A stretch of 64,000 bases of DNA from Winslowiella toletana. Its GTDB lineage: Bacteria > Pseudomonadota > Gammaproteobacteria > Enterobacterales > Enterobacteriaceae. The DNA is taken from contig NZ_JAGGMQ010000001.1 in the NCBI RefSeq assembly GCF_017875465.1, positions 4,960,001-5,024,000 of the forward strand, given 5' to 3'. Positions 1 to 64,000 of this stretch are shown here, piece after piece. How positions within the stretch are numbered: the first letter of the stretch is position 1; each line of letters begins with the position of its first letter. Under the pieces are notes generated by a model. That model made no database searches. It was not told the origin of the DNA and saw only the letters and a list, made by a program, of their open reading frames with translations. The position numbers were made by a program, and so were the translations under genes.

Positions 1-1133
1 AGTACCGCCGCCAGATCGGATTTACCGGCCAGATACTGCGCATTCAGGATACGTACGCGATTTTGTTGCAGAGGGAGGATGGTTTCCGCCTGACGACGCC
101 ACACCGCATTTGCCGCCTGATATTGCGCCAGCAGCGTATCCAGCTGCGCCTGATGCGCGCGTAGCTGTAAAGTCAGCGCATCGTTCGCCTGCCAGCTGCG
201 GGCGATATCGGCGGCATGATCTTTATCCTGACGGCGCGAAGTAAACAGTGGCAGATCTACCGTTACCATTACGCCAGCCATATCGTCATAGTCGTCGGCG
301 CGTCTGGCGTAATACAGTTCGACGCCAATATCCGGAATCGCCGCAACTGCTGACTGTGCTGACTTCGCCTGCGCAGTTTCGCTTTCGCGCCGCGCCTGGA
401 TAATTTCCGGATGGGTTTCGATGCTTTGTTGCAGGCTCTGCTCGCTGGCGGGCAGTTGCTGATAGCGTGGCCACTCACCGCTGACGCCACCGACCTGTTG
501 CCCGGTCAGCTGGCGCAGCTTGTAACGCGCCAGCGCCACATCACGCGCCGCATTATCCTGCTGATTGTGCATCGCTGACAGTATCAGCTGGCTATCCAGC
601 AGCATGCTGGCGCTACTCCTGCCCGCAGCCAGCGCGGCGTGCTGCGCTAAAATCTGTCGGTTACTCTCCGTCACCAGTTTATTTACCGCCGCATAACCCT
701 GCAGCGAAAGCGCTAACGCCAGCCATGCCTGCGCCGTTTCCCGTTGCAGGCTGGCGATCATCACCGCCTGACCGGCAGCGGTTTGCTGCGCCTCGGCGTG
801 AATAACGGCGGCTTTTTTCTCGCGTTTAGTACTGCTGACATAATCCTGCATAACACCAACGCGCTGCATGGTCATGCCTTCGCGCGTCAGGCGATGCGCA
901 TTGCTGCCGCCCAGCGGCAGATTTTCGATGCCGAATTTGAGTTTAGGATCGGGCAGTTGCATGGCGGACTCGGCCATGTTGTTCAGGGCATTGACCTGAT
1001 GACGGTTAGCGGACAGTTCGGCTGAAAAGTGTTGCGCCAGCCTGAGGGATTGTTCCAGTGACAGATCCGCAGACCAGACCACTGGCGCAACCACGGCAAA
1101 AAGTATCCCGAACAGGATTTTTGCGTGCTGCAT
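1..1133 (-). CDS. TolC-family outer membrane efflux protein (3' end cut by window edge)
   Basis: The reading frame is open from an ATG at 1133 to the window edge, about 377 residues. It begins with a signal peptide (hydrophobic residues 5-18, likely cleavage after WSA), followed by long alanine/glutamine-rich helices typical of the periplasmic barrel of outer membrane factors (DLSLEQSLRLAQHFSAEL near the start, ESNRQILAQHAAL in the middle). Such proteins form the outer membrane channel of tripartite pumps. The closest type in my reading is the CusC-like or CzcC-like factor of metal RND pumps, supported by the small Cys/His-rich exported gene immediately upstream. The adaptor and pump genes would lie beyond the left edge. 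The substrate is not visible. Confidence 0.85.
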   Translation of the reverse strand, partial: MQHAKILFGILFAVVAPVVWSADLSLEQSLRLAQHFSAELSANRHQVNALNNMAESAMQLPDPKLKFGIENLPLGGSNAHRLTREGMTMQRVGVMQDYVSSTKREKKAAVIHAEAQQTAAGQAVMIASLQRETAQAWLALALSLQGYAAVNKLVTESNRQILAQHAALAAGRSSASMLLDSQLILSAMHNQQDNAARDVALARYKLRQLTGQQVGGVSGEWPRYQQLPASEQSLQQSIETHPEIIQARRESETAQAKSAQSAVAAIPDIGVELYYARRADDYDDMAGVMVTVDLPLFTSRRQDKDHAADIARSWQANDALTLQLRAHQAQLDTLLAQYQAANAVWRRQAETILPLQQNRVRILNAQYLAGKSDLAAV

Positions 1134-1191
1134 AGGTTATCTCCAGAAAAGAGTAAGTTGATTAAAACTGATTAACTCACTGATTTTCTGG

Positions 1192-1584
1192 TTATTCTCT
1201 GAAACGACAGAAGCGGATCTCGGCGGGGGGACCGGTGACCGGCGGACGCAGCCAGTCGAACTGAAATTTCTTCGCCGCGACATCACAAACCGCCAGGCGT
1301 AGCCCCGGGTCGGCAGCGACTGCCACCATATGCAGTGAAGGATGATCATCCGGCGACAGGTCGGGCGCGCAGTGTTTATCGCACAGCGGCGTTTGCGTCA
1401 GCATATGCTGGTTGTGCTGCTGCTCGCTGGCAACCGCCATACAGCTAAAAGCGATGGCGCAGTGATGGGATGCCAGTGCTAACTGGGCGCTAAATAACAG
1501 CCAGCACCAAACGCAAAGCAGGATTAACCGTCGCTTCTTTCTGCGCATCAGTGATATGACGATATTTATTAAGCGCCTGAACAT
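1192..1584 (-). CDS. small Cys/His-rich exported protein, possible metal-resistance accessory
   Basis: This encodes 130 residues. An N-terminal basic stretch and hydrophobic segment (LILLCVWCWLLFSAQLALAS) look like a signal peptide. The mature part carries several histidines and cysteines (HHCAIAFSC, CDKHC, a C-terminal FCRF) that could bind a metal. The start at 1584 is preceded by AGGTGA at good spacing; an internal Met at 1548 would give a more classical signal peptide but has no clear ribosome binding site. It lies 58 bases upstream of the TolC-family gene on the same strand, so it is probably first in that operon. It resembles the small copper-associated DUF2946/CopL-like proteins only in general character; I do not recognise the family with certainty. 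Confidence 0.6.
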   Translation of the reverse strand: MFRRLINIVISLMRRKKRRLILLCVWCWLLFSAQLALASHHCAIAFSCMAVASEQQHNQHMLTQTPLCDKHCAPDLSPDDHPSLHMVAVAADPGLRLAVCDVAAKKFQFDWLRPPVTGPPAEIRFCRFRE

Positions 1585-1692
1585 GCTTGTTCACCTGCAT
1601 AAAACACCGGTGAATTATAGACACGGTTATTTTTTTAAATAAAGGCAAATGTCTGGTTAACAAAGGAAATTAGCGATTACTTTTAACATTAA

Positions 1693-1715
1693 CGCCTGAT
1701 AATTAATATCAGGCG
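1693..1715 (-). terminator. hairpin after the aminotransferase operon
   Basis: Perfect 8-bp arms CGCCTGAT and ATCAGGCG enclose a 7-base loop. It sits 45 bases past the stop of the leftward aminotransferase gene and before the metal-efflux operon. The following T content is modest (TTAATGTTAAAAG), so it is only a probable terminator. Confidence 0.5.
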
Positions 1716-1759
1716 CCAGAATGTCGCAGCTGTTTTACTTTATTTCTAATATTAAGTAA

Positions 1760-3070
1760 TTAACTTAACTCATCCAGCACCCTGTCCAGCACGCGCAGGA
1801 AAATATCGGCGTGTTCGCGGTTAAACGGTAACGGTGGACGGATCTTAAGAATATTGGCGGCCGGACCGGCACTACTGACCAGTACACCATTGTCACGCAT
1901 CAGATTCACCACTGCGCTGGCCATTTCGCCATCCGGCGTTTGCTGGCCGTCATCCTGCACCAGTTCGAGCGCAAGAAACAGTCCGGCGCCTCTGACGTCA
2001 CCCACCGCGCGGTACTTCTGTTGCAGACTGCGCATGCCGGCCAGCATATATTCGCCGGTGCGGACGGCGTTCTCCATCAGCTGCTCTTCTTCGATAATAT
2101 CCAGCACCGCAGTAGCCGCGGCAATCGAGATATGGTTAGCGCCAAAGGTGTTGAAATAGCGTGCGCTCTCGGCAAATTTACGCTGTATCTCCTCTTTAAA
2201 CAGCGTGGCGGCAATCGGCAGACCATTGCCCATTGGCTTACCAATCACCACCATATCCGGCACAATGCCGTGACGCTGGAAGCCCCACATATGCGAGCCG
2301 GTCCGGCCAAAGCCGGGCTGTACTTCGTCGGCGATATAGAGCGCGCCGTGGCCGTGCACCACCTCAAGAGTTTGCTGCAGAAACCCTGCCGGTTCGGTAA
2401 AAATGCCATCGCTGGAAAAGATGCCATCCGCAATAAACGCTGCTGGCTTAATGCCTCGACGGCGCAGAAAAGCAAAGGCGCTGGCGACATCGGTCGCCAG
2501 CTGCTTAGCCACGTCCCCGCCTGCTGCCCGGTAACTGTCGGGCGCTGGCACGGTGACCACATGCTGACCCAGCGCCACATTTTCGCCCAGCGAGGGAGAA
2601 ATCTCCGCCGCCGCCGCTGTGACGCCATGATAGGCGTTGGCAGTGATCACAATACCGCTGCCGCCGGTGTGACTGCGGGCGATACGCAGCGCCAGATCCA
2701 CCGCTTCACTGCCGGTACAGGTATACATAATACGGTTGATCGCCGCCGGAAAGGTTGCCAGCAGACGTTCGGAATAGTTAAGCACCTGCTCGCCCAGATA
2801 GCGGGTATGGGTATTCAGCTGCGCCGCCTGCGCAGCGATCGCCGCCACCACTTGCGGGTGACAGTGTCCGACCGAAGGCACATTGTTATAGGCGTCAAGC
2901 AAGGCATTGCCCGCATCGTCATACAGCCATACCCCTTCCGCCCGCACCGGATGCAGCGGCTGCTGGTAGAACAGCCGATAGGATGGCCCCAGCAACGCCT
3001 GGCGGCGTGCGACCAGCGCGCGGGTTTTCGCTGATGGTTCGCCAGCAGCGATATTAATCTTTTGCTTCAT
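1760..3070 (-). CDS. class III aminotransferase-fold enzyme, ammoniophospholyase-like (copy 1)
   Basis: 436 residues; start set at 3070 because GAGGAAA lies just upstream and the preceding kinase stop is 1 base away. It is a fold-type I PLP enzyme: CTGSE near 118-122, IADEV with the PLP-ring aspartate about 248, and the PLP lysine about 278 in IGKPMGNG. The start (GPSYRLFY, YNNVPSVGHCHP) and end (DVRGAGLFLALEL, KIRPPLPF) resemble the human AGXT2L1/AGXT2L2 enzymes, which eliminate ammonia and phosphate from phosphoethanolamine or 5-phosphohydroxylysine. The adjoining APH-fold kinase fits that chemistry. An oddity is NTFGANHIS where relatives, including the second copy at 25.4 kb, have [10 protein letters not shown] true transaminase role cannot be excluded. 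Confidence 0.85.
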   Translation of the reverse strand: MKQKINIAAGEPSAKTRALVARRQALLGPSYRLFYQQPLHPVRAEGVWLYDDAGNALLDAYNNVPSVGHCHPQVVAAIAAQAAQLNTHTRYLGEQVLNYSERLLATFPAAINRIMYTCTGSEAVDLALRIARSHTGGSGIVITANAYHGVTAAAAEISPSLGENVALGQHVVTVPAPDSYRAAGGDVAKQLATDVASAFAFLRRRGIKPAAFIADGIFSSDGIFTEPAGFLQQTLEVVHGHGALYIADEVQPGFGRTGSHMWGFQRHGIVPDMVVIGKPMGNGLPIAATLFKEEIQRKFAESARYFNTFGANHISIAAATAVLDIIEEEQLMENAVRTGEYMLAGMRSLQQKYRAVGDVRGAGLFLALELVQDDGQQTPDGEMASAVVNLMRDNGVLVSSAGPAANILKIRPPLPFNREHADIFLRVLDRVLDELS

Positions 3071-3071
3071 C

Positions 3072-4142
3072 TCAGTTTCCTCGGCAGGCGGCGGTAAAAC
3101 GTGCAAGGACCTCTTGCGGGGCAATCGCTTCCAGCTGCGCCAGCTGGCTCTCTACCAGCCGGTTATGCCGGGTAAGACGTGCATGCTGCTCCGGGAACAG
3201 CGTGGCGCGCCACTGCGTAATAGTTAAGCGCATCACCATGCGCATCACAATCGCCGGATACAGCAGGTTAATCTCGGTGGCGCTCAGGCTTCTCAGGGTA
3301 GCGTAACCCGCGAGGAAGTCGCAGATATCACTCAGCGCATCCTCACCCGGACCGATCTGATAAGAGGCGGCGATAGCGACATCAAACAGCACCGGCGCAT
3401 GCACCATATCGCCGAAATCGATAATACCGCTGATCTGTTCTGGCTGATCCGCGTCGGTGAGAATGTTTTCAATATTGAAATCATTATGAATCACCTGCAT
3501 CGGCAGCTCTGCCATCACCGGCAGCACCTGCTTTTCAAAACGCTTAAGGGCGTGTTCCAGAGTGTGACGGCAAGCGGTATCGCCAAACGAAGGCAGTAAC
3601 TCACGCATCGCGCTGGCATGTGACATATCCCAGGTAATACGGTGATGCGCCGCCGGATGGTGAAAACTTTGCAGCGCATTTTGCAGACGCGCCAGCATTA
3701 CGCCGACGTTATAGCGTTGTGCTGCCGATGGCAGCGCACGGCGCTGTGCAATGCCGGGCAGAAACGTGACTAAACGTACGCTGCGCTGCTGGCCCGATTT
3801 ATCGGTAATCAGATGATTGGCTTCGCCCTCCAGCGTGGCAATCACCCGCTGGACAGGAATGCCGCCATCCACCTGCTCCACATGCTGTAAAGCGGCGCTG
3901 TGCATGGCCGAAACCGCCGGATCTTCCGCCGGACTGAGGATCTTCAGCAGGTACTCGCGCCCCTGTTGCAGGGTTAAACGATAATTGGAATCCTTCTCTC
4001 CCCATAACCATTCCGCACGGCCATCAAAACCATAAACTCTGCGGGCAATCGCCTCGGCTTCAGCGGCCTGCACAATCACCGCACTGGTTGTCAGCTCTGC
4101 TCCCATCGCCGCGCCCCTCTCGGGGGCTGTCGGTGCTGTCAT
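3072..4142 (-). CDS. APH-fold small-molecule kinase, hydroxylysine kinase-like (copy 1)
   Basis: 356 residues from an ATG at 4142 with AGGAG upstream. Aminoglycoside phosphotransferase/choline kinase fold: a nucleotide-binding segment with ATP lysine in YLLKIL (about 67), the catalytic loop HNDFNIENIL at 219-228 with base Asp221, and the metal-binding IDFGD at 241-245. Proteins of this fold phosphorylate hydroxyl groups of small molecules. Eukaryotic hydroxylysine kinase belongs here, and bacterial proteins fusing this domain to a class III aminotransferase are known. Its stop is 1 base from the start of the ammoniophospholyase-like gene, so the two are translationally coupled. The likely role is to phosphorylate an amino alcohol that the next enzyme cleaves. 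Not expected to be an antibiotic resistance gene. Confidence 0.85.
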   Translation of the reverse strand: MTAPTAPERGAAMGAELTTSAVIVQAAEAEAIARRVYGFDGRAEWLWGEKDSNYRLTLQQGREYLLKILSPAEDPAVSAMHSAALQHVEQVDGGIPVQRVIATLEGEANHLITDKSGQQRSVRLVTFLPGIAQRRALPSAAQRYNVGVMLARLQNALQSFHHPAAHHRITWDMSHASAMRELLPSFGDTACRHTLEHALKRFEKQVLPVMAELPMQVIHNDFNIENILTDADQPEQISGIIDFGDMVHAPVLFDVAIAASYQIGPGEDALSDICDFLAGYATLRSLSATEINLLYPAIVMRMVMRLTITQWRATLFPEQHARLTRHNRLVESQLAQLEAIAPQEVLARFTAACRGN

Positions 4143-4171
4143 TGGGTTATCTCCTGTCATTTTTAGCACGA

Positions 4172-4209
4172 GTCTGGTCGTCCCTTCGCGAAAAGGGATC
4201 GAACCAGAC
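4172..4209 (-). repeat. two-part hairpin inside the operon, between amidase and kinase
   Basis: Outer arms GTCTGGT (4172-4178) and ACCAGAC (4203-4209) and inner arms TCCCTT (4181-4186) and AAGGGA (4193-4198) make a long hairpin in the 74-base gap between amidase and kinase. No T tract follows on the transcribed strand, so it is not a classic terminator. It may stabilise or process the mRNA or set the ratio of upstream to downstream products. Confidence 0.5.
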
Positions 4210-4216
4210 CGGGTTA

Positions 4217-5644
4217 TTATTGGTGCAGTGGCGTACTGATAAAAGCTTCAGGCCAGGCTGCCTGATACGCAGCGGCCAGCTTCAGTACAATATCGTCACG
4301 ATAACGGGCGCCGACAAATTGCAGGCCAACCGGCAAACCGGACTGGTCGAAACCGCAGGAGACGGAGACCGCGGGTTGTCCGGTCATATTAAAAGGATAG
4401 GTAAACGGCGACCAGTCAGACCAGTCTTTACCTTCCTCGCCGCCCGGGAAATCCACTCCCGCTTCGAAGGCGGTCAGCGGCATGGTCGGCAGCATCAGCG
4501 CGTCATATTTTTCATGGAACTGCGCCATAGTCACTTTCAGATCGGCGCGCACCTGTTCGGCGGCAATATAGTCACGAGTACCCAGCGCCTTCGCCTTTTC
4601 ACAAATGGTCAGCAACCCCGGATCCATCAGGCTTTTCTGCTGCGCCGTCAGCTTCAGCTGCTCCAGGGTATAAGCCTCGGCGGCATACCATAGCGCCAGC
4701 ATTGCATCCTGCGGATCGCTAAAGCCCGGATCGACCTCTTCAACAATCGCCCCCATCTCACTTAACCGGCGCGCGGCGCGTTCCACTGCCGCAGCCACAT
4801 CCGGCTGTACGCTGGCAAAACCGAGATTGCGGCTGTAGCCGATGCGCATGCCTTTTACCGAGGCGTTTTTAATTGCCGCTACCCAGTCGGGTACCTGATC
4901 AGGACAGGAGCCATAACGGGCTGACGCCGTCGGCCCGGTGGTAGCATTAAGAAACAGCGCCGCATCTTCAACGGTACGGGTTAACGGCCCGCGGTGCGCC
5001 AGCTCCATCAGTGGCGTAACGGTATCCGCCGGGATCCAGCCGTAGGTCGGTTTAATGCCAAAGATGCCGCAGAACGAAGCCGGAATGCGGATCGAACCTG
5101 CGCCGTCGGAGCCTTCGTGCAGCACCCCCATATTCAGCGCCGCCGCCACCGCCGCGCCGCCGGAAGAGCCGCCGGAGGCGCGATCGGTACGCCATGGGTT
5201 GAGGGTATTACCAAACGCCGGACCATGAGTAACACCCTTCCAGCCAAATTCCGGTGAGGCGGTGGTGCCAAGGATCGTGACCCCGGCAGCGCGCAGGCGC
5301 TGCATAATCAGGAACTCTTTCTCCGACGGCTGCGTCGAACCCAGCGCCGAACCACGACGCCACGGAATGCCCTTCACCGGGGTTAACTCTTTAATGGTGG
5401 TCGGCGCGCCATCCAGCGGGCTTAACTGCTGGTCTTTCTGCCAGCGCGCTTCGGACGCTTTTGCCTCTGCCAGCGCCAGCTCCGGCACCACATATGCAAA
5501 AGCATTAACCTGCGGGTTAAAACGCTCTATACGATCGAGCGCGGCCTGTGCGGCCTCTACTGGCGAGGCTTTGCCACTGGCAAACAGTGCCGACAGTTCG
5601 GCGGCGGTCATTTCACCCAGATCGGTTTTTTCGGTGAGACTCAT
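4217..5644 (-). CDS. amidase (amidase signature family)
   Basis: 475 residues. The amidase signature region is clear: Lys85 in TTIKELTPVKG, the glycine/serine stretch ASGGSSGGAAVAAAL around 156-170, and the nucleophile serine about 184 in DGAGSIRIPAS, together forming the Ser-cisSer-Lys triad. These enzymes hydrolyse carboxamide bonds; members include fatty-acid amide hydrolase, 6-aminohexanoate cyclic dimer hydrolase and GatA. No GatB or GatC partner is nearby, so this is a catabolic amidase. It is cytoplasmic (no signal peptide), 15 bases after the omega-aminotransferase in the same leftward operon, and would act on a substrate brought in by the ABC importer. The precise substrate is unknown. 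Confidence 0.9.
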   Translation of the reverse strand: MSLTEKTDLGEMTAAELSALFASGKASPVEAAQAALDRIERFNPQVNAFAYVVPELALAEAKASEARWQKDQQLSPLDGAPTTIKELTPVKGIPWRRGSALGSTQPSEKEFLIMQRLRAAGVTILGTTASPEFGWKGVTHGPAFGNTLNPWRTDRASGGSSGGAAVAAALNMGVLHEGSDGAGSIRIPASFCGIFGIKPTYGWIPADTVTPLMELAHRGPLTRTVEDAALFLNATTGPTASARYGSCPDQVPDWVAAIKNASVKGMRIGYSRNLGFASVQPDVAAAVERAARRLSEMGAIVEEVDPGFSDPQDAMLALWYAAEAYTLEQLKLTAQQKSLMDPGLLTICEKAKALGTRDYIAAEQVRADLKVTMAQFHEKYDALMLPTMPLTAFEAGVDFPGGEEGKDWSDWSPFTYPFNMTGQPAVSVSCGFDQSGLPVGLQFVGARYRDDIVLKLAAAYQAAWPEAFISTPLHQ

Positions 5645-5659
5645 AACGGGCTGCTCCGG

Positions 5660-7006
5660 TTATTGTGATTCAGCAAGACGATTAAGCGCACGGCTAACGC
5701 CAGCGAACATTTCACTAATCTGCTGCTCAGTGATAATCAATGGCGGGCAAAAACAGATCGCCTCACCGATATTGCGCACCATCACCCCTTCCGCCTGACA
5801 GGCGGTTTTCAGCGCGGCGGCGGCGATACCGGCTCCGGCGGACCATGGCTTTATCTCCAGCGCGCCGATCAAACCGACACCGCGCGACGAATGCGCCAGT
5901 GGATGTTCAGCAAGGGCGCTGAGTCCGGCGAGGAAATGCGATTCCATGCGCGCCGCATGGCCCACCAGATCGCGTTCGAGAATAATCTTGATATTTTCCA
6001 CAGCGACGGCGGTCGCCACCGGATGACCGGAGGCGGTAAAGCCATGGCCGAAGGTGCCCTGACGGACGGATTCATCGGCAATGGGTTGATAGACGGCGTC
6101 ATTCAGCAGCACCGCCGACAGCGGCATATAGGATGAGGAGATCTGTTTGGAGAGCACCATCATATCCGGTTCAATGCCGTAGGTTTCGCAGGCAAACAGC
6201 TTACCGGTGCGGCCAAAACCGGTAATCACCTCATCGGCGACAAACAGGATGTCATATTTGCGCAGAATGGCCTGCACCCCCTGCCAGTAACCCGCAGGTG
6301 GCAGCAGCACCCCGCCCGCACCCATTACCGGTTCGCCCCAGAAAGCGGCAATGGTGTCCGCGCCCTCTTTCAGGATCAGGCTCTCAAGGTCGTTCAGCAT
6401 CCGTGCGGTAAAGCTGGCTTCGCTCTCTCCAGGCTCTGCAAAATGCACATATGACGGGCAGGACGTGTGGATCATGCGATCCAGCGGCAAATCGAAGCTC
6501 TGATGATTACGTGCGATGCCGGTAATCGACGCGGCGGCGATGGTAACGCCGTGATAGCCCTTAATACGTCCGATGATTTTCTTTTTAGCGGGTTTGCCCA
6601 GCGCATTTGAGCGATACCAGACCATTTTGCAGGCGAGGTCATTGGCTTCCGAACCGGAAGAGGTGAAATGCACTTTTGACATCGGTACCGGCGCCAGCCT
6701 GATCAGCAGCTCAGCCAGATCGACCGACGGACCGTGAGTTTTATCGTTAAATGTATGATAATACGGCAGCTTCGCCATCTGTTTTGCCGCCGCCGCTACC
6801 AGTCGTGGCTCACCAAAGCCCAGCGCCACCGACCACAACCCCGCCATCGCTTCGATATAGCGTTTACCCTGATTGTCTGTGACATAGATACCATCACCGC
6901 TTTCGATAACCAGACCGCCGGTCTTCTCATACTGGCGTAAATCCGTATTCTGATGCATCTGAAAAGCGATATCGCGGCCTTCAATCGAATCTGAGGGAAA
7001 TGTCAT
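5660..7006 (-). CDS. class III omega-aminotransferase
   Basis: 448 residues. PLP fold-type I, class [13 protein letters not shown] at 117-125, the YHG motif about 151-153, FVADEV with Asp258, and the PLP lysine about 287 in VLSKQIS, followed by FGHGFTASGHP. This subgroup (omega-amino acid:pyruvate and related transaminases) moves the terminal amino group of diamines or omega-amino acids to pyruvate or 2-oxoglutarate. It differs clearly from the ammoniophospholyase-like enzyme in the same operon, which has GKPMGNG around the lysine. It is flanked by the ABC ATPase gene and the amidase. The aldehyde product could be the substrate of the aldehyde dehydrogenase at the head of the operon (inference). 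Confidence 0.88.
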   Translation of the reverse strand: MTFPSDSIEGRDIAFQMHQNTDLRQYEKTGGLVIESGDGIYVTDNQGKRYIEAMAGLWSVALGFGEPRLVAAAAKQMAKLPYYHTFNDKTHGPSVDLAELLIRLAPVPMSKVHFTSSGSEANDLACKMVWYRSNALGKPAKKKIIGRIKGYHGVTIAAASITGIARNHQSFDLPLDRMIHTSCPSYVHFAEPGESEASFTARMLNDLESLILKEGADTIAAFWGEPVMGAGGVLLPPAGYWQGVQAILRKYDILFVADEVITGFGRTGKLFACETYGIEPDMMVLSKQISSSYMPLSAVLLNDAVYQPIADESVRQGTFGHGFTASGHPVATAVAVENIKIILERDLVGHAARMESHFLAGLSALAEHPLAHSSRGVGLIGALEIKPWSAGAGIAAAALKTACQAEGVMVRNIGEAICFCPPLIITEQQISEMFAGVSRALNRLAESQ

Positions 7007-7038
7007 TAATCACTACTCCGGGTTGAGAATTAAATCGA

Positions 7039-8709
7039 TTAGCTGGCCATCAGCGCTTCTTTGGCGCGTCCGGGGATCGCCGCGATCAGTTTTTGCGTAT
7101 AGGGATGGGCCGGCGCATTAAAGATAGTGCTACCGCTTCCCAGTTCGACCACCTGCCCCTGCTGCATCACCATCACCCGGTCACAGATTTGCGCCGCTAC
7201 CCGCAGGTCGTGGGTAATAAACACCAGTGAAAGATTCAGTTCGGCTTTGAGTCGCGCCAGCAACTCCAGTACCTGCGCCTGAATGGAAACATCCAGCGCG
7301 GAAACCGCTTCGTCGGCAATAATGATTTCCGGGTCCAGCGCCAGCGCACGGGCGATACCGATACGCTGCCGCTGACCGCCGGAAAACTCATGCGGAAAAC
7401 GACTGGCGCCACGGGCATCGAGTCCCACCATCTCCATCAGTTCGGCGGCGCGTTTCATCGCCACTGCATGGTTTTCACCGTAGGCTATCGGCCCGGAGGC
7501 GATAATCCGGCCAACTTTTTCGCGCGGATTAAGTGACGAAAAGGGATCCTGGAATATCATCTGAATACGACGGCGTACCGCACGCAGCGCATCACCTTTC
7601 AGATGCGCCATATCGTTATCGTTCAGCAATACGCGGCCACTGTCCGGATCCTGCAGCCGCACCAGGCAGCGCCCTACCGAAGATTTGCCGGAGCCGCTTT
7701 CGCCGACAATCCCCAGCGTTTCACCGCGACCCAGCGTAAAGCTGACATCCCGTACCGCATGGACGGACTTCGCTTTGGCAAACATCCCATCTTTGATGTG
7801 ATAGGTTTTATTCAGCTGTTCCACCTGCAGCAGGGGTTCACGCTCCACATTCTGCGTGACGCCGCTGGCCGGACGCGGGATCGCGGCAATCAGCTTTCTG
7901 GTATAAGGATGGCCGGGCGACAGCAGCACTTCATCGGCGGTGCCCTGCTCGACAATACGTCCCAGCTGCATAACGGTGACAAAATCAGCAATTTCCGCCA
8001 CCACGCCAAAGTCATGGGTGATAAACATTACCGCCATATTGCGCTTCAGTTGCAGGTCACGGATCAGGTGCAGAATCTGCGCCTGAGTGGTGACGTCCAG
8101 CGCGGTGGTCGGCTCATCGGCGACCAGTACCTGCGGTTCCAGCGCCAGCGCCATCGCAATCACCACACGCTGACGCTGACCGCCGGATAACTGGAAAGGA
8201 TAAGAGATCGCTGCGCGCTGCGGGTCCGGCAGCCCGACCTCGGTTAACAACTCGAGGGCTTTCTGCTTGCGCTGTTTCGCCGTCAGCAAACCGTGGGCGG
8301 CAAATACCTCTTCGATTTGCGCCGAGATTTTCATCAACGGATTCAGCGCCGACATCGGTTCCTGGAAAATCATCGCCACCCGCTGTCCGCGGACCGCATA
8401 CATCGCCTCGGCAGGTTGTGTCAGCAGATCAACTTCCTCCAGCAGAATACGTCCCTGCGCCACCCGCACCGTATCCGGCAGCAGACCCATCAGCGCATTG
8501 GCCGACATCGACTTGCCGGAGCCACTTTCGCCGACCACACATAGCATCTCGCCTGGATGGATTTTAAAACTGACGCGATCCACGGCGTACAGGCGGTCAG
8601 CGCCCTCGGGTAAAGCGATGCTCAGGCGGTCGATATGTACGATCGGCGTGCCGCGATCGATCAGCGCCCCCGGATGAATCACTGGCTCGCTAGCCTGTTG
8701 CTTGCTCAT
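7039..8709 (-). CDS. peptide-type ABC transporter, fused double ATPase
   Basis: About 556 residues with two complete ATPase halves, as in GsiA or a DppD-DppF fusion. Each half has a Walker A (GESGSGKS), a Q loop (IFQEPMSALNP, IFQDPFSSLNP), a signature ([16 protein letters not shown]) and a Walker B/D loop (ADEPTTALD, ADEAVSALD). The oligopeptide-type C-terminal segment HPYTRKLIAAIPRP/HPYTQKLIAAIPG appears after both. A GTG at 8712 overlaps the previous stop, but the ATG at 8709 seems the better start. It energises the importer formed with the two permeases and the binding protein upstream. Confidence 0.93.
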   Translation of the reverse strand: MSKQQASEPVIHPGALIDRGTPIVHIDRLSIALPEGADRLYAVDRVSFKIHPGEMLCVVGESGSGKSMSANALMGLLPDTVRVAQGRILLEEVDLLTQPAEAMYAVRGQRVAMIFQEPMSALNPLMKISAQIEEVFAAHGLLTAKQRKQKALELLTEVGLPDPQRAAISYPFQLSGGQRQRVVIAMALALEPQVLVADEPTTALDVTTQAQILHLIRDLQLKRNMAVMFITHDFGVVAEIADFVTVMQLGRIVEQGTADEVLLSPGHPYTRKLIAAIPRPASGVTQNVEREPLLQVEQLNKTYHIKDGMFAKAKSVHAVRDVSFTLGRGETLGIVGESGSGKSSVGRCLVRLQDPDSGRVLLNDNDMAHLKGDALRAVRRRIQMIFQDPFSSLNPREKVGRIIASGPIAYGENHAVAMKRAAELMEMVGLDARGASRFPHEFSGGQRQRIGIARALALDPEIIIADEAVSALDVSIQAQVLELLARLKAELNLSLVFITHDLRVAAQICDRVMVMQQGQVVELGSGSTIFNAPAHPYTQKLIAAIPGRAKEALMAS

Positions 8710-8711
8710 CA

Positions 8712-9554
8712 CTATTTCCGTCCTTTGCGTGTAAGTCGTGGATTCAGCGCGTCGTTCAGCCCTTCACCGACCAGATTCAGCGCCAGTACCGTCAGCAGAA
8801 TGGCAATGCCCGGAAAGACGCTGATCCACCAGGCCTGGCGGATAACCGTGCGACCCGCGCCGATGATATAACCCCACGACATAATATTGCGGTCACCCAG
8901 ACCGAGGAACGACAGCGCGCTTTCAATCAGAATCGCCGCCGCCACCATCATTGATGCCAGCACAATAATCGGTGAAAGCGTATTCGGCAGGATCTGCCGC
9001 CAGATAATGGTGCGACTGGTCTGCCCGGAGAGGATTGCCGCCTCGATAAACTCACGAGAGCGCAACGACATCACTTCGCCGCGCAACAGACGCGCCACCG
9101 GCGGCCACGAGACAATGGCAATCGCAATTACAATCGACGTAATCGATGGCTGGAAGATGGCCACCAGTACTATTGCCAGCGCAAAGCTCGGCACGCTCTG
9201 GAAGAACTCGGTAAAGCGCATCAGCACATCATCAACCCAGCCGCCGAAGTAACCTGCCATCGCGCCAACCGGAATACCGATCAGCAGCGATACCACGGTA
9301 GAGATCAGGCCGATTAACAGCGAAACACGCGCGCCATAAGCCAGACCGGCCGCCAGATCGCGCCCCAGCGGATCGGTGCCGAGGAAGTACTGTGCGACGG
9401 TAAAAGGCGGCAGAAAGGGTCGCTGCACCATCGCCCACGGCGACTTTTCATACAGAAACGGCGCGGCGATGGACAAGATAACCACCAGCAGCAGAATCAG
9501 CAAGCCAATTACCGCGCCACGGTTTTGCGAGAAACGTTGCCAGAAATCTTTCAT
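8712..9554 (-). CDS. peptide-type ABC transporter permease (DppC/GsiD-like)
   Basis: 280 residues. About six membrane segments; a long N-terminal helix is followed by the family motif LGTDPLGRDLAAGLAYGARVS and the cytoplasmic loop REFIEAAILSGQTSRTIIWR, the EAA-type segment that docks on the ATPase. The C-terminus has LNLVGEGLNDALNPRL, characteristic of DppC/OppC subunits. Its start overlaps the stop of the DppB-like gene by 4 bases. Inner membrane translocation subunit. Confidence 0.93.
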   Translation of the reverse strand: MKDFWQRFSQNRGAVIGLLILLLVVILSIAAPFLYEKSPWAMVQRPFLPPFTVAQYFLGTDPLGRDLAAGLAYGARVSLLIGLISTVVSLLIGIPVGAMAGYFGGWVDDVLMRFTEFFQSVPSFALAIVLVAIFQPSITSIVIAIAIVSWPPVARLLRGEVMSLRSREFIEAAILSGQTSRTIIWRQILPNTLSPIIVLASMMVAAAILIESALSFLGLGDRNIMSWGYIIGAGRTVIRQAWWISVFPGIAILLTVLALNLVGEGLNDALNPRLTRKGRK

Positions 9555-10522
9555 GAAGCCACCCGAATTCGAGGATCAACCAGCCGGTAAAGGATGTCGG
9601 TGATCAGATTGAAAAACAGCACAATCGCCGCAGAGACCACAAACACGCCAAGCAGCAGGTTATAGTCACGCTGGGTCAGCGCATCAAACATCAGGCGGCC
9701 AATCCCCGGCCAGGCAAATACCGTCTCAATCAGCACCCCACCGCCGACCAGCTGCCCGGCCTGCAATCCGGCGAGGGTGACCACCGGCAGCATTGCATTG
9801 CGCAATACGTGGCGACGCTGGATCTGCCCCGGACGCAACCCCTTAGCTTTGGCGGTTTTAACAAAGTCCATCTGATTGACCTCTAACATCGAAGCGCGCG
9901 TCATACGGGCATACACCGCCATAAAGAACAGGCCAAGGGTGCCCGCCGGTAAAATCAGATGCTTCAGTACATCAAGCGCATAAGCGATACCGGTAAAGTC
10001 ACTGCCAACGGTACTGTAGCCAAAACCTGGCAACCAGTTCAGCTGGACCGAAAACAGCAGCACCGCCATCAGCGCCAGCCAGAACAGCGGCGTGGCATAG
10101 AAGATCAGTGCCACAAACGAGATCAGTGAATCTGACCAGCGTCCCTGACGCGCCGACGCCACATTGCCGCCGAGGATCCCCAGCCCGAGTGAAATCACAA
10201 AGGCGGTAAACGACAGCAATAAGGTGGCCGGCAGGCGATCAATAATCAGCTGCAATACCGGCAGGCTCTGACGATACGAAAAACCAAGGTCCAGATGAAT
10301 CACCGACGACAGGTAAATAAACAGCTGCATATACAGCGGCTGATTAAGACCAAACCGTTCACGGAGCTGATCGACGAATATCTGATCGCTATCCCCGGCT
10401 TCACCCGCCATCACCATTGCCGGATCGCCCGGCGCCATATGAATAAGAAAGAAATTTAATATGGTAATACAAAGAAGTATCATCACTGCTTTCAGGAGCC
10501 GAACAGCAATAAATCGGATCAT
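9551..10522 (-). CDS. peptide-type ABC transporter permease (DppB/GsiC-like)
   Basis: 323 residues. It has the typical DppB N-terminus (RFIAVRLLKAVMILLCITILNFFLIHMAPGDP split over one membrane helix and the GDPA motif), five further membrane segments, and the EAA-like loop DFVKTAKAKGLRPGQIQRRHVLRNA. The C-terminal GVFVVSAAIVLFFNL with DPRIR is also standard. It pairs with the adjacent DppC-like permease and lies 44 bases after the binding-protein gene. Confidence 0.93.
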   Translation of the reverse strand: MIRFIAVRLLKAVMILLCITILNFFLIHMAPGDPAMVMAGEAGDSDQIFVDQLRERFGLNQPLYMQLFIYLSSVIHLDLGFSYRQSLPVLQLIIDRLPATLLLSFTAFVISLGLGILGGNVASARQGRWSDSLISFVALIFYATPLFWLALMAVLLFSVQLNWLPGFGYSTVGSDFTGIAYALDVLKHLILPAGTLGLFFMAVYARMTRASMLEVNQMDFVKTAKAKGLRPGQIQRRHVLRNAMLPVVTLAGLQAGQLVGGGVLIETVFAWPGIGRLMFDALTQRDYNLLLGVFVVSAAIVLFFNLITDILYRLVDPRIRVAS

Positions 10523-10566
10523 GAGAGTCTCCGGCGTTAATGATTATTTAACAACAGTCAGCCGCG

Positions 10567-12114
10567 TTATTTCTTAATCCAGGCATCACGCAGTGAATCG
10601 GAGAGACCATTAGCGGTGGTGATCAGATCCTGATATTTACAGTTGTAAATCGTCGGGAATCCCAGATCCAGTAACCAGGCAACCGGCACATCGTCACGTA
10701 ATTTCGCCTGCACCTGGCTATAAAGCTTCTGCCGTTCTGCAGAAGGAAATGCCATCGCCGCCTGCTTAAATAACTGATCAACTTCCGGGTTAGAATAACC
10801 TTCAACATTATTCCATGGATTACCTTTGGCGATTTGCGAGGAGATATAGTTGCGCTCTACGCCAATTGCCGGATCGCCATTCTGGAACATATAAGTAAAG
10901 GCAATATCATAATCCCATGAAGAAACACGCTGATTCCAGCCCGCCACATCGGCGGATTCAATGGTAACCGGAATACCGACTTCCGCCAGATTCTGTTTTA
11001 CCGCTTCAGCCCAGCGCTGCCAGGTTTCGCCATACGGTAATGGCAGCAGACGTAATGTTTTACCGTTATAGCCAATCTCTTTTAACAGTGCTTTGGCTTT
11101 TTCCGGGTTATGTTCATATTTCGCGCCGACATCAGCATAAAACGGCAGTTTTGAAGAGAACGGACCGGTAGCGACTTTGCCATAACCGTTCCACAACGCA
11201 TCTCTGGCAAAATCCCGATCCAGTGCATACATAATAGCCTGACGGAATTTCACGTTATTCATCGGCGCCACCCGATTATTGAGCCACAGAAAAGAGAGTG
11301 GCGAAGTATATTCCCAGCCCTTTTCAGTGGTGCAGGTATTAGCCAGTGCCGACAGGCGTGGAATATCGTAATTTTCCACTGATCCACCAGGTAAAATATC
11401 TACTGTGCCGGTTTCATAGGAAACGGCACGCGAAGCGCCATCCGGGATAATATGATATAACACCGCATCAAGATAAGGGCGTCCTTTCAGATAATAGTCA
11501 GGGTTTTTCACCAGCTTAATAAAGTTGCCACGCTGCCATTCGGCAAATTTAAACGGACCGGTGCCGATTGGTTTTTCATTGGCCGGATTGGTCGTATAGT
11601 CAGTACCTTTATAGATATGTTCCGGCACAATCGGCATCGCACTAAAACTGAAGCTGCGGATAAACGGCTCATACGGATGTTTTAGCTTAATTATGATGGT
11701 GTTAGCATCTGGCGCAGTAACGCTGCTGACATGCTCCATGGTGCTGCGATGGCGCGGTTGGGTTTTCATCAAAAAATCATTCAGAGAAAACAGCACATCT
11801 TCCGAGGTCATTGGCTGACCATCATGGAATAATACATGTTCCTGCAAATGAAAAGTATAAGTTAATCCGTCATCGGAAATCGTCCATGATTTCGCCAGCG
11901 AAGGCTGTGGTTGCAGATTACCGTTATAACGCAGCAGCCCTTCATAAATATTGCCGCCAACCAGCTGGCTGGGGCTATTTGTTGTTATCCCCAGCATTAA
12001 ACCGGTGGGTTCAGGTTGCACAATCAGATTTGCCGTACCTCCTGGCTGAGGGGCGGCATTTACACCACTGGCAAGCATAACCGAAATAAATAACGCCGAG
12101 AAAACACTTTTCAT
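10567..12114 (-). CDS. peptide-type ABC transporter substrate-binding protein (family 5)
   Basis: 515 residues with a Sec signal peptide (MKSVFSALFISVMLASGVNA then APQPGG). The mature protein is an SBP_bac_5 domain: KPIGTGPFKFAEW and LYHIIPDGASRAVSYETG are typical of this family, as is the tail of substrate-lobe motifs. These periplasmic proteins capture peptides, opines, nickel complexes or other small solutes and deliver them to the permeases encoded just downstream. The ligand cannot be read from the sequence; given the operon it may be an amide- or amino-alcohol-containing compound (inference). A 148-base AT-rich gap separates it from the aldehyde dehydrogenase gene, so it may also have its own promoter. 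Confidence 0.92.
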   Translation of the reverse strand: MKSVFSALFISVMLASGVNAAPQPGGTANLIVQPEPTGLMLGITTNSPSQLVGGNIYEGLLRYNGNLQPQPSLAKSWTISDDGLTYTFHLQEHVLFHDGQPMTSEDVLFSLNDFLMKTQPRHRSTMEHVSSVTAPDANTIIIKLKHPYEPFIRSFSFSAMPIVPEHIYKGTDYTTNPANEKPIGTGPFKFAEWQRGNFIKLVKNPDYYLKGRPYLDAVLYHIIPDGASRAVSYETGTVDILPGGSVENYDIPRLSALANTCTTEKGWEYTSPLSFLWLNNRVAPMNNVKFRQAIMYALDRDFARDALWNGYGKVATGPFSSKLPFYADVGAKYEHNPEKAKALLKEIGYNGKTLRLLPLPYGETWQRWAEAVKQNLAEVGIPVTIESADVAGWNQRVSSWDYDIAFTYMFQNGDPAIGVERNYISSQIAKGNPWNNVEGYSNPEVDQLFKQAAMAFPSAERQKLYSQVQAKLRDDVPVAWLLDLGFPTIYNCKYQDLITTANGLSDSLRDAWIKK

Positions 12115-12188
12115 AAAGCGGCCCTTATTAGTTGCTTTGGATTTTTGATGGCTTCCTGAAACAAATAATAGTGTATTGCTGTTTTAAT

Positions 12189-12225
12189 TAAATAAGTAAT
12201 ATTAAAAACCTATATTACTTATTTA
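12189..12225. repeat. AT-rich inverted repeat between aldehyde dehydrogenase and binding-protein genes
   Basis: Perfect 14-bp arms (12189-12202 and 12212-12225, core AAGTAATAT and ATATTACTT) flank a 9-base spacer. It lies in the gap between the aldehyde dehydrogenase stop and the binding-protein start. It could be an operator for an internal promoter or a stem limiting read-through; the sequence does not decide. Confidence 0.5.
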
Positions 12226-12262
12226 TTGAAAGTGATTTCTTATGGCATTTAATTTAATCAGG

Positions 12263-13753
12263 TTACCATACCTGAGTGGCAATAAATTTTGTCACCAGAT
12301 ACTCTTCTAATCCTTCAATTCCCCCTTCGCGGCCAAAGCCGGAATCTTTTATCCCGCCAAACGGTGCATCCGGCAACGCGATCGGCTGACCATTAACCGA
12401 AATCATGCCCGACTCAATAGCATCAGTCACTCTGCGCGTGCGTGAGTATGAGGTGGTATATAAATAAGCCGCCAGACCATAAGGTAATCGATTCGCTTCG
12501 GCTAACGCTTCTTCTTCCTGATTAAAACTATTAATAATAGCAATCGGGCCAAAAGGCTCTTCATTCATAATACGGGCAGATAAAGGGACGTTACTCAGAA
12601 TAGTTGGCGCATAGAAATAACCGTCACGCTCAATTCTTTTACCACCACTGACTAAAGTTGCGCCTTTTTCCAGCGCATCCTCTACCAGCGCGGTGATTGC
12701 CTGCAGATGGCGCTGGTGAATTAATGGCCCCATCGTTGTCGCTTTATTCAGACCATCGCCGATCCTGATGCTTTCTGCTGCCGTTTTAAATGCTGCAGTA
12801 AATTCAGCGAAAATCGTGCTCTCAACCAGGATGCGGGTCGGCGAAACACATACCTGACCTGAATTGCGATATTTAGCGGGCGCCAGTGAGGCGATAACTT
12901 TATTCAGGGGCGCATCAGCAAAAACCAGCACCGGCGCATGTCCGCCTAATTCCATGGTGGAGTATTTCAGATGATTGCCAGCGGCCGAGGCCAGCAGACG
13001 GCCAACGGGAACCGAGCCGGTAAAGGACACTTTGCGAATTTGCGGCTGGGCGATCAGAATTTCAGAAATCATCGCCGGATTACCATACAGCAGCTGTAAT
13101 ACTGACGCTGGTACACCAGCATCAATAAACGCCTGCACCAGCTCAACGCCACAGAATGGGGTATCTTCCGCGCCTTTCAGGATCACTGAACAACCGGCGG
13201 CCAGAGCGGCACCCAGTTTGCGTGATGACTGCGACAGCGGAAAATTCCATGGCGTAAAAGCAGCCACCGGACCAATCGGCTCTTTACGCACCACCAGTTC
13301 GGTCGCGGCGTCAGCGCCTGGCAGCACGCGTCCACAGATGCGACCGGCTTCCTGCCCGTACCACTCAATATTATCGGCGCTGCGCAGCACTTCGGCACGG
13401 GCTTCAGCCAGCGGCTTGCCATTCTCGCGCGTCAGCGTGCGCGCCATGGTTTCACAGCGTGACCTGATCAATGCAGCTGCGTCGATCAAAATACGTGCGC
13501 GCTCCGTTGCTGCGGTTTTGCGCCATAACTGAAACCCCTCATCTGCCACCGCCACTGTGCGCAGTATTGTCGCTTTATCGGCGATGGCATGGTGGCCCAG
13601 CAGCTTTTCACTGGCGGGATCCAGCACCTCGCCCTGCGCTAAGCCAGCAGTCAGCCACTCCCCGGCCACATACAGTGGTGCGTGAAGCAGTGAATCACTA
13701 TTTTCAGCCGTGCGGCAATTCTCAACCTGGTGTGGGTTAGTCATAGTTATCAT
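12263..13753 (-). CDS. NAD(P)-dependent aldehyde dehydrogenase (succinate-semialdehyde dehydrogenase-like)
   Basis: 496 residues. Aldehyde dehydrogenase superfamily: TPWNFPL with the catalytic Asn170, the FTGS nucleotide loop at 244-247, the general base Glu268 in MELGGHAP, and the nucleophile Cys302 in NSGQVCVSPTR. The overall form fits the GabD-like group, which oxidises semialdehydes to acids. A second possible ATG is at 13744; neither has a strong ribosome binding site. It is the first gene of the leftward operon and is divergent from a TetR-family gene. It likely removes the aldehyde made by the aminotransferase or phospholyase enzymes further down (inference). Confidence 0.9.
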   Translation of the reverse strand: MITMTNPHQVENCRTAENSDSLLHAPLYVAGEWLTAGLAQGEVLDPASEKLLGHHAIADKATILRTVAVADEGFQLWRKTAATERARILIDAAALIRSRCETMARTLTRENGKPLAEARAEVLRSADNIEWYGQEAGRICGRVLPGADAATELVVRKEPIGPVAAFTPWNFPLSQSSRKLGAALAAGCSVILKGAEDTPFCGVELVQAFIDAGVPASVLQLLYGNPAMISEILIAQPQIRKVSFTGSVPVGRLLASAAGNHLKYSTMELGGHAPVLVFADAPLNKVIASLAPAKYRNSGQVCVSPTRILVESTIFAEFTAAFKTAAESIRIGDGLNKATTMGPLIHQRHLQAITALVEDALEKGATLVSGGKRIERDGYFYAPTILSNVPLSARIMNEEPFGPIAIINSFNQEEEALAEANRLPYGLAAYLYTTSYSRTRRVTDAIESGMISVNGQPIALPDAPFGGIKDSGFGREGGIEGLEEYLVTKFIATQVW

Positions 13754-13835
13754 TTCAGTTTTACTGTGCAGGATTTCACCATATCATCAATCAACTTGCT
13801 TGCAAGAAAAACTTTTATTGGATATAAACTTTTAT

Positions 13836-14480
13836 ATGAATAAAGAAAACACCCCCCCAAAAGCCCCCGGGCTACGAGAACGTCAGCGCGCCGCACGCCG
13901 CCAGGGTATCCTGTTTGCTGCCGGTGACTTATTTGAAATCAATGGCTTTGAGTCAACCAGTCTTGAAGATGTGGCGGTAAAAGCGGAATTATCGATTCCG
14001 ACGATTTACAGCTTCTTTAAGTCGAAACAGGATCTGTTGCTCGGGCTGATCGAGGAAGATCGCTATCTGTCGGTACCGAAGCTGGAAGCGTTGCTGGAAG
14101 ATCTGGCTGACGATCCGGTGGCGGTATTCGTTGAGTTCGGCAGGATTATGTTTATGCATGGCTACGACTTCCGCCACAAGAAGGTGTGGCGCGAGATTAT
14201 GGCAGCTTCCTTCCGTGTTTCGGAAGATCAGAACCGTTATCGCGAAATGCAGTTGCTTAATGGTCAGTATATCCGTGCCGCGATTGATAAGTTGTGCGAC
14301 AAAGGCAGTCTGCGCGCCGATCTGAATCGTGACAGCGCCCTGCGCCTGTTACAGAATAATTTAAGCCGGGTTTTCCAGCTCTATATCTTAAACGAAGAGA
14401 TGACCGTGGAAGAGATGATGGCGATGCTGCAGCAGGATTTGTCGACGCTGATGAGTGGCATGAGAGAAGCTGCTATCTGA
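13836..14480 (+). CDS. TetR/AcrR-family transcriptional regulator
   Basis: 214 residues from an ATG at 13836; the frame stays open further upstream but that part is not TetR-like and overlaps the divergent promoter region. The DNA-binding domain is at about residues 15-60: RRQGILFAAGDLFEINGFESTSLEDVA then AELSIPTIYSFFKSKQDLL, a standard TetR helix-turn-helix with the YSFF recognition helix. The helical remainder would bind a ligand. It is divergent from the aldehyde dehydrogenase, with an 82-base shared region holding the palindrome CTTGCAAG (13799-13806), so it probably represses the leftward catabolic operon. Its 3' end overlaps the convergent LysR gene by 8 bases. Confidence 0.9.
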   Translation: MNKENTPPKAPGLRERQRAARRQGILFAAGDLFEINGFESTSLEDVAVKAELSIPTIYSFFKSKQDLLLGLIEEDRYLSVPKLEALLEDLADDPVAVFVEFGRIMFMHGYDFRHKKVWREIMAASFRVSEDQNRYREMQLLNGQYIRAAIDKLCDKGSLRADLNRDSALRLLQNNLSRVFQLYILNEEMTVEEMMAMLQQDLSTLMSGMREAAI

Positions 14481-15432
14481 GCCGTTCTCTGCCCCCCTTC
14501 TCCGGCAGTTGCGTCCCGGCCAGACCAGGCATCACCGCTTTCATCAGTTCGAGAAACTTACGCAGGCGCGCCGGATAATAACTGGCATAGGGATACAGCA
14601 GATAAATCGGCAGCGGTGCAGCCTGCCACTGCGGCAATAACTGCTGTAAATGCCCCTGCCGCAAATCATCCTGCACCACCCAGGCGGAGACCATCGCCGC
14701 GCCCATTCCATCCAGCGCCGCTTTACGTACTGCGTACAGACTGTCGGTGCTTAAGCGCGGCGTAATCGCAAAACGGTAAACCTGCTCGCTGCTGATATGA
14801 CTGAGAGTGACTTCATTACGGTAAAAACTGTTTAGCGCCAGCCACGGAAATTGCGCCAGATCCGCGACCTCATGGACTGCGGCATAGCGTGCAAGCAGCG
14901 ATGGCGCCGCCACCACAATGCGCGGGACTTCCGCCAGCAGCACCGCCACTACCGCGGGATCGGTGGCGGCGCCAACATGGATCGCACAATCGACGCCTTC
15001 GGCAATAAAATCCGGCGAATGGTCATTCAGCGTCCACTCGACACTGACTTGTGGATAGCGTTGCAGATAGTCGGCCAGTGGCGCAATCAGCTGATCCTGG
15101 CCAAAAGCATGTGGCGCGCGTACCCGTAATACCCCAACCGGTTCATCGCGCACCGCGCTGACTTCATCTTCCATAATCTGCCAGTGTTCGATCAGCTTAT
15201 ACGCCTGGCGATAGCAGCGTTCACCATCATCGGTCAGTTTCATGGTATGGGTGGTGCGCTGGATCAGTTTGACGCCCAGCAGCTGTTCCAGGCTTTGCAG
15301 GCGGCGGCTGATGGTCGGTTGCGAAGTGCCGATCTGGCTGGCGGCAGCCGAGAGACTCCCGCTCTCAACGATACGCACGAAAGTCTGCAACAGTGATATA
15401 CGGTCAGCAGTGGCTGGAGGATTTTTATTCAT
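14473..15432 (-). CDS. LysR-family transcriptional regulator
   Basis: 319 residues from MNKNPPATAD (ATG at 15432). N-terminal winged helix: LLQTFVRIVESGSLSAAASQIGTSQPTISRRLQSLEQLLG, then LIQRTTHTMKLTDDG; the remainder is a LysR substrate domain of the CrgA-like type. It is divergent from the MFS transporter at 15529, with a 96-base intergenic region, the usual arrangement for a LysR protein that activates its neighbour in response to the neighbour's substrate. An upstream in-frame start at 15462 exists but the shorter form fits the family. Confidence 0.9.
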   Translation of the reverse strand: MNKNPPATADRISLLQTFVRIVESGSLSAAASQIGTSQPTISRRLQSLEQLLGVKLIQRTTHTMKLTDDGERCYRQAYKLIEHWQIMEDEVSAVRDEPVGVLRVRAPHAFGQDQLIAPLADYLQRYPQVSVEWTLNDHSPDFIAEGVDCAIHVGAATDPAVVAVLLAEVPRIVVAAPSLLARYAAVHEVADLAQFPWLALNSFYRNEVTLSHISSEQVYRFAITPRLSTDSLYAVRKAALDGMGAAMVSAWVVQDDLRQGHLQQLLPQWQAAPLPIYLLYPYASYYPARLRKFLELMKAVMPGLAGTQLPEKGGRERLR

Positions 15433-15528
15433 ACGTATAATGTATAACAGTATTACCCGCAACAGGACTACAGTTTCTTATCTTTAGCGGCAAGAATAGC
15501 GCCACTTTCACTTATTTCGGAACTTTTC

Positions 15529-16743
15529 ATGAGCCAGGTTTTATCCGCAGATAAAGATGCTGCCCGCGCCGGACAGGCGCTGTCGACCAAAATTGTTTTC
15601 CTGCTGGCGGCTGGCGCCGGGTTGAGCGTGGCCTCCATCTACTACAGCCAGCCGATGCTGAGCATTATCGGCGGTGCCTTTCACAGCAACGTCAGCGATA
15701 CCGGTATGGTGCCAACGTTGACACAAATCGGCTATGCGCTTGGCATTCTGTTGCTGGCGCCACTGGGTGATCGTCATGACCGGCGCAAAATTATTCTGCT
15801 TAAAGGCGTACTGCTGGCAGTCACGCTGCTGTTATGTGGTTTCTCCGCCTCTTTTCCATTGCTGCTGTTAAGCAGTCTGGCGATCGGACTGATGGCCACC
15901 GTCGCCCAGGATATTATTCCGGCAGCAGCCACCCTCGCTTCGGACAGTCAGCGCGGAAAAATGGTCGGTATGGTGATGACCGGGCTACTGGCAGGCATTC
16001 TGCTGTCGCGGGTATTCAGCGGCATCGTGGCGGAGTATTTTGGCTGGCGCACGGTATATGTGCTGGCAGCGGCGGGCGTATTGCTGATTACGCTGACGAT
16101 CTGGCGGGTGCTGCCAGCGTTTAAGGTACAGACCAGCTTAAGCTATCCGGCGCTGCTGCGTTCGTTAGGGAAATTATGGCGCGACCATGCCGAATTACGT
16201 CATGCGGCGCTGGCGCAGGGTCTGCTGTCGGTTGGCTTTAGCGCCTTCTGGTCGACGCTGGCGCTGATGCTTGCCGGGCGTTATCAGCTCGGCAGCGCGG
16301 TGGCTGGATCCTTCGGCCTGGCAGGCGCTGCCGGTGCGCTGGCGGCGCCACTGGCGGGAATGCTGGCCGATCGTCACGGTGCGAACTATGTCACCCGTGT
16401 TGGGGCGGCGATTGTGGTGGTGTCATTTGCCCTGATGTTTTTGCTGCCGCTGCTGCCCTTACCGGCACAACTGGCGCTGATTGTGCTCAGCGCAATCGGT
16501 TTTGACCTGGGCGTGCAGGCGACGCTGGTGGCGCACCAGACTATTATTTATGCGATTAATCCGGCAGCGCGCAGCCGCCTGAACGCCATTATGTTTACGG
16601 TGGTATTTATTGGTATGGCCTCCGGCGCGGCGCTGGGCAGCAAAGCGCTGGAAAGCTTTGGCTGGCCAGGCGTGGTGGCGCTGGCAACGCTGGCCGCGGT
16701 GGGTGGGCTGATGATTCGTATCTTCGAGCATGCCCGCAAATAA
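15529..16743 (+). CDS. MFS transporter (AraJ/YnfM-like exporter)
   Basis: 404 residues with about 12 membrane segments. The loop 2-3 motif LGDRHDRRKIILLKG is the major facilitator signature, and a second copy appears after helix 8 (AGMLADRHG). YYSQPMLSIIGGAFH near residues 38-52 is typical of the subgroup often annotated as MFS transporters paired with LysR regulators. Likely proton-driven efflux of a small organic compound across the inner membrane. Divergent from the LysR gene, hence presumably its target. The substrate is unknown. Confidence 0.9.
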   Translation: MSQVLSADKDAARAGQALSTKIVFLLAAGAGLSVASIYYSQPMLSIIGGAFHSNVSDTGMVPTLTQIGYALGILLLAPLGDRHDRRKIILLKGVLLAVTLLLCGFSASFPLLLLSSLAIGLMATVAQDIIPAAATLASDSQRGKMVGMVMTGLLAGILLSRVFSGIVAEYFGWRTVYVLAAAGVLLITLTIWRVLPAFKVQTSLSYPALLRSLGKLWRDHAELRHAALAQGLLSVGFSAFWSTLALMLAGRYQLGSAVAGSFGLAGAAGALAAPLAGMLADRHGANYVTRVGAAIVVVSFALMFLLPLLPLPAQLALIVLSAIGFDLGVQATLVAHQTIIYAINPAARSRLNAIMFTVVFIGMASGAALGSKALESFGWPGVVALATLAAVGGLMIRIFEHARK

Positions 16744-16766
16744 GCGGGCGGGCATACTCAGTTCGT

Positions 16767-17753
16767 TTACGGCAATGGGGTAATACGCGTGCCAGGGATG
16801 GTTTCGGCAAAGCCGTCACCGAACAGGCGCGCGGGGGTTTCAAAGCCTGGCCGGGATTCGCCTGCCAGCACCCGGCGCGCCGCCTCGATTGCCGCCAGTG
16901 GCGTAAAGGTATAGCCATTTACCGTTTCAATCACCGCACGCACAATACCACCATCCGCACCGCTCACCTCTGCCACCGCAAAAGCGCGATGAGCGTCACG
17001 CTCTGCGGCGTCTGGGCCATCCGGTAACTGCGACAAATCCCCCTCAGGAAAAGCATCGCCAGTCACGTGGACAAACATCGCGATATTGGCAATTGCGGTT
17101 GAGCGCCAGCCGGTAATCAGATCGCCAAAAGAGAGCGGATAACAATCAACCGCACCTGCGCCAAAATCAAAGCTGGCGGGCTGCGCCTCCGGGGTGGCGA
17201 CCAGCTCGCCATTCACCCGACTGAGCAGTCCGGCGTTGATAATTTCTCCGGCGCTGATCGCCGAACCGCGTGACATCGAACCAGAAACCTGAAGCGCAAT
17301 GCGCAGTGACTGCGGCTGCTTAACACGGCGCGCCAGCTGCATCGCCAGGCAGTCGGTCGGTACCACATCCCAGCCGACACCCGGTAACAGCATCACCTCA
17401 GCCGCCGCCGCTTGCTCAGCTAAACGTTCAGCCAGCCGGTATACGTTAATCTCGGCGGTGATATCCAGATAGTGCGCGCCAGTCTGCATACAGGCGCGCA
17501 TCAGTGGCTCTGCCGTATGGGCGAAAGGACCGGCAAAGTTCAGCACCACCGCGACATCGTTTAACGCCTGAATTACGTCTTTATGGTTAGCCAGCGAAAA
17601 CGCCCGATACTCAGCGCCCAGTTCGGCGGAAAGCGCCGCCAGTTTTTGCCCGTCACGTCCGGCAACAATAATATCCAGCCCGGTTGCCAGCGCCCTTTCT
17701 GCTGCCATCCGGCCCGTGTAGCCGCTGGCGCCGTAAATCATCAGCCGGCTCAT
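16767..17753 (-). CDS. saccharopine dehydrogenase-like NAD(P)-binding protein
   Basis: 328 residues; the ATG at 17753 overlaps the upstream stop by 4 bases, which decides the start. Rossmann fold at the N-terminus: MIYGASGYTGRMAAERAL, then GRDGQKLAALSAELGA and VLNFAGPFAHTAEPLMRAC, as in the saccharopine dehydrogenase/trans-acting enoyl reductase family. Members reduce or oxidise diverse substrates, and many are uncharacterised. It is the last gene of a three-gene unit (SDR, VOC protein, this gene). Function beyond NAD(P) binding cannot be assigned. Confidence 0.85.
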   Translation of the reverse strand: MSRLMIYGASGYTGRMAAERALATGLDIIVAGRDGQKLAALSAELGAEYRAFSLANHKDVIQALNDVAVVLNFAGPFAHTAEPLMRACMQTGAHYLDITAEINVYRLAERLAEQAAAAEVMLLPGVGWDVVPTDCLAMQLARRVKQPQSLRIALQVSGSMSRGSAISAGEIINAGLLSRVNGELVATPEAQPASFDFGAGAVDCYPLSFGDLITGWRSTAIANIAMFVHVTGDAFPEGDLSQLPDGPDAAERDAHRAFAVAEVSGADGGIVRAVIETVNGYTFTPLAAIEAARRVLAGESRPGFETPARLFGDGFAETIPGTRITPLP

Positions 17754-18151
17754 GATGCGTGCTGCCATGATTTATACACAAATTCGATACTGTAACCGTC
17801 CGGATCGAGGATATTAGCTGCATAGTAGCGCGGATCGTAATGCAGCCGTGCGCCAGGCGCACCGTTATCGGTCGCGCCGTTGGCCATTGCAGCGGCATAG
17901 GCCGCATCAACTTCACTGCTGCTGGCGGCGACAAAGCCGATATGCGCCGCCTGCCCTTCGACCACGCCTTTACGCAGCCAGAAAAAAACGCGTCCCTTCG
18001 CGCCAAATCCCTTCAGATCAGGATGTCCCGGCGGACCGTCTTTGCCGTCGTAATCATGACGGTCACGGATGCCCAGTGGCGCCAGCGCCGCCGTATAAAA
18101 CGTTATCGAGCGTTGAATATCGCTCACTGACAGAAAAATATGATCCAGCAT
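17750..18151 (-). CDS. VOC-family protein (glyoxalase/bleomycin resistance fold)
   Basis: 133 residues from an ATG at 18151 with GGAGAGA upstream. VOC fold with two beta-alpha-beta-beta-beta modules: MLDHIFLSVSDIQRSITFY at the start (metal His about 4) and IGFVAAS plus DPDGYSIEFVYK (metal Glu near the end). Family members include glyoxalase I, dioxygenases and antibiotic-binding proteins; this short form is typically a lyase or isomerase-like enzyme of unknown substrate. It lies 16 bases after the SDR gene and overlaps the next gene by 4 bases, so it is in the same operon. Confidence 0.88.
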   Translation of the reverse strand: MLDHIFLSVSDIQRSITFYTAALAPLGIRDRHDYDGKDGPPGHPDLKGFGAKGRVFFWLRKGVVEGQAAHIGFVAASSSEVDAAYAAAMANGATDNGAPGARLHYDPRYYAANILDPDGYSIEFVYKSWQHAS

Positions 18152-18167
18152 AAAACTCTCTCCGTAA

Positions 18168-18920
18168 TCAGATAATGTAGCCGCCACCAACTTCAATGTT
18201 CTGCGCGTTGACCCAGCCGTTGTCAGCGGACAGCAGGCTGGCGATCACCCGGCCCACATCGTCCGGCTCACCGATACGGCCAAGCGCGGTTTGCGACGAC
18301 AGTAATTCAACAAATTCCGGGCTCTGATCGAATGCACCGTTGGTCATATCGGTGCGGATGGCGCCGGGTGAAATTGAGTTGGCACGGATCCTGCGCGGGC
18401 CGAACTCCTGGGCCATATAGCGCGTCAGCACTTCCAGTCCGCCTTTAAATGCGGCGTAAGGCGCGGCGCCAGGTGTGGCGACGCGGGTAGTCGCGCTGGT
18501 CATATTGATAATCTGTCCACCGTCAGCGATTAACGGTAGCAGCGCCTGGGTCAGAAAGAACGGGCCTTTCAGATGAACATTTAGCAGACCATCGAATTCC
18601 GCCTCGGTGAGCGCTTCGATCGCCGCGAAATTTCCAAACCCGGCATTGTTAACCAGACCATGGATGCGATCGCTATCCCAGTGGGTGGCCAGTGCCGCCG
18701 CGACATCAGTGGCGAACCCGGCGAAAGAAGCCACATTGCTGACATTCAGCGCCAGCGCCACAGCTTTGCCGCCCGCCGCGTTAATCTTACTGACCACGGC
18801 TTCCGCTTCTTCCGGGTGGCTGTTATACGTCAGGATAACGCCCATTCCGCGGCTGGCGATCTGGATTGCGGCGCTGGCGCCAATGCCCCGGCTCCCCCCA
18901 GTAATAACGATTACGCTCAT
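18168..18920 (-). CDS. short-chain dehydrogenase/reductase
   Basis: 250 residues. Classical SDR: the cofactor loop TGGSRGIGASAA at 7-18, NNAGF about 90, the catalytic Ser in NMTSATTRV, and Tyr/Lys in YAAFKGG, followed by SPGAIRTDM. The glycine-rich loop with a following Arg suggests NADP(H). It reduces or oxidises a carbonyl/alcohol of unknown identity. First gene of a three-gene leftward operon, divergent from an AraC-family regulator whose 136-base shared region is the likely control site; SDR genes next to AraC activators of this type are often induced by aldehydes or xenobiotics (inference). Confidence 0.9.
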   Translation of the reverse strand: MSVIVITGGSRGIGASAAIQIASRGMGVILTYNSHPEEAEAVVSKINAAGGKAVALALNVSNVASFAGFATDVAAALATHWDSDRIHGLVNNAGFGNFAAIEALTEAEFDGLLNVHLKGPFFLTQALLPLIADGGQIINMTSATTRVATPGAAPYAAFKGGLEVLTRYMAQEFGPRRIRANSISPGAIRTDMTNGAFDQSPEFVELLSSQTALGRIGEPDDVGRVIASLLSADNGWVNAQNIEVGGGYII

Positions 18921-19056
18921 AGTTAACTCCGTACTAATTAAGGTGTACAGCTATCATAGGCAGTGCGCCTTACCAGAGCCTGCCCATTACTACCTGAAAC
19001 CTGCCTGTTTCTGCTGTATGCTGACGACAGCCTTATCCGCAGATTAGACAGCAGCC

Positions 19057-19977
19057 ATGAATAATCAATTGCACGAACTCAGACGTTTAGCCGCAAAAGC
19101 GGAGAACCGGCTGACCGAAACCGGTATCCCTCGCGTGGCGATGGTTCAGGGCGCGATCCCTGAACATGAGCTGGCGGCGGTTTATGCGCCGATGGTGAAT
19201 CTGGTATTGCAGGGAAGTAAATCGATGACGGTGGGTGACAGTACGCTGCACTACTGTCCTGCTAACTATTTCCTGATGTCGGTGGCGTTGCCAGCGGTGG
19301 GCACTATCTGGCCAGCGACAACGGGTGAACCCTACCTTGCCGTCGCCCTGACGCTGGATCCTGCGGTAGTGACCGATCTGCTGGCGGATCTGCCGGATTA
19401 CACGCAGAGCGAAACGGAAACCGCCGCCTTTTCGGTCGCCGAAGTGACGCCAGAGCTGATGGATGCCTGGGTGCGTATGCTGCGGCTGATGGAACGCCCG
19501 GCCGATATCGCGGCGCTGGCGCCGGTGTATGAGCGTGAAATTCTCTATCGTGTGTTGCAGGGGCCGCATGGTCAGATGCTGCGCGATATTGCGCTGCCTG
19601 ACAGCGCCGTGGCGCGGGTCAGTCTGGCGATTCAGATGATCCGTCGCGACTACGCAAAGCCGCTACGTGTGGAGGAGCTGGCAGAGAAAGCGGCGATGAG
19701 CGTATCCGCTTTCCATCGCCACTTTAAGGCGGTCACCACGCTGAGTCCGCTGCAATTTCAGAAACGCATCCGTTTATTGCAGGCGCGTATGCTGTTGCTG
19801 GTCAGTGGTAAAAACGTCACCTCGGCGGCGCTGGATGTGGGTTACGAAAGCACCACCCAGTTCAGTCGCGAATATGCGCGCGCCTTTGGTCTGCCGCCAA
19901 CCCGTGATGCCACGAAAATACTCGCCAGTATCCGCAATATGAACAGCGATCGTCACGCTGATCTCAGCCTGCCATAA
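19057..19977 (+). CDS. AraC-family transcriptional regulator
   Basis: 306 residues. The N-terminal part (MVQGAIPEHELAAVYAPMVNLVLQGSK) is the AraC-type N-terminal cupin-like domain found in regulators beside oxidoreductases. The C-terminal third carries two helix-turn-helix units: LRVEELAEKAAMSVSAFHRHFK and VTSAALDVGYESTTQFSREYARAFG. It is divergent from the SDR/VOC/saccharopine dehydrogenase-like operon, which it likely activates. The ligand is unknown. Confidence 0.9.
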   Translation: MNNQLHELRRLAAKAENRLTETGIPRVAMVQGAIPEHELAAVYAPMVNLVLQGSKSMTVGDSTLHYCPANYFLMSVALPAVGTIWPATTGEPYLAVALTLDPAVVTDLLADLPDYTQSETETAAFSVAEVTPELMDAWVRMLRLMERPADIAALAPVYEREILYRVLQGPHGQMLRDIALPDSAVARVSLAIQMIRRDYAKPLRVEELAEKAAMSVSAFHRHFKAVTTLSPLQFQKRIRLLQARMLLLVSGKNVTSAALDVGYESTTQFSREYARAFGLPPTRDATKILASIRNMNSDRHADLSLP

Positions 19978-20202
19978 CCTTCTGTTAGCCCGGTAGGTGG
20001 AAACGTAAGATCGCCTGCTTAAGCCGTAGAGTTTTGTTGGTTTAAGAGTTATATCAATGGGGTGGACCTGGGTGTGAATGAGCTGCTGTTGTTACCCTGA
20101 AGTCGGCGTGTAATCGACCTGGACCAGAACAGTATTCATATCAGTGACAGTACTGACAACAACCACCTCGGTTGGGTCGCTACCTTTCCAGCAAACAATA
20201 AA

Positions 20203-20231
20203 AAAAACCGGACGTTTAGCGTCCGGTTTTT
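20203..20231 (-). terminator. terminator of the asparaginase gene (bidirectional)
   Basis: The GC core ACCGGAC/GTCCGGT, extended by A/T pairs to 11-bp arms, encloses a 7-base loop and is followed by a run of eight T on the minus strand (A on the strand shown). It is 22 bases past the asparaginase stop. On the plus strand a T run also follows, so it may serve the AraC gene. The stretch 19978-20202 holds no gene that I can support. Confidence 0.85.
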
Positions 20232-20252
20232 ACGTTCTGGATTTACTGAACC

Positions 20253-21296
20253 TTAGTACTGATGGAAGTACTGCTGGATCAGTTTTGGATCACGGGTTTC
20301 GGTTAATGCGGTCATTAACAGAATTCGCGCCTTGGCCGGATTCAGTGAATCGCCGACCAGGCCAGGCTGACTGCTGTCCTCCGGCACCACACCACTGCCG
20401 GTGCGGGAAGTTCGCACCACAATAATGCCCTTCTTCTCCGCTTTTTCGATCCCTGCGCGACTTCTCTTCGAGACCGAACCCGCGCCGGTGCCTACATAGA
20501 TAATGCCGTCGGCATGGTTGGCGATCGCCGCGTCCCACATATATTCCGGATCATCCTGGTAACCGTAAATAATCACCACCTGCGGCAGCTTTTTCAGACT
20601 GCGGACATCAAACACCGAACGCAATGTGTTGATTTTATCTGAACGCGTCTCAAATTGCGGTTTACCGCCAACAAACACCCCAAGATAGCCCTGCTCAGGC
20701 GCTTTAAAGGTATCAATCGTGGTGGCGTTAGTTTTGGTGACAAAGCGCGCTGCACCAATACGATCATTAAGCACCACGGTGACGCCCCGTCCGGCAGCAT
20801 TCTTATCGGCGGCAAGAGTAACAGCTTCCAGCAAATTCATCGGGCCATCGGCGCTAATCGCCGTCGATGGTCGCATGGCGGCGGTAAATACTACCGGCTT
20901 ATTGCTTTTAACCGTCAGGTTAAGGAAGTAAGGGGTTTCATCGAGGGTATCCGTACCGTGGGTAATCACCACGCCATCAACATCATCCCGCGCCAGCAGC
21001 TCATTGACGCGGTTCGACAGCTTCAGAATCACATCACTGGTGATCTCGTTACTGCCGATATTGGCAACCTGTTCGCCATCAACTTGCGCCACATTTTTAA
21101 TCGCCGGAACCGCATTGATCAGGGTATCAATGCCGACAGCGCCCGCTTTATAGCCGACAGTCTGGGTATCAGAAGGTGCTGAACCGGCAATAGTGCCGCC
21201 GGTAGCAAGAATTACCACATGGGATAATTTTGCCATGGCAAAACCGGAACAGCAGAATGCAAGAAGAATGGAAGATGCGACAGCCTTAAATTTCAT
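20253..21296 (-). CDS. ansB: type II L-asparaginase (periplasmic)
   Basis: 347 residues with a signal peptide cleaved after GFAMA (residues 1-22). Catalytic residues of the asparaginase family are present: Thr35 in ATGGTIAGS, and Thr115-Asp116 in THGTDTLDE, with Lys and Tyr residues downstream. It hydrolyses asparagine (and some glutamine) to aspartate and ammonia in the periplasm. The substrate-binding loop reads IGSNEIT rather than the IGSQDM of E. coli, a common variation among relatives. Monocistronic with its own terminator. The long upstream region contains a candidate small RNA on the same strand. Confidence 0.95.
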
Positions 21297-21452
21297 AAAT
21301 GTTTCCTTAACGAAAACACTTAATTAGCAATATCTGTGCCATTAAAATATTCAGATCATTATTTATATCACTGATATTAATGGGGTTTAGTTAAAAAATA
21401 ACCAATAAGCGTGGCATTGATCATTTTATCGCCACAGTGATTGGATAACAGG

Positions 21453-21610
21453 CAAAAAAAAAACCTCCCTGAAGGAGGCTGAAAAAAAATCGTTACAGTG
21501 AGATATCACTAAATAGTTAGTCACCTTAGTAACAGAAAAGTTCTCTCCACCGACACTTTTTCTGCCCGTTAAGCTTAGTTGCCTGCTTTTTAAACGACTT
21601 TATGGATATT
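21453..21610 (-). ncRNA. candidate small RNA upstream of asparaginase gene, minus strand
   Basis: A strong minus-strand intrinsic terminator lies at 21453-21480: stem AGCCTCC/GGAGGTT, loop TTCAG, then ten T. No minus-strand gene precedes it, so it must end an independent leftward transcript. A CTATACT -10-like element on the minus strand at 21618-21624 would start that transcript near 21610, giving about 158 nucleotides. No ribosome binding site plus ORF was found inside. The transcript would leave the region shared with the divergent nlpA-type promoter. It could alternatively be a leader of ansB that is terminated early. Identity unknown. Confidence 0.5.
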
Positions 21611-21637
21611 ACCCATGAGTATAGGGTGTCGCGCGGT

Positions 21638-21643
21638 TATAAT
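21638..21643 (+). promoter_or_regulatory. -10 element upstream of the NlpA/MetQ gene
   Basis: A perfect TATAAT lies 39 bases before the GTG start of the lipoprotein gene. The -35 at the expected spacing (ATGAGT) is weak. It is adjacent to the minus-strand -10 of the candidate small RNA, so the two transcripts may interfere. Confidence 0.5.
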
Positions 21644-21681
21644 AGATTTCTGCCAACTTAATAAACCTGAAGGATCCTGTT

Positions 21682-22482
21682 GTGAATAAAGTGCTTGCCT
21701 CACTGCTAATAGCCACATCCGCGCTGTTGTTATCGGCCTGCTCTCCTGATGATGAAAATAAAGTCAAGGTGGCAATTAATACCGGGCCAGACCAGGCGAT
21801 CTGGGACGTGGCGCAGAAAGTCGCAAAGGAAAAATATAACTTAGATCTCGAAGTTATATCATTTAACGATTACGTGTTGCCCAATGAAGCGCTGCAGAAT
21901 AAAGATGTCGACGCTAATGCCTTCCAGAGCCTGCCTTATCTTGAGGATCAGTCGAAAGAGCGTGGTTATAAATTTGCCATTATCAGCAAAACCTTTATTT
22001 TCCCGATTGCGGCTTATTCACATAAAATCAAAAATATCAGCGAGTTGAAAGAAGGTTCAACCATCACCATCTCAAATGAAGCCACTACGCTGGGTCGCAG
22101 TTTATTACTGTTACAGGCACAGGGGTTAATTAAGCTGAAGGATGGCGTCGGCTATCTGCCAACCAAACTGGATATTACCGCCAACCCAAAAAAGCTGAAA
22201 CTGGTTGAAGTGGACACGCCACAATTAACCCGTACGCTTGATGATCCTGATGTCACGCTGTCGGTTATCAATACTAATTTCTCCGCCCAGGCGGGATTAT
22301 CAGCTTCGCGCGACGGATTATTTATGGAAGGCGCGGCTTCACCCTATGTTAATGCGCTGGTATCGCGCGAAGATAATAAAGACAGCGAGAAGCTACAGAA
22401 GTTAAAACAGGCTTTCCAGTCGAAGGAAGTAGAAGAGAAAGCGATCGAAGTCTATAAAGGCGATGCAATCAAAGGCTGGTAA
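21682..22482 (+). CDS. NlpA/MetQ-family substrate-binding lipoprotein
   Basis: 266 residues from a GTG preceded by AAGGA. Lipoprotein signal with lipobox LLSAC (Cys at about 20). The mature domain is the NlpA/MetQ type: VKVAINTGPDQAIWDVAQKVAKEKY, DANAFQSLPYL, and SNEATTLGRSLLLLQAQGLI. Family members bind methionine or related ligands for MetNI-type importers. No ATPase or permease gene is next to it, so it resembles the solitary nlpA rather than an intact metNIQ operon. Ligand uncertain. Confidence 0.9.
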   Translation: MNKVLASLLIATSALLLSACSPDDENKVKVAINTGPDQAIWDVAQKVAKEKYNLDLEVISFNDYVLPNEALQNKDVDANAFQSLPYLEDQSKERGYKFAIISKTFIFPIAAYSHKIKNISELKEGSTITISNEATTLGRSLLLLQAQGLIKLKDGVGYLPTKLDITANPKKLKLVEVDTPQLTRTLDDPDVTLSVINTNFSAQAGLSASRDGLFMEGAASPYVNALVSREDNKDSEKLQKLKQAFQSKEVEEKAIEVYKGDAIKGW

Positions 22483-22499
22483 TATTCCCGTGTAAAACA

Positions 22500-22522
22500 G
22501 ATGGCGGCTTCAGGCCGCCATC
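22500..22522. terminator. terminator between the converging lipoprotein and dcm genes
   Basis: Perfect 9-bp arms GATGGCGGC and GCCGCCATC with a 5-base loop, followed by TTT. It lies in the 46-base gap between the two convergent genes and can serve both. Confidence 0.75.
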
Positions 22523-22528
22523 TTTCTG

Positions 22529-23959
22529 TCAGACCTCTTCCGCTACCGGTTTCAAAGCCACCGCGCGCTCAATACAGGGTTGCAGCAAACGGGCAACAGC
22601 GGCGAACACCGGCACCACCACGCTGTTACCAAACTGCTTATAGGATTGCGTATCTGAGACCGGGATAATAAAACGCTTCTCCCCCGGCTGCTCAAAGCCC
22701 ATCAGTCGGGCGCATTCACGTGGCGTCAGGCGTCGTGGCCGGTTTTGCTGGTTATCAGCGTTTGCAAAATCCTGCTCGCCCAGCGCCAAATCCCAGCCAC
22801 GATCGATCAGGATTTCGGAACCATCTTTGTGATAACGCGCGGACAGAGTGCGTGCCACCGCGTTTTTATTATGCGGATTCACCAGGCCAAAGCCAAAGCC
22901 GTTGCCTTTTGCCTGATGTTTTTTAGCGTAGTTGTACAGATACTCCCACAGCTTCGGCGTCAGGATATATTTTTCTTCTGCCGGCACATCCAGCAGATCG
23001 GCGATGGCCGGACGCGTAGCGGGATAGAATTGCGCAATATCGCGCAGCGTAAAGCCATGATGAATATCCAGATCGCGACGGAAACCCACCAGTACAATAC
23101 GTTCACGATGTTGCGGCAGAAAATGTTTGCCATCCACCACCTTCGGATCATCTTTGCCGGCCTCGGCTGCATCCGCAACTTCGTAGCCCAGTTCGTCAAG
23201 GGTTTGCATAATCACCCTGAAGGTATTGCCCTTGTCATGGCTCTTTAAATTCTTCACGTTTTCCAGCACAAACACTGCTGGCTGTTTGGCGGCAATAATG
23301 CGTGCGACGTCGAAAAACAGCGTGCCCTGGGTATCACACTCAAAGCCATGTTTTCTGCCGAGGGAGTTCTTTTTACTGACCCCTGCCACGCTAAACGGCT
23401 GACAGGGAAAACCAGCCAGCAGCACGTCATGATCGGGGATCGCGCTGTCGATATGGCAATAAGCGTCTTCTTCGCTGATCTCCGGCTTCGCGCTGAGGGT
23501 AACATCACGGATATCGCGGTTAAAAATATGCCGGCCGGGTTCATTGTACCAGTTGGCTTTATAGGTTCTTACCGCTTCGGGATTCCACTCGCTGGTAAAT
23601 ACACACTGGCCGCCAATGGCGTCAAAACCTTTACGTATACCGCCAATACCGGCAAACAGATCAATAAAACGAAAACCATAGTTGCCAGCTTTTTCTGGCG
23701 CCGCAGGCAGCATTTTGTGCAGCAAGGTCTCTTCAGCATGGCTAAGCCGTTTCGGCTGGCATTTGCCTTTGACCCAGCGATTGATGCCTTCACGGGTCCA
23801 CTCGGTATGACTCACCTTGCGCAGCAACTCAGCGACATATTTCTGTCCGTAAATCTCCAGAACACGTTGAATCAGCGCCAGATCCTTCTGTTTCTTATCT
23901 TCCATTTCCACACTGGCCTGAAGCGCCAGCTGTTCAGCGATTTGTGTCAGATCGGACAT
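22529..23959 (-). CDS. dcm: DNA (cytosine-5-)-methyltransferase Dcm
   Basis: 476 residues. All core C5-methyltransferase motifs are in order: [15 protein letters not shown] (I, about 98-112), AGFPCQPFS with catalytic Cys186 (IV), ENVKNL (VI), [11 protein letters not shown] (VIII), [16 protein letters not shown] (IX), and QFGNSVVVP (X). It strongly resembles E. coli Dcm, which methylates the inner cytosine of CCWGG. The N-terminal 90 residues are helical and different from E. coli, with a possible helix-turn-helix ([20 protein letters not shown]). The mismatch endonuclease gene vsr, which overlaps dcm in E. coli, is absent here. No restriction gene is nearby, so it is an orphan methylase. Confidence 0.93.
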
Positions 23960-23978
23960 TACAGGTCTCTGGGTTAAG

Positions 23979-23999
23979 TAAGTGATGACGTATCACTTA
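23979..23999. promoter_or_regulatory. palindrome upstream of dcm, possible operator
   Basis: Perfect arms TAAGTGAT and ATCACTTA separated by 5 bases, 20 bases before the dcm start codon on the minus strand. The size and position fit an operator, perhaps for autoregulation by the N-terminal helical domain of Dcm (inference). Confidence 0.4.
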
Positions 24000-24200
24000 T
24001 CATATACCTCTGCGCCTGATGAGACCATAAATAGTGGCAAATCAGCATGATAATGCCCGTACTTCAGGATAAGACGCTGTTATACCTTTTCCATTCAACC
24101 ATATGAATAACCAATGGCTGGGTAGCATAAAACCAGATTTATCGTTAACTATCAGTTAATTGTGTTATTTCCTGTGCAAGTGCGATGATAAAAAAGGAAT

Positions 24201-24214
24201 TTTGATGCATCAAA
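24201..24214. promoter_or_regulatory. 14-bp perfect palindrome upstream of second kinase gene
   Basis: TTTGATGCATCAAA lies 58 bases upstream of the kinase start, in the 312-base gap between dcm and that gene. It is a good candidate operator for the GntR-family regulator encoded at the end of the same operon. The rest of the gap shows no gene. Confidence 0.45.
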
Positions 24215-24271
24215 TATCATGTAGATTAACTTCTGCGCTCGCGGGATGACTCAGCATGGCAGGAGCAGAAT

Positions 24272-25339
24272 ATGAATTTTCAACAGCACCAAATGGACAC
24301 CTTTTTAATCAGCGGCATGCTGACCTCACCGCCGCCGCAAATTTCTGGCGCAACAGCTGAACGCATCGCGCATCAGCACTATGGTCTGGCAGGTGAAATC
24401 ACCTTACTCAGCGGCGAACGGGATAAAAATTTTCGTTTGCAGTGTTCCTCAGGCGAGGCCTGGGTAATGAAATTTTATAACCGCTGCGACGATGCCATTA
24501 CCCGTGATTTTCAGGAGCAGGTATTACTGCATATCGCACAACGCGCGCCATTACTGCCGGTGCCACGTTTAATCCACACTCAAAGCGGTCAGCGTGAGTT
24601 TGTCTGTCATGACGAGTCCGGCAACCCGGTGTATGGCGTAGTGATCACCCTGCTGCCAGGCAGAACGCCAGCATTAGCCGATAACAGTCCGGCGCTGCTC
24701 GACAGCCTTGGCAACATCATGGCGCAGCTTAATCTGGCGATCGGCGATTTTTCCCATCCGGCGCAGCAGCGCACCATTCTGTGGGATCTGATGCATAGCG
24801 GCAAATTGCATACGGCAACCGGCTATCTGCCCGCCGGTGCGCGTCGTGACTGGATTATTCAGTTTCTCTCTCACTTTACCAGCCAGCTGCTTCCGCAACT
24901 GAATTCGCTGCGCAGACAGGTGATCCATAACGATCTGAGCGGCAGCAATATTCTGATTGATCGCCAGCATCCTGCCACCGTGAGCGGCATTCTTGATTTT
25001 GGCGATATGGTCTGTGCGCCGCTGATTAATGAGATCGCCACCGCAGCTTCCTATTATATGCAACCCGGCATCAGCGATCCGCTAATGGCGGTGGCGCAGA
25101 TAGTTCACGGTTACCAGCGGCTGATGCCGTTACAGCAACAGGAACTGATGCTGCTGTATGAGCTGATACTGGCGCGTCTGACAATCAGGGTGCTGATTAC
25201 CGAATGGCGTTCGGCGCTGTTTCCGGAAAACCGGGACTATATTTTGCGCCACAATCCGCATGCCTGGGCGCTGCTCGATCATTTTCGCGCCCAGTCGCTG
25301 ACAGCAGGTCGCGACCAGCTGATGGCGCTTTGTTGTTAA
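24272..25339 (+). CDS. APH-fold small-molecule kinase, hydroxylysine kinase-like (copy 2)
   Basis: 355 residues, start preceded by AGGAG. Same fold and layout as the kinase at 3.1-4.1 kb: ATP lysine in WVMKFYN (about 67), catalytic loop HNDLSGSNIL with Asp221, and LDFGD at 241-245. The shared features WDLMHSG/WDMSHAS, TEWRSALFPE/TQWRATLFPE and the C-terminus show the two are paralogues, but they are well diverged, so this is not a recent duplication. It is followed after 19 bases by the paired aminotransferase-fold enzyme. Likely phosphorylates an amino alcohol in the cytoplasm. Confidence 0.85.
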   Translation: MNFQQHQMDTFLISGMLTSPPPQISGATAERIAHQHYGLAGEITLLSGERDKNFRLQCSSGEAWVMKFYNRCDDAITRDFQEQVLLHIAQRAPLLPVPRLIHTQSGQREFVCHDESGNPVYGVVITLLPGRTPALADNSPALLDSLGNIMAQLNLAIGDFSHPAQQRTILWDLMHSGKLHTATGYLPAGARRDWIIQFLSHFTSQLLPQLNSLRRQVIHNDLSGSNILIDRQHPATVSGILDFGDMVCAPLINEIATAASYYMQPGISDPLMAVAQIVHGYQRLMPLQQQELMLLYELILARLTIRVLITEWRSALFPENRDYILRHNPHAWALLDHFRAQSLTAGRDQLMALCC

Positions 25340-25358
25340 TTTAACGGGAGATTTAACG

Positions 25359-26642
25359 ATGAACGCGGATACCGCAACCCTGATGCAACGTCGCGCCGCC
25401 CTGCTCGGCCCGGCTTATCGCCTTTTTTACCAGTATCCTAAACACTTTGTGCGCGGTGAAGGGGTGTGGCTGATCGATTCCAGCGGCAGGCGCTACCTTG
25501 ATGCCTATAATAATGTGCCCGCAGTGGGCCACTGTCATCCTGCAGTGGTGGCCGCGCTGCATCAGCAGGCGACTACCCTCAACACCCACACCCGTTACCT
25601 GCATGACAACGTGGTGAACTATGCGGAGAAACTGCTGGCAACCTTTCCGCCGGAACTTGGCCACGTAATGTTTACCTGTACCGGCAGCGAGGCCAACGAT
25701 CTGGCGCTGCGCGTCGCCAGCACCGTCAGCCAGGGACGCGGCATTATTATCACCCGTAATGCCTATCACGGCGTCACCTCTGCGCTGGTGGATATCTCTC
25801 CGGCGCTGGATAACACCACGCCCACGGCGCCTCATGTCCGTATGGTCGATGCACCGGACAGCTATCGTAAAACCCCGCAACAGGCCGCCGCCGACTTTAC
25901 CCGTGATGTACAGGCAGCAATTCACGATCTGCAACAGCACGGCATTGCACCGTCAGCGTTGATTGTCGATACGCTGTTTGCCAGTGATGGTCTCTACAGT
26001 GAACCCGCCGGGCTGCTAACCGGCGCAGTGGCGGCGATGCGTGCGGCCGGTGGCCTGTTTATCGCCGATGAAGTGCAGGCCGGGCTGGCGCGCGCAGGCA
26101 GCCATATGTGGGGATTTGCCCGCCATGGCGTGATCCCGGATCTGGTCACCCTCGGTAAACCGCTGGGTAATGGTCATCCGATTGCCGCCTTAATCGCCAG
26201 ACCGGCGCTGCTGGCAGAGTTTGGCGCCCGTACCCGCTACTTTAATACCTTTGGTGGCAACCCGGTCTCCGCCGCCGTGGGTATGGCGGTATTGCAGGTG
26301 ATTGAAGATGAACAGCTACAACAAAACGCCTTAACCACTGGCGCGTATCTGATGGATGGCTTACGCAGCATTGCCGATGACTATCCGTTAATTGGCGATG
26401 TGCGCGGTGCGGGTCTGTATGCCGGGCTGGAGATTGTCAGTAATCCGGCAGAAAAAACGCCGGATAGCGGCATGGCAGCGCAGCTGGTCAATCAGCTGGC
26501 GGAAAACGGCGTGTTGGTCGGCGCCAGCGGCAGCCATGGTCAGGTGATTAAAGTGCGCCCGCCACTGCCGTTTAAACCCGCGGATGCCGACCATTTTCTT
26601 GAGATATTGCGTCATACTTTGCAAACGCTGACATCCCGTTAA
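25359..26642 (+). CDS. class III aminotransferase-fold enzyme, ammoniophospholyase-like (copy 2)
   Basis: 427 residues, start preceded by GGGAG. PLP enzyme with [12 protein letters not shown] (107-118), IADEVQ with Asp237, and PLP lysine about 267 in [13 protein letters not shown], then [14 protein letters not shown]. The match in style to AGXT2L1/AGXT2L2 ammoniophospholyases is closer than in copy 1, because the GKPxGNGHP and GGNPVS segments are intact. Probably converts the phosphorylated product of the preceding kinase to an aldehyde, ammonia and phosphate. Candidate substrates are 5-phosphohydroxylysine or phosphoethanolamine. An ordinary transaminase activity remains possible. Confidence 0.87.
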
Positions 26643-26664
26643 TCGCAACATACCAGGGCGATCC

Positions 26665-27333
26665 ATGAATTATCCACTTAGCTCGATCAGTCACTCTTCG
26701 CTGGGCACCACGGTATATGACATGCTGCGTCAGGCGCTGATTTGCGGGCAGTTCAGGCCTAATGATCGCCTGAAAATTCGCGATATTGCGATGCAGGTTG
26801 ATACCAGCGTTACGCCGGTCAGGGATGCCATTCTGCAGCTGGCTAAGGAGCAGGCGCTGGAGATGCGCACACCGAAAGATATTCGCGTGCCGCAGCTGGA
26901 TGCCAGTCAGTACGCTGAAATTCGCACACTGCGTCTTGAAATGGAGGGTTTTGCGGCGGAAAAAGCCGCTGAACTGATTACTCCGGCAGATCTGCACGCT
27001 ATTGAGCGCAATATCAGCGATAATATGCAGGTGATTGCCGCTGGCGATCTGTCACAGGCGTTGCGACTCAACAGTGAGTTTCATCTGCTGCTGGCGTGCA
27101 GTGCGCAAATGCCGTTGTTAAGTCACTTTATCAACTCATTGTGGATGCGCGCCGGACCACTGGTGGCCGAAGCCTATACGTACTTCTCCCAGCGCATGGC
27201 GATCGAGCATCATCACGATATTCTTCAGGCGCTGAAAAACCGCGACGGCCAGGCAGCACGGCGCGCGATTCAGGAGGATATTCTGGATGGTAACCAGAAA
27301 ATGGTGGAGTTTTTGCGTGCCAGTCGCGGCTGA
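26665..27333 (+). CDS. GntR-family regulator, FCD (FadR-type) subgroup
   Basis: 222 residues. N-terminal winged helix: VYDMLRQALICGQFRPNDRLKIRDIAMQVDTSVTPVRDAILQLAKEQALEM, the GntR signature. The C-terminal helical FCD ligand domain contains EIRTLRLEMEGFAAEKAAE and NSEFHLLL, with histidines (SEFH, EHHHDI) placed for the usual metal site. It lies 22 bases downstream of the aminotransferase-fold gene in the same direction, so it most likely controls this kinase/phospholyase-like operon in response to its substrate. Confidence 0.9.
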   Translation: MNYPLSSISHSSLGTTVYDMLRQALICGQFRPNDRLKIRDIAMQVDTSVTPVRDAILQLAKEQALEMRTPKDIRVPQLDASQYAEIRTLRLEMEGFAAEKAAELITPADLHAIERNISDNMQVIAAGDLSQALRLNSEFHLLLACSAQMPLLSHFINSLWMRAGPLVAEAYTYFSQRMAIEHHHDILQALKNRDGQAARRAIQEDILDGNQKMVEFLRASRG

Positions 27334-27416
27334 TTGTTATATCAGACGTATCGCATTTACGTTGAAAACTTGAGGCGCAGGCCGCAATTTAGCACGCCAG
27401 ACCTGAGGAACTAAAG

Positions 27417-27527
27417 GATATAATAGGCCCCAGGATCGCCTAAAAAGCGAAACCCCGGGAGGAACCTGAAAAGGTTTGTCCCGGGGCTCTGATTAGATTG
27501 TTGGTGGCGCGTGGTTATATAAAACCA
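27417..27527 (+). ncRNA. structured RNA-like element upstream of Abi-like gene
   Basis: The element starts with GATATAATAGGC (27417-27428), whose TAGGC can pair with GCCTA at 27438-27442, followed by AGCGA. A strong two-part hairpin follows: CCCCGGGA (27453-27460) with TCCCGGGG (27479-27486), enclosing AACCT-GAAA-AGGTT (27463-27476). A smaller hairpin TGGTT/AACCA ends near 27527, 43 bases before the Abi-like start. A related element occurs after the gene. RNAs named abiF have been described upstream of Abi-family genes; whether this is one needs a covariance search. TATAAT within the shared motif could instead be a -10, but no good -35 is present. Confidence 0.5.
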
Positions 27528-27569
27528 GAGGGGCCGTTCCAACTGCTCTGAAACGGATTTTAGATAACC

Positions 27570-28028
27570 ATGGCTGAAAGTCAAGCACCCTATAATTATG
27601 ACTGCACTGGCGCCGGACTTATTGCCAGCCTGTCTGTTCAACGTTTCAAACCATACCTGGTCAGCGCTGGGCACAATCAAGACTATGCATTCGGTCTTTA
27701 TCTATATAATGCCCGAATGGCAAAGGCATTTCTCTTCCCGTTACAGATACTTGAAGTTACCCTGCGCAACAGAATAAACGATATATTCTGCCGGGCTTTT
27801 TGTGAAAAATGGTGTTTTGACCACGGTCTGCGGAAAATTCTTTCTAAGGCAAGTCTGGCGACATTAGACAGAGCGATCAACAGAGCAAAAGCAACCAACA
27901 CAGAGGACATGGGTGTCGTTACACGAGACAGTAACCCGGAATCACAGTTGCAAAACCATGTGGCAGCTACTAAAAAATATCAGACAGTTTATGAAGGCTG
28001 CGTCGCCCTTCCCGGGCAACAAACATAG
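27570..28028 (+). pseudogene. truncated Abi-like (AbiD/F, Abi_2) gene
   Basis: 152 residues. The N-terminal two thirds match the Abi_2 family style: RFKPYLVSAG, YAFGLYLYNARMAKAFLFPLQILEVTLRNRINDIF, then KWCFDHGLRKIL. Such proteins are linked to abortive phage infection. Full-length members continue past 200 residues with a conserved FGFW-type segment; here the frame after about residue 113 turns into unrelated sequence and stops, and no other frame restores the motif. It is therefore probably an inactivated remnant. The surrounding islet is poorer in GC than its neighbours and carries structured elements on both sides. Confidence 0.65.
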
Positions 28029-28045
28029 GTTGGTAAAAATGGAGC

Positions 28046-28095
28046 GATATAATAGGCTCACCTATTTAGCGACCATCATCTTAAGAATAAGATGA
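28046..28095 (+). ncRNA. second copy of the structured element, downstream of Abi remnant
   Basis: It repeats GATATAATAGGC (28046-28057) and the CCTA-NNN-AGCGA segment seen upstream. AATAGG (28051-28056) pairs with CCTATT (28061-28066) around CTCA. A perfect 8-bp hairpin TCATCTTA/TAAGATGA (28076-28095, loop AGAA) follows. The stems are conserved in position though not in sequence, as expected for an RNA element. It begins 17 bases past the Abi stop. Confidence 0.45.
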
Positions 28096-28203
28096 CTGTG
28101 ACATTGCCCCTGTAATTCCTGTGCTTTCTAATATAAAATAAATCTCAAATAAGTTGACAATGGCTACCTATAAGTCAGTCAGGGAACGATAAAGGAACAG
28201 ATA

Positions 28204-29469
28204 ATGCGTGGGATCGCTAAGCCATTAGAACTTTTTCGCAGTAGAAAACCCTTTAATGATCGCCGTGCTGATGACATGCTCTACGGAGACATGTCAGAGG
28301 AAACACTCAAGCAGCGTTATGGCCTTATAGCCGTATCTGATCGTGTCGATTGCTACACCTTCAAAAAGTTGCACCTTCCCGCTTATGGAAATATGCCGAT
28401 TCTGAGTCGTGAACAGGCTGCCGCGAGACTCTTCGATCAACTGCGTTTCGAAGCTTCTCGTTTCGCCTTCTGGGGGCCATACACCAACATCGTTCAACGT
28501 ATGTTCAAACACATGCAATACAACGACGGTCGGGACTTCAATGATGCTCAGGTGAACCTGGCATACAAACGGGTGATTGAGACCAATAATTCGAAGACAA
28601 GCACTAAAATGCTTATTCGTGACACTCTTTCAAAATTTGTCAGATGGGACCAGGGTTTAACTGGCAGTGACTTCAAGGAAAACCTTTTGAAATCACATCT
28701 GCCTAAATTCGACAGATGGATCGACCGTATTAATGGCTTAGGCATCAGTATCCATGAAGTAAACAGTACTAAGATCACTCTTGAATCTTTAAGGTTCGAA
28801 GGCAATAAATTTACTGCTGTGATTCATTATAAGGGCCAGGATCATTTCGGTCTGGACACCACAGATATACAGGATGCACGATTTAAGTACCTTTTGATGT
28901 TTAGAGCCTGGTTCGTATTACAGCGTTACCATAAACTTGCCTATAAGCCTTTCTTAGTAAACATGGAAGCTCGAATCACGATTACTGGTGAAATTATGCT
29001 TAAATTTTCAAAAAAAAATTACGTTATGTTAGCAATTTTGGTTGCTATCATATTATTTTTTTCCTTTCACAAACCATCAAGTGAAAACGTGATTGTGACT
29101 GTTTTCGATGGCCTTGTTTTTCTGAAGAACCCACCAGCTACTAAAGAGAGTAAGTTTGAGTGGTGGAAATCCAATGAAAGTATACTGAAGAGCAAGTACC
29201 ATCTTGTCCCTGACGATAAGTTTTTCACTATCCCGATAATGGATTTTGGCGAGGGTTATGAAAAACTTCCCCACTCTAATTTTTTGTCTGGTGTAAGTGA
29301 AGACGATTACATCTGCGATGATTCAATTAAAGATGAAAAAAAGTGCATTAAAAAAGAGTCCGTTTTCACAATTTCAGGTGATATTACGAGAAAAGTATTT
29401 ATCGATGTAGGCGATGAAATGTACATCCAGACACCGGACGGTAATACAAAGTTAGTATCAAAAAATTGA
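28204..29469 (+). CDS. DUF3289 - DUF943 fusion protein
   Basis: 421 residues, start preceded by AAAGGA. Residues 1 to about 262 match the enterobacterial DUF3289 family (MLIRDTLSKFVRWD, LPKFDRWIDRINGLGI, AVIHYKGQDHFGLD, FRAWFVLQRYHKLAYKPFLVNMEA). Residues 265-421 match DUF943: one membrane segment (YVMLAILVAIILFFSF), VTVFDGLVFLKNPP, WWKSNESILKSKYHL, and a tail with IMDFGEGY, CDDSIKDEKKCIKK. These are normally separate proteins. Met265 (codon at 28996) has GGTGA upstream and could start DUF943 on its own. Both families are of unknown function and are often found in accessory regions. The region is AT-rich, suggesting transfer. Confidence 0.8.
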   Translation: MRGIAKPLELFRSRKPFNDRRADDMLYGDMSEETLKQRYGLIAVSDRVDCYTFKKLHLPAYGNMPILSREQAAARLFDQLRFEASRFAFWGPYTNIVQRMFKHMQYNDGRDFNDAQVNLAYKRVIETNNSKTSTKMLIRDTLSKFVRWDQGLTGSDFKENLLKSHLPKFDRWIDRINGLGISIHEVNSTKITLESLRFEGNKFTAVIHYKGQDHFGLDTTDIQDARFKYLLMFRAWFVLQRYHKLAYKPFLVNMEARITITGEIMLKFSKKNYVMLAILVAIILFFSFHKPSSENVIVTVFDGLVFLKNPPATKESKFEWWKSNESILKSKYHLVPDDKFFTIPIMDFGEGYEKLPHSNFLSGVSEDDYICDDSIKDEKKCIKKESVFTISGDITRKVFIDVGDEMYIQTPDGNTKLVSKN

Positions 29470-29563
29470 TAGCATTATTATTCTCCCATCGCACAGATAC
29501 TGTCTTATGACGGTGATCATTGGGGGCATTTTCTTTTTTATATTATTGTTCGCGACGGTGAAC

Positions 29564-29590
29564 TGCACCGCCACTCTGCATGGCGGTGCA
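29564..29590 (-). terminator. hairpin after the CocE-type hydrolase gene
   Basis: Perfect 10-bp arms TGCACCGCCA and TGGCGGTGCA with a 7-base loop, 8 bases past the hydrolase stop. No close T tract follows, so it may be a terminator or an mRNA 3' end stabiliser. Confidence 0.5.
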
Positions 29591-29597
29591 TACTCAT

Positions 29598-31619
29598 TCA
29601 GCGAGCGATACGCTGATTCCACACTTTATCGGCCACTGGATCACCGTTAAACGTCACCTTCATGGTGCCGCTGACGATAAAGTGCGTCAGGTCGCTGCGC
29701 AACTCCAGCACAATATCGGCTTCCGTCCACCAGCCTTCGCGACCGATTTTCATTGTCTGCGTCAGCAGATAGTGCGCAGAAAGCGGATCCTGATTGCTGA
29801 CGCTCAGCTGACGCCGCAGGCTGTGATCAACCGTGGTGTCGATATCATCAAAGCGGTATACCCCTTCACCAAAAACGCCGCCAATCCCTTCGGTCACGCT
29901 GGTCCAGCTGTCGCTCAGCACATCGTAATGCAGGCTACGCTCAACGCGTCCCGGTGATAACAGCGTGAGTGGCGTATTCGCCGCCGTTTCCGGCTGTGGG
30001 TTTGGTCCGCTAATCGCCTGCGGATTCGCGCAAACCGGCAACGTCAGGCTGGCGCTGGCCAGGTCGAGGGTTAAGGTCGCCTGCTCCGCCATCGGCCAGA
30101 TCATGGGCCAGAAGGTGGTGGCAACCGATACCCGCATGCGGTGACCGGCGGCAAAGCGCCAGGCGATGCCATCCAGCTGCACCTTTACCTTTACCGTTTC
30201 GCCCGGCGTCAGCGGCACATTTTTATCCTGCCCCTGTAAATGGGCCAGGTTCATCCAGCCGTGAGTGACGCGGTTCACCGCACCGTCCGGTGAGACGTCG
30301 GAAAGGCGCACATACAGCATTGCCGCCGGTTTATCGCTTTTCAGCAGCACCTCAAACTGCGGGAAGCCGAAGAACGCCAGCGGTTCGTCCAGCGGTTCAC
30401 CGTCGAAAATTTCCGCCTGACCATCGTCAATACGCTGATCCGGCGGACTTTCACCCAGCACGCCTGCCCCCATCCACTCACCGCCCATCAGGCCGTGGTT
30501 CTGCGGTGAACAGACGCTATACCAGCAGGCATCAGGGTTCGCCACGCGATTCAGCTGTCCGCGATCCAGATACCAGTGGCGATCGGCCACATTATCGGCG
30601 CTGCCGCTGTTAAAACCGACCCACTCGCCGCGCACGGTTGGCCGCTGTGAAGAAGGTGGCTGGCTGTCATTCAGCCATGCCTGCACGCGTGGTCCCGCCA
30701 TCGCGTCATTGTCCGCACCTTTCAGCCAGTGATCCCACCAGCGCACGCCCTCCTGCAGAAAACCAATCGCCGGTTCCGGCGTGCCATCCTGCGGATAGAT
30801 ATGCGCCCAGGGGCCAATAATTGCCCGGCTCGGCACCTGAAGGTTATCCATCAGACGGAATACCGCATTACTGTAAGCATCCGCCCAGCCGCCAATCGCC
30901 AGAACCGGGCACTGAATGGCCGACCAGTCCTCACATACCGAACCATGCTGCCAGTAGGCGTCACGCAGCGGATGTTCCATCCACAGCGCCGGGAAGAACG
31001 GCATATTATCCAGCCGCGCCTGCCAGTCTTGACGCCACTGCTCGCCAGTCAGTTGCGGATCCTGCGGACGACTCTGATAAGCCAGCATAATGCCGCCCCA
31101 CCACAGATTGTCATTCAGCAGGCAGCCGCCTTTATAGTGAATATCATCGTTATAGCGATCGTCGGTGGAGCAGACGGTAATAATCGCCTTTAGCGCCGCA
31201 GGACGACGCGCCGCCAGTTGCAGGCAGTTAAAACCGCCCCACGATTTGCCCATCATGCCGACCGCGCCATTGCACCAGTGCTGACGGCTGATCCAGTCGA
31301 TCACCTCCAGCGCATCTTCCTGCTCCTGCAACAGATACTCATCAGCCAGTAAGCCATCAGACTCGCCGCTGCCGCGCATATCAACCCGCAGTACCGCATA
31401 GCCATGGCCGGAAAAATAGCCGTGCATTGGCTCATCGCGCGTACGGGTGCCATCACGTTTGCGATAGGGAATGTATTCAAGGATCGCCGGAACCGGCGTG
31501 ATGCTGGCGGAGTCCGGTAACCACATGCGCACCGCCAGGCGTGTGCCATCGCGCAGGGTAATCCACAGGTGTTCGGTCACGGTCACCGCATGGGGAAAAT
31601 CACTGATGATCTGTTTCAT
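29598..31619 (-). CDS. CocE/NonD-family hydrolase (X-Pro dipeptidyl-peptidase S15-like)
   Basis: 673 residues. An alpha/beta hydrolase core at the N-terminus: the oxyanion region EYIPYRKRDG, RVDMRGSGESDG, and the nucleophile Ser126 in GMMGKSWGG; the acid and histidine follow (GGWADAY, GPWAHIYP about residue 280). The C-terminal jelly-roll domain of X-Pro peptidase-like acyl esterases is present. Family members include cocaine esterase, alpha-amino acid ester hydrolases and glutaryl acylases. No signal peptide, so it acts in the cytoplasm. Its start overlaps the stop of the ABC ATPase by 4 bases, so it probably processes the imported ligand, perhaps an acylated amino acid or small peptide (inference). 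Confidence 0.9.
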   Translation of the reverse strand: MKQIISDFPHAVTVTEHLWITLRDGTRLAVRMWLPDSASITPVPAILEYIPYRKRDGTRTRDEPMHGYFSGHGYAVLRVDMRGSGESDGLLADEYLLQEQEDALEVIDWISRQHWCNGAVGMMGKSWGGFNCLQLAARRPAALKAIITVCSTDDRYNDDIHYKGGCLLNDNLWWGGIMLAYQSRPQDPQLTGEQWRQDWQARLDNMPFFPALWMEHPLRDAYWQHGSVCEDWSAIQCPVLAIGGWADAYSNAVFRLMDNLQVPSRAIIGPWAHIYPQDGTPEPAIGFLQEGVRWWDHWLKGADNDAMAGPRVQAWLNDSQPPSSQRPTVRGEWVGFNSGSADNVADRHWYLDRGQLNRVANPDACWYSVCSPQNHGLMGGEWMGAGVLGESPPDQRIDDGQAEIFDGEPLDEPLAFFGFPQFEVLLKSDKPAAMLYVRLSDVSPDGAVNRVTHGWMNLAHLQGQDKNVPLTPGETVKVKVQLDGIAWRFAAGHRMRVSVATTFWPMIWPMAEQATLTLDLASASLTLPVCANPQAISGPNPQPETAANTPLTLLSPGRVERSLHYDVLSDSWTSVTEGIGGVFGEGVYRFDDIDTTVDHSLRRQLSVSNQDPLSAHYLLTQTMKIGREGWWTEADIVLELRSDLTHFIVSGTMKVTFNGDPVADKVWNQRIAR

Positions 31620-33241
31620 AATGTTCCTGTTGATAACGTAGGCGTCCGTTTACTCAGCACTTCATCCAGCCAGCCTGTGTGCATTTCGGGTACTGAGTTC
31701 AGCAATGTTTCGGTGTAGCTGTGCATTGGCTGGCTGAACACCTGTTCAGTTGGCCCCTGCGCCACAATATTGCCCTGATACATCACCGCGACATCATGGG
31801 CAATGCGCCGCACGGTGCCGAGATCGTGCGTGATAAACAGATAGGCGAGTCCCAGCTGCTGTTGCAGGCGGCGTAGCAGATTCAGCACCCCTTCTGCCAC
31901 CAGTGGATCCAGCGCCGAAGTGGCTTCGTCACAGACAATCAGATCCGGCTGGGCGGCCAGCGCGCGGGCGATACAGACACGCTGCTTCTGCCCGCCGGAC
32001 AGTTCGCGCGGATAACGATCCAGCAGGTTAAGCGGCAGTTCGGTAAGCTGCATCAGCTCGGCGACGCGCTGGCGCACCTGCTGCGGGTTATGACCAAAAT
32101 AGAAGGCTACCGGACGCCCAATCAGCTCCGATATGGTCTGCCGCGGATTAAGCGCTACATCCGGCAGCTGGTAGATCATCTGGATGCGGCGCAGCGACTC
32201 TTTATCCCGCTGCTGATAACGTTTATCCAGTGGTTTGCCTTCAAACAGCATCTCGCCTTCGGTATCCGCCAGCAGGCCGGTCAGCGCACGCGCCAGCGTA
32301 CTTTTACCGCTGCCCGATTCGCCAATGATTGCCAGTGTCTGGCCGCGACTAAGTGACAGCGTAACGTTATGTACTACACGCTGGCGATTGTAGCCGGTCG
32401 ACAGCCGGTTAATTGCCAGCAGCGGCGTTGCCTGCGGATCGGCGATCTCCTCTTCCAGCTCAAAGCTGTGCACCCGCTCAGCAACCAGCTGACGGGTATA
32501 CGCCTGTTGTGGCTGTTGCAGAATGGCCTCGGTGGTATTGGTTTCCACCTCTTTGCCCTGTCGCAACACCATAATGCGGTCCGCCAGCTGGGCGACCACT
32601 GCGAGATCGTGGGTGATATACAGCGCCGCGGTATTAAACTTGCGCACCAGATCGCGCAGCATTACCAGCACCTCAATCTGGGTAGTGACATCCAGCGCGG
32701 TGGTCGGTTCATCCATCACCAGCAGGTCCGGCTTGCAGGACATCGCCATCGCCGCCATCGCGCGCTGCAGCTGTCCACCGGAGAGCTGATGCGGATAGCG
32801 CTTGCCGATATTGTCCGGATCCGGCAGATCCAGCGCGCGAAACAGCGTCACCGCCCATTCCTGCGCCTGCGCCTTGTTCATTAATCCATGCCGTAATGGC
32901 CCTTCACACACCTGCTTACCAATGGTCAGCGCCGGATTAAACGCCGCCGCCGCGCTCTGCGCCACATAGGCCACTTTTTTGCCGCGCAGCGCGCGCCGTT
33001 GCGCCGATGGCAGCTGCATAATATCTTCGCCATCCAGCAGAATCTCGCCGTGACTGATGCGGCAGCCCTGACGCGCATAGCCCAGCGCCGCCAGCCCGAT
33101 GGTCGATTTCCCTGCGCCTGATTCACCGATCAGACCCAGCACTTCGCCGCGTTTCAGCGTCAGCGAGATATCCTGCACCAGCGGCGCGCCCTGCAGGGTT
33201 TCGATCGCCAGATGGCGCATTTCCAGAATGTTGTCACTCAT
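31616..33241 (-). CDS. peptide-type ABC transporter, fused double ATPase (system 2)
   Basis: 541 residues with two ATPase halves. First half: Walker A GESGAGKS, signature LSGGQLQR, MDEPTTALD. Second half: Walker A GESGSGKS, signature LSGGQKQR, CDEATSALD. The Q loops (VAQSAAAAFNP and IYQLPDVALNP) are typical of nickel/peptide importers. The start codon shares a base with the stop of the upstream permease, and the end overlaps the hydrolase start, so the operon is tightly coupled. Confidence 0.93.
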   Translation of the reverse strand: MSDNILEMRHLAIETLQGAPLVQDISLTLKRGEVLGLIGESGAGKSTIGLAALGYARQGCRISHGEILLDGEDIMQLPSAQRRALRGKKVAYVAQSAAAAFNPALTIGKQVCEGPLRHGLMNKAQAQEWAVTLFRALDLPDPDNIGKRYPHQLSGGQLQRAMAAMAMSCKPDLLVMDEPTTALDVTTQIEVLVMLRDLVRKFNTAALYITHDLAVVAQLADRIMVLRQGKEVETNTTEAILQQPQQAYTRQLVAERVHSFELEEEIADPQATPLLAINRLSTGYNRQRVVHNVTLSLSRGQTLAIIGESGSGKSTLARALTGLLADTEGEMLFEGKPLDKRYQQRDKESLRRIQMIYQLPDVALNPRQTISELIGRPVAFYFGHNPQQVRQRVAELMQLTELPLNLLDRYPRELSGGQKQRVCIARALAAQPDLIVCDEATSALDPLVAEGVLNLLRRLQQQLGLAYLFITHDLGTVRRIAHDVAVMYQGNIVAQGPTEQVFSQPMHSYTETLLNSVPEMHTGWLDEVLSKRTPTLSTGTL

Positions 33242-34068
33242 TATTCATCCCCCAGAGAGTGGTTATTGCGCACCAACAGCCAGTCCACCACCAGGTTGAC
33301 GCCAATGGTTAACAGTGCAATCGCCAGAGCGGGATAAAGCGGCGCCATCTGCCCGAAGTTAATCGCCTGAGCATTATCACGCACCATGCTGCCCCAGTCG
33401 GCGTATGGCGGCTGAATGCCAAGGCCAAGGAAGCTGAGACCAGCAATAAACAGGAAAGTGAAGCAGAAGCGCATACCAAATTCAGCCAGCAGTGGCGGAA
33501 TGGCATTTGGCAGGATCTCCTTACGCAGGATCCACAGCATACCTTCACCACGCAGACGCGCCGCCTCGACATACTCCAGGCAGACAATCCCCTGCGCCAC
33601 CAGACGCGCCAGGCGATAGACGCGCGTGGCATCCAGTAAGGCGATAGTCGCCACCAGCACCGGAACAGAGGTCCCCATTACCGACAGCACAATCAGCGCC
33701 AGAATCAGCACCGGAATCGACATCAGCGTATCGACAATACGCGTCAGCACCACATCCACCCACTTGCCACAGATGGCGGCGGTAAAGCCAGTAATAATGC
33801 CAATCACAAATGAGCTGAAGGTGATGGTCAGGGCGATAGCGATGGTGGTGCGCGCGCCGAACAGAATACGCGACAGCATATCGCGTCCGAGGTTATCGGT
33901 GCCTAATGGCATCTGCAGTGACGGCAGCATCCAGATATCGCCTACCTGATCGGTTTCGCTATGTGGGGCAATCCACGGCGCAAACAGCGCGCCCAGCAGA
34001 TTGAGGGCGATAATCAGCAAGCCAACAATCGCGGTTAACGGCAGCGTAGTGCCTTTGATTCGTTTCAT
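33241..34068 (-). CDS. peptide-type ABC transporter permease, DppC-like (system 2)
   Basis: 275 residues. N-terminal helix, then LGTDNLGRDMLSRILFGARTT, the DppC signature; about six membrane segments; EAA loop YVEAARLRGEGMLWILRKEILPNA; and C-terminal ALLTIGVNLVVDWL. Inner membrane translocation subunit, 3 bases after its DppB-like partner. Confidence 0.92.
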   Translation of the reverse strand: MKRIKGTTLPLTAIVGLLIIALNLLGALFAPWIAPHSETDQVGDIWMLPSLQMPLGTDNLGRDMLSRILFGARTTIAIALTITFSSFVIGIITGFTAAICGKWVDVVLTRIVDTLMSIPVLILALIVLSVMGTSVPVLVATIALLDATRVYRLARLVAQGIVCLEYVEAARLRGEGMLWILRKEILPNAIPPLLAEFGMRFCFTFLFIAGLSFLGLGIQPPYADWGSMVRDNAQAINFGQMAPLYPALAIALLTIGVNLVVDWLLVRNNHSLGDE

Positions 34069-34071
34069 GGC

Positions 34072-35019
34072 TTACCTCGCATGCCGTAGTCGTGGGTTAC
34101 ACCAGATAGCCAGCAGATCGGCAACGGTGTTCAGCAGAATATAGGTGCCGCCAAACAGCAGTCCGCACGCCTGTACCACCGGCAGATCGCGCTTGGTGAC
34201 CGCATCGACCATCAGCTGACCAATACCCGGATAGACAAACACCACCTCAACCAGAATCACGCCCACCACCAGGTACGCCAGGTTAAAGGCGACCACATTG
34301 ATAATCGGCGCCAGCGCGTTAGGCAACGCGTGGCCCAGCACAATCCGCCATTTCGGGATCCCTTTCAGTACCGCCGTTTCGATATAGCTGCTCGACATCA
34401 CCGCCCCGACCGAGGCGCGCGTCATCCGCAACATATGGGCCAGCACCACCAGAACCAGCGTCAGCATCGGCAACGTGCAGTTATACAGCTGCTCGCTCAG
34501 GCTGGCATCCGGGTCGACCAGCGCCAGGCTGGGAAACCACGTCAGACGGATGGCAAAGAAGATCACCAGCAGATAGCCGACAAAAAACTCCGGCACCGAA
34601 ATGCTTAGCAGTGTCAGGGTATTGGCCAGCCGATCAAACCAGGATCCGCGCCAGATAGCGGAAGCAATACCCAGCATGACCGCCAGTGGGATAGCAATCA
34701 CCGCCGCATAGGTGGCAAGAAACAGGGTATTAGCCAGACGTGGCAGCAACTCATCACTGATTGGACGACCACTGGCCAGCGAGTTGCCGAGATCGCCATG
34801 CATTACGCCAGTCAGCCAGCTCAGATAGCGCTGGAATGCGGGCTGATCCAGCCCCAGCTGCGTGCGCAGCGCGGCGATGGTTTCCGGCGTGCCATTTTGT
34901 CCGAGAATGGCGCTGGCGACATCGCCCGGCAGCAGCTCGGTGCCGGCAAAAATCAGCACCGACACCAGAAACAGTGTTAGCACCCCCAGCAACAGGCGGT
35001 GCAGAATATGCTTTCTCAT
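34072..35019 (-). CDS. peptide-type ABC transporter permease, DppB-like (system 2)
   Basis: 315 residues. DppB features: LLGVLTLFLVSVLIFAGTELLPGDVAS at the N-terminus, ALRTQLGLDQPAFQRY, DLGNSLASGRPISDEL, and the EAA-type loop YIETAVLKGIPKWRIVLGHALPNA. It ends with WCNPRLR. Start codon overlaps the stop of the binding-protein gene by 1 base. Confidence 0.92.
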   Translation of the reverse strand: MRKHILHRLLLGVLTLFLVSVLIFAGTELLPGDVASAILGQNGTPETIAALRTQLGLDQPAFQRYLSWLTGVMHGDLGNSLASGRPISDELLPRLANTLFLATYAAVIAIPLAVMLGIASAIWRGSWFDRLANTLTLLSISVPEFFVGYLLVIFFAIRLTWFPSLALVDPDASLSEQLYNCTLPMLTLVLVVLAHMLRMTRASVGAVMSSSYIETAVLKGIPKWRIVLGHALPNALAPIINVVAFNLAYLVVGVILVEVVFVYPGIGQLMVDAVTKRDLPVVQACGLLFGGTYILLNTVADLLAIWCNPRLRHAR

Positions 35020-36611
35020 TATGACTCCAGCCAGACACGTTCAGCCAGGCGGCCTCCCATAAAGTTAAACATCGGGTGAGGTTTCACACCGCCGACTTTA
35101 TTGCTGGCAGCATCGAGATAGTCGCCAAACAGGGGAATCATCGCGCCGCCGTTGTCGGAGACAATGCTCTGCATCTCGCCGTACAGCTGCGCACGCTGAC
35201 CTTCATCCAGCAGCGAACGCGCCTGCAATAACAGAGCGTCAAACTTCTCGTCCTTCCAGTGAGAATCGTTCCATTTAGCGGTGGACATATACGCGGTGGA
35301 AAACATCTGGTCGGCCGTCGGACGGCCGCCCCAGTAGCCCATCGAGAATGGCGCTTTCATCCACACATCGTCCCAGTAGCTGTCGGCTGGCTGGCGCTTA
35401 ATCGCTACCTGAATTCCGGCTTTGCTGGCCTGCCCCTGGAACAGCGCGGCGGCATCCAGCGCACCGGTAAAGGCGGCATCGGATGAGGAGAGTTCCAGCG
35501 ACAATTTGTCCAGACCGGCTTTCTTCAGATAAAACTTCGCCTTATCCGGATCGTAGCTGCGCTGCGCCAGCTGATGATTGAAGAAGCGATCGGTTTTCGG
35601 AATCGGATGGTCATTACCCAGCGAGCCGTAACCACGCAGTACTGTGGCCAGTAGTTTCTCACGGTCGATACCGTGTTTAATCGCCATCCGCACATCGTTG
35701 TTGTTAAACGGTGCGATACGACAGTCCATCAGGAAGGTGAAATGCTGACCACCGGCGGAGCGGATAATCTGTAGCGCCGGGCTACGCTTCAGGAAATCGA
35801 CGGTTTTAAAATCAACGCGGTTGATGGCGTGAACCTGGCCGGAAATCAGCGCATTGGTGCGTGCGGTGGGATCGTTGATCACCAGCACTTCTACCGCATC
35901 TACCCAGGCGCGATCCGGCTTCCAGTAGTTTGGGTTACGTTTAAACAGCGAACGAACACCCGGCTCAATGTGTTCAAAAACAAAGCCACCGGTGCCAATC
36001 GGGTGCGACCAGTCGGTAAAGCCATTGGGCACCACCACCAGGTGGTAATCGGCCAGCAGGAATGGCAGATCCGCATTGCCGCTGTCCAGCGTCAGAGCAA
36101 TCTGGTCGTTACCGCTTTTCTCCAGCGAAGTGATGGCATCCAGCTGGGTTTTAATCGCGCTGCGTGATTTATCACCACGATGCAGATTGATCGAGTAGAT
36201 AATATCGTCGGCATCAAGGGTTTTGCCGTTATGGAAAGTGACGCCCTGACGCACTTTAAACAGCCACTCTTTCGCGCCCGGTTTAGCTTCCCAGCTCTCC
36301 AGCAGTTCCGGTTGCGCCTGGTTATTTTCATCGATTTCCACCAGGCCATTCATCAGCATATAGGCCTGATTCAGCGGCACCCAGTCGCTGTACAGCGTCG
36401 GGTCGAGGGTATCACTGGTATTACCGCCGGACATGCCCAGCTTCAGCGTGCCGCCCTTTTTCGGCGCGCTGTTCTGCGCAGCGAAAGCGGACAATGGTGA
36501 GAGCGATAAACCGGAGGAAACCCCTAATAATGCGGCAGCAGTAATAAATTCGCGCCGATTAATCCGCCCATCCTGAAATAATGTTCTTGTCGGTGCTTTA
36601 TCGTTCTTCAT
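35019..36611 (-). CDS. peptide-type ABC substrate-binding protein with Tat-type signal (system 2)
   Basis: 530 residues. The N-terminus carries a twin-arginine motif (INRREFITAAALLGVSSG) and hydrophobic stretch ending SAFAA, so export is probably by the Tat system, as seen for some family 5 binding proteins. The mature part is an SBP_bac_5 domain (GTLKLGMSGGNTSDTLDP, PIGTGGFVFEHIEPG, RMAIKHGIDREKLL-like segment). First gene of the five-gene leftward importer/hydrolase operon. The ligand is unknown; the linked hydrolase suggests an ester or acyl-amide compound. Confidence 0.92.
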   Translation of the reverse strand: MKNDKAPTRTLFQDGRINRREFITAAALLGVSSGLSLSPLSAFAAQNSAPKKGGTLKLGMSGGNTSDTLDPTLYSDWVPLNQAYMLMNGLVEIDENNQAQPELLESWEAKPGAKEWLFKVRQGVTFHNGKTLDADDIIYSINLHRGDKSRSAIKTQLDAITSLEKSGNDQIALTLDSGNADLPFLLADYHLVVVPNGFTDWSHPIGTGGFVFEHIEPGVRSLFKRNPNYWKPDRAWVDAVEVLVINDPTARTNALISGQVHAINRVDFKTVDFLKRSPALQIIRSAGGQHFTFLMDCRIAPFNNNDVRMAIKHGIDREKLLATVLRGYGSLGNDHPIPKTDRFFNHQLAQRSYDPDKAKFYLKKAGLDKLSLELSSSDAAFTGALDAAALFQGQASKAGIQVAIKRQPADSYWDDVWMKAPFSMGYWGGRPTADQMFSTAYMSTAKWNDSHWKDEKFDALLLQARSLLDEGQRAQLYGEMQSIVSDNGGAMIPLFGDYLDAASNKVGGVKPHPMFNFMGGRLAERVWLES

Positions 36612-36811
36612 TTATTTTTCTCCATAGTGTCATACCTGGCCCGCCCGGTAATAAGCTCACTTGCCGTAAAAGCGGTAAGCATGATTTATATCAAACCAGC
36701 ATGTTGTGTTTGTATGAGTATTTATCATGATAGTATGCAAAAAATGCGCGGCAAAACACCCCTGAAAGCGATACTTTTCCGGATATCGACTTTTTACCGG
36801 GGAATTAACAC

Positions 36812-37078
36812 GTGGAAGTGCACACTTTTGTGGGCTTAATTGGGGTATTCTGCTACCTGCTGGCGTATGCACTGGTGCAGATGAGGAAATTGCTAATCAG
36901 CTCAGACAGTTATGCTGTTCTCAATATTATTGGTGGTGTTTTTGGCTTGTATTCTCTGAGCCATGACTTTAATCTTGCAGCCTGTATTTCGCAAACCATG
37001 TGGTTAATTTTCACCCTGATCGGTATGCATGCTTCGAGAAAAAGACGTTATGCCGAAAAAAATACCCATCAGTTTTAA
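36812..37078 (+). CDS. small membrane protein, CBU_0592-like
   Basis: 88 residues from a GTG with GGGGAATT upstream. Three predicted membrane helices: VGLIGVFCYLLAYALV, AVLNIIGGVFGLYSLSH and ISQTMWLIFTLIGMHAS, then a basic tail. This layout matches the small CBU_0592-type membrane proteins widespread in proteobacteria, of unknown function. Single gene, with a hairpin 80 bases after its stop. The 200 bases between it and the divergent binding-protein gene hold no other gene that I can support. Confidence 0.75.
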   Translation: MEVHTFVGLIGVFCYLLAYALVQMRKLLISSDSYAVLNIIGGVFGLYSLSHDFNLAACISQTMWLIFTLIGMHASRKRRYAEKNTHQF

Positions 37079-37157
37079 ATGGTTTTAAACCGGGTTCATC
37101 ATTGGCAAAAAAATATATTCTTCAGATAATCTCAGCCCCCGCTAAAAAATAATACCA

Positions 37158-37176
37158 CCGGTCATATAATGACCGG
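37158..37176. terminator. hairpin between the small membrane gene and the converging LysR gene
   Basis: Perfect arms CCGGTCAT and ATGACCGG with a 3-base loop. On the minus strand it is followed after a few bases by TTATTTTTT, so it best serves the LysR gene; on the plus strand AATTTAT follows. Confidence 0.6.
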
Positions 37177-37212
37177 AATTTATAGCGGGGATGATCATAT
37201 GATTTTCTTATA

Positions 37213-38112
37213 TTACTCTTTTAGCGATAACTGCAGCCATTCAACCAACCGACGAATAACCGGACGGGTAAATCGTTCCTGCGGGATCAGTAAATAACAT
37301 TTACCGTCGACCGCCAGTTTATCCGTATGGGCGGGCACCAGTTCACCGCGATTAATATAATCCTGTACCAGTCCTTCCCAGCCAAGCAAAATGCCGTCCC
37401 CCTGCACTGCCGCCTGCACCAGAAAGGGGTAATTGTTGGCCCGCCATGTCAGGCGCGGAAAAAAGCTCGCCACATCCTGTGCGCCAAACCAGTCGCGCCA
37501 GCCGGTCCATTCCCGTTGCGGATCGTCCTGAATCAGCAGCGTATGGTTTAACAGCTGCTCAGCATCGGCAAGGGGTTGCTGAGTGGCAAGGTAGCCGGGG
37601 GCGCACATCGGGTAACAGACTTCATCAAACAGCGGAATGGCCTGGTATCCGGGCGGCGCTGTGCGCAGATAATAGATCGCCAGGTCAAACTCGGAGGATT
37701 TCAGTTCGGCAAAGCTGTCGGAGATTTTCATTCGAATTTGCAGCTCGGGCATTTGACGCCGCATGGCGGATAAGCGCGGCGAGAGCCATAACGATCCCAT
37801 TGCGCTGGTGCAGGCCAGCGTCACTTGCGGTAAACCATTCCAGCCCATCACTTCAGCGGTGGCCTGCGAAATTTCCGCCAGCTGCTTGCGGATCTGCGCC
37901 GCATAGCCTTCGCCGCGTGGGGTCAGTATGACCCGGCGCTGGGTGCGCTGAAAAAGCTTACAGCCCAGCATCTCTTCCAGCTGAATAATCTGGCGACTGA
38001 TGGCGCTCTGCGTCAGGCTCAGCTCGTCCGCCGCACGGGAAAAGCTGCAGTAGCGGGCGACACACTCGAAAGCGATCAGGGTGTTTAACGGCGGTAGTGG
38101 TTCTATCTGCAT
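37213..38112 (-). CDS. LysR-family regulator (GcvA-like)
   Basis: 299 residues from MQIEPLPPLNTLIAFE (ATG at 38112); the frame is open further upstream without family character. Winged helix: FECVARYCSFSRAADELSLTQSAISRQIIQLEEMLGCKLFQRTQRRVILTPRG begins at about residue 13. The substrate domain (YYLRTAPPGYQAIPLFDEVCYPMCAPGYL) is of the GcvA/AmpR type. No obvious divergent partner: upstream lies the pair of small membrane genes in the same direction. Target unknown. Confidence 0.88.
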   Translation of the reverse strand: MQIEPLPPLNTLIAFECVARYCSFSRAADELSLTQSAISRQIIQLEEMLGCKLFQRTQRRVILTPRGEGYAAQIRKQLAEISQATAEVMGWNGLPQVTLACTSAMGSLWLSPRLSAMRRQMPELQIRMKISDSFAELKSSEFDLAIYYLRTAPPGYQAIPLFDEVCYPMCAPGYLATQQPLADAEQLLNHTLLIQDDPQREWTGWRDWFGAQDVASFFPRLTWRANNYPFLVQAAVQGDGILLGWEGLVQDYINRGELVPAHTDKLAVDGKCYLLIPQERFTRPVIRRLVEWLQLSLKE

Positions 38113-38244
38113 AAAAGTGACATCAGGACACGGTAAGCATGGGTGGGTTATCATGCCGTGAACGGCGGCGTCCAGCAATTCACATTTGCATAACATCCTC
38201 GCCCATTGCTGAGTTTCTCACTCTCCAGCAGGCAAACAGGCAAA

Positions 38245-38607
38245 TTACTGTCCCCGTTCAACCCGGTGCTGAATCTCAGGCTTTGGCACTATGGCGCTGA
38301 CAGAAACCATAAAACAGATGATCGAGGATAATATTAGTGGAAAAGCGAATACGTCCTCCTGCCTGAGAGGATTTTCCAGATCAAAAATAATCACCACAAA
38401 AAACAGGCTGGTAGCAAACGTTGATGATGAACAGACCGTGCTCATTTTATATTGCAGGTTGACCAGCGAAAATCGCGGCGTTGCGGTTGAAAATACATCC
38501 CAAATAATATGCACCAGCAGATAAGCGATGCAGATTATAAAGTAGAACTTTGTTAGCTCAGCATTGGTTTGCGGAAGATACCAATGGGTTTCGGCGAGTA
38601 ACGGCAA
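38245..38607 (-). CDS. small membrane protein of unknown function
   Basis: About 120 residues from a TTG at 38607, 1 base after the stop of the preceding small gene, with AAGGGG upstream inside that gene. Hydrophobic segments: FYFIICIAYLLVHIIW, FATSLFFVVIIF, and FPLILSSIICFMVSVSAIV, so three membrane helices with a basic C-terminus (HRVERGQ). I do not recognise the family. Translational coupling to the 61-residue hydrophobic gene suggests they act together. Confidence 0.55.
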   Translation of the reverse strand: MPLLAETHWYLPQTNAELTKFYFIICIAYLLVHIIWDVFSTATPRFSLVNLQYKMSTVCSSSTFATSLFFVVIIFDLENPLRQEDVFAFPLILSSIICFMVSVSAIVPKPEIQHRVERGQ

Positions 38608-38608
38608 T

Positions 38609-38794
38609 TTATTTTACCAACCCCTTTAAAACCAGCACCACCGCCAGTACCGCGCCAGCTGCGGCACAGAGATAAGCCATTTCAGTGGTGACGTTTAATG
38701 AAGGGATTATCATCGACACGCCCCCCAGCAGCGCAAAGCCTAAACCGGCGCCACCGACCACTGATTTAGTTAGCATAATAATATCAAAACTCAT
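38609..38794 (-). CDS. 61-residue hydrophobic protein, holin-like in size
   Basis: The ATG at 38794 has an ideal AGGAGG seven bases upstream, which decides the start over an upstream Met at 38818. It encodes two membrane helices: SVVGGAGLGFALLGGVSMII and MAYLCAAAGAVLAVVLVLKGLVK. Size and layout resemble small holins or toxin-like membrane peptides, but no lysis gene or phage gene is near. It heads a two-gene leftward unit. Function unknown. Confidence 0.6.
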   Translation of the reverse strand: MSFDIIMLTKSVVGGAGLGFALLGGVSMIIPSLNVTTEMAYLCAAAGAVLAVVLVLKGLVK

Positions 38795-38995
38795 TATAAC
38801 CTCCTGAATATCAAGCATAAGCCATCCTGACCCTCAGGGATATTACTTAAATTCTGACCATTTTCAATAGCGGAACAGAGAGTAAAACGTGTAAATATTT
38901 GTAGGTGAAAACCCGATATCTGTGGTTTTAATTTAAAGCTGCCAATATAAGTTTCGAGAACGTCAACCACTAATCCAGTGCCCGAGGGGAATACC

Positions 38996-39724
38996 ATGCT
39001 TATTGCACAAATAACCGATATTCATGCGGCACCTGATAATGACAATCTTGCGCGTTTACAGCGTGTCATAAACTGGATTATCACGGTTAAACCCGATCTT
39101 TTGGTGGTCACCGGCGATCTGACCGATAATGGCTGGTATGAAGGATATCGGGCAATTGAAACCGAGCTACAGCGCGCACAATGCCGCTATCTGGTGCTGC
39201 CGGGCAATTCTGATGATAAGCAAATGATGCGTGATTGTCTGCAAGCCGCAGTGCACTGGCGTTCAGATACCGCGCTTCACTTTAGTGAGGTCGTAAATGG
39301 TTTTCCGGTTATCGGGATTGATACCACAATCGATGGCGAAGCCCGCGGCGATATTACCCGACATCTGCAATGGCTGGCGACAGAACTGAATAAAAGCACC
39401 CAGCCCGCGCTGCTGTTTATGCATCACCATATTTTTCCCTGTGGCATCGAACCGCTTGATGAGGTTATCTGCACAGGCGCAACAGAACTTAGCCAGCTGA
39501 TGGCCAGCTGCAACACGCCGCCGCTGGCCATTTGTAGCGGTCATATCCATCGCAGTATGGCCGCGATGCTCGGCGGGGTGCCCGCTTACATTTGCGGTTC
39601 TGTCTGTCCGGCCAATCCATTAATGCTGGATAAGCAACGCGTTCCACCGGTAACCGATCCTGCGGCGCTGATGATATATGATTTGAGTAAAGGCTATCCG
39701 GTGAGTAGCCATATCAGTGTGTAA
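38996..39724 (+). CDS. CpdA-like metallophosphoesterase with altered GNHD motif
   Basis: 242 residues from the ATG at 38996, preceded by GAGGGGA. Metallophosphoesterase fold of the cyclic nucleotide phosphodiesterase (class III) type: D8-x-H10 in ITDIH, GDLTDN (40-45), LVLPGNSDD (67-74), MHHH (142-145) and SGHIHRS (181-187). Most metal ligands are present, but the usual GNHD histidine, which contacts the phosphate during catalysis, is Ser72. The enzyme may be less active or use another substrate. Cytoplasmic. Single gene; its 3' side meets the terminator of the converging chemoreceptor. Confidence 0.85.
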   Translation: MLIAQITDIHAAPDNDNLARLQRVINWIITVKPDLLVVTGDLTDNGWYEGYRAIETELQRAQCRYLVLPGNSDDKQMMRDCLQAAVHWRSDTALHFSEVVNGFPVIGIDTTIDGEARGDITRHLQWLATELNKSTQPALLFMHHHIFPCGIEPLDEVICTGATELSQLMASCNTPPLAICSGHIHRSMAAMLGGVPAYICGSVCPANPLMLDKQRVPPVTDPAALMIYDLSKGYPVSSHISV

Positions 39725-39749
39725 GCTGGTTTAAATCGGTGCAAAAAAA

Positions 39750-39776
39750 AAGCGCTTAGCAGAGTACTAAGCGCTT
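39750..39776 (-). terminator. terminator of the chemoreceptor gene
   Basis: Perfect 10-bp arms AAGCGCTTAG and CTAAGCGCTT with a 7-base loop. On the minus strand the stem runs into a stretch of nine T. It lies 20 bases past the chemoreceptor stop. Confidence 0.9.
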
Positions 39777-39795
39777 AGCGGATTAATTTAACCGA

Positions 39796-41442
39796 TTAGA
39801 ACGAACTCCAGTTTTCACCTGAATCAGCCAGCACCAGATTTTTCTTTGGCGCTGACTTCGCCGTACTCATCGTCGCCGCCGGACGGGTAACCGCGCTATC
39901 GCCCTGCACTTTAAATGCGCTGACCAGATTGCTCAGCGTTGCCGCCTGTTCCTGCAGAGATTGAGAAGCCGCAGACGCCTCTTCAACCAGCGCGGCGTTT
40001 TGCTGGGTGACGGAATCCATCTGCCCAACTGCCAGATGTACCTGCTCAATCCCCTGGCTCTGTTCTGCCGTTGCCGCCGCCATTTCGCCGACAATATCCG
40101 CAACCTGGCGAATCGATCCCTGCACTTTGGACATATTCTCGCCAACATCCGCCGCCTGTACCGAACCACTGGCCACCAGTTGTGAAGAGGTAATAATCAG
40201 ATCCTTAATCTCTTTCGCGGCAGTGGATGAACGCTGCGCCAGATTGCGCACCTCACTGGCCACCACGGCAAAGCCACGCCCCTGCTCACCGGCGCGAGCG
40301 GCTTCAACGGCTGCGTTCAGCGCCAGGATATTGGTCTGGAACGCAATGCCTTCAATCAGGCCGGTAATATCAGAAATTTTCGCCGAACTGCTTCTGATAT
40401 TTTCCATGGTGCCGACCATCGCCGCGACCGAGTTGCCGCTGCTCAGCGCCAGCTCATTGGCGCTGCTGGCCAGCATGCTGGCCTGTCTGGCGTTTTCAGC
40501 ATTCAGTTTCACGGTGTCGTTTAGTGTGCTCATACTGGCTGAAGTCTGCTCCAGTGATGCCGCCTGCTCTTCGGTACGCGCCGAAAGGTCTTCGTTGCCC
40601 GCCGCGATTTGCGTCGACGCTGAACTCACCGACTGGGCCGACGAGGTTACTGACGCCAGCACGCCGGAAACGCGCGAGGTCAGGTGGTTAAATGCTGTCG
40701 CCGTTTTACCAATCTCATCCTGACGCGCACTGTCTGCCTGCAGGGTCAGATCAAGGGTTTCACTGACATTTTCCATCACGCGCTGAATACTGTTAAGGCT
40801 GTTACGCACGTTAAAGATGGTTCTGAACGCCAGTGCGCCAACCAGTAAAATCACCAGTACCGCAGCGACTAACATTCCCCAAAATGTGGAAGAATAGATG
40901 GCGGTATTCTGCTTGCGCAGCTCATCACCAATATCAATATTCAGCTGGATCTGGCGGTTTAATTCATCAATGGTTTTACGCACCGCTGCACCGACACCAT
41001 TATCACTTTTAATGGTATTCAGGCTGGCAACATCATCGTGCGCGCGTGAAGCAGCGATAAAGTCGGGTAATGCAGACTCAACAGCAGCGATATTTTTAAA
41101 CGCATCCTCAGTCATGGCTTTATCCTGGTCGCTGGAGATATCATGTGCCATATAATATTCGGTCTGTGATTTTAACTGACCAATCAGATCGCTAATGCGT
41201 TTTTCAATATCGGCCTGCATACCACTGTCAGCCGTCCCTTTATGTTCGTAAATCGCTATTCTCAGCTGATTACTGGTGCTGATGGATTTATTCAGATCTT
41301 TAATACTCGGGATCGAATTCATCTGCACATATTCAAATCTGTCCTGAAAACCGGTAATCACATACAGTGAAACCGCTGTCAGGGTACAGAGAGACAGTGC
41401 CAGCAAGGTAAAAATAAAAAACAGTCTTTTGGTGATTGTCAT
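39796..41442 (-). CDS. methyl-accepting chemotaxis protein
   Basis: 548 residues. Membrane helix at about 7-28, periplasmic four-helix-bundle sensor (about 30-190, with [17 protein letters not shown]), second membrane helix (about 190-212, [18 protein letters not shown]), HAMP (213-265), and signalling domain with the conserved hairpin tip [42 protein letters not shown]. The C-terminus ends NWSSF, a variant of the NWETF pentapeptide that tethers CheR and CheB, so this is a major-type receptor able to adapt. The sensor type resembles Tar/Tsr; the ligand is unknown. A sigma-28-like promoter upstream links it to flagellar control. Confidence 0.94.
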
Positions 41443-41574
41443 GCTAACCCTCGATTCTTATTTAGTTTTTGGACGCGAGCGATCGCGTTATCCCTGATTT
41501 TTAATGAGAAAGACTTAACATAGGGGCTGGATGCAGGCCGGTAATCACCTCAGTAAACTTTCACTTAATGTGAG

Positions 41575-41602
41575 TTATCGGTAAAGATGATTCAGGGCTT
41601 TA
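41575..41602 (-). promoter_or_regulatory. sigma-28 (FliA)-like promoter of the chemoreceptor gene
   Basis: Reading the minus strand, TAAA (41602-41599), a 16-base spacer and ACCGATAA (41582-41575) match the flagellar consensus TAAA-N15-GCCGATAA with one -10 mismatch and one extra spacer base. It is about 130 bases before the start codon. Confidence 0.6.
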
Positions 41603-41691
41603 AGCATTAATTTTTACTGGCAGGACTTGCTAATTTTATGGTGTGCAGACGCTGAGGGTTATAACGAAATTAGCGGCTTTAAAAACAAAAA

Positions 41692-41715
41692 AAAGCCCGG
41701 ACAATGCCGGGCTTT
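41692..41715 (-). terminator. terminator of gcd
   Basis: Perfect arms AAAGCCCGG and CCGGGCTTT with a 6-base loop, followed on the minus strand by a T run (TTTTTTTTG). It is 26 bases past the gcd stop. Confidence 0.88.
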
Positions 41716-41740
41716 ACAGAGTATTCGCTAGCGTCAGCGA

Positions 41741-44128
41741 TTATTTTTTCAGGCGGAAAGCGACTACCGCATCACCGGCGGTGGTGCCCAGTGAGCCATG
41801 ACCACCGGCCGCAATCACCACATACTGCTGGTTATCCGTGCCGAGATAGGTGGACGGCGTTGCCTGGCCACCAGCTGGCAGCTCGGTTTGCCACAGCATT
41901 TCGCCGCTGTTGATATCGTAAGCGCGGAAGAAGTTATCCGCTGTCGCGCCATGGAATACCACATCACCGGCGGTCACTAACGGTCCGCCATGCGCCACCA
42001 TCCCCATCGGGAAGCCAATCGGGAAACGACCCGGCAGGAAAGAGGTTTTCAGGTTTTTAGTGTTACCGACGCGACGCAGCCATTCGGTTTTACCGGTCGT
42101 CAGATCAACGCCCACCATACGGCCCCACGGTGGCGCAATACATGGAATCCCCAGGCTGGAAGCCAGCTGCTGGATATGAATGGCATAATCGCCTTCAAAG
42201 TTTTCATTCCAGTAAGGTGTGCCATCTTTGGTAAACAGACGCTTATCCGCGGTTTCTGGCGTACGCTTAATCAGGTTGTACTTGTAAGCCAGACGTACCG
42301 GCGAGGCGATCAGAATCTGACGCTCCGGGTCGATAGCCACTGAACCCCAGTTAAACACGCCAATATTGCCCGGGAAGATAATCGAGCCTTGCTCGGTTGC
42401 CGGTGTCCATGGATTGCCGTCATAACGCAAAGATTTAAAGTCGATACGACAGGCCATCTGATCGAATGGCGTCAGACCCCACATCGATTTTTCACTTAGC
42501 GGATCAGGAATAAAGTTCAGTTTTGACACCGGCTGCGTGGCGGAGAATTTCTCGCCCTTCACGCCGCCTTCTGTGGACACATCCACCTGATTAATCGGAT
42601 ATACCGCCTGACCAGTCAGACGATTCAGCACAAACAGGTTGCCGGTTTTGGTCGGTAAAACGACCACCGGCTGTTTGCTGCCCTGATAATCAATATCCAG
42701 CAGAGAAGGCTGTGACGGATTATCACGGTCCCACAAATCGTGTTTCGATGACTGGAAGCGCCATTTAAAGGTACCGGTATTCAGATCCAGCGCCACCAGA
42801 GTATCGCGGAACTTTTCGGTATTGCTGTCAGGGTTACGCTCAATTCCCAGCTCATCCGGGGAAGCATTACCAAACGGCACATACACCAGGCCATTTTTCA
42901 CATCGGCGCTCAGGGTGCCCCAGGCAACCGGTGTATCCTGCGGATAATTCTGGTCAGCGGCAATTGGCTGGGTTTTTTCCGGGTTCGCCGGATCAAAATT
43001 CCATACCAGACGACCGGTGATAGCGTCATAAGCGCGGATCACACCCGATGGGTTACCGGCGTTATAGCCGTTATCCATCACTGAACCGCCGACGATAACC
43101 AGATTACCGGCCACCAGCGGCGCAGCAGTCTGCATCAGTGCATGCGGGCGAATAGTGCCCATATTGGCACGTAAATCCACCACACCATTATTACCGAAGT
43201 CTGCACACAGTTTGCCGCTGTCAGCATCCAGCGCAATCAGTCTGGCATCGGTGCTGGCGTTAAAGATACGTTTACGGCACAGCGCAGGGTTCTGCAATGC
43301 TGGCTGAGCGTTAGCTTCAGCGGATGGCGTGGCAACCGGTGCCTGATAGTAGCTGACGCCACGACAGGTCTGGTGTTGTTGCAGATAAGAACGATCTTTT
43401 TCCGGCTGATATTTCCACTTCAGTTCGCCGGTTTCCGGATTTAACGCGTGCACTTCATTATGCGGCGTACATAAATAGACGGTATCGTTCACCTTGAGCG
43501 GCGTGGCTTCAAAGGTGTATTCGGTCGCATCTTTATCGGCATCACGCACATCACCGGTGTGATAAGTCCAGGCCACTTCCAGATTATTGACATTATCTTT
43601 GGTGATCTGTTTTAACGCGGAGAAACGCAAACCGTTGGTGGTGCCGCCGTAAGCGGTCCAGTCATTCTGCGCGACTTCAGTGTCGGTAGCGTTACGTTTA
43701 GTGGTGATGTTGCCCTTCTGTGGATAGGGATCATAGAACATCAGTCCAATCACCACCGCAATAATAATCACCACGGTGCCGCCGAGGAAAGGATGGAATG
43801 ACCGTTTTTCTGCTTTATACAGCGGACGTACCACCCATGGCAGCGCCAGCCAGACGCCGATAACGCCAATCAGATCGCCACGTGGGATCCATTGCCATTT
43901 ATCGAAGCCGACTTCATAGATCATCCATGCCAGCACGATCCACATCAGCACTGCATAAATGGTTAAAGCCACTTTCTTGTTTTTAAACAGGAAAATAGCC
44001 GTAATCAGTAAACCGATTGCCATAATGGCGTAAAATGGCGTACCGCCAATCAGCAGCAGTCGTCCACCCATGTAGAGCATAGCAATACCAATAATTGCTA
44101 TAACAATACTCGTTAATTTGTTAATCAT
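41741..44128 (-). CDS. gcd: membrane-bound PQQ-dependent glucose dehydrogenase
   Basis: 795 residues, almost the same as E. coli Gcd (796). Five N-terminal membrane helices (residues 1 to about 140) anchor a periplasmic PQQ domain: NDWTAYGGTTNGLRFSALKQI starts the propeller, followed by repeated tryptophan-docking motifs (LKWKYQP, GTFKWRF, SGEMLWQTELPAGG), NASTDARLIALDADSGKLC, and the end region GHGSLGTTAGDAVVAFRL. It oxidises glucose to gluconolactone in the periplasm and passes electrons to ubiquinone. It needs PQQ and a divalent metal; the complete pqq operon is 9 kb away, so here the enzyme should be a working holoenzyme. Monocistronic with its own terminator; the 218 bases upstream are AT-rich promoter DNA. 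Confidence 0.97.
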   Translation of the reverse strand: MINKLTSIVIAIIGIAMLYMGGRLLLIGGTPFYAIMAIGLLITAIFLFKNKKVALTIYAVLMWIVLAWMIYEVGFDKWQWIPRGDLIGVIGVWLALPWVVRPLYKAEKRSFHPFLGGTVVIIIAVVIGLMFYDPYPQKGNITTKRNATDTEVAQNDWTAYGGTTNGLRFSALKQITKDNVNNLEVAWTYHTGDVRDADKDATEYTFEATPLKVNDTVYLCTPHNEVHALNPETGELKWKYQPEKDRSYLQQHQTCRGVSYYQAPVATPSAEANAQPALQNPALCRKRIFNASTDARLIALDADSGKLCADFGNNGVVDLRANMGTIRPHALMQTAAPLVAGNLVIVGGSVMDNGYNAGNPSGVIRAYDAITGRLVWNFDPANPEKTQPIAADQNYPQDTPVAWGTLSADVKNGLVYVPFGNASPDELGIERNPDSNTEKFRDTLVALDLNTGTFKWRFQSSKHDLWDRDNPSQPSLLDIDYQGSKQPVVVLPTKTGNLFVLNRLTGQAVYPINQVDVSTEGGVKGEKFSATQPVSKLNFIPDPLSEKSMWGLTPFDQMACRIDFKSLRYDGNPWTPATEQGSIIFPGNIGVFNWGSVAIDPERQILIASPVRLAYKYNLIKRTPETADKRLFTKDGTPYWNENFEGDYAIHIQQLASSLGIPCIAPPWGRMVGVDLTTGKTEWLRRVGNTKNLKTSFLPGRFPIGFPMGMVAHGGPLVTAGDVVFHGATADNFFRAYDINSGEMLWQTELPAGGQATPSTYLGTDNQQYVVIAAGGHGSLGTTAGDAVVAFRLKK

Positions 44129-44346
44129 CTGGTTCTCTCAAAGTATACAAGCGGGCAAAGTTCGCCCTTACGAAACATTACATTTCAACAACGTAAATTT
44201 AACGAAAATACGATTGAAAAAAAACACTTTTTAATTTATGTATTTAGAGAAACTATTACGGTGCGTTAATAATTTTTCTGTAAATTGTTTCAGTCAGTAA
44301 AGAGAAAGGATAATTTGAAGAGTGTAGCTGTAGAATACAAAAGCGC

Positions 44347-44943
44347 TTAACTGGCGTCAGCATGATCGGTCGCGAACAGCCTGCTACCAAGGTCTCGCGC
44401 GCTTTGCAGATGGTTTTCTACCTGCTCCTGTAACAGCAGCGTTGAGCTTTTTACCGGCGCACCACAATAATCAAAAATACCGTGATCGACCTGAGTACGC
44501 ATCGCGACATCGTAACCGTGGCGCTGCCAGGTGCCACGGTCAGCAGCACCAATTGCCACAAGATGTACCGGAAGATGGCCCAGTTTTTTTACCACCCGGC
44601 CATCAGCCTCTTCATAAGCCCAGCCATTACTAAATACGCGTTCGATCCAGCCTTTCATTAACGCGGGCATTGACCACCAGTAAACCGGATAGACCAGTAC
44701 CAGTGCATCCGCGGCGTCAATGCGTTGCTGTTCGGCGATAACATCTGCCGGAAAAGCAGCCTGCCGGTTAAATGCGGCGATATCCGCCTTGCCAAAGCGG
44801 GGATCAAAACCGGCAGCCGCAAGGTCGGCAATTTCCGCGCTGTGAGTTACCGCGGACTGGCTGACGCCTGCAGCGATCTGCGCCGCCACAGCATGGGTAA
44901 GCGAAGCGGTAAGTGGATGAGCAACAACAATAAGTGCGTGCAT
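44347..44943 (-). CDS. NAD(P)H oxidoreductase, flavodoxin-like fold
   Basis: 198 residues from the ATG at 44943, preceded by AGGAGT. Flavodoxin_2 fold as in KefF, MdaB and NQO1: MHALIVVAHPLTASLTHAVA (FMN/FAD phosphate loop), the loop VLVYPVYWWSMPALMKGWIERVFSNGWAYEE, and the C-terminal GAADRGTWQRHGYD. It reduces quinones or nitro/azo compounds with NAD(P)H. Divergent from a TetR gene with two operator-like repeats between them, so it is probably an inducible detoxification enzyme. Confidence 0.9.
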   Translation of the reverse strand: MHALIVVAHPLTASLTHAVAAQIAAGVSQSAVTHSAEIADLAAAGFDPRFGKADIAAFNRQAAFPADVIAEQQRIDAADALVLVYPVYWWSMPALMKGWIERVFSNGWAYEEADGRVVKKLGHLPVHLVAIGAADRGTWQRHGYDVAMRTQVDHGIFDYCGAPVKSSTLLLQEQVENHLQSARDLGSRLFATDHADAS

Positions 44944-45002
44944 AAACAGGACTCCTGCTTGCTTGTGAAAGGCCAGCGGCGTAGCCTTATACCAACAGTA
45001 GA

Positions 45003-45028
45003 TTACCTTTAGTAACTTACCTTTGGTA
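45003..45028. promoter_or_regulatory. tandem operator-like repeats between oxidoreductase and TetR genes
   Basis: TTACCTTTAGTA (45003-45014) and TTACCTTTGGTA (45017-45028) are direct repeats with a 14-base period; the first is also a partial dyad (TTAC-N5-GTAA). They lie 8 bases before the TetR start and within the divergent promoter region, so they are the likely binding sites of that repressor. Confidence 0.55.
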
Positions 45029-45035
45029 TATAAGC

Positions 45036-45662
45036 ATGTCAACCCGTGAACCACAGCAGGCCGTTAAAGGCAATCAACCGCGTATTCGTTTAGCACGAGA
45101 GGATCGGCTCCAGCAGCTGCTGGAAGTTGCCTGGCAACTGATCCGCGCTGAAGGCAGCGAAGCCTTAACGCTGGGTCGGCTGGCGACGCAGGCTGGCGTG
45201 ACCAAGCCGGTGGTGTATGACCATTTTGGCACCAGGTCCGGCCTGTTTGCCGTGCTTTATCAGCAATATGACGCCAGCCAGACCGCGTTAATGGATGCGG
45301 CCTTTGCCCGCAGCGAGGCCACGCTGGCTGCCAGAGCTACGGTGATCGCCGTTTCTTACGTCGACTGTGTCTTGCACCAGGGGCGTGAAATTCAGGGGGT
45401 GATTGCTGCCCTGACCGGCACGCCGGAGCTGGAAAAGCTGAAGAATGAATATCAGAAACTGTTTATCAACAAGTGCCATGTGATTCTTGCGCCTTTTACC
45501 AATGGCGCCACCCTTCCCGCGGCGGCGCTGTGGGCGATGCTCGGCGCAGCTGAAGCTCTCTCCGGGGCCGCCGCCAGCGGTGAGATAACCCCCGGGGAGG
45601 CAAAAGATGAGCTGTTTGCCACCATTGTTGCGATGGTAGAAAGAAGCGCTGCGGCTGAATGA
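45036..45662 (+). CDS. TetR-family repressor of the adjacent oxidoreductase
   Basis: 208 residues. DNA-binding domain at about 24-70: QLLEVAWQLIRAEGSEALTLGRLATQAGVTKPVVYDHFGTRSGLFAVLY. The rest is an alanine-rich helical ligand domain. The start overlaps no upstream gene; a weak ribosome binding site is present because the operator repeats crowd it, which fits tight autoregulation. Converges on the ABC ATPase gene with a gap of only 6 bases and no visible terminator. Confidence 0.9.
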   Translation: MSTREPQQAVKGNQPRIRLAREDRLQQLLEVAWQLIRAEGSEALTLGRLATQAGVTKPVVYDHFGTRSGLFAVLYQQYDASQTALMDAAFARSEATLAARATVIAVSYVDCVLHQGREIQGVIAALTGTPELEKLKNEYQKLFINKCHVILAPFTNGATLPAAALWAMLGAAEALSGAAASGEITPGEAKDELFATIVAMVERSAAAE

Positions 45663-45668
45663 TGGCTG

Positions 45669-46448
45669 CTAACGTCCAAAGGGAATACAGAGCGGCGTGG
45701 CGAAAAAAGGATCGGCGATAATCCGGCAGTTCAGACCGAATACCCTGTTTACCAGTTGTTCGGTGAGGATCTCCTGCGGTGCGCCCTGCGCATACACGGT
45801 GCGGTTATGGATAGCGACCAGATGGTCGGCATAGCGGCAGGCCAGATTCAGATCATGCAGCACCATCACAATGGTCTTCTGCTGGTTACGATTGAGTTCA
45901 CGTAGCAGATCCAGCACCTCCATCTGATGCGCCAGATCGAGAAAGGTGGTTGGCTCATCCAGCAACACAATATCGGTATCCTGCGCCAGCGTCATGGCGA
46001 TCCACGCCCGCTGCCGCTGGCCGCCAGAGAGCGCATCAACCGGCCGCGCCGCAAGGCTCGTCATCCCGGTCTGTTGCAGTGCGTGACTGACCTGCTCTTC
46101 ATCCTGCGCCGACCACTGCTGTAACCAGTTCTGATACGGATAGCGGCCGAGGCTGACCAGCTGGCGCACCGTTATCCCTTCCGGTGCGCTGGGCATTTGC
46201 GGCAGGATCGCCAGTTCACGCGCTACCGTGGCAGTCGACTTTTGCCGGATATCGCTACCATTCAGGATCACCGTTCCCTGTTGCGGTTGCAGCAGACGGG
46301 CGAAAGATTTCAGCAAGGTGCTTTTACCACTGCCGTTGCTGCCAATCAGCACTGATACTTTGCCGGGCGGCAGGCTGAGATCAAGCTGGTCAATAATAGT
46401 CTGACGCTGGTAACTCAGGGTCAGTGAATGAGTCGCAATCGACGCCAT
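45669..46448 (-). CDS. ferric siderophore ABC transporter ATPase (FecE/FepC-like)
   Basis: 259 residues. Walker [13 protein letters not shown] (about 36-47), Q loop [14 protein letters not shown], signature [10 protein letters not shown], Walker [11 protein letters not shown], and switch histidine in VMVLHDLN. The insert pattern and [12 protein letters not shown] are characteristic of iron-siderophore ATPases. Last gene of the leftward receptor-binding protein-permease-permease-ATPase operon, 12 bases after the second permease. Confidence 0.93.
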
Positions 46449-46460
46449 AATTCAGTTTCC

Positions 46461-47492
46461 TTAATGACGTTGTCTGATCAGTAAATACAAAAAGAACGGC
46501 GTACCCAGCGCGGCGACAAAAATCCCGGCGGGCAGATCGGCGGGTAAAAACAGCACCCTGCCGGTAAGATCCGCCAGCATCACCAGCATCGCGCCGCACA
46601 ACGCGGCCATCACCGCCTGACCGGCAAAACCTGCTATCTCCAGGCGCCTGGCGATATGTGGCGCAATCAGGCCAACAAACGCCATTGCACCGCCCCACGC
46701 GATCGCCGCGCCGGCCAGCGCAACGCTGACCAGCAACAGCCCGACGCGAACCCACTCAACACGCACACCAATCCCGATAGCCAGCCCGTCATCCAGCTGC
46801 TGCACCCTCACCTGACGGCTCAGCACTATCAGCAACGGCAGACAGGCCAGCAGCCAGCAGGCAAGCGACGTCGTTTCACGCCAGCTGGCGCCGTAAACGC
46901 TGCCGGTCAGCCAGACATACGCCGATAAGGTGGTCGTCAGTGGGCTAAATACCAGTAAAAAGGTGGTCACCGCGCTCAGTAATGCCGACACGCCGACGCC
47001 AGTCAGCACCAGCCGTAACGGCGATGCCCCCTGCTTCCACGCCAGGCCATAGACCGCCAGCGCCGCCAGACCGCCGCCGCAGATTGCCGCCAGCGGCAGA
47101 AACTGCGTGCCGAATGTCATACTGAAGAAGGAGAGCCAGAACACCGCCGCCGCTCCGGCGCCACTGGTAATCCCCAGCAGATCCGGCGAAGCCAGCGGGT
47201 TACGAATAATACTTTGCAGAATTAATCCGCTAACACTTAACGCCGCGCCGACCTGGGCGGCCAGCAGAATGCGCGGCAAACGCAGCTGTTCCACAATAAA
47301 ACTCAGACTGGTGTCCTGAGCAGAAAACAGGATGCGCAATACGGTAATCGGTGACATTGTCACCTTACCCGACATCAGAGAAATGAACATCACCAGTAAG
47401 GCGGCAAGCAGCGCCAGCAGCAGACGCAGCAGAGTTGCCAGATTGATCTGACGTGAAAAACGGCGGTAACGGAGGTTGATAATATGCGCCAT
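46461..47492 (-). CDS. FecCD-family iron-siderophore permease 2
   Basis: 343 residues with about ten membrane helices. BtuC/FecCD fold: LRLPRILLAAQVGAALSVSGLILQ, NPLASPDLLGITSGAG, and FVGLIAPHIARRL followed by ADLTGRVLFLPADLPAGIFVAALGTPFFLYLL, all hallmark segments. Forms a heterodimer with the permease encoded just upstream. Start overlaps the previous stop. Confidence 0.93.
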   Translation of the reverse strand: MAHIINLRYRRFSRQINLATLLRLLLALLAALLVMFISLMSGKVTMSPITVLRILFSAQDTSLSFIVEQLRLPRILLAAQVGAALSVSGLILQSIIRNPLASPDLLGITSGAGAAAVFWLSFFSMTFGTQFLPLAAICGGGLAALAVYGLAWKQGASPLRLVLTGVGVSALLSAVTTFLLVFSPLTTTLSAYVWLTGSVYGASWRETTSLACWLLACLPLLIVLSRQVRVQQLDDGLAIGIGVRVEWVRVGLLLVSVALAGAAIAWGGAMAFVGLIAPHIARRLEIAGFAGQAVMAALCGAMLVMLADLTGRVLFLPADLPAGIFVAALGTPFFLYLLIRQRH

Positions 47493-48475
47493 TACCCCCT
47501 CCCGCGCCGCGCCAGCATAATAAAGAAAGGCGCACCAAACAGCGCGGTCATTACCCCCACTGGCACCTCCTGCGGCAGGATCACCACCCGCGCCAGACTA
47601 TCCGCCAGCAACAGTAAACTCGCTCCGGCCAGCGCACTGCCGGGCAATAACCAGCGGTGATCGATTGATAACCCCTTGCGCACCATATGCGGCACCACCA
47701 GACCAATAAACCCGATGCTGCCAGCCAGCGCTACTGCACTTCCGGCCAGCACAATAATCGCCAGACTTATTAGCAGACGAATCAGCCCGGTACGCTGACC
47801 CAGGCCACTGGCAATCTCGTCACCCGCATTCAGTACATTTACCTGCCCGCCAAGCAGCGTCGCCGCCATTACGCCCAGCAGACAGAGGATCAACAGCGGC
47901 AGCGCCTGTTGCAGGCTACGTTCACTTAACGAGCCAGCCAGCCAGAACAGCACGGTATCCAGCCCTTCCTGATCCATCACCAGCATTGCCTGACTGAAGG
48001 CAGTGAATAGCGCGGTAATCGAGGCTCCGGCCAGCACAATCCGTAACGGACTGAGGCTGCCGCGCCCCATATTGCCAGTCAACCATACCAGCCCACCGGC
48101 AATCGCCGCGCCACTGAATGCAAGCCATAGCCAGGCATTCAGTGAAGCAAGGGAAAACAGCGAGCTGCCCAGAATAACCGCAAAGGTAGCGCCGGCATTG
48201 ACGCCAAACAGGCCTGGCGAAGCCAGCGGATTGCGGGTCAGCGCCTGCATCAAAACTCCCGCTACCGCCAGGCTGGCTCCCACCGCTACCGCCACCAGGG
48301 TACGCGACAGCCGTGTGCTGGTCACCAGAATATGGCTGACATTCAACGGGTCAGGATGCAGAAAAGCGGCGATCACCTGTGATAACGGGATCCAGCGCGC
48401 CCCGCTCATCAGGCTGATAAACATTGCCAGCAGCAGCACGCCAGCGACACACAGCAGTTTCAGACCATGACTCAT
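47492..48475 (-). CDS. FecCD-family iron-siderophore permease 1
   Basis: 327 residues with about nine to ten membrane helices. Same fold and order of motifs as its partner: [54 protein letters not shown], and [31 protein letters not shown]. Inner membrane subunit for ferric siderophore uptake. Overlaps both neighbours by one base. Confidence 0.93.
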
Positions 48476-49386
48476 CAGCTGACACCCGCCAGCATCTGAT
48501 GTTCAATATCATCCAGCATCAGATTCGCGCCAAGAATGCCGCCGGAGAGACTCCAGGCGACCCCATCCACCGGCCACACCTGGTGCTGGCGCGGAGCACG
48601 CATCTGCTGCCACAGCGGATGTTGTAGCAGACGGTGGTAATGCTGCTGCACTGCCGCTTTATCGGCGCGTAAAAAGACAAAAAAGATATCGGCATTCACC
48701 ACCGGCAGACTCTCTTTACCGCTGAGTTTGATCGATACGCCACTGGCGGCGCGTGCCCCGGCGCTCCAGCTGAAGCCCAGTTCACTCAGCACCGAGCCGG
48801 GAAAACTGGCGGGCAGATAGCTGCGCAGATGATCTTCACGGATATCCAGCACTGACACCGTGGGCGGCCATTGAGCGGCGAATTTCTGCTGCAATCGCTG
48901 CCGTAAACCCGCCACCCGTTGCTGCCACTGGTTAAGCAGATGCGTGGCCATCTGCTGCTGGTTAAGCGCCGCCGCTGTAATCTGCAGCGTTTGTTTAAAT
49001 TCAAATACCGTATCCAGCATCACCAGCGGCGCAATTTGCTGCAATAGCGGCGCGATGGCCTGATGACGAAAGCGTGAACCGATAATCACATCCGGGCGCA
49101 GCAGCACGATATCTTCGAGGCTGGGTTGTGTTTCCAGCCCGACATGCGCCACGCCCTGCAGTGCCGGACGTAAATAGCGATAGGTCGGTTTTTCACTCCA
49201 GGAGTCCACCACCGCACAGGGGATCACCCCCAGCGCCACGGCGCTGTCGGTTGCTCCCTGGAACAGGGTGATCACCCGTAACGGTGAAGAGCAGGATTTT
49301 GCGCGTCCCGGCAGCACCAGTGTGCTGACAAACAGACCCGCCGCCAGCTGCAATAGCCTGCGCCTGGCGCGTTCATGATTACGCAT
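48475..49386 (-). CDS. periplasmic ferric-siderophore binding protein (FhuD/FecB-like)
   Basis: 303 residues. The N-terminus [14 protein letters not shown] followed by a hydrophobic segment and GRA looks like a twin-arginine signal, as in E. coli FhuD. The mature part is a helical-backbone class III binding protein ([53 protein letters not shown]). It carries iron-siderophore to the adjacent permeases. The ATG shares a base with the receptor stop codon. Confidence 0.9.
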
Positions 49387-51545
49387 CAGAAATCAACGTT
49401 ATATCCCAGCGTCAGCGTCCGGCCACGACCGGCAAAATAGCGATCCGGCTCAACCAGCGCACTCTGCGAGTAGTAAGTGATGTACTGCTTATCCAGCAGG
49501 TTGGACACCGCGAGGTTTAGCCGTCCTCGCGGCAGCTTGTAACCGACCGCCGCATCAATCAGCGCATAACCGCTAAACTCTTTATCCTCTTCATCGAAAC
49601 TGCGGCTTAATGCCCAGTTGCCCTGGATAAAGGTTGACCATTCCGGCGTCCAGTTAGCGGACCAGCTGGCGATAATGCGGTCTGGCGAGACGTTCAGGCC
49701 ATCCATTTTGGCGTCGAGGCTGCCATCATCGTCACTGTCATAGCGGCCACGCATATGGGAGTAGCCCAGCTTCAGTTTCTGGTTTTCCGTCACCGCATAA
49801 CCCACTGCGGTTTCAATACCGTCAATCTCGGTTTTTTCACGGCGCGTGACATACATATCACCAACCCGATCAACCCGGCTGCCCAGTTTTGAGGTCGATT
49901 TATAGTAACTGACTTCCAGATCAAACGGCTGCTGCTGGAAGCGGAAACCGACCTCGGTATTATTGGTGACAATCGGTTGCAGATTGAGGAAGCTGTCAAC
50001 ACTCATGCCGGGAGTATTGATACCGCGCAGCACGCGTCCGACATCCGGCATGGTAAAGCCCTGCGAGTAGTTGGCGAACAGGCTCAGTTGTTCAACCGGC
50101 GTCCATACTGCGCCAACGTTATACAGGGTTTTATCGAAACTCGGCTTGCCGCCGCCCACCGTAACGCTGTTGGCGGAAGCGATAGTCTGATAACTGTCGA
50201 TATCAAGGCGCGCATACTCATAACGCACACCACCAAACAGTTTCACCGATGCCAGTGGCGCCACTTCCAGCTGCATAAATGGCGACAGGTCGGTGTATTT
50301 CACTTCCGGCACATAGGTGCGATGGGTGCCCCACAAATCCTGTTTTGAGGAATCAAACAGGGTATCAAAGCCCAGTGTCACCTTCAGATAGTCATCCCAC
50401 AGATCATCTTTGGTCAGTGACATTTTTGTGCCGTATTTAGAGGTTACCGCGCGCGACTGATCGTATAACGTGCCAACCGGCGCAATCGTCGGATCCTGGA
50501 AGGAACCGGAGATAGTCGAACCAAACAGCGCTTCATATTGCTGATAAAACGCCAGCGCATTCAGCTTCATGCCAGCCAGATTATAGTTATCGTAGGTAAT
50601 GCCGGTGGTCCATACGCTGTTAAACGGCGCGTCGCCAGGCGGCGTGCCCTTGACGGAACCGGTCGGTATACCCTGTTCGCGATCGCCAGTGACGCTGAGG
50701 TATTGATTCTTGCCTTTTAGCTGGTAGCGGTTAACGCTTAGCTGAATACGCTGATCGTCATCCAGCCAGTAACCGACTTTGCCGAGAATATCGTAAGCGC
50801 GCGAATCCATCAGGTCGCCCTGCGTGTTATCCACCCCGACCGGCTGGTTATTTCCGTCGAGAAGCAGGCCCTGATCCTCATAACTGACGGCAAACATATA
50901 ATCGAGATACTCTTCGCGGCCATCGACCGCGTAAGTGGTTTTGTAACTCATGGTTTCGCTGTTCAGTTGTGAAGTCGGCGTCGTCGCCTCGACGCTAAAG
51001 TGCTGATTAAACGAACCGGGCGCAGGCCGGCGGGTTATCAGATTGATTACCCCACCCGATGCGCCGATGCCATTGCTGGCGTTGGCGCCATGAATCACTT
51101 CGATCCTTTCGATCATCGACGCATCGATGGTGTGCATCTCACGCCCGGTAGGCCGCAACGGGTTGGACTGCGGTATACCATCCACCAGCACCAGCGGAAT
51201 ACGGCCACGAAAAGTCTCCCCACTGCCGCTCATTTTCTGACGGCTGGGTGAAAATGCCGGTAACAGGTTGCTGAGAATTTGCGAGGTGTCAGAAGTAAGC
51301 TGTCGTTGCTGTTCAATCTGCTCTTTACTGATGATGGTCACCACCTGCGGAGAGTCTTTCTTCTCCGTAGCAGTACGGCTGGCGCTGACCACCATCTCGT
51401 TATTATTGTCATCGAGCGGATCCGCCCGTAGCGGAAAAGCCAGCAGCAGCGGCATCAGCGAAACGATCGCCCTGAGCTTTATGCGGCGGTCGCTGGAGGG
51501 AAAACGGGATAACTCAGGGGAACGCAACGCATTGATAAACATCAT
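49386..51545 (-). CDS. TonB-dependent siderophore receptor (IutA-like)
   Basis: 719 residues. Signal sequence with a long basic start (about 1-41, ending FPLRA), TonB box EMVVSA, plug domain (DSPQVVTIISKEQIEQQ, ETFRGRIPLVLVDGIPQSN, IERIEVIHGANASNGIGASGGVINLITRRP) and a 22-strand barrel ending in the aromatic outer-membrane signal GRTLTLGYNVDF. The plug and barrel motifs resemble the aerobactin receptor IutA, but the ligand here is only inferred to be a siderophore. First gene of a five-gene importer operon, with a Fur box directly upstream. Confidence 0.93.
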   Translation of the reverse strand: MMFINALRSPELSRFPSSDRRIKLRAIVSLMPLLLAFPLRADPLDDNNNEMVVSASRTATEKKDSPQVVTIISKEQIEQQRQLTSDTSQILSNLLPAFSPSRQKMSGSGETFRGRIPLVLVDGIPQSNPLRPTGREMHTIDASMIERIEVIHGANASNGIGASGGVINLITRRPAPGSFNQHFSVEATTPTSQLNSETMSYKTTYAVDGREEYLDYMFAVSYEDQGLLLDGNNQPVGVDNTQGDLMDSRAYDILGKVGYWLDDDQRIQLSVNRYQLKGKNQYLSVTGDREQGIPTGSVKGTPPGDAPFNSVWTTGITYDNYNLAGMKLNALAFYQQYEALFGSTISGSFQDPTIAPVGTLYDQSRAVTSKYGTKMSLTKDDLWDDYLKVTLGFDTLFDSSKQDLWGTHRTYVPEVKYTDLSPFMQLEVAPLASVKLFGGVRYEYARLDIDSYQTIASANSVTVGGGKPSFDKTLYNVGAVWTPVEQLSLFANYSQGFTMPDVGRVLRGINTPGMSVDSFLNLQPIVTNNTEVGFRFQQQPFDLEVSYYKSTSKLGSRVDRVGDMYVTRREKTEIDGIETAVGYAVTENQKLKLGYSHMRGRYDSDDDGSLDAKMDGLNVSPDRIIASWSANWTPEWSTFIQGNWALSRSFDEEDKEFSGYALIDAAVGYKLPRGRLNLAVSNLLDKQYITYYSQSALVEPDRYFAGRGRTLTLGYNVDF

Positions 51546-51558
51546 TTGAGCCGGTAAT

Positions 51559-51590
51559 TGATAATGAGAACGGAATTATTATCATTATCA
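51559..51590 (-). promoter_or_regulatory. Fur box upstream of the siderophore receptor
   Basis: GATAATGAGAA (from 51560) and TTATTATCATTATC (to 51589) form overlapping GATAAT-type hexamers in both orientations, the Fur binding pattern, 14 bases before the receptor start. Iron-replete repression of the whole operon is expected. Confidence 0.85.
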
Positions 51591-51722
51591 ACTAATGGTA
51601 ACAAGCTGAAAATATTTGAGATATGAGGTTACGTATTGCTCACCAAAACCTTACAATTAATGGCGTATTGACGCCAATAAACTGAAATTATTAGTTTATT
51701 AATAATTTTTAATAAATTTTGT

Positions 51723-51745
51723 CTGCTGTCGGAGGCAGACAGCAG
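51723..51745 (-). terminator. hairpin after the second iron binding-protein gene
   Basis: Perfect arms CTGCTGTC and GACAGCAG with a 7-base loop, 55 bases past the stop of the leftward gene at 51800. The downstream minus strand (ACAAAATTTATT) has a weak T tract. The AT-rich gap 51600-51722 shows no gene. Confidence 0.5.
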
Positions 51746-51799
51746 AAAAGGGAATTTGTGACAAAGATCACTATCTGGCAACGCACCATGCGCAGATTT

Positions 51800-52819
51800 T
51801 CAATCCGGCGGCAGCGCGTTAAGGATCCGTTTCGCATCTGCCGCAGTCAGATGATAATCAAAGAAGCGCTGATAGAAATCCTGCGTCGCTTTCACCAGAT
51901 CGAAATCGGCAAACAGTTCAGGATGCAAAGTGGCGGCAGCCCACTGAATCTGTAATGCCGCTTCTGTGCCGTAACGATCCCACGGAAATACCCCTGCCGG
52001 GTTTTGCCATACCTGATGCTGCTGAACTGCTTTCAGGTTGCTGAACAGCGCGGCGTAATCTGAACCGGCAATGGTGCCCGCCCCTGCGCCAATAATAATG
52101 ACGTCAGGTTGCCAGAACAGCACGTCCTCGGCGGAGGTCTCCTTCATATTACCGTCAACCTGCTCTGCCGCATTGCGCCCGCCCGCCAGCCGGATCCAGC
52201 TGTCGATAAGGGTGTTGCGGCCATCTACTTTTAGCGGGTGCAGCGACTGGATATGCAGCACACGCGGACGCTGCTGGTCACTCAGTTTACCGGTGCGGGC
52301 GGCTATCCGCGCCACTTGCTGATCGAGATAAGCATTGTAGGCCTGCGCCCGCTGACGCGCCTGTACAGTGCCAACTACCTCGGCAGTGGTCAGCAATGAA
52401 TGCTTCATTGACGGGAAATCATCAAAGCGCATCACCAGCGTCGGCAAACCGGCCTGGCGATAAGCCGCCGCATCGCCATCTTCCGCCGCGACAAACACCG
52501 TATCAACATGACGCACCAGCAGAGTTTCGCTGTTAAAACTGCGTCCCGGCACCGACAGCGCCTGATGCAGCGACGGCTGGATCTTAAACATCCATGGCCG
52601 ATCTTTGGCATGATTGACGGTGGCGACAATACGATCCCCGGCGCCCAGCGTCATCAGCAATGAGTGATGCGCATACCAGCCATCGGCAATGCGCACCGCC
52701 TGCGGCGCGACCTCTACGTGATTACCCGCATCATCCGTTACCTCGCGCGCAGCGGCCAGATGGCTGGTGAGCGTGAGGCTAAGTGCCGTCAGCAGCGGCA
52801 GAATCAGACGCTGTTTCAT
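51800..52819 (-). CDS. iron/siderophore-type ABC substrate-binding protein, solitary
   Basis: 339 residues with a Sec signal peptide (LILPLLTALSLTLTSHLAAA). Class III binding-protein fold: REVTDDAGNHVEVAPQAVRIADGWYAH, HVDTVFVAAEDGD, WQPDVIIIGAG and VFPWDRYGTEAALQIQWAA. It is of the FepB/BtuF superfamily, distinct from the FhuD-like protein in the neighbouring operon. It has no permease of its own nearby, so it may deliver a second ligand to the neighbouring importer (inference). It lies just upstream of the Fur-controlled receptor on the same strand; no Fur box was seen before it. Confidence 0.88.
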   Translation of the reverse strand: MKQRLILPLLTALSLTLTSHLAAAREVTDDAGNHVEVAPQAVRIADGWYAHHSLLMTLGAGDRIVATVNHAKDRPWMFKIQPSLHQALSVPGRSFNSETLLVRHVDTVFVAAEDGDAAAYRQAGLPTLVMRFDDFPSMKHSLLTTAEVVGTVQARQRAQAYNAYLDQQVARIAARTGKLSDQQRPRVLHIQSLHPLKVDGRNTLIDSWIRLAGGRNAAEQVDGNMKETSAEDVLFWQPDVIIIGAGAGTIAGSDYAALFSNLKAVQQHQVWQNPAGVFPWDRYGTEAALQIQWAAATLHPELFADFDLVKATQDFYQRFFDYHLTAADAKRILNALPPD

Positions 52820-52887
52820 ATGTCCCTTATTAAAACTGAGTTACCTTCCGATATATAATAAAGTATACAACGAATGGCAAACAGAAA

Positions 52888-55263
52888 CTAACCGTTCACC
52901 ACCAGCCACCACCCCTGCCGCTGCTGCACCATCCGCTGGTAAAACTGATACAGTCGCGCCGGGGTGAGCTGACTAATGGCGGCGGCGTTAAGAGGCTCCG
53001 CATAGCCCTGCTGCGCCAGCCACTGTTCGCGATAACATTCATCCGTATCCTGATAGTGCGTCGTCAGGCTGGCGTGCAATCTCTGGCACTGTTCAGCAAA
53101 CCACTGCGGATCCATGGCGGCGAGGGTTGTATCCATTTGCAGAATAAAATCATTAATATGCGCGAGGATTGCGATATTTGAATGGCTGGGCGACTGCACG
53201 GCGAACAGCAGTCCGCTCACGCCACTAAGCTGTTGAAAACGACAGCTGACCACATAGCCGAGATTTTTTTCCACCCGCAGCTGACGGAAGAAAAGTGGTT
53301 CAAACAGCGCGGCCATTATGCGCCACGCCGCCACACAGCTGGCGCCCGGCTCAACCAGCGGGCAAAACAGCAGCAGCGCCGCATCTTCACCGCCGGTTGA
53401 CAGCATATAACGGGCCTGTGCGGGTTGCGGTGCAGTAGGCCGCGGCCGATCGGCATTAATCGATCCCGGAAAACGGTTTAACAGCCGCGCCAGTTGCTGA
53501 TGCAGAACGCTATCCCCGCCATACAGCGCCGCCCGCCACATAAGCGCAGGTTGCCCATGGTCGCCGTTGATGATCAGTGGTAAGCGGGTTAATAACGAAC
53601 GCACTGCGATCTCCGACTGCCACTGTTGTTGCAGCTGCAAATAGTGCCGATCCCCCTGCGCATTCAGGCTCAGCGGCAGCTGCTGCAAAATACGATTAAG
53701 TGTGGCAAGCATCACCGCACTATCCGCCCGTAACTGCAGCAGCCAGCTGCCCTGATGGCTGGCAAAACTGAGACAGCCGCCAGCATGAGTGCATTCAGCA
53801 ATTATTGTCCGCAGAGTGGCGTGCATCGTCACAGCACGGCGCAGGGATAGTGGGTCGTCGGCGGCTGGTGAGATTAGCAGTGTCCCCTGATCGCCGCCTG
53901 CAAGATGCGGCAAATTAACGGGCTGCGACGGTAACTCAGGCGTCGATATCGACAGGTTAAGCGGATAAAACCGCCACGGCGCGGGCGGCGTGGCGACAAC
54001 CTGCGCTGGCCAGCTGACTGTGGTTAGCGGCAAAGTTAATCCCTGTGACTGGCGCGGTTCAGCCGTTAATCCCGCCGCCACTCGCAGCCGCGTCAGATTT
54101 TTAACCCTGAGTTGCGCCAGCAATTGATGCCACTGGGTGTAAAAATCCGCATTCAGCGCTTCCGGCGGCGGCAAAGCAAAAGCCCGCGCCCGTAACTGAT
54201 CGACCGGTGTCTGGCGGGCGAACTGCTGCTGCGCCAGCCGGGCGTAATGTTGCAGCTGGCGCGCGCCGAGCTGCGTCAGCGATTGCAGCCAGCTGAAAAA
54301 CAGGGCTTCCAGCTGCGCGCAGATCGCCCTGTCGTCGGTACATAACTGAAACTCAATGCTAAGAATACTCTGCTGCTGATTGCAATAAGAGAGCAGCAAC
54401 TGCACACCGTCGCTCCAGCCACGCTCACGCAACAGCGCCAGCAAACCTGATGGCGCTTCATCGCTTAAAAACTGCCGCAACAGGGTCATTGGCTGGCGCT
54501 GCTGTTCACCGCTGTCGCTCAGGCAGAAAGAGAGGCGCAGACGCGGATTGCCATCGGCGCGTAAGTTAAAATAGCGTGCGGCCTGCAACCTTAACGCTGG
54601 CGGAGAGGGTTGCGCGGCGGCGCCAGCGGCAAAACGCGCGGCGTAAGTTTCAGCCAGGGTCGCCAGCTCATCCAGCGACTGTGGCCCCTGTAACCATAAC
54701 GTCAGATTGCCGCCGCAAAAGTGCTGCTGATGATAGTCGCGCAGCGCCTGCTGCAATGCCAGGTGGTCAGCACCAAAATAGTGCGCATTGCCGATATGAA
54801 AAGCCTGTAACCCGACGGGGGCAGCAAAACCGATACGCATCGCTGCGGCGCAGAGAGTGTCACTGTCGCGGGCCAGCATGCGATATTCAGCATCAATCAC
54901 CGCCACTTCCTGAGCAATTGCCTCCAGCGCCAGCAGTGGATGCGCCAGCATATCAACCAGCCGCGCCACGCCCTGTTCAAGCAGCGCGGCGCTGACATCA
55001 AAAAACCATGCGGTGCGAGTATCGCCAGTGGTGGCATTCAGTCGCGCGCCGTGGCTTTGCGCCCAGGCCATCAGCCGCGCATCATCCTGATAAGCGCGAC
55101 TACCGGCAAACACCAGATGTTCCAGCAGATGCGCCAGACCGGGCCATGCTGGCGGCGCGTCATGGCTGCCAGCCGCCAGCTGAACCAGCGCCGCCGCACG
55201 CGTGGCCTGCGGGTCATGCAGCAGATTAACCTGCACCCCGTTGGCCAGCGTCAGCTGCTGCAT
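52888..55263 (-). CDS. pqqF: PQQ biosynthesis M16-type peptidase PqqF
   Basis: 791 residues. M16 zinc peptidase: inverted motif HLLEH at 45-49 and the third ligand about Glu126 in EVAVIDAEY. The remainder holds the inactive M16 repeats (LRVEKNLGYVVSCRFQQLSGVSG near the C-terminus). PqqF, with or without a partner, frees the crosslinked Glu-Tyr unit from the PqqA peptide. Its start overlaps the pqqE stop. The order pqqABCDEF is as in Klebsiella. Confidence 0.95.
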   Translation of the reverse strand: MQQLTLANGVQVNLLHDPQATRAAALVQLAAGSHDAPPAWPGLAHLLEHLVFAGSRAYQDDARLMAWAQSHGARLNATTGDTRTAWFFDVSAALLEQGVARLVDMLAHPLLALEAIAQEVAVIDAEYRMLARDSDTLCAAAMRIGFAAPVGLQAFHIGNAHYFGADHLALQQALRDYHQQHFCGGNLTLWLQGPQSLDELATLAETYAARFAAGAAAQPSPPALRLQAARYFNLRADGNPRLRLSFCLSDSGEQQRQPMTLLRQFLSDEAPSGLLALLRERGWSDGVQLLLSYCNQQQSILSIEFQLCTDDRAICAQLEALFFSWLQSLTQLGARQLQHYARLAQQQFARQTPVDQLRARAFALPPPEALNADFYTQWHQLLAQLRVKNLTRLRVAAGLTAEPRQSQGLTLPLTTVSWPAQVVATPPAPWRFYPLNLSISTPELPSQPVNLPHLAGGDQGTLLISPAADDPLSLRRAVTMHATLRTIIAECTHAGGCLSFASHQGSWLLQLRADSAVMLATLNRILQQLPLSLNAQGDRHYLQLQQQWQSEIAVRSLLTRLPLIINGDHGQPALMWRAALYGGDSVLHQQLARLLNRFPGSINADRPRPTAPQPAQARYMLSTGGEDAALLLFCPLVEPGASCVAAWRIMAALFEPLFFRQLRVEKNLGYVVSCRFQQLSGVSGLLFAVQSPSHSNIAILAHINDFILQMDTTLAAMDPQWFAEQCQRLHASLTTHYQDTDECYREQWLAQQGYAEPLNAAAISQLTPARLYQFYQRMVQQRQGWWLVVNG

Positions 55264-56405
55264 CAGGAAGGCTGCCCTTTAAAGATCAGCTGTGAGTTCG
55301 CGCGATTGCGGAACTGCAACTGGCTAATCTGCATATTGGTGCAGTTCGCCTGTTCACGCGCCGCGAGGATCTTGCCGTGATGCGGGGATTTGCTGCATAC
55401 CGGATCGGCATTATCGGCATTACCGGTCAGCATAAAGGCCTGACAGCGGCAGCCACCGTAATCTTTCTCTTTTTCTGAGCAGGAGCGGCAAGGCTCCGGC
55501 ATCCAGTCGAAGCCGCGATACTTATTAAAGCCAAAAGAGTCATACCAGATGTGTTGCAGATCATGCTCCAGCACCGACGGGAACTGCACCGGTAACTGGC
55601 GGGCGCTATGGCAAGGCAGCGCCATCCCTTCCGGCGTGACGCTAAGGAAAATCGCGCCCCAGCCGCCCATGCAGCCCTTTGGCCGCTCTTCGTAGTAATC
55701 CGGGGTGACAAACAGCAGATTCGCCAGGTTACCCTTATCGGCCATCTTCTCGCGGTAGTGATGCACCACCTCTTCGGCACGGGCAATCTGCTCGCGCGTC
55801 GGCAACAGACCCTCACGGTTAAGCTGCGCCCAGCCATAGAACTGACAGGTTGCCAGTTCGACATCATCGGCTTCCAGCTCAATGCTGAGTTCAATAATGC
55901 GGTCAATCTGGTCGATATTATGCCGGTGCAGCACAAAGTTCAGCACCATCGGGTAGCCGTGGGCTTTTACCGCTTTCGCCATCGCCAGCTTCTGCTGGAA
56001 CGCTTTGGCGGAACCTGCCAGCGCCGCATTCAGCGTTTCATCGCTGGCCTGGAAACTGATCTGGATATGATCCAGTCCGGCTTCGGCAAAGGTATCAATC
56101 TTCTTCCCGGTCAGCCCGATACCCGAGGTAATCAGATTGGTGTAAAAACCGAGATCGCGCGCGGCGCGGATCAGCTCCGGCAGATCTTTGCGCACCAGCG
56201 GTTCACCGCCGGAGAAGCCCAGCTGGACAGCGCCCATCTGCCGCGCCTGTTCAAACACCTTAATCCACTGTGCAGTGGTCAGCTCCTGCTCCTGCTTAGC
56301 AAAATCCAGCGGATTTGAGCAGTACGGACACTGTAGCGGGCAGCGGTAAGTCAGTTCTGCCAGCAGCCAGAGCGGCGGTTTAACCGCAGGTTTAAGCAGG
56401 TTCAC
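55263..56405 (-). CDS. pqqE: PqqA peptide cyclase PqqE (radical SAM)
   Basis: 380 residues. Radical SAM cluster motif C22-PLQ-C26-PY-C29, SAM-binding GGEP (about 66-69), and a C-terminal SPASM domain with cysteines ([47 protein letters not shown]) for two auxiliary clusters. It makes the carbon-carbon bond between Glu and Tyr of PqqA, with PqqD as chaperone. The start overlaps pqqD by 14 bases and the end overlaps pqqF. Confidence 0.97.
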
Positions 56406-56679
56406 GGAAAATTATCCACTTCTGTTCATAAGCCTGGGCGAAGAACTCATTCACATCGTCATCAACGCCACCGGCTTCGGGAAAACGCTGGTTCAGCCCG
56501 GCGGCAATGGCGGCAAGCGAGATTTTGCCATCGACCAGTTGCAGGATCATCGCTGCGCTTTCGTTAAGTTGCGCCATTCCTTCCGGATAGAGGATCACAT
56601 GGCAATCCTGCGTTGGTTCCCATTGCAGACGAAAACCACGGCGAAACATCGGCACCAGTTGCGGGTTAATCTCAATCAC
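56392..56679 (-). CDS. pqqD: PqqA-binding peptide chaperone PqqD
   Basis: 95 residues from a GTG at 56679 that overlaps the pqqC stop by 4 bases; a GTG at 56700 would add seven residues not typical of the family. PqqD features: [42 protein letters not shown], then a winged-helix-like [16 protein letters not shown] and [15 protein letters not shown]. It holds the PqqA peptide and presents it to PqqE. Confidence 0.95.
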
Positions 56680-57440
56680 AGTAAGTGTCCCTGATGCCAC
56701 ACCGCGTCCTGCGTCACGCTATGGTACGGCGGGCGTTTAAGTTCATAGGCCATGGTCATCGCATCCAGCATGCTCCACAGGATATCCAGTTTAAACTGCA
56801 GGATTTCCAGCATCCGCTGCTGTTTTTCTACCGTATCGCACCAGGTCAGCGCCAGCGCCAGACCATGCTCGACATCGCGTCGCGCCTGGCTCAGACGGCC
56901 ACGGAAATAGTCATAGCCTGCTGCTTCAATCCACGGATAGTGCTGCGGCCAGCTGTCGAGGCGTGACTGGTGAATTTGTGGCGCAAACAGTTCGGTCAGT
57001 GAGCTACAGGCCGCTTCCTGCCAGACAGCGCGACGCGCAAAACTGACATAAGCATCAACCGCGAAACGCACGCCAGGCAGTACATGCTGTTCAGAGAGCA
57101 GCGCGTCACGATCCAGACCTACCGCTTCACCAAGACGCAACCAGGCTTCAATGCCCCCTTCGCTGCCGTCATAACCATCATGATCGAGAATGCGCTGCAC
57201 CCATTTGCGGCGGGTATCGGCATCCGGACAGTTAGCCATAATCGCCGCGTCTTTCAGCGGAATACTGGTCTGATAATAGAAACGGTTCGCCACCCAGCCC
57301 TGGATCTGCTCGCGCGTCGCCTGACCATTATGCATCGCAATATGGTACGGGTGATGGATATGATAAAACGCGCCTTTCGCCCGCAGCGCCTGTTCAAATT
57401 CGGATGCGGTCATCAACACAGCGGAAGTCGTGCCACTCAT
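56676..57440 (-). CDS. pqqC: pyrroloquinoline-quinone synthase PqqC
   Basis: 254 residues from an ATG at 57440 with AGGGGAA upstream. Haem oxygenase-like all-helical fold: [57 protein letters not shown], and [23 protein letters not shown] contain the active-site His, Arg and Tyr residues known in this enzyme. It carries out the final ring closure and oxidation to PQQ with oxygen, without a cofactor. Confidence 0.97.
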
Positions 57441-57450
57441 CGGGGTTCCC

Positions 57451-58362
57451 CTAAATTTCAATACGCATACCATCCCAGCTGACCTCAATACCCTGCTCAG
57501 TCAGCGCCTGCCGTTCGGCAGAAGATTCATCAAGAATCGGGTTGGTATTATTAATATGGATAAGGATTTTACGTTTTGCCGGCAGTGAGGCGAGCAACGC
57601 CATCAGCCCCTGTTTTTCCGCCAGCGCCAGATGGCCCATATCCTTACCGGTATTACGTCCGACGCCGGTATTCGCCAGCTCATTATCCCGCCACAATGTG
57701 CCATCGATCAGCAGGCAGTCAGCGCGGTTCAACCATGCCATTAAGGCGTCGTCCGGCTCACCGAGTCCTGGCGCATACAGCAGCGATTTGCCGCTACGGC
57801 TGTCCTCAATAAACAGCGCCACGTTATGGCCCGGCAGCGGTTTACCGCGATACTGCGAATAAGGCGGCGCATTGCTTAACAGTGGAATGGCGGTAAATTT
57901 CAGCGCCGGACAGACAGCGACGGAAAACGGTTCCGCAGGCTGGATCGCATGGTGGACCAGACCGCCATTCCAGTGCGACAGCATCGGAAAGACCGGGAAA
58001 CCGGTCGACAAATCCTGATGGACCTCAGGAGTACACCACACCTGATGCGGGCAACCTTCACGTAAATTGAGCAAGCCTGCGCTGTGGTCGATCTGGCTGT
58101 CGGTAAGAATAATCGAACCAATCGCCGTACCGCGTAACACGCCATGCTTAATCAATGCAGGTGTGGCTGCAATCTGCTGAGCGATATCCGGTGAGGCATT
58201 GCACAGCACCCAGTCAATACCATCATCGCTAATCGCGATCGAGGATTGGGTGCGCGCCGAGGTTTTTATCGTACCGTTACGTACGCCCTGGCAGTTGTTG
58301 CAGTTACAGTTCCACTGAGGGAAACCACCGCCCGCTGCGGAACCAAGAACATTAATCTGCAT
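57451..58362 (-). CDS. pqqB: PQQ biosynthesis protein PqqB
   Basis: 303 residues from [21 protein letters not shown] (ATG at 58362). Metallo-beta-lactamase-like fold with the modified metal motif [12 protein letters not shown]; the CNCNNC cysteines near residues 19-24 are typical of PqqB. It hydroxylates the Glu-Tyr derived intermediate in the PQQ pathway. It lies 56 bases after pqqA, across a terminator-like hairpin, and 10 bases before pqqC. Confidence 0.96.
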
Positions 58363-58389
58363 GTGTAGACCAGCAAAAGGAAAAGAAAA

Positions 58390-58413
58390 ATGCCCACAGC
58401 AGGCTGCGGGCAT
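58390..58413 (-). terminator. attenuating hairpin between pqqA and pqqB
   Basis: On the minus strand ATGCCCGCAG pairs with CTGTGGGCAT (one G-U pair) around CCTG, then TTTTC. It lies between the pqqA stop and the pqqB start, so most transcripts should end after pqqA and a minority read through. Confidence 0.8.
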
Positions 58414-58418
58414 CGGGA

Positions 58419-58496
58419 TTAGCGGTTAGAAATGTACAGCGTAACTTCTAAGCCCAGGCGTAAATCAACAAATTTAGGTTTAGTCCAGGTGGTCAT
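58419..58496 (-). CDS. pqqA: PQQ precursor peptide PqqA
   Basis: 25 residues: starts [15 protein letters not shown] and ends [10 protein letters not shown]. The conserved Glu17 and Tyr21 (E-x3-Y), which become the PQQ skeleton, are present. GAGGAG is placed at good distance before the ATG. This is the ribosomal precursor crosslinked by PqqE with PqqD, trimmed by proteases and finished by PqqB and PqqC. First gene of the pqq operon. It is unusually short but unmistakable. Confidence 0.97.
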
Positions 58497-58654
58497 ATTC
58501 AACTCCTCTTCATGGTGGTTTAAAAACACCGCAGTACTATGATTGCGGCAGACAGGTTGCTTATTGTCAAATTTTGGCAATCCGGGGCGCAGATGTTGCT
58601 CCCGACGCCGGGCGATATCAACCCTGTAAGCAGCAGGGAATTAGCGGTCGCCAG

Positions 58655-59701
58655 TCAGCTGCCCCAGGTTTTCTTTAATACTGTTAACCAGTTACGCCAT
58701 GCGATTTTCTCGATCAAGGCGCGCTCGTAACCAGCGCTGTGCATCGCTTCAATCAGCAGTGGCAGTCCGGCGACATCACCCAGCGCCGCCGGTACGCCGA
58801 TACCGTCGAAGTCGGAACCAAAGCCCACGCCCTCTTCACCCAGTTTTTCCAGCAGATAATCCAGATGTCTGACGATTTGTGACAGTGGCGTGTCGGCGTC
58901 ACGTTTGCCATCAGCACGTAAAAAAGCATTGCCAAAATTAATGCCGACAAAACCGTTACGCTCGGCAATTGCCGCCAGTTGTTTATCAGTCAGATTACGC
59001 GGCTGCGGACAGAGCGCATGAACATTTGAGTGGCTGGCAACCAGCGGCGCATCACTGTAGTTCGCAGTTTGCCAGAACGCTTTCTCATTCATATGCGACA
59101 GATCGATGAGGATCTTACGCTGATTACAGGCGTGGATCAGCGCCAGCCCGGCTGGCGTTAAACCGTCGCCGCTATCCGGTGAACCGGGAAAATCGCCGGT
59201 TACGCCATAGCCAAACTGGTTCGGCAGATTCCATAACGGCCCGATACTGCGTAACCCGGCATCATAAAACTCATCAAGCTGACTGAGCGAAGCGTCGATT
59301 GCCTCCGCGCCTTCAATATGCAATACCAGCGCCAGCACGCCCTGCTGCATACAGGTTTCAATCTCAGTCACTGTGCGGCAGACTTTTGCCCTGCCGCCGG
59401 AGCGGGTTTCAAGCTGCTGCAGCAGTGAGATTTGCGCGCGGGTAATCGCCAGCGCATCGTGCGGCTGGGGCGACGCCTGTGGTTTAAGCTGTGGCATATA
59501 TGACGCGGGAGGAATAAATACGGCAAACAGGCCACCGGCAAGGCCACCGCGCCGGATACGCGCCAGATCCAGATGTCCGTCGAGGGCGCCATCAAGAAAT
59601 AGCGCGGTCGCATCCCGGTCATCGTCCAGCCACAGGCGTAACAGCAGATCGTTATGACCATCAAAGATCGGGGGTGTGCAGAAAATCGGGCGGTCAGTCA
59701 T
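58655..59701 (-). CDS. membrane dipeptidase family (M19) peptidase beside pqq operon
   Basis: 348 residues. Peptidase M19/renal dipeptidase fold: metal-binding FDGHNDLLLRLW (H16, D18), the bridging glutamate in LHIEGAEAID, DLSHMNEKAFW and VASHSNVHALCPQPRNLTD with further histidines, and GSDFDGIG. It hydrolyses dipeptides. It is 158 bases upstream of pqqA on the same strand. A dipeptidase could help recycle fragments of PqqA or the Glu-Tyr adduct, but that link is positional only. No signal peptide, so cytoplasmic. Confidence 0.92.
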   Translation of the reverse strand: MTDRPIFCTPPIFDGHNDLLLRLWLDDDRDATALFLDGALDGHLDLARIRRGGLAGGLFAVFIPPASYMPQLKPQASPQPHDALAITRAQISLLQQLETRSGGRAKVCRTVTEIETCMQQGVLALVLHIEGAEAIDASLSQLDEFYDAGLRSIGPLWNLPNQFGYGVTGDFPGSPDSGDGLTPAGLALIHACNQRKILIDLSHMNEKAFWQTANYSDAPLVASHSNVHALCPQPRNLTDKQLAAIAERNGFVGINFGNAFLRADGKRDADTPLSQIVRHLDYLLEKLGEEGVGFGSDFDGIGVPAALGDVAGLPLLIEAMHSAGYERALIEKIAWRNWLTVLKKTWGS

Positions 59702-60196
59702 GTTACTCAGCAGATAATATCGCTAAAATCAGGGAAAAAATGATACGGCAATGTTACCTGATTGTTGTCGGCAATTTCCTGCTAAAAAATGCTAAAACGG
59801 CAACGATAGCAGTAGCATTGCACAACTTAAGCCAGCGGCTTTACTATGGTGCCTTCAGTGGCGTGGGTACTGTGGCAGTATTTGCGCTTTTTTCTTTTTG
59901 GGAGTTAAAAACCACCTATACATATTACTAATATCATTATGAAAGGATATTAAATTAAACATTAGTTTCTGCCATTTAATTTGCTAAAAGACATAGCATC
60001 ACTCGCCTGCCTAAAATTAATGAATTATCATGGAGGGAACTTTTAATAACCGGGTAAGCTGTTATAGTAATTATAAAAACATTGAATTATATCGTTTAAC
60101 TCAGCAAGTGTGTTGGTTGAAAAATCACATAAAGAATAATTAACCATAAAGGTAGCTTGTTAATTAAATAATATGGACTTTATAACAGGTTGAATC
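59702..60196. other. 495-base AT-rich stretch without a supported gene
   Basis: This stretch between the dipeptidase and the YifN-type toxin is clearly poorer in GC than its surroundings. A weak 85-residue plus-strand frame (59674-59931) has no domain or ribosome binding site and largely overlaps the divergent promoter. No antitoxin-like ORF, tRNA or strong repeat was seen. Confidence 0.6.
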
Positions 60197-60646
60197 ATGG
60201 CGATAAATTTCAGTCCAAAAGTTGGCGAAATACTGGAATGTAATTTTGGTAACTATCTTGTAGGTAATGATGGTCAAATCGTCACAAATTTTTACGATGG
60301 GCACCTGCCTCCAGAAATGGTAAAAAATCGGCTTGTCGTAGTGCTTAACGGGAAGCTTAATGGCAACGCCTGTATTGTAGTGCCACTCTCCACTACACAC
60401 GACAGGGAAAAATGTAATCGTGGCATGCATGTTGAGATTTCTGAAGAAGTTATAGAAATGCTCCGCTTTTTCAGCCAGCAAACACGCTGGGCAAAGGCCG
60501 ATTTGATGCAGCAGGTTAGCCGTAGCAGGCTTAACCGAGCAAGAACAGATAGAGGTTATCTCAATCAGTGCCTGCCGCGCGAAATTGTTGCTGAAATTCA
60601 GCGGGCGGTGATCAAGTCTATTAATGCGGCATGGTTAATTAAATAA
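60197..60646 (+). CDS. YifN-type PemK/MazF-family toxin, no antitoxin gene adjacent
   Basis: 149 residues. PemK/MazF-like barrel: the start FSPKVGEILECNFGNY, then MVKNRLVVVLNGKLNGNACIVVPLST (equivalent to the RPVVVL and PLST segments of MazF), RGMHVEI, and TRWAKADLMQQVSRSRL. This matches the YifN group of E. coli, which is longer than MazF and is usually found without an antitoxin partner. MazF relatives are ribonucleases; activity of YifN types is uncertain. It stands alone in an AT-rich pocket next to the third ABC importer. Confidence 0.85.
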   Translation: MAINFSPKVGEILECNFGNYLVGNDGQIVTNFYDGHLPPEMVKNRLVVVLNGKLNGNACIVVPLSTTHDREKCNRGMHVEISEEVIEMLRFFSQQTRWAKADLMQQVSRSRLNRARTDRGYLNQCLPREIVAEIQRAVIKSINAAWLIK

Positions 60647-60712
60647 GCTGTTGACGACATCGTCAGCAACAAGGATAATCACTTTGTAGCCCTTCGAGGC
60701 CCTTAAGTTTTA

Positions 60713-60759
60713 TCCCCTTAGGGGACCTGCAAAGCCCAGCCGTCAAAGCTGGGCTTTGC
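60713..60759 (+). terminator. two hairpins after the YifN-type gene
   Basis: TCCCC-TTA-GGGGA (60713-60725) is followed by perfect 12-bp arms GCAAAGCCCAGC and GCTGGGCTTTGC (60729-60759). The second ends in GCCATTTC, with only a short T tract. Likely a transcription end for the toxin gene. Confidence 0.6.
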
Positions 60760-60800
60760 CATTTCTGATCACTTACTCACTATCCCAATCCATTACCCCC

Positions 60801-60827
60801 CTAAAGATTATTTCCAGCAATCTTTAG
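60801..60827. promoter_or_regulatory. inverted repeat upstream of third importer operon
   Basis: Perfect 9-bp arms CTAAAGATT and AATCTTTAG with a 9-base spacer, 84 bases before the binding-protein start. The spacing equals two helical half-turns, fitting an operator for a dimeric regulator not encoded in this window. Confidence 0.45.
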
Positions 60828-60910
60828 CACATTTCCTTGCTTCTCTCCGCTCGCGTCTGGTCAGAAGATAACTGAACAGCTCAGACTCGTTGATAATAAA
60901 GGAATTCACC

Positions 60911-62557
60911 ATGCACACGTTTTTTCGCCTGAACAGGCTTCAGCGTTCGCTGGCCTCAGGCGCCCTGTTTCTGTCGTTCGCCGGGATCAATACCCTGTAT
61001 GCCGCAGAGGCGGTAGTGAAAGGAGGCACGCTGATCTATCTGGAACAGCAGGCGCATACCAATCTCTATCCACCCGCTGGCGGTTTTTATCCCAACGGCG
61101 GTTTGCTGAATCAGATCACCGATAAGCTGACCTGGCAGAACCCGAAAACCCTGCAGGTGGAACCCTGGATTGCCGAGAGCTGGAGCACTAACGCTGATAA
61201 GACCGAGTACACCTTTAAACTGCGTCCGGGGGTCACCTTCTCCGACGGTACGCCGCTGGATGCTAATGCAGCGGCGAAAAACTTTGATACCTATGGGCTC
61301 GGCAATAAACAGAATCGTCTGCCGGTTTCGGAAGTGATTAACAATTATCAGCGCAGCGAAGTTATCGATCCGCTGACGGTAAAGTTTTACTTTAAAAAAT
61401 CGTCGCCGGGCTTTTTGCAGGGCACTGCCACCATTGGCTCCGGTCTGGTGTCGCTCAGTACGCTGGCGCGCAACTTCGATGCCCTTGGTGATGCACGCCA
61501 TATTATCGGCTCTGGCCCGTTTGTGGTGAAAGATGAGAAGCTGGGGCGCGAAGTCGATCTGGTCGCACGTAAAGATTACCAGTGGGGACCGAAAAACCTC
61601 GTTCAGCAAGGCCCGGCCAATCTTGATGGCATTAAAATAATTGTTACACCGGAAGATAGCGTGCGTATCGGCGCACTGCTGGCCGGTCAGGCGGATGTGA
61701 TTCGTCAGGTGCAGGCTTACGATGAAAAGCAGGCCAGCGATCAAAAATTCCCGATTTATGCGGCGCCCACCCGCGGGATAAACGACAGCATCAGTTTCCG
61801 TCCGGATAATCCGCTGGTTGCCGATCTCAATGTGCGCCTGGCGCTGCTGCATGCCACCAATGCGCGTCAGGTGGTCGATACCCTGTTCTCACCCAACTAT
61901 CCGCAGGCCACCTCGGTAGTGGCGAAATCTGCCGCGGGTTATGTCGATTTGTCCGACAAGCTGAAATATGACCCCGAGTACGCTAAACAACTGCTGGATA
62001 AAGCGGGCTGGAAAGCGGGTAGTGACGGTATCCGCCAGAAAGATGGCCAGCGGCTGGTGCTGAATATCTACGAATCGCTGCCGCAGCCGCAAAACAAAGA
62101 AGTGTTGCAGCTGATCGCCCAGCAGTGGAAGCAGGTTGGCGTCGGTCTGACGGTACGCGCGGGTGATGCCGGCAGCAAAACTCTCGATAGCCTCGACCCG
62201 CTGAAAACCCCGCTTACCGTGTCGGAAGTGGGTCGCGCCGACCCGGATGTGATTAAAAGCCAGTTCTATCCTGCCAACCGCGACGCGTTGCTGCAAAAAG
62301 GCGGATCCAGCGATAAGGTGCAAAACTTCCGCGACGACAAGCTGAACCAGCTGCTGGTTGATATCTCGGCTGCCACCGATCCGCAGCAGCGTCTGAAACT
62401 GGCCGGTGACGCGCAACGCTATCTGCTGGATAACGCCTATGTGATCCCGATATTTGAAGAACCGCAGGTGTTCGCTGCCGCCCCCTGGCTGAAAGGCATT
62501 AATTTTGAAGCCGTTGGTCGCCCGAGTTTCTACGGCGCCTGGCTTGAAAAACACTAA
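60911..62557 (+). CDS. peptide-type ABC substrate-binding protein (system 3)
   Basis: 548 residues from an ATG at 60911 with AAGGAA upstream. Signal peptide (ASGALFLSFAGINTLYAAEA). Family 5 binding protein: GGTLIYLEQQAHTNLYPPAGGFYPNGG, TFKLRPGVTFSDGTPLDA, HIIGSGPFVVKDEKLGRE and NPLVADLNVRLALLHATN. First gene of the third importer in the window. The ligand is unknown; the mature start differs from the two other binding proteins here, so the three systems are likely to serve different compounds. Confidence 0.93.
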   Translation: MHTFFRLNRLQRSLASGALFLSFAGINTLYAAEAVVKGGTLIYLEQQAHTNLYPPAGGFYPNGGLLNQITDKLTWQNPKTLQVEPWIAESWSTNADKTEYTFKLRPGVTFSDGTPLDANAAAKNFDTYGLGNKQNRLPVSEVINNYQRSEVIDPLTVKFYFKKSSPGFLQGTATIGSGLVSLSTLARNFDALGDARHIIGSGPFVVKDEKLGREVDLVARKDYQWGPKNLVQQGPANLDGIKIIVTPEDSVRIGALLAGQADVIRQVQAYDEKQASDQKFPIYAAPTRGINDSISFRPDNPLVADLNVRLALLHATNARQVVDTLFSPNYPQATSVVAKSAAGYVDLSDKLKYDPEYAKQLLDKAGWKAGSDGIRQKDGQRLVLNIYESLPQPQNKEVLQLIAQQWKQVGVGLTVRAGDAGSKTLDSLDPLKTPLTVSEVGRADPDVIKSQFYPANRDALLQKGGSSDKVQNFRDDKLNQLLVDISAATDPQQRLKLAGDAQRYLLDNAYVIPIFEEPQVFAAAPWLKGINFEAVGRPSFYGAWLEKH

Positions 62558-62572
62558 GCCTGAGGAGAGACG

Positions 62573-63517
62573 ATGAAACGCTATCTTACCCAGCGTGTCG
62601 GTCAGGCCCTGCTGGTACTGTGGGCGGCGTTTAGCGTCTCCTTTGTGCTGTTGCAGGTGCTACCGGGCGACGCGATTCTGATTAAATTTCAGAATCCCGA
62701 TCTCGGTCTCAGCCCGACGCAGATTGCCGAAATGCGTGAAGCCTACGGGGTCGACAGCCCCCTCTGGCAGCAGTATCTGCATACTCTGGTGGCGATGCTG
62801 CACGGTGACTTTGGTTATTCAGTGCAGGCCGGGGTGCCGGTCAGCGAGCTGATTGCCACTAACTTCCCCGAGACCTTAAGCCTTGCGCTGCCGGGTTTTG
62901 CACTGGCGGTGCTGATTGCCGCAGTGCTGGCCTTTGCCTCTAATCTGGTGGGTTTTCGCTGGCTGAAAAATGCCCTGCAAAGTCTGCCGTCGCTGTTTAT
63001 CTCGATTCCCACTTTCTGGCTGGGTATCGCACTGATTCAGCTGTTCTCCTTTCAGCTGCGCTGGATCCCGGTGATCAACCCAGGCCCGTTGCAGGGACTG
63101 ATTCTGCCAGTTATTACGCTGGCGCTGCCGATTTCCGCGCCGCTGGCGCAGATTCTGATCCGCAGTCTCGATCAGGTGCAAACTCAGCCATTTGTCGCCG
63201 TGGCGCGGGCTAAAGGCGCCAGCTACAGCGGCGTGCTATGGCGTCATGTCACGCTAAATGCGTTGTTGCCGGTATTAACCGTTGCCGGTTTGCTGCTGGG
63301 TGAATTAATTGCCGGCGCGCTGATTACAGAAACCGTATTTGGCCTTAGCGGCCTCGGTCAGCTGACCCAGCAGGCGGTCAACAATCAGGATGTAGCGGTG
63401 CTACAGGCAATTGTGATGATTTCGGCGACTGGATTTGTGGTCATCAATCTGCTGGTCGATCTGATTACCCCACTGCTGGATCCACGCCTGCAAACCTACA
63501 GCGGAGTGACATCATGA
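62573..63517 (+). CDS. peptide-type ABC transporter permease, DppB-like (system 3)
   Basis: 314 residues, 15 bases after the binding-protein gene, with GAGGAG upstream. DppB features: LLVLWAAFSVSFVLLQVLPGDAI, MREAYGVDSPLWQQY, GDFGYSVQAGVPVSELI, and the EAA-type loop PFVAVARAKGASYSGVLWRHV. About six membrane helices. It ends in a 4-base overlap with the next permease. Confidence 0.93.
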   Translation: MKRYLTQRVGQALLVLWAAFSVSFVLLQVLPGDAILIKFQNPDLGLSPTQIAEMREAYGVDSPLWQQYLHTLVAMLHGDFGYSVQAGVPVSELIATNFPETLSLALPGFALAVLIAAVLAFASNLVGFRWLKNALQSLPSLFISIPTFWLGIALIQLFSFQLRWIPVINPGPLQGLILPVITLALPISAPLAQILIRSLDQVQTQPFVAVARAKGASYSGVLWRHVTLNALLPVLTVAGLLLGELIAGALITETVFGLSGLGQLTQQAVNNQDVAVLQAIVMISATGFVVINLLVDLITPLLDPRLQTYSGVTS

Positions 63518-64000
63518 GCCTTGTAGATCATCTGAGTCGTACGAAAATCACCTCGGTGCGCCGCTCGCCAGGTTATCGCTGGCAGGCTGGCGCGCTGCTT
63601 GCCTGGCTGGTGCTGCTGACAGCGATCCTCGCCGCTATCGCGCCGGGACTGTTTACCAGCTTCAGCGCCACCGAAGGTATCGCCGGGGCGCAGCGCCTCG
63701 CGCCACAGGCCGGACACTGGCTTGGCACCGATCAGCTGGGACGTGACCTTTATGCCCGAATCATCTATGGCGCATCGCACTCGCTGTCCGGCGCACTGGT
63801 CGCGGTGGCGCTGGGACTGGTGGCTGGTACGCTACTTGGCGGGCTGGCTGGCGCCACCGGCGGCAAAACCGAAAGCGTGGTGATGCGTATTATTGACGTG
63901 CTGTTGTCGATTCCTGGCCTGCTGCTGTCGCTCAGCGTGATTATTCTGCTGGGGTTTGGCACCGTTAATGCGGCGATTGCCGTCGGTATCACGTCGGTCG
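63514..64000 (+). CDS. peptide-type ABC transporter permease, DppC-like (system 3, cut by window edge)
   Basis: The ATG at 63514 overlaps the previous stop by 4 bases, and the frame stays open for 162 codons to the window edge. N-terminal helix (GALLAWLVLLTAILAAIAPG), then HWLGTDQLGRDLYARIIYGASHS, the DppC signature, and following membrane helices. The ATPase gene is expected to the right of the window. Confidence 0.92.
   Translation, partial: MSLVDHLSRTKITSVRRSPGYRWQAGALLAWLVLLTAILAAIAPGLFTSFSATEGIAGAQRLAPQAGHWLGTDQLGRDLYARIIYGASHSLSGALVAVALGLVAGTLLGGLAGATGGKTESVVMRIIDVLLSIPGLLLSLSVIILLGFGTVNAAIAVGITSV

Follow-up and report, generated by a model that had tools for sequence, protein, structure and literature searches.

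The window analyzed here, a 64,000-nucleotide stretch of the Winslowiella toletana genome, carries on its reverse strand a tight run of eight genes (1760 to 12114). In order, they encode a family-5 solute-binding protein (SBP5), two permeases, a double ATPase, an omega-aminotransferase (wAT), an amidase, a kinase (Kin) and an ammoniophospholyase-like enzyme (PLase). Beyond SBP5 lie an aldehyde dehydrogenase gene (ALDH; 12263 to 13753, reverse strand) and a divergent TetR regulator (13833 to 14480, forward strand; PF00440, with the frame open from 13710) that is 95% identical to the W. arboricola copy. The preliminary description of this DNA had named nine leftward genes and the divergent regulator; all are in place, each in the family proposed.

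The importer is of the dipeptide/opine type in all its parts. SBP5 (10567 to 12114) has an SBP_bac_5 domain (PF00496, 303 bits; top PDB match AgaA, 170 bits), PermB (9551 to 10522; PF00528 and PF19300) and PermC (8712 to 9554; PF00528 and PF12911) are permeases of the OppB/DppB and OppC/DppC types, respectively, and the ATPase (7039 to 8712) has two ABC_tran stretches and oligo_HPY. The class III enzyme wAT (5660 to 7006) scores 714 bits against NCBIfam model PRK06105 (cut-off, 517) and 563 and 557 bits against PDB entries 5ghf and 5ghg, and the amidase-signature amidase (4217 to 5644) scores 562.9 bits against PRK06169 (cut-off, 506). Kin (3072 to 4142; PF01636, 95 bits) is an APH-fold small-molecule kinase with both the HNDFNIEN and DFGD motifs; its start was deduced from relatives and the upstream sequence, and the open frame reaches a GTG at 4169. 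PLase (1760 to 3070) has a plausible ATG at 3070, 1 base from the end of the Kin stop at 3072; a listed TTG at 3124 is a less likely start. PermB and PermC overlap by 4 bases (9551 to 9554) and PermC and the ATPase by 1 base (8712), and 15 bases separate the amidase and wAT. The tight couplings described earlier are found inside the eight-gene run, as 1-base and 4-base joins, but not at ALDH, which is set off from the SBP5 gene by 148 bases.

That gap contains an AT-rich inverted repeat (12189 to 12225; 15-base arms with 1 mismatch), a possible operator of the eight-gene unit. A pattern derived from this very site (20 specified bases over 29) has a single occurrence in the window and none in 100 shuffles, and W. 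arboricola has a near-copy of the repeat in the equivalent gap. Since the gap and its repeat separate ALDH from the SBP5 gene, ALDH may be transcribed separately from the unit. Between 1000 and 14600, a consensus scan found sigma-70-like sites at chance level (10, compared to 10.4 expected). Terminator-like sites were somewhat in excess over the same span (23, compared to 14.5 expected, with a standard deviation of 4.0), which is uninformative because most of them are inside genes. An Rfam scan of the window gave no matches.

Types of the kinase, phospholyase-like enzyme and aldehyde dehydrogenase

As expected of an ammoniophospholyase of the ETNPPL/PHYKPL type, PLase has phospholyases as its closest solved structures: 5g4i, an Arthrobacter phospholyase (367 bits), and 6tor, the human ethanolamine-phosphate phospho-lyase (338 bits), with the next PDB match at 187 bits. 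Its GKPMGNG and ADEVQ motifs, which we take to be the PLP-binding lysine motif and the aspartate motif, align with both. Among 80 loci retrieved solely for their similarity to PLase, 70 have a labelled kinase neighbor, directly upstream on the same strand in 68. Furthermore, the kinase-aminotransferase proteins PRK06148 and PRK06149 match Kin in their N-terminal part and PLase in their C-terminal part (256 and 489 bits, respectively, for PRK06148, which is named a hypothetical protein); the two are fused there and separate genes here, so that each falls below the whole-protein cut-offs. It could be argued that PLase is no more than an aminotransferase of the ordinary kind and that Kin is a kinase unrelated to it, since both come from broad families and their relatives carry generic database names, but the distance to the next PDB match, the recurring kinase neighbor and the fused model make this highly improbable.

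In the phospholyase tree, the window's clade (support 99, 7 rows) stands apart from a Yersiniaceae/Salinicola clade (support 100, 8 rows, 2 of them tested for a permease), and 5g4i falls outside the former, its branch long and its placement unsure. With four extra copies the boundaries of the window's clade are weak (support 19/69 and 61/73). A residue-by-residue comparison of the clades revealed differences that were uninformative about specificity. Another class III lyase is PbfA, an (R)-1-hydroxy-2-aminoethylphosphonate ammonia-lyase (PMC8154272); PLase differs in scoring 221 bits against the PbfA model (cut-off, 525), and no phosphonate-degradation gene was recognized in the run.

The top 11 PDB matches of ALDH (512 to 351 bits) are SSADH or KGSADH by name, except that two are called simply aldehyde dehydrogenase, and the next match follows at 284 bits. 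Its best NCBIfam model is TIGR01780, an SSADH model (468 bits; cut-off, 646); among the 25 of 40 NCBIfam matches listed, none is above its model's cut-off and none is an aminoadipate-semialdehyde model. Aligned with Escherichia coli GabD (3jz4) and with 5x5t, ALDH keeps GabD R164 and the arginine of the FRN motif, both presumably carboxylate-binding; the serine at a third GabD position is replaced by another residue in ALDH, as it is in 5x5t. In these features ALDH resembles the dehydrogenases of carboxylated semialdehydes.

Conservation and spread of the eight-gene unit

All eight genes, labelled by tblastn in the comparison loci, occur in identical order in each of the 12 genomes or records found with an amidase of 66% identity or more. 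Two of these are Winslowiella-type, five rhizobial-type (one of them, G100, assigned to the Rhizobiaceae from its closeness to R. lusitanum) and five Thioclava. Matches with an amidase below 50% identity (9 plasmid records and 2 genomes) lie outside this count. The preserved order rules out a chance assembly of genes. Together with the gene families it supports the import-and-degradation operon with a phosphorylation-elimination core that the preliminary description had proposed, and the co-occurrence of genes on which that proposal depended is borne out. Wide conservation in the Erwiniaceae is not: the amidase or the binding protein was found in only 2 of the 60 genomes of the relatives set, the window's own genome included. 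The unit that is conserved runs from SBP5 to PLase and leaves out ALDH; ALDH and TetR were seen attached to it only in the two Winslowiella-type genomes (upstream of SBP5, 2 of the 5 Thioclava records are covered). In R. lusitanum PermB is split over two frames, by a frameshift or a sequencing error. A family search around G089 was uninformative, with no matches in 7 genomes.

The window's copy is nearest to the five rhizobial-type copies (PLase 62 to 71% and Kin 46 to 63% identical), which suggests horizontal transfer of the unit. Thioclava fills the same slot with the same two enzymes from a different lineage (PLase 50 to 51% identical in all five; Kin 31% in L122 and L147, the copies measured), and the kinase-phospholyase step therefore seems to be required in the pathway.

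Related loci combine the parts in other ways. The 27 plasmid stretches read were drawn from several queries with identity as the main criterion, and they are a non-random selection from the 310 records that matched a phospholyase. In A. larrymoorei a wAT (75 to 76%) lies within about 9 kb of a Kin-PLase pair; the importer there is weakly PotD-like, and no amidase is annotated. Aureimonas has wAT with Kin-PLase and, some 3.4 kb past wAT, a gene for a Zn-dependent hydrolase. Rhizobium tropici CIAT 899 and Rhizobium NXC14 have in one run an agmatinase, a LAO-type binding protein, wAT, GGT, ALDH (48 to 54%), Kin and PLase; in NXC14, ALDH and Kin are each broken into two pieces. In Paracoccus and Chelatococcus, SBP5-importer loci have Kin-PLase together with hydrolases of the Hist_deacetyl and M20 families, and in Roseomonas such a locus has Kin-PLase together with another amidase. 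Kin-PLase is absent from the stretches read of six SBP5-importer relatives (L124, L125, L126, L135, L136 and L141), and in the phospholyase clade of the window, L130 and L133, two of its seven members, have no wAT within 10 kb.

Candidate substrates and pathways

One of the two routes offered earlier was N-acylethanolamine degradation, in which the amidase would release ethanolamine, Kin would form phosphoethanolamine and PLase acetaldehyde. The human enzyme 6tor fits this route, as do a 54% relative on an Arthrobacter plasmid (AP014720) annotated as ethanolamine-phosphate phospho-lyase, the fatty acid amide hydrolases among the amidase matches and a genome without EutB. However, an ethanolamine permease (TIGR00908, 627.7 bits) adjoins a different APH kinase at C1:3602346, far from the window (C1:4960001-5024000); the genome has no other TIGR00908 match with E <= 1e-30, and none stands beside Kin-PLase. 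The separate Yersiniaceae/Salinicola clade contains both of the permease-linked phospholyases that were tested, those of Rouxiella (L069) and Salinicola (L109), along with the phospholyases of Rahnella and Serratia M24T3. Such systems likewise set a class III phospholyase beside a kinase-like gene (a weak match to Kin2, 23 to 24%, in L066, L069 and L109), but they have a TIGR00908 permease above cut-off, and neither an amidase nor a wAT is labelled in their stretches. The separate permease locus, the other phospholyase clade and the types of ALDH and wAT, unsuited to acetaldehyde, disfavor N-acylethanolamine as the main reading, which we consider quite improbable. The other earlier route started from 5-hydroxylysine, free, peptide-bound or acylated, which Kin and PLase would convert to 2-aminoadipate semialdehyde and ALDH to 2-aminoadipate. 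Mammalian hydroxylysine kinase and 5-phosphohydroxylysine phospho-lyase, reportedly described by Veiga-da-Cunha in 2012, are of the same families and carry out the same two-step chemistry, to our knowledge without an amidase, wAT or importer, and a peptide-type importer would suit. This route is not favored, and we think it unlikely: wAT would have no evident function in it, among the operon's genes none further was recognized as belonging to lysine catabolism, and ALDH groups with SSADH/KGSADH, although promiscuity is possible.

From gene families, order, conservation and motifs, all read from sequence, we infer the reactions, their order and a substrate. The SBP5 importer would take up an amide, from which the amidase would release an amine; wAT would convert the omega-amine to an aldehyde, Kin would phosphorylate the hydroxyl adjacent to the aminomethyl group, and PLase would eliminate phosphate and ammonia, giving an aldehyde. 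Where ALDH is co-located, in the two Winslowiella-type genomes, it would oxidize the semialdehyde. We favor as substrate an acylated hydroxy-diamine or hydroxy-omega-amino acid, most economically an N-acyl 2-hydroxyputrescine or a 4-amino-3-hydroxybutyrate amide, whose breakdown would end in succinate semialdehyde and succinate; that the unit is a mobile catabolic operon taking such an amide-linked 1,2-amino alcohol to succinate semialdehyde is a tentative proposal, held at a little under even confidence. Counted for it are the order kept in all 12 copies, the Thioclava replacement, the A. larrymoorei, R. tropici/NXC14, Paracoccus, Chelatococcus and Roseomonas loci, and the ALDH arginines; counted against it are the sighting of ALDH beside the unit in Winslowiella-type genomes only, the two clade members without wAT, the weak clade boundaries and the six importer relatives without Kin-PLase. 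A wider proposal, possible but doubtful, is a hitherto undescribed bacterial pathway, spread horizontally, for hydroxylated compounds of the polyamine type, such as GABOB amides or, from plants, acylated 2-hydroxyputrescine or hydroxyagmatine conjugates. Phosphorylation and ammoniophospholysis would take these to succinate semialdehyde, behind front ends that would be exchangeable: an amidase, a deacetylase, or GGT together with agmatinase. Alternatively, degradation could be branched, the amidase splitting an omega-amino acid of the GABA/guanidinobutyrate type, for wAT and ALDH, from an amino alcohol, for Kin and PLase. The likeness of wAT to omega-transaminases and of ALDH to the SSADH group, and the agmatinase-family and GGT genes of R. 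tropici and NXC14, fit this nearly as well as the favored linear order; the sole evidence against it comes from A. larrymoorei and Aureimonas, where no amide hydrolase is annotated between wAT and Kin-PLase (though Aureimonas has its Zn-dependent hydrolase nearby), and we judge the branched reading rather unlikely.

The kinase-ammoniophospholyase chemistry is already known; the gene set and its spread look like a new variation on it. No description of the set came up in the open-access literature searched, outside which most subscription papers lie. What had been a guess from a single genome is now a defined, recurring eight-gene unit common to Winslowiella-type enterobacteria, rhizobial-type bacteria and Thioclava, which appears to point to an amino-alcohol nutrient. 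Amino-alcohol kinase and phospho-lyase activities were reportedly obtained from Erwinia in the 1970s; now that the unit can be told apart from the genome's probable ethanolamine route, there are gene candidates for these activities.

Organization of the operon and its predicted kinase-phospholyase step

The operon occupies positions 1760-13753 on the minus strand, where genes for an aldehyde dehydrogenase (ALDH), a family-5 binding protein (SBP5), two permeases (PermB and PermC), a double ATPase, an omega-aminotransferase (wAT), an amidase, an APH-type kinase (Kin) and an ammoniophospholyase-like class III PLP enzyme (PLase) form a nine-gene run with a divergent TetR gene, as the preliminary description had it. 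The tight coupling of these genes is confirmed: Kin and PLase are separated by a 1-base gap, and overlaps of 1 base and 4 bases join PermC to the ATPase and PermB to PermC, respectively. A 148-base gap, holding an AT-rich inverted repeat nearly identical in W. arboricola, separates ALDH from the rest of the run. The composition of the operon is unremarkable (55.3% G+C, compared to 54.2% for the window).

PLase scores 367 bits against the Arthrobacter phospholyase 5g4i and 338 bits against the human ethanolamine-phosphate phospho-lyase 6tor, after which the score falls to 187 bits. The N-terminal part of the NCBIfam model PRK06148 matches Kin (256 bits) and the C-terminal part matches PLase (489 bits); because each protein is one half of the model, both remain under its whole-protein cut-off. 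When loci were retrieved solely by their similarity to PLase, 70 of 80 had a labelled kinase neighbor, which was directly upstream and on the same strand in 68 of the 70. The pair is best read, from sequence, as a predicted kinase followed by an ammoniophospholyase.

A second kinase-phospholyase pair, Kin2/PL2, lies at 24272-27333 (36% and 53% identity to the first pair) and is followed by a GntR gene 57-59% identical to those near several Pseudomonas kinase-phospholyase pairs. The PL2 match between Kin2 and GntR2 of W. arboricola (L163:3166-5435) covers only ~152 residues, which would fit a partial deletion of the gene. At 29598-34068 on the minus strand, a hydrolase gene and another peptide-type importer with a double ATPase were recognized by eye. 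With paralogs pooled, matches to the first phospholyase at 49% identity or higher are present in 27 of 35 congeners. Phospholyase matches also occur on 42 Klebsiella plasmid records (50-55% identity among the matches listed), and on a Pseudomonas plasmid (L144) a kinase-phospholyase pair accompanied by SDR and GntR genes is found a few kilobases from a VIM-2-bearing class 1 integron.

Candidate substrates

The phosphorylation-elimination core proposed earlier is supported by the PLase scores and kinase neighbors, but the ethanolamine branch of that proposal probably is not. Although a relative on an Arthrobacter plasmid (54% identical) is annotated as an ethanolamine-phosphate phospho-lyase, the one ethanolamine permease over cut-off in this genome (627.7 versus 381.75 bits) is encoded elsewhere, divergent from a different APH kinase that is followed, by eye, by an AraC-type gene (L209:5326-9188). 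The phospholyases of the two permease-bearing loci tested, L069 and L109, belong to an eight-row clade apart from the window PLase. EutB had no match in the genome. The Rouxiella locus L069 has similar neighbors, but there a phospholyase lies between kinase and permease, unlike in the present genome. A third phospholyase paralog (G000:C1:2307921-2309183; L119:7907-9247), with no adjoining kinase and, by eye, a divergent DeoR-type gene, could be the partner of the permease-kinase locus.

Among solved structures, ALDH is closest to the KGSADH and SSADH group (512-351 bits, versus 284 for others), and it keeps the arginines of GabD R164 and of the FRN motif; it passed no curated cut-off among the NCBIfam models listed. 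The amidase would need an amide bond in the substrate, wAT an extra amine, Kin-PLase a vicinal amino alcohol and ALDH a carboxylated semialdehyde. An N-acyl 2-hydroxyputrescine or an amide of 4-amino-3-hydroxybutyrate (GABOB) would satisfy all four; an omega-amino acid conjugated with an amino alcohol would fit nearly as well.

Distribution, possible origin and apparent exchange of parts

Amidases with at least 66% identity are carried by two members of the 60-genome set of relatives (this genome and G031), by 6 of 15 plasmid records matched and by 4 of 394 genomes in the G100 family. All 12 carriers keep the order SBP5-PermB-PermC-ATPase-wAT-amidase-Kin-PLase. In a 398-genome phylum sample, PLase had matches in 29 genomes (E <= 1e-120), compared to this genome and two others, at 47-48% identity, for the amidase (E <= 1e-130); the phospholyase family is therefore fairly common and the operon rare.

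A tree built from five concatenated proteins places both Winslowiella copies with the rhizobial-type copies L121, L200, L201 and L202 (support for those four, 98.7/97), and this group is split from all others with support of 100/100. Outside it are Thioclava, L203, and the importer loci of Nitratireductor, Paracoccus, Chelatococcus, a Comamonadaceae and one further genome. This grouping, together with the operon's rarity among the relatives (2 of 60), suggests that the Winslowiella operon was acquired from an alphaproteobacterium, the direction being inferred.

TetR plus ALDH accompany both Winslowiella-type copies; neither turned up in the sequence read from the other ten carriers. A LysR gene lies upstream of the Thioclava copies L122 and L147, and a gene recognized by eye as a GntR regulator follows L121, L200, L201 and L202. 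In L122 and L147, identity to the window's proteins is 60-75% for the amidase, wAT and the importer. It is 50-51% for PLase in all five Thioclava copies and 31% for Kin (two measured), and the Thioclava PLase falls in a different part of the tree. It therefore seems that this slot in Thioclava received an equivalent two-enzyme step from a different lineage. PermB of R. lusitanum is split over two frames (L121:15622-16594).

Related loci with other front ends

R. tropici CIAT 899 (L140) and NXC14 (L128) have agmatinase, a LAO-type binding protein, wAT (50-51% identity to the window), GGT, ALDH (48-54%), Kin (53-54%) and PLase (62-63%), with ALDH and Kin each split in two pieces in NXC14. A. larrymoorei (L132) has wAT (75%), SDR, GntR and Kin-PLase, with a binding protein that is weakly PotD-like (50 bits, against a cut-off of 582); Aureimonas (L142) resembles it (wAT, 56%). 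Among relatives of the SBP5 importer, L123 and L134/L143 combine Hist_deacetyl-family and M20 or Zn-hydrolase genes with Kin-PLase. In the stretches read, the pair is absent from L126, L135, L136 and L141, which have the hydrolases, from L125 (importer and amidohydrolase) and from L124 (binding protein alone). Roseomonas L057 has a related importer and a different amidase (PRK07487) after PLase.

No wAT was found within 10 kb at L130 or L133, both members of the window PLase clade, and among the 80 PLase-similarity loci a wAT of at least 45% occurs only at L054 and L057, besides W. arboricola, which counts against a strict rule of association. The kinase/ammoniophospholyase route is already known, and the operon described here appears to be a new version of it.
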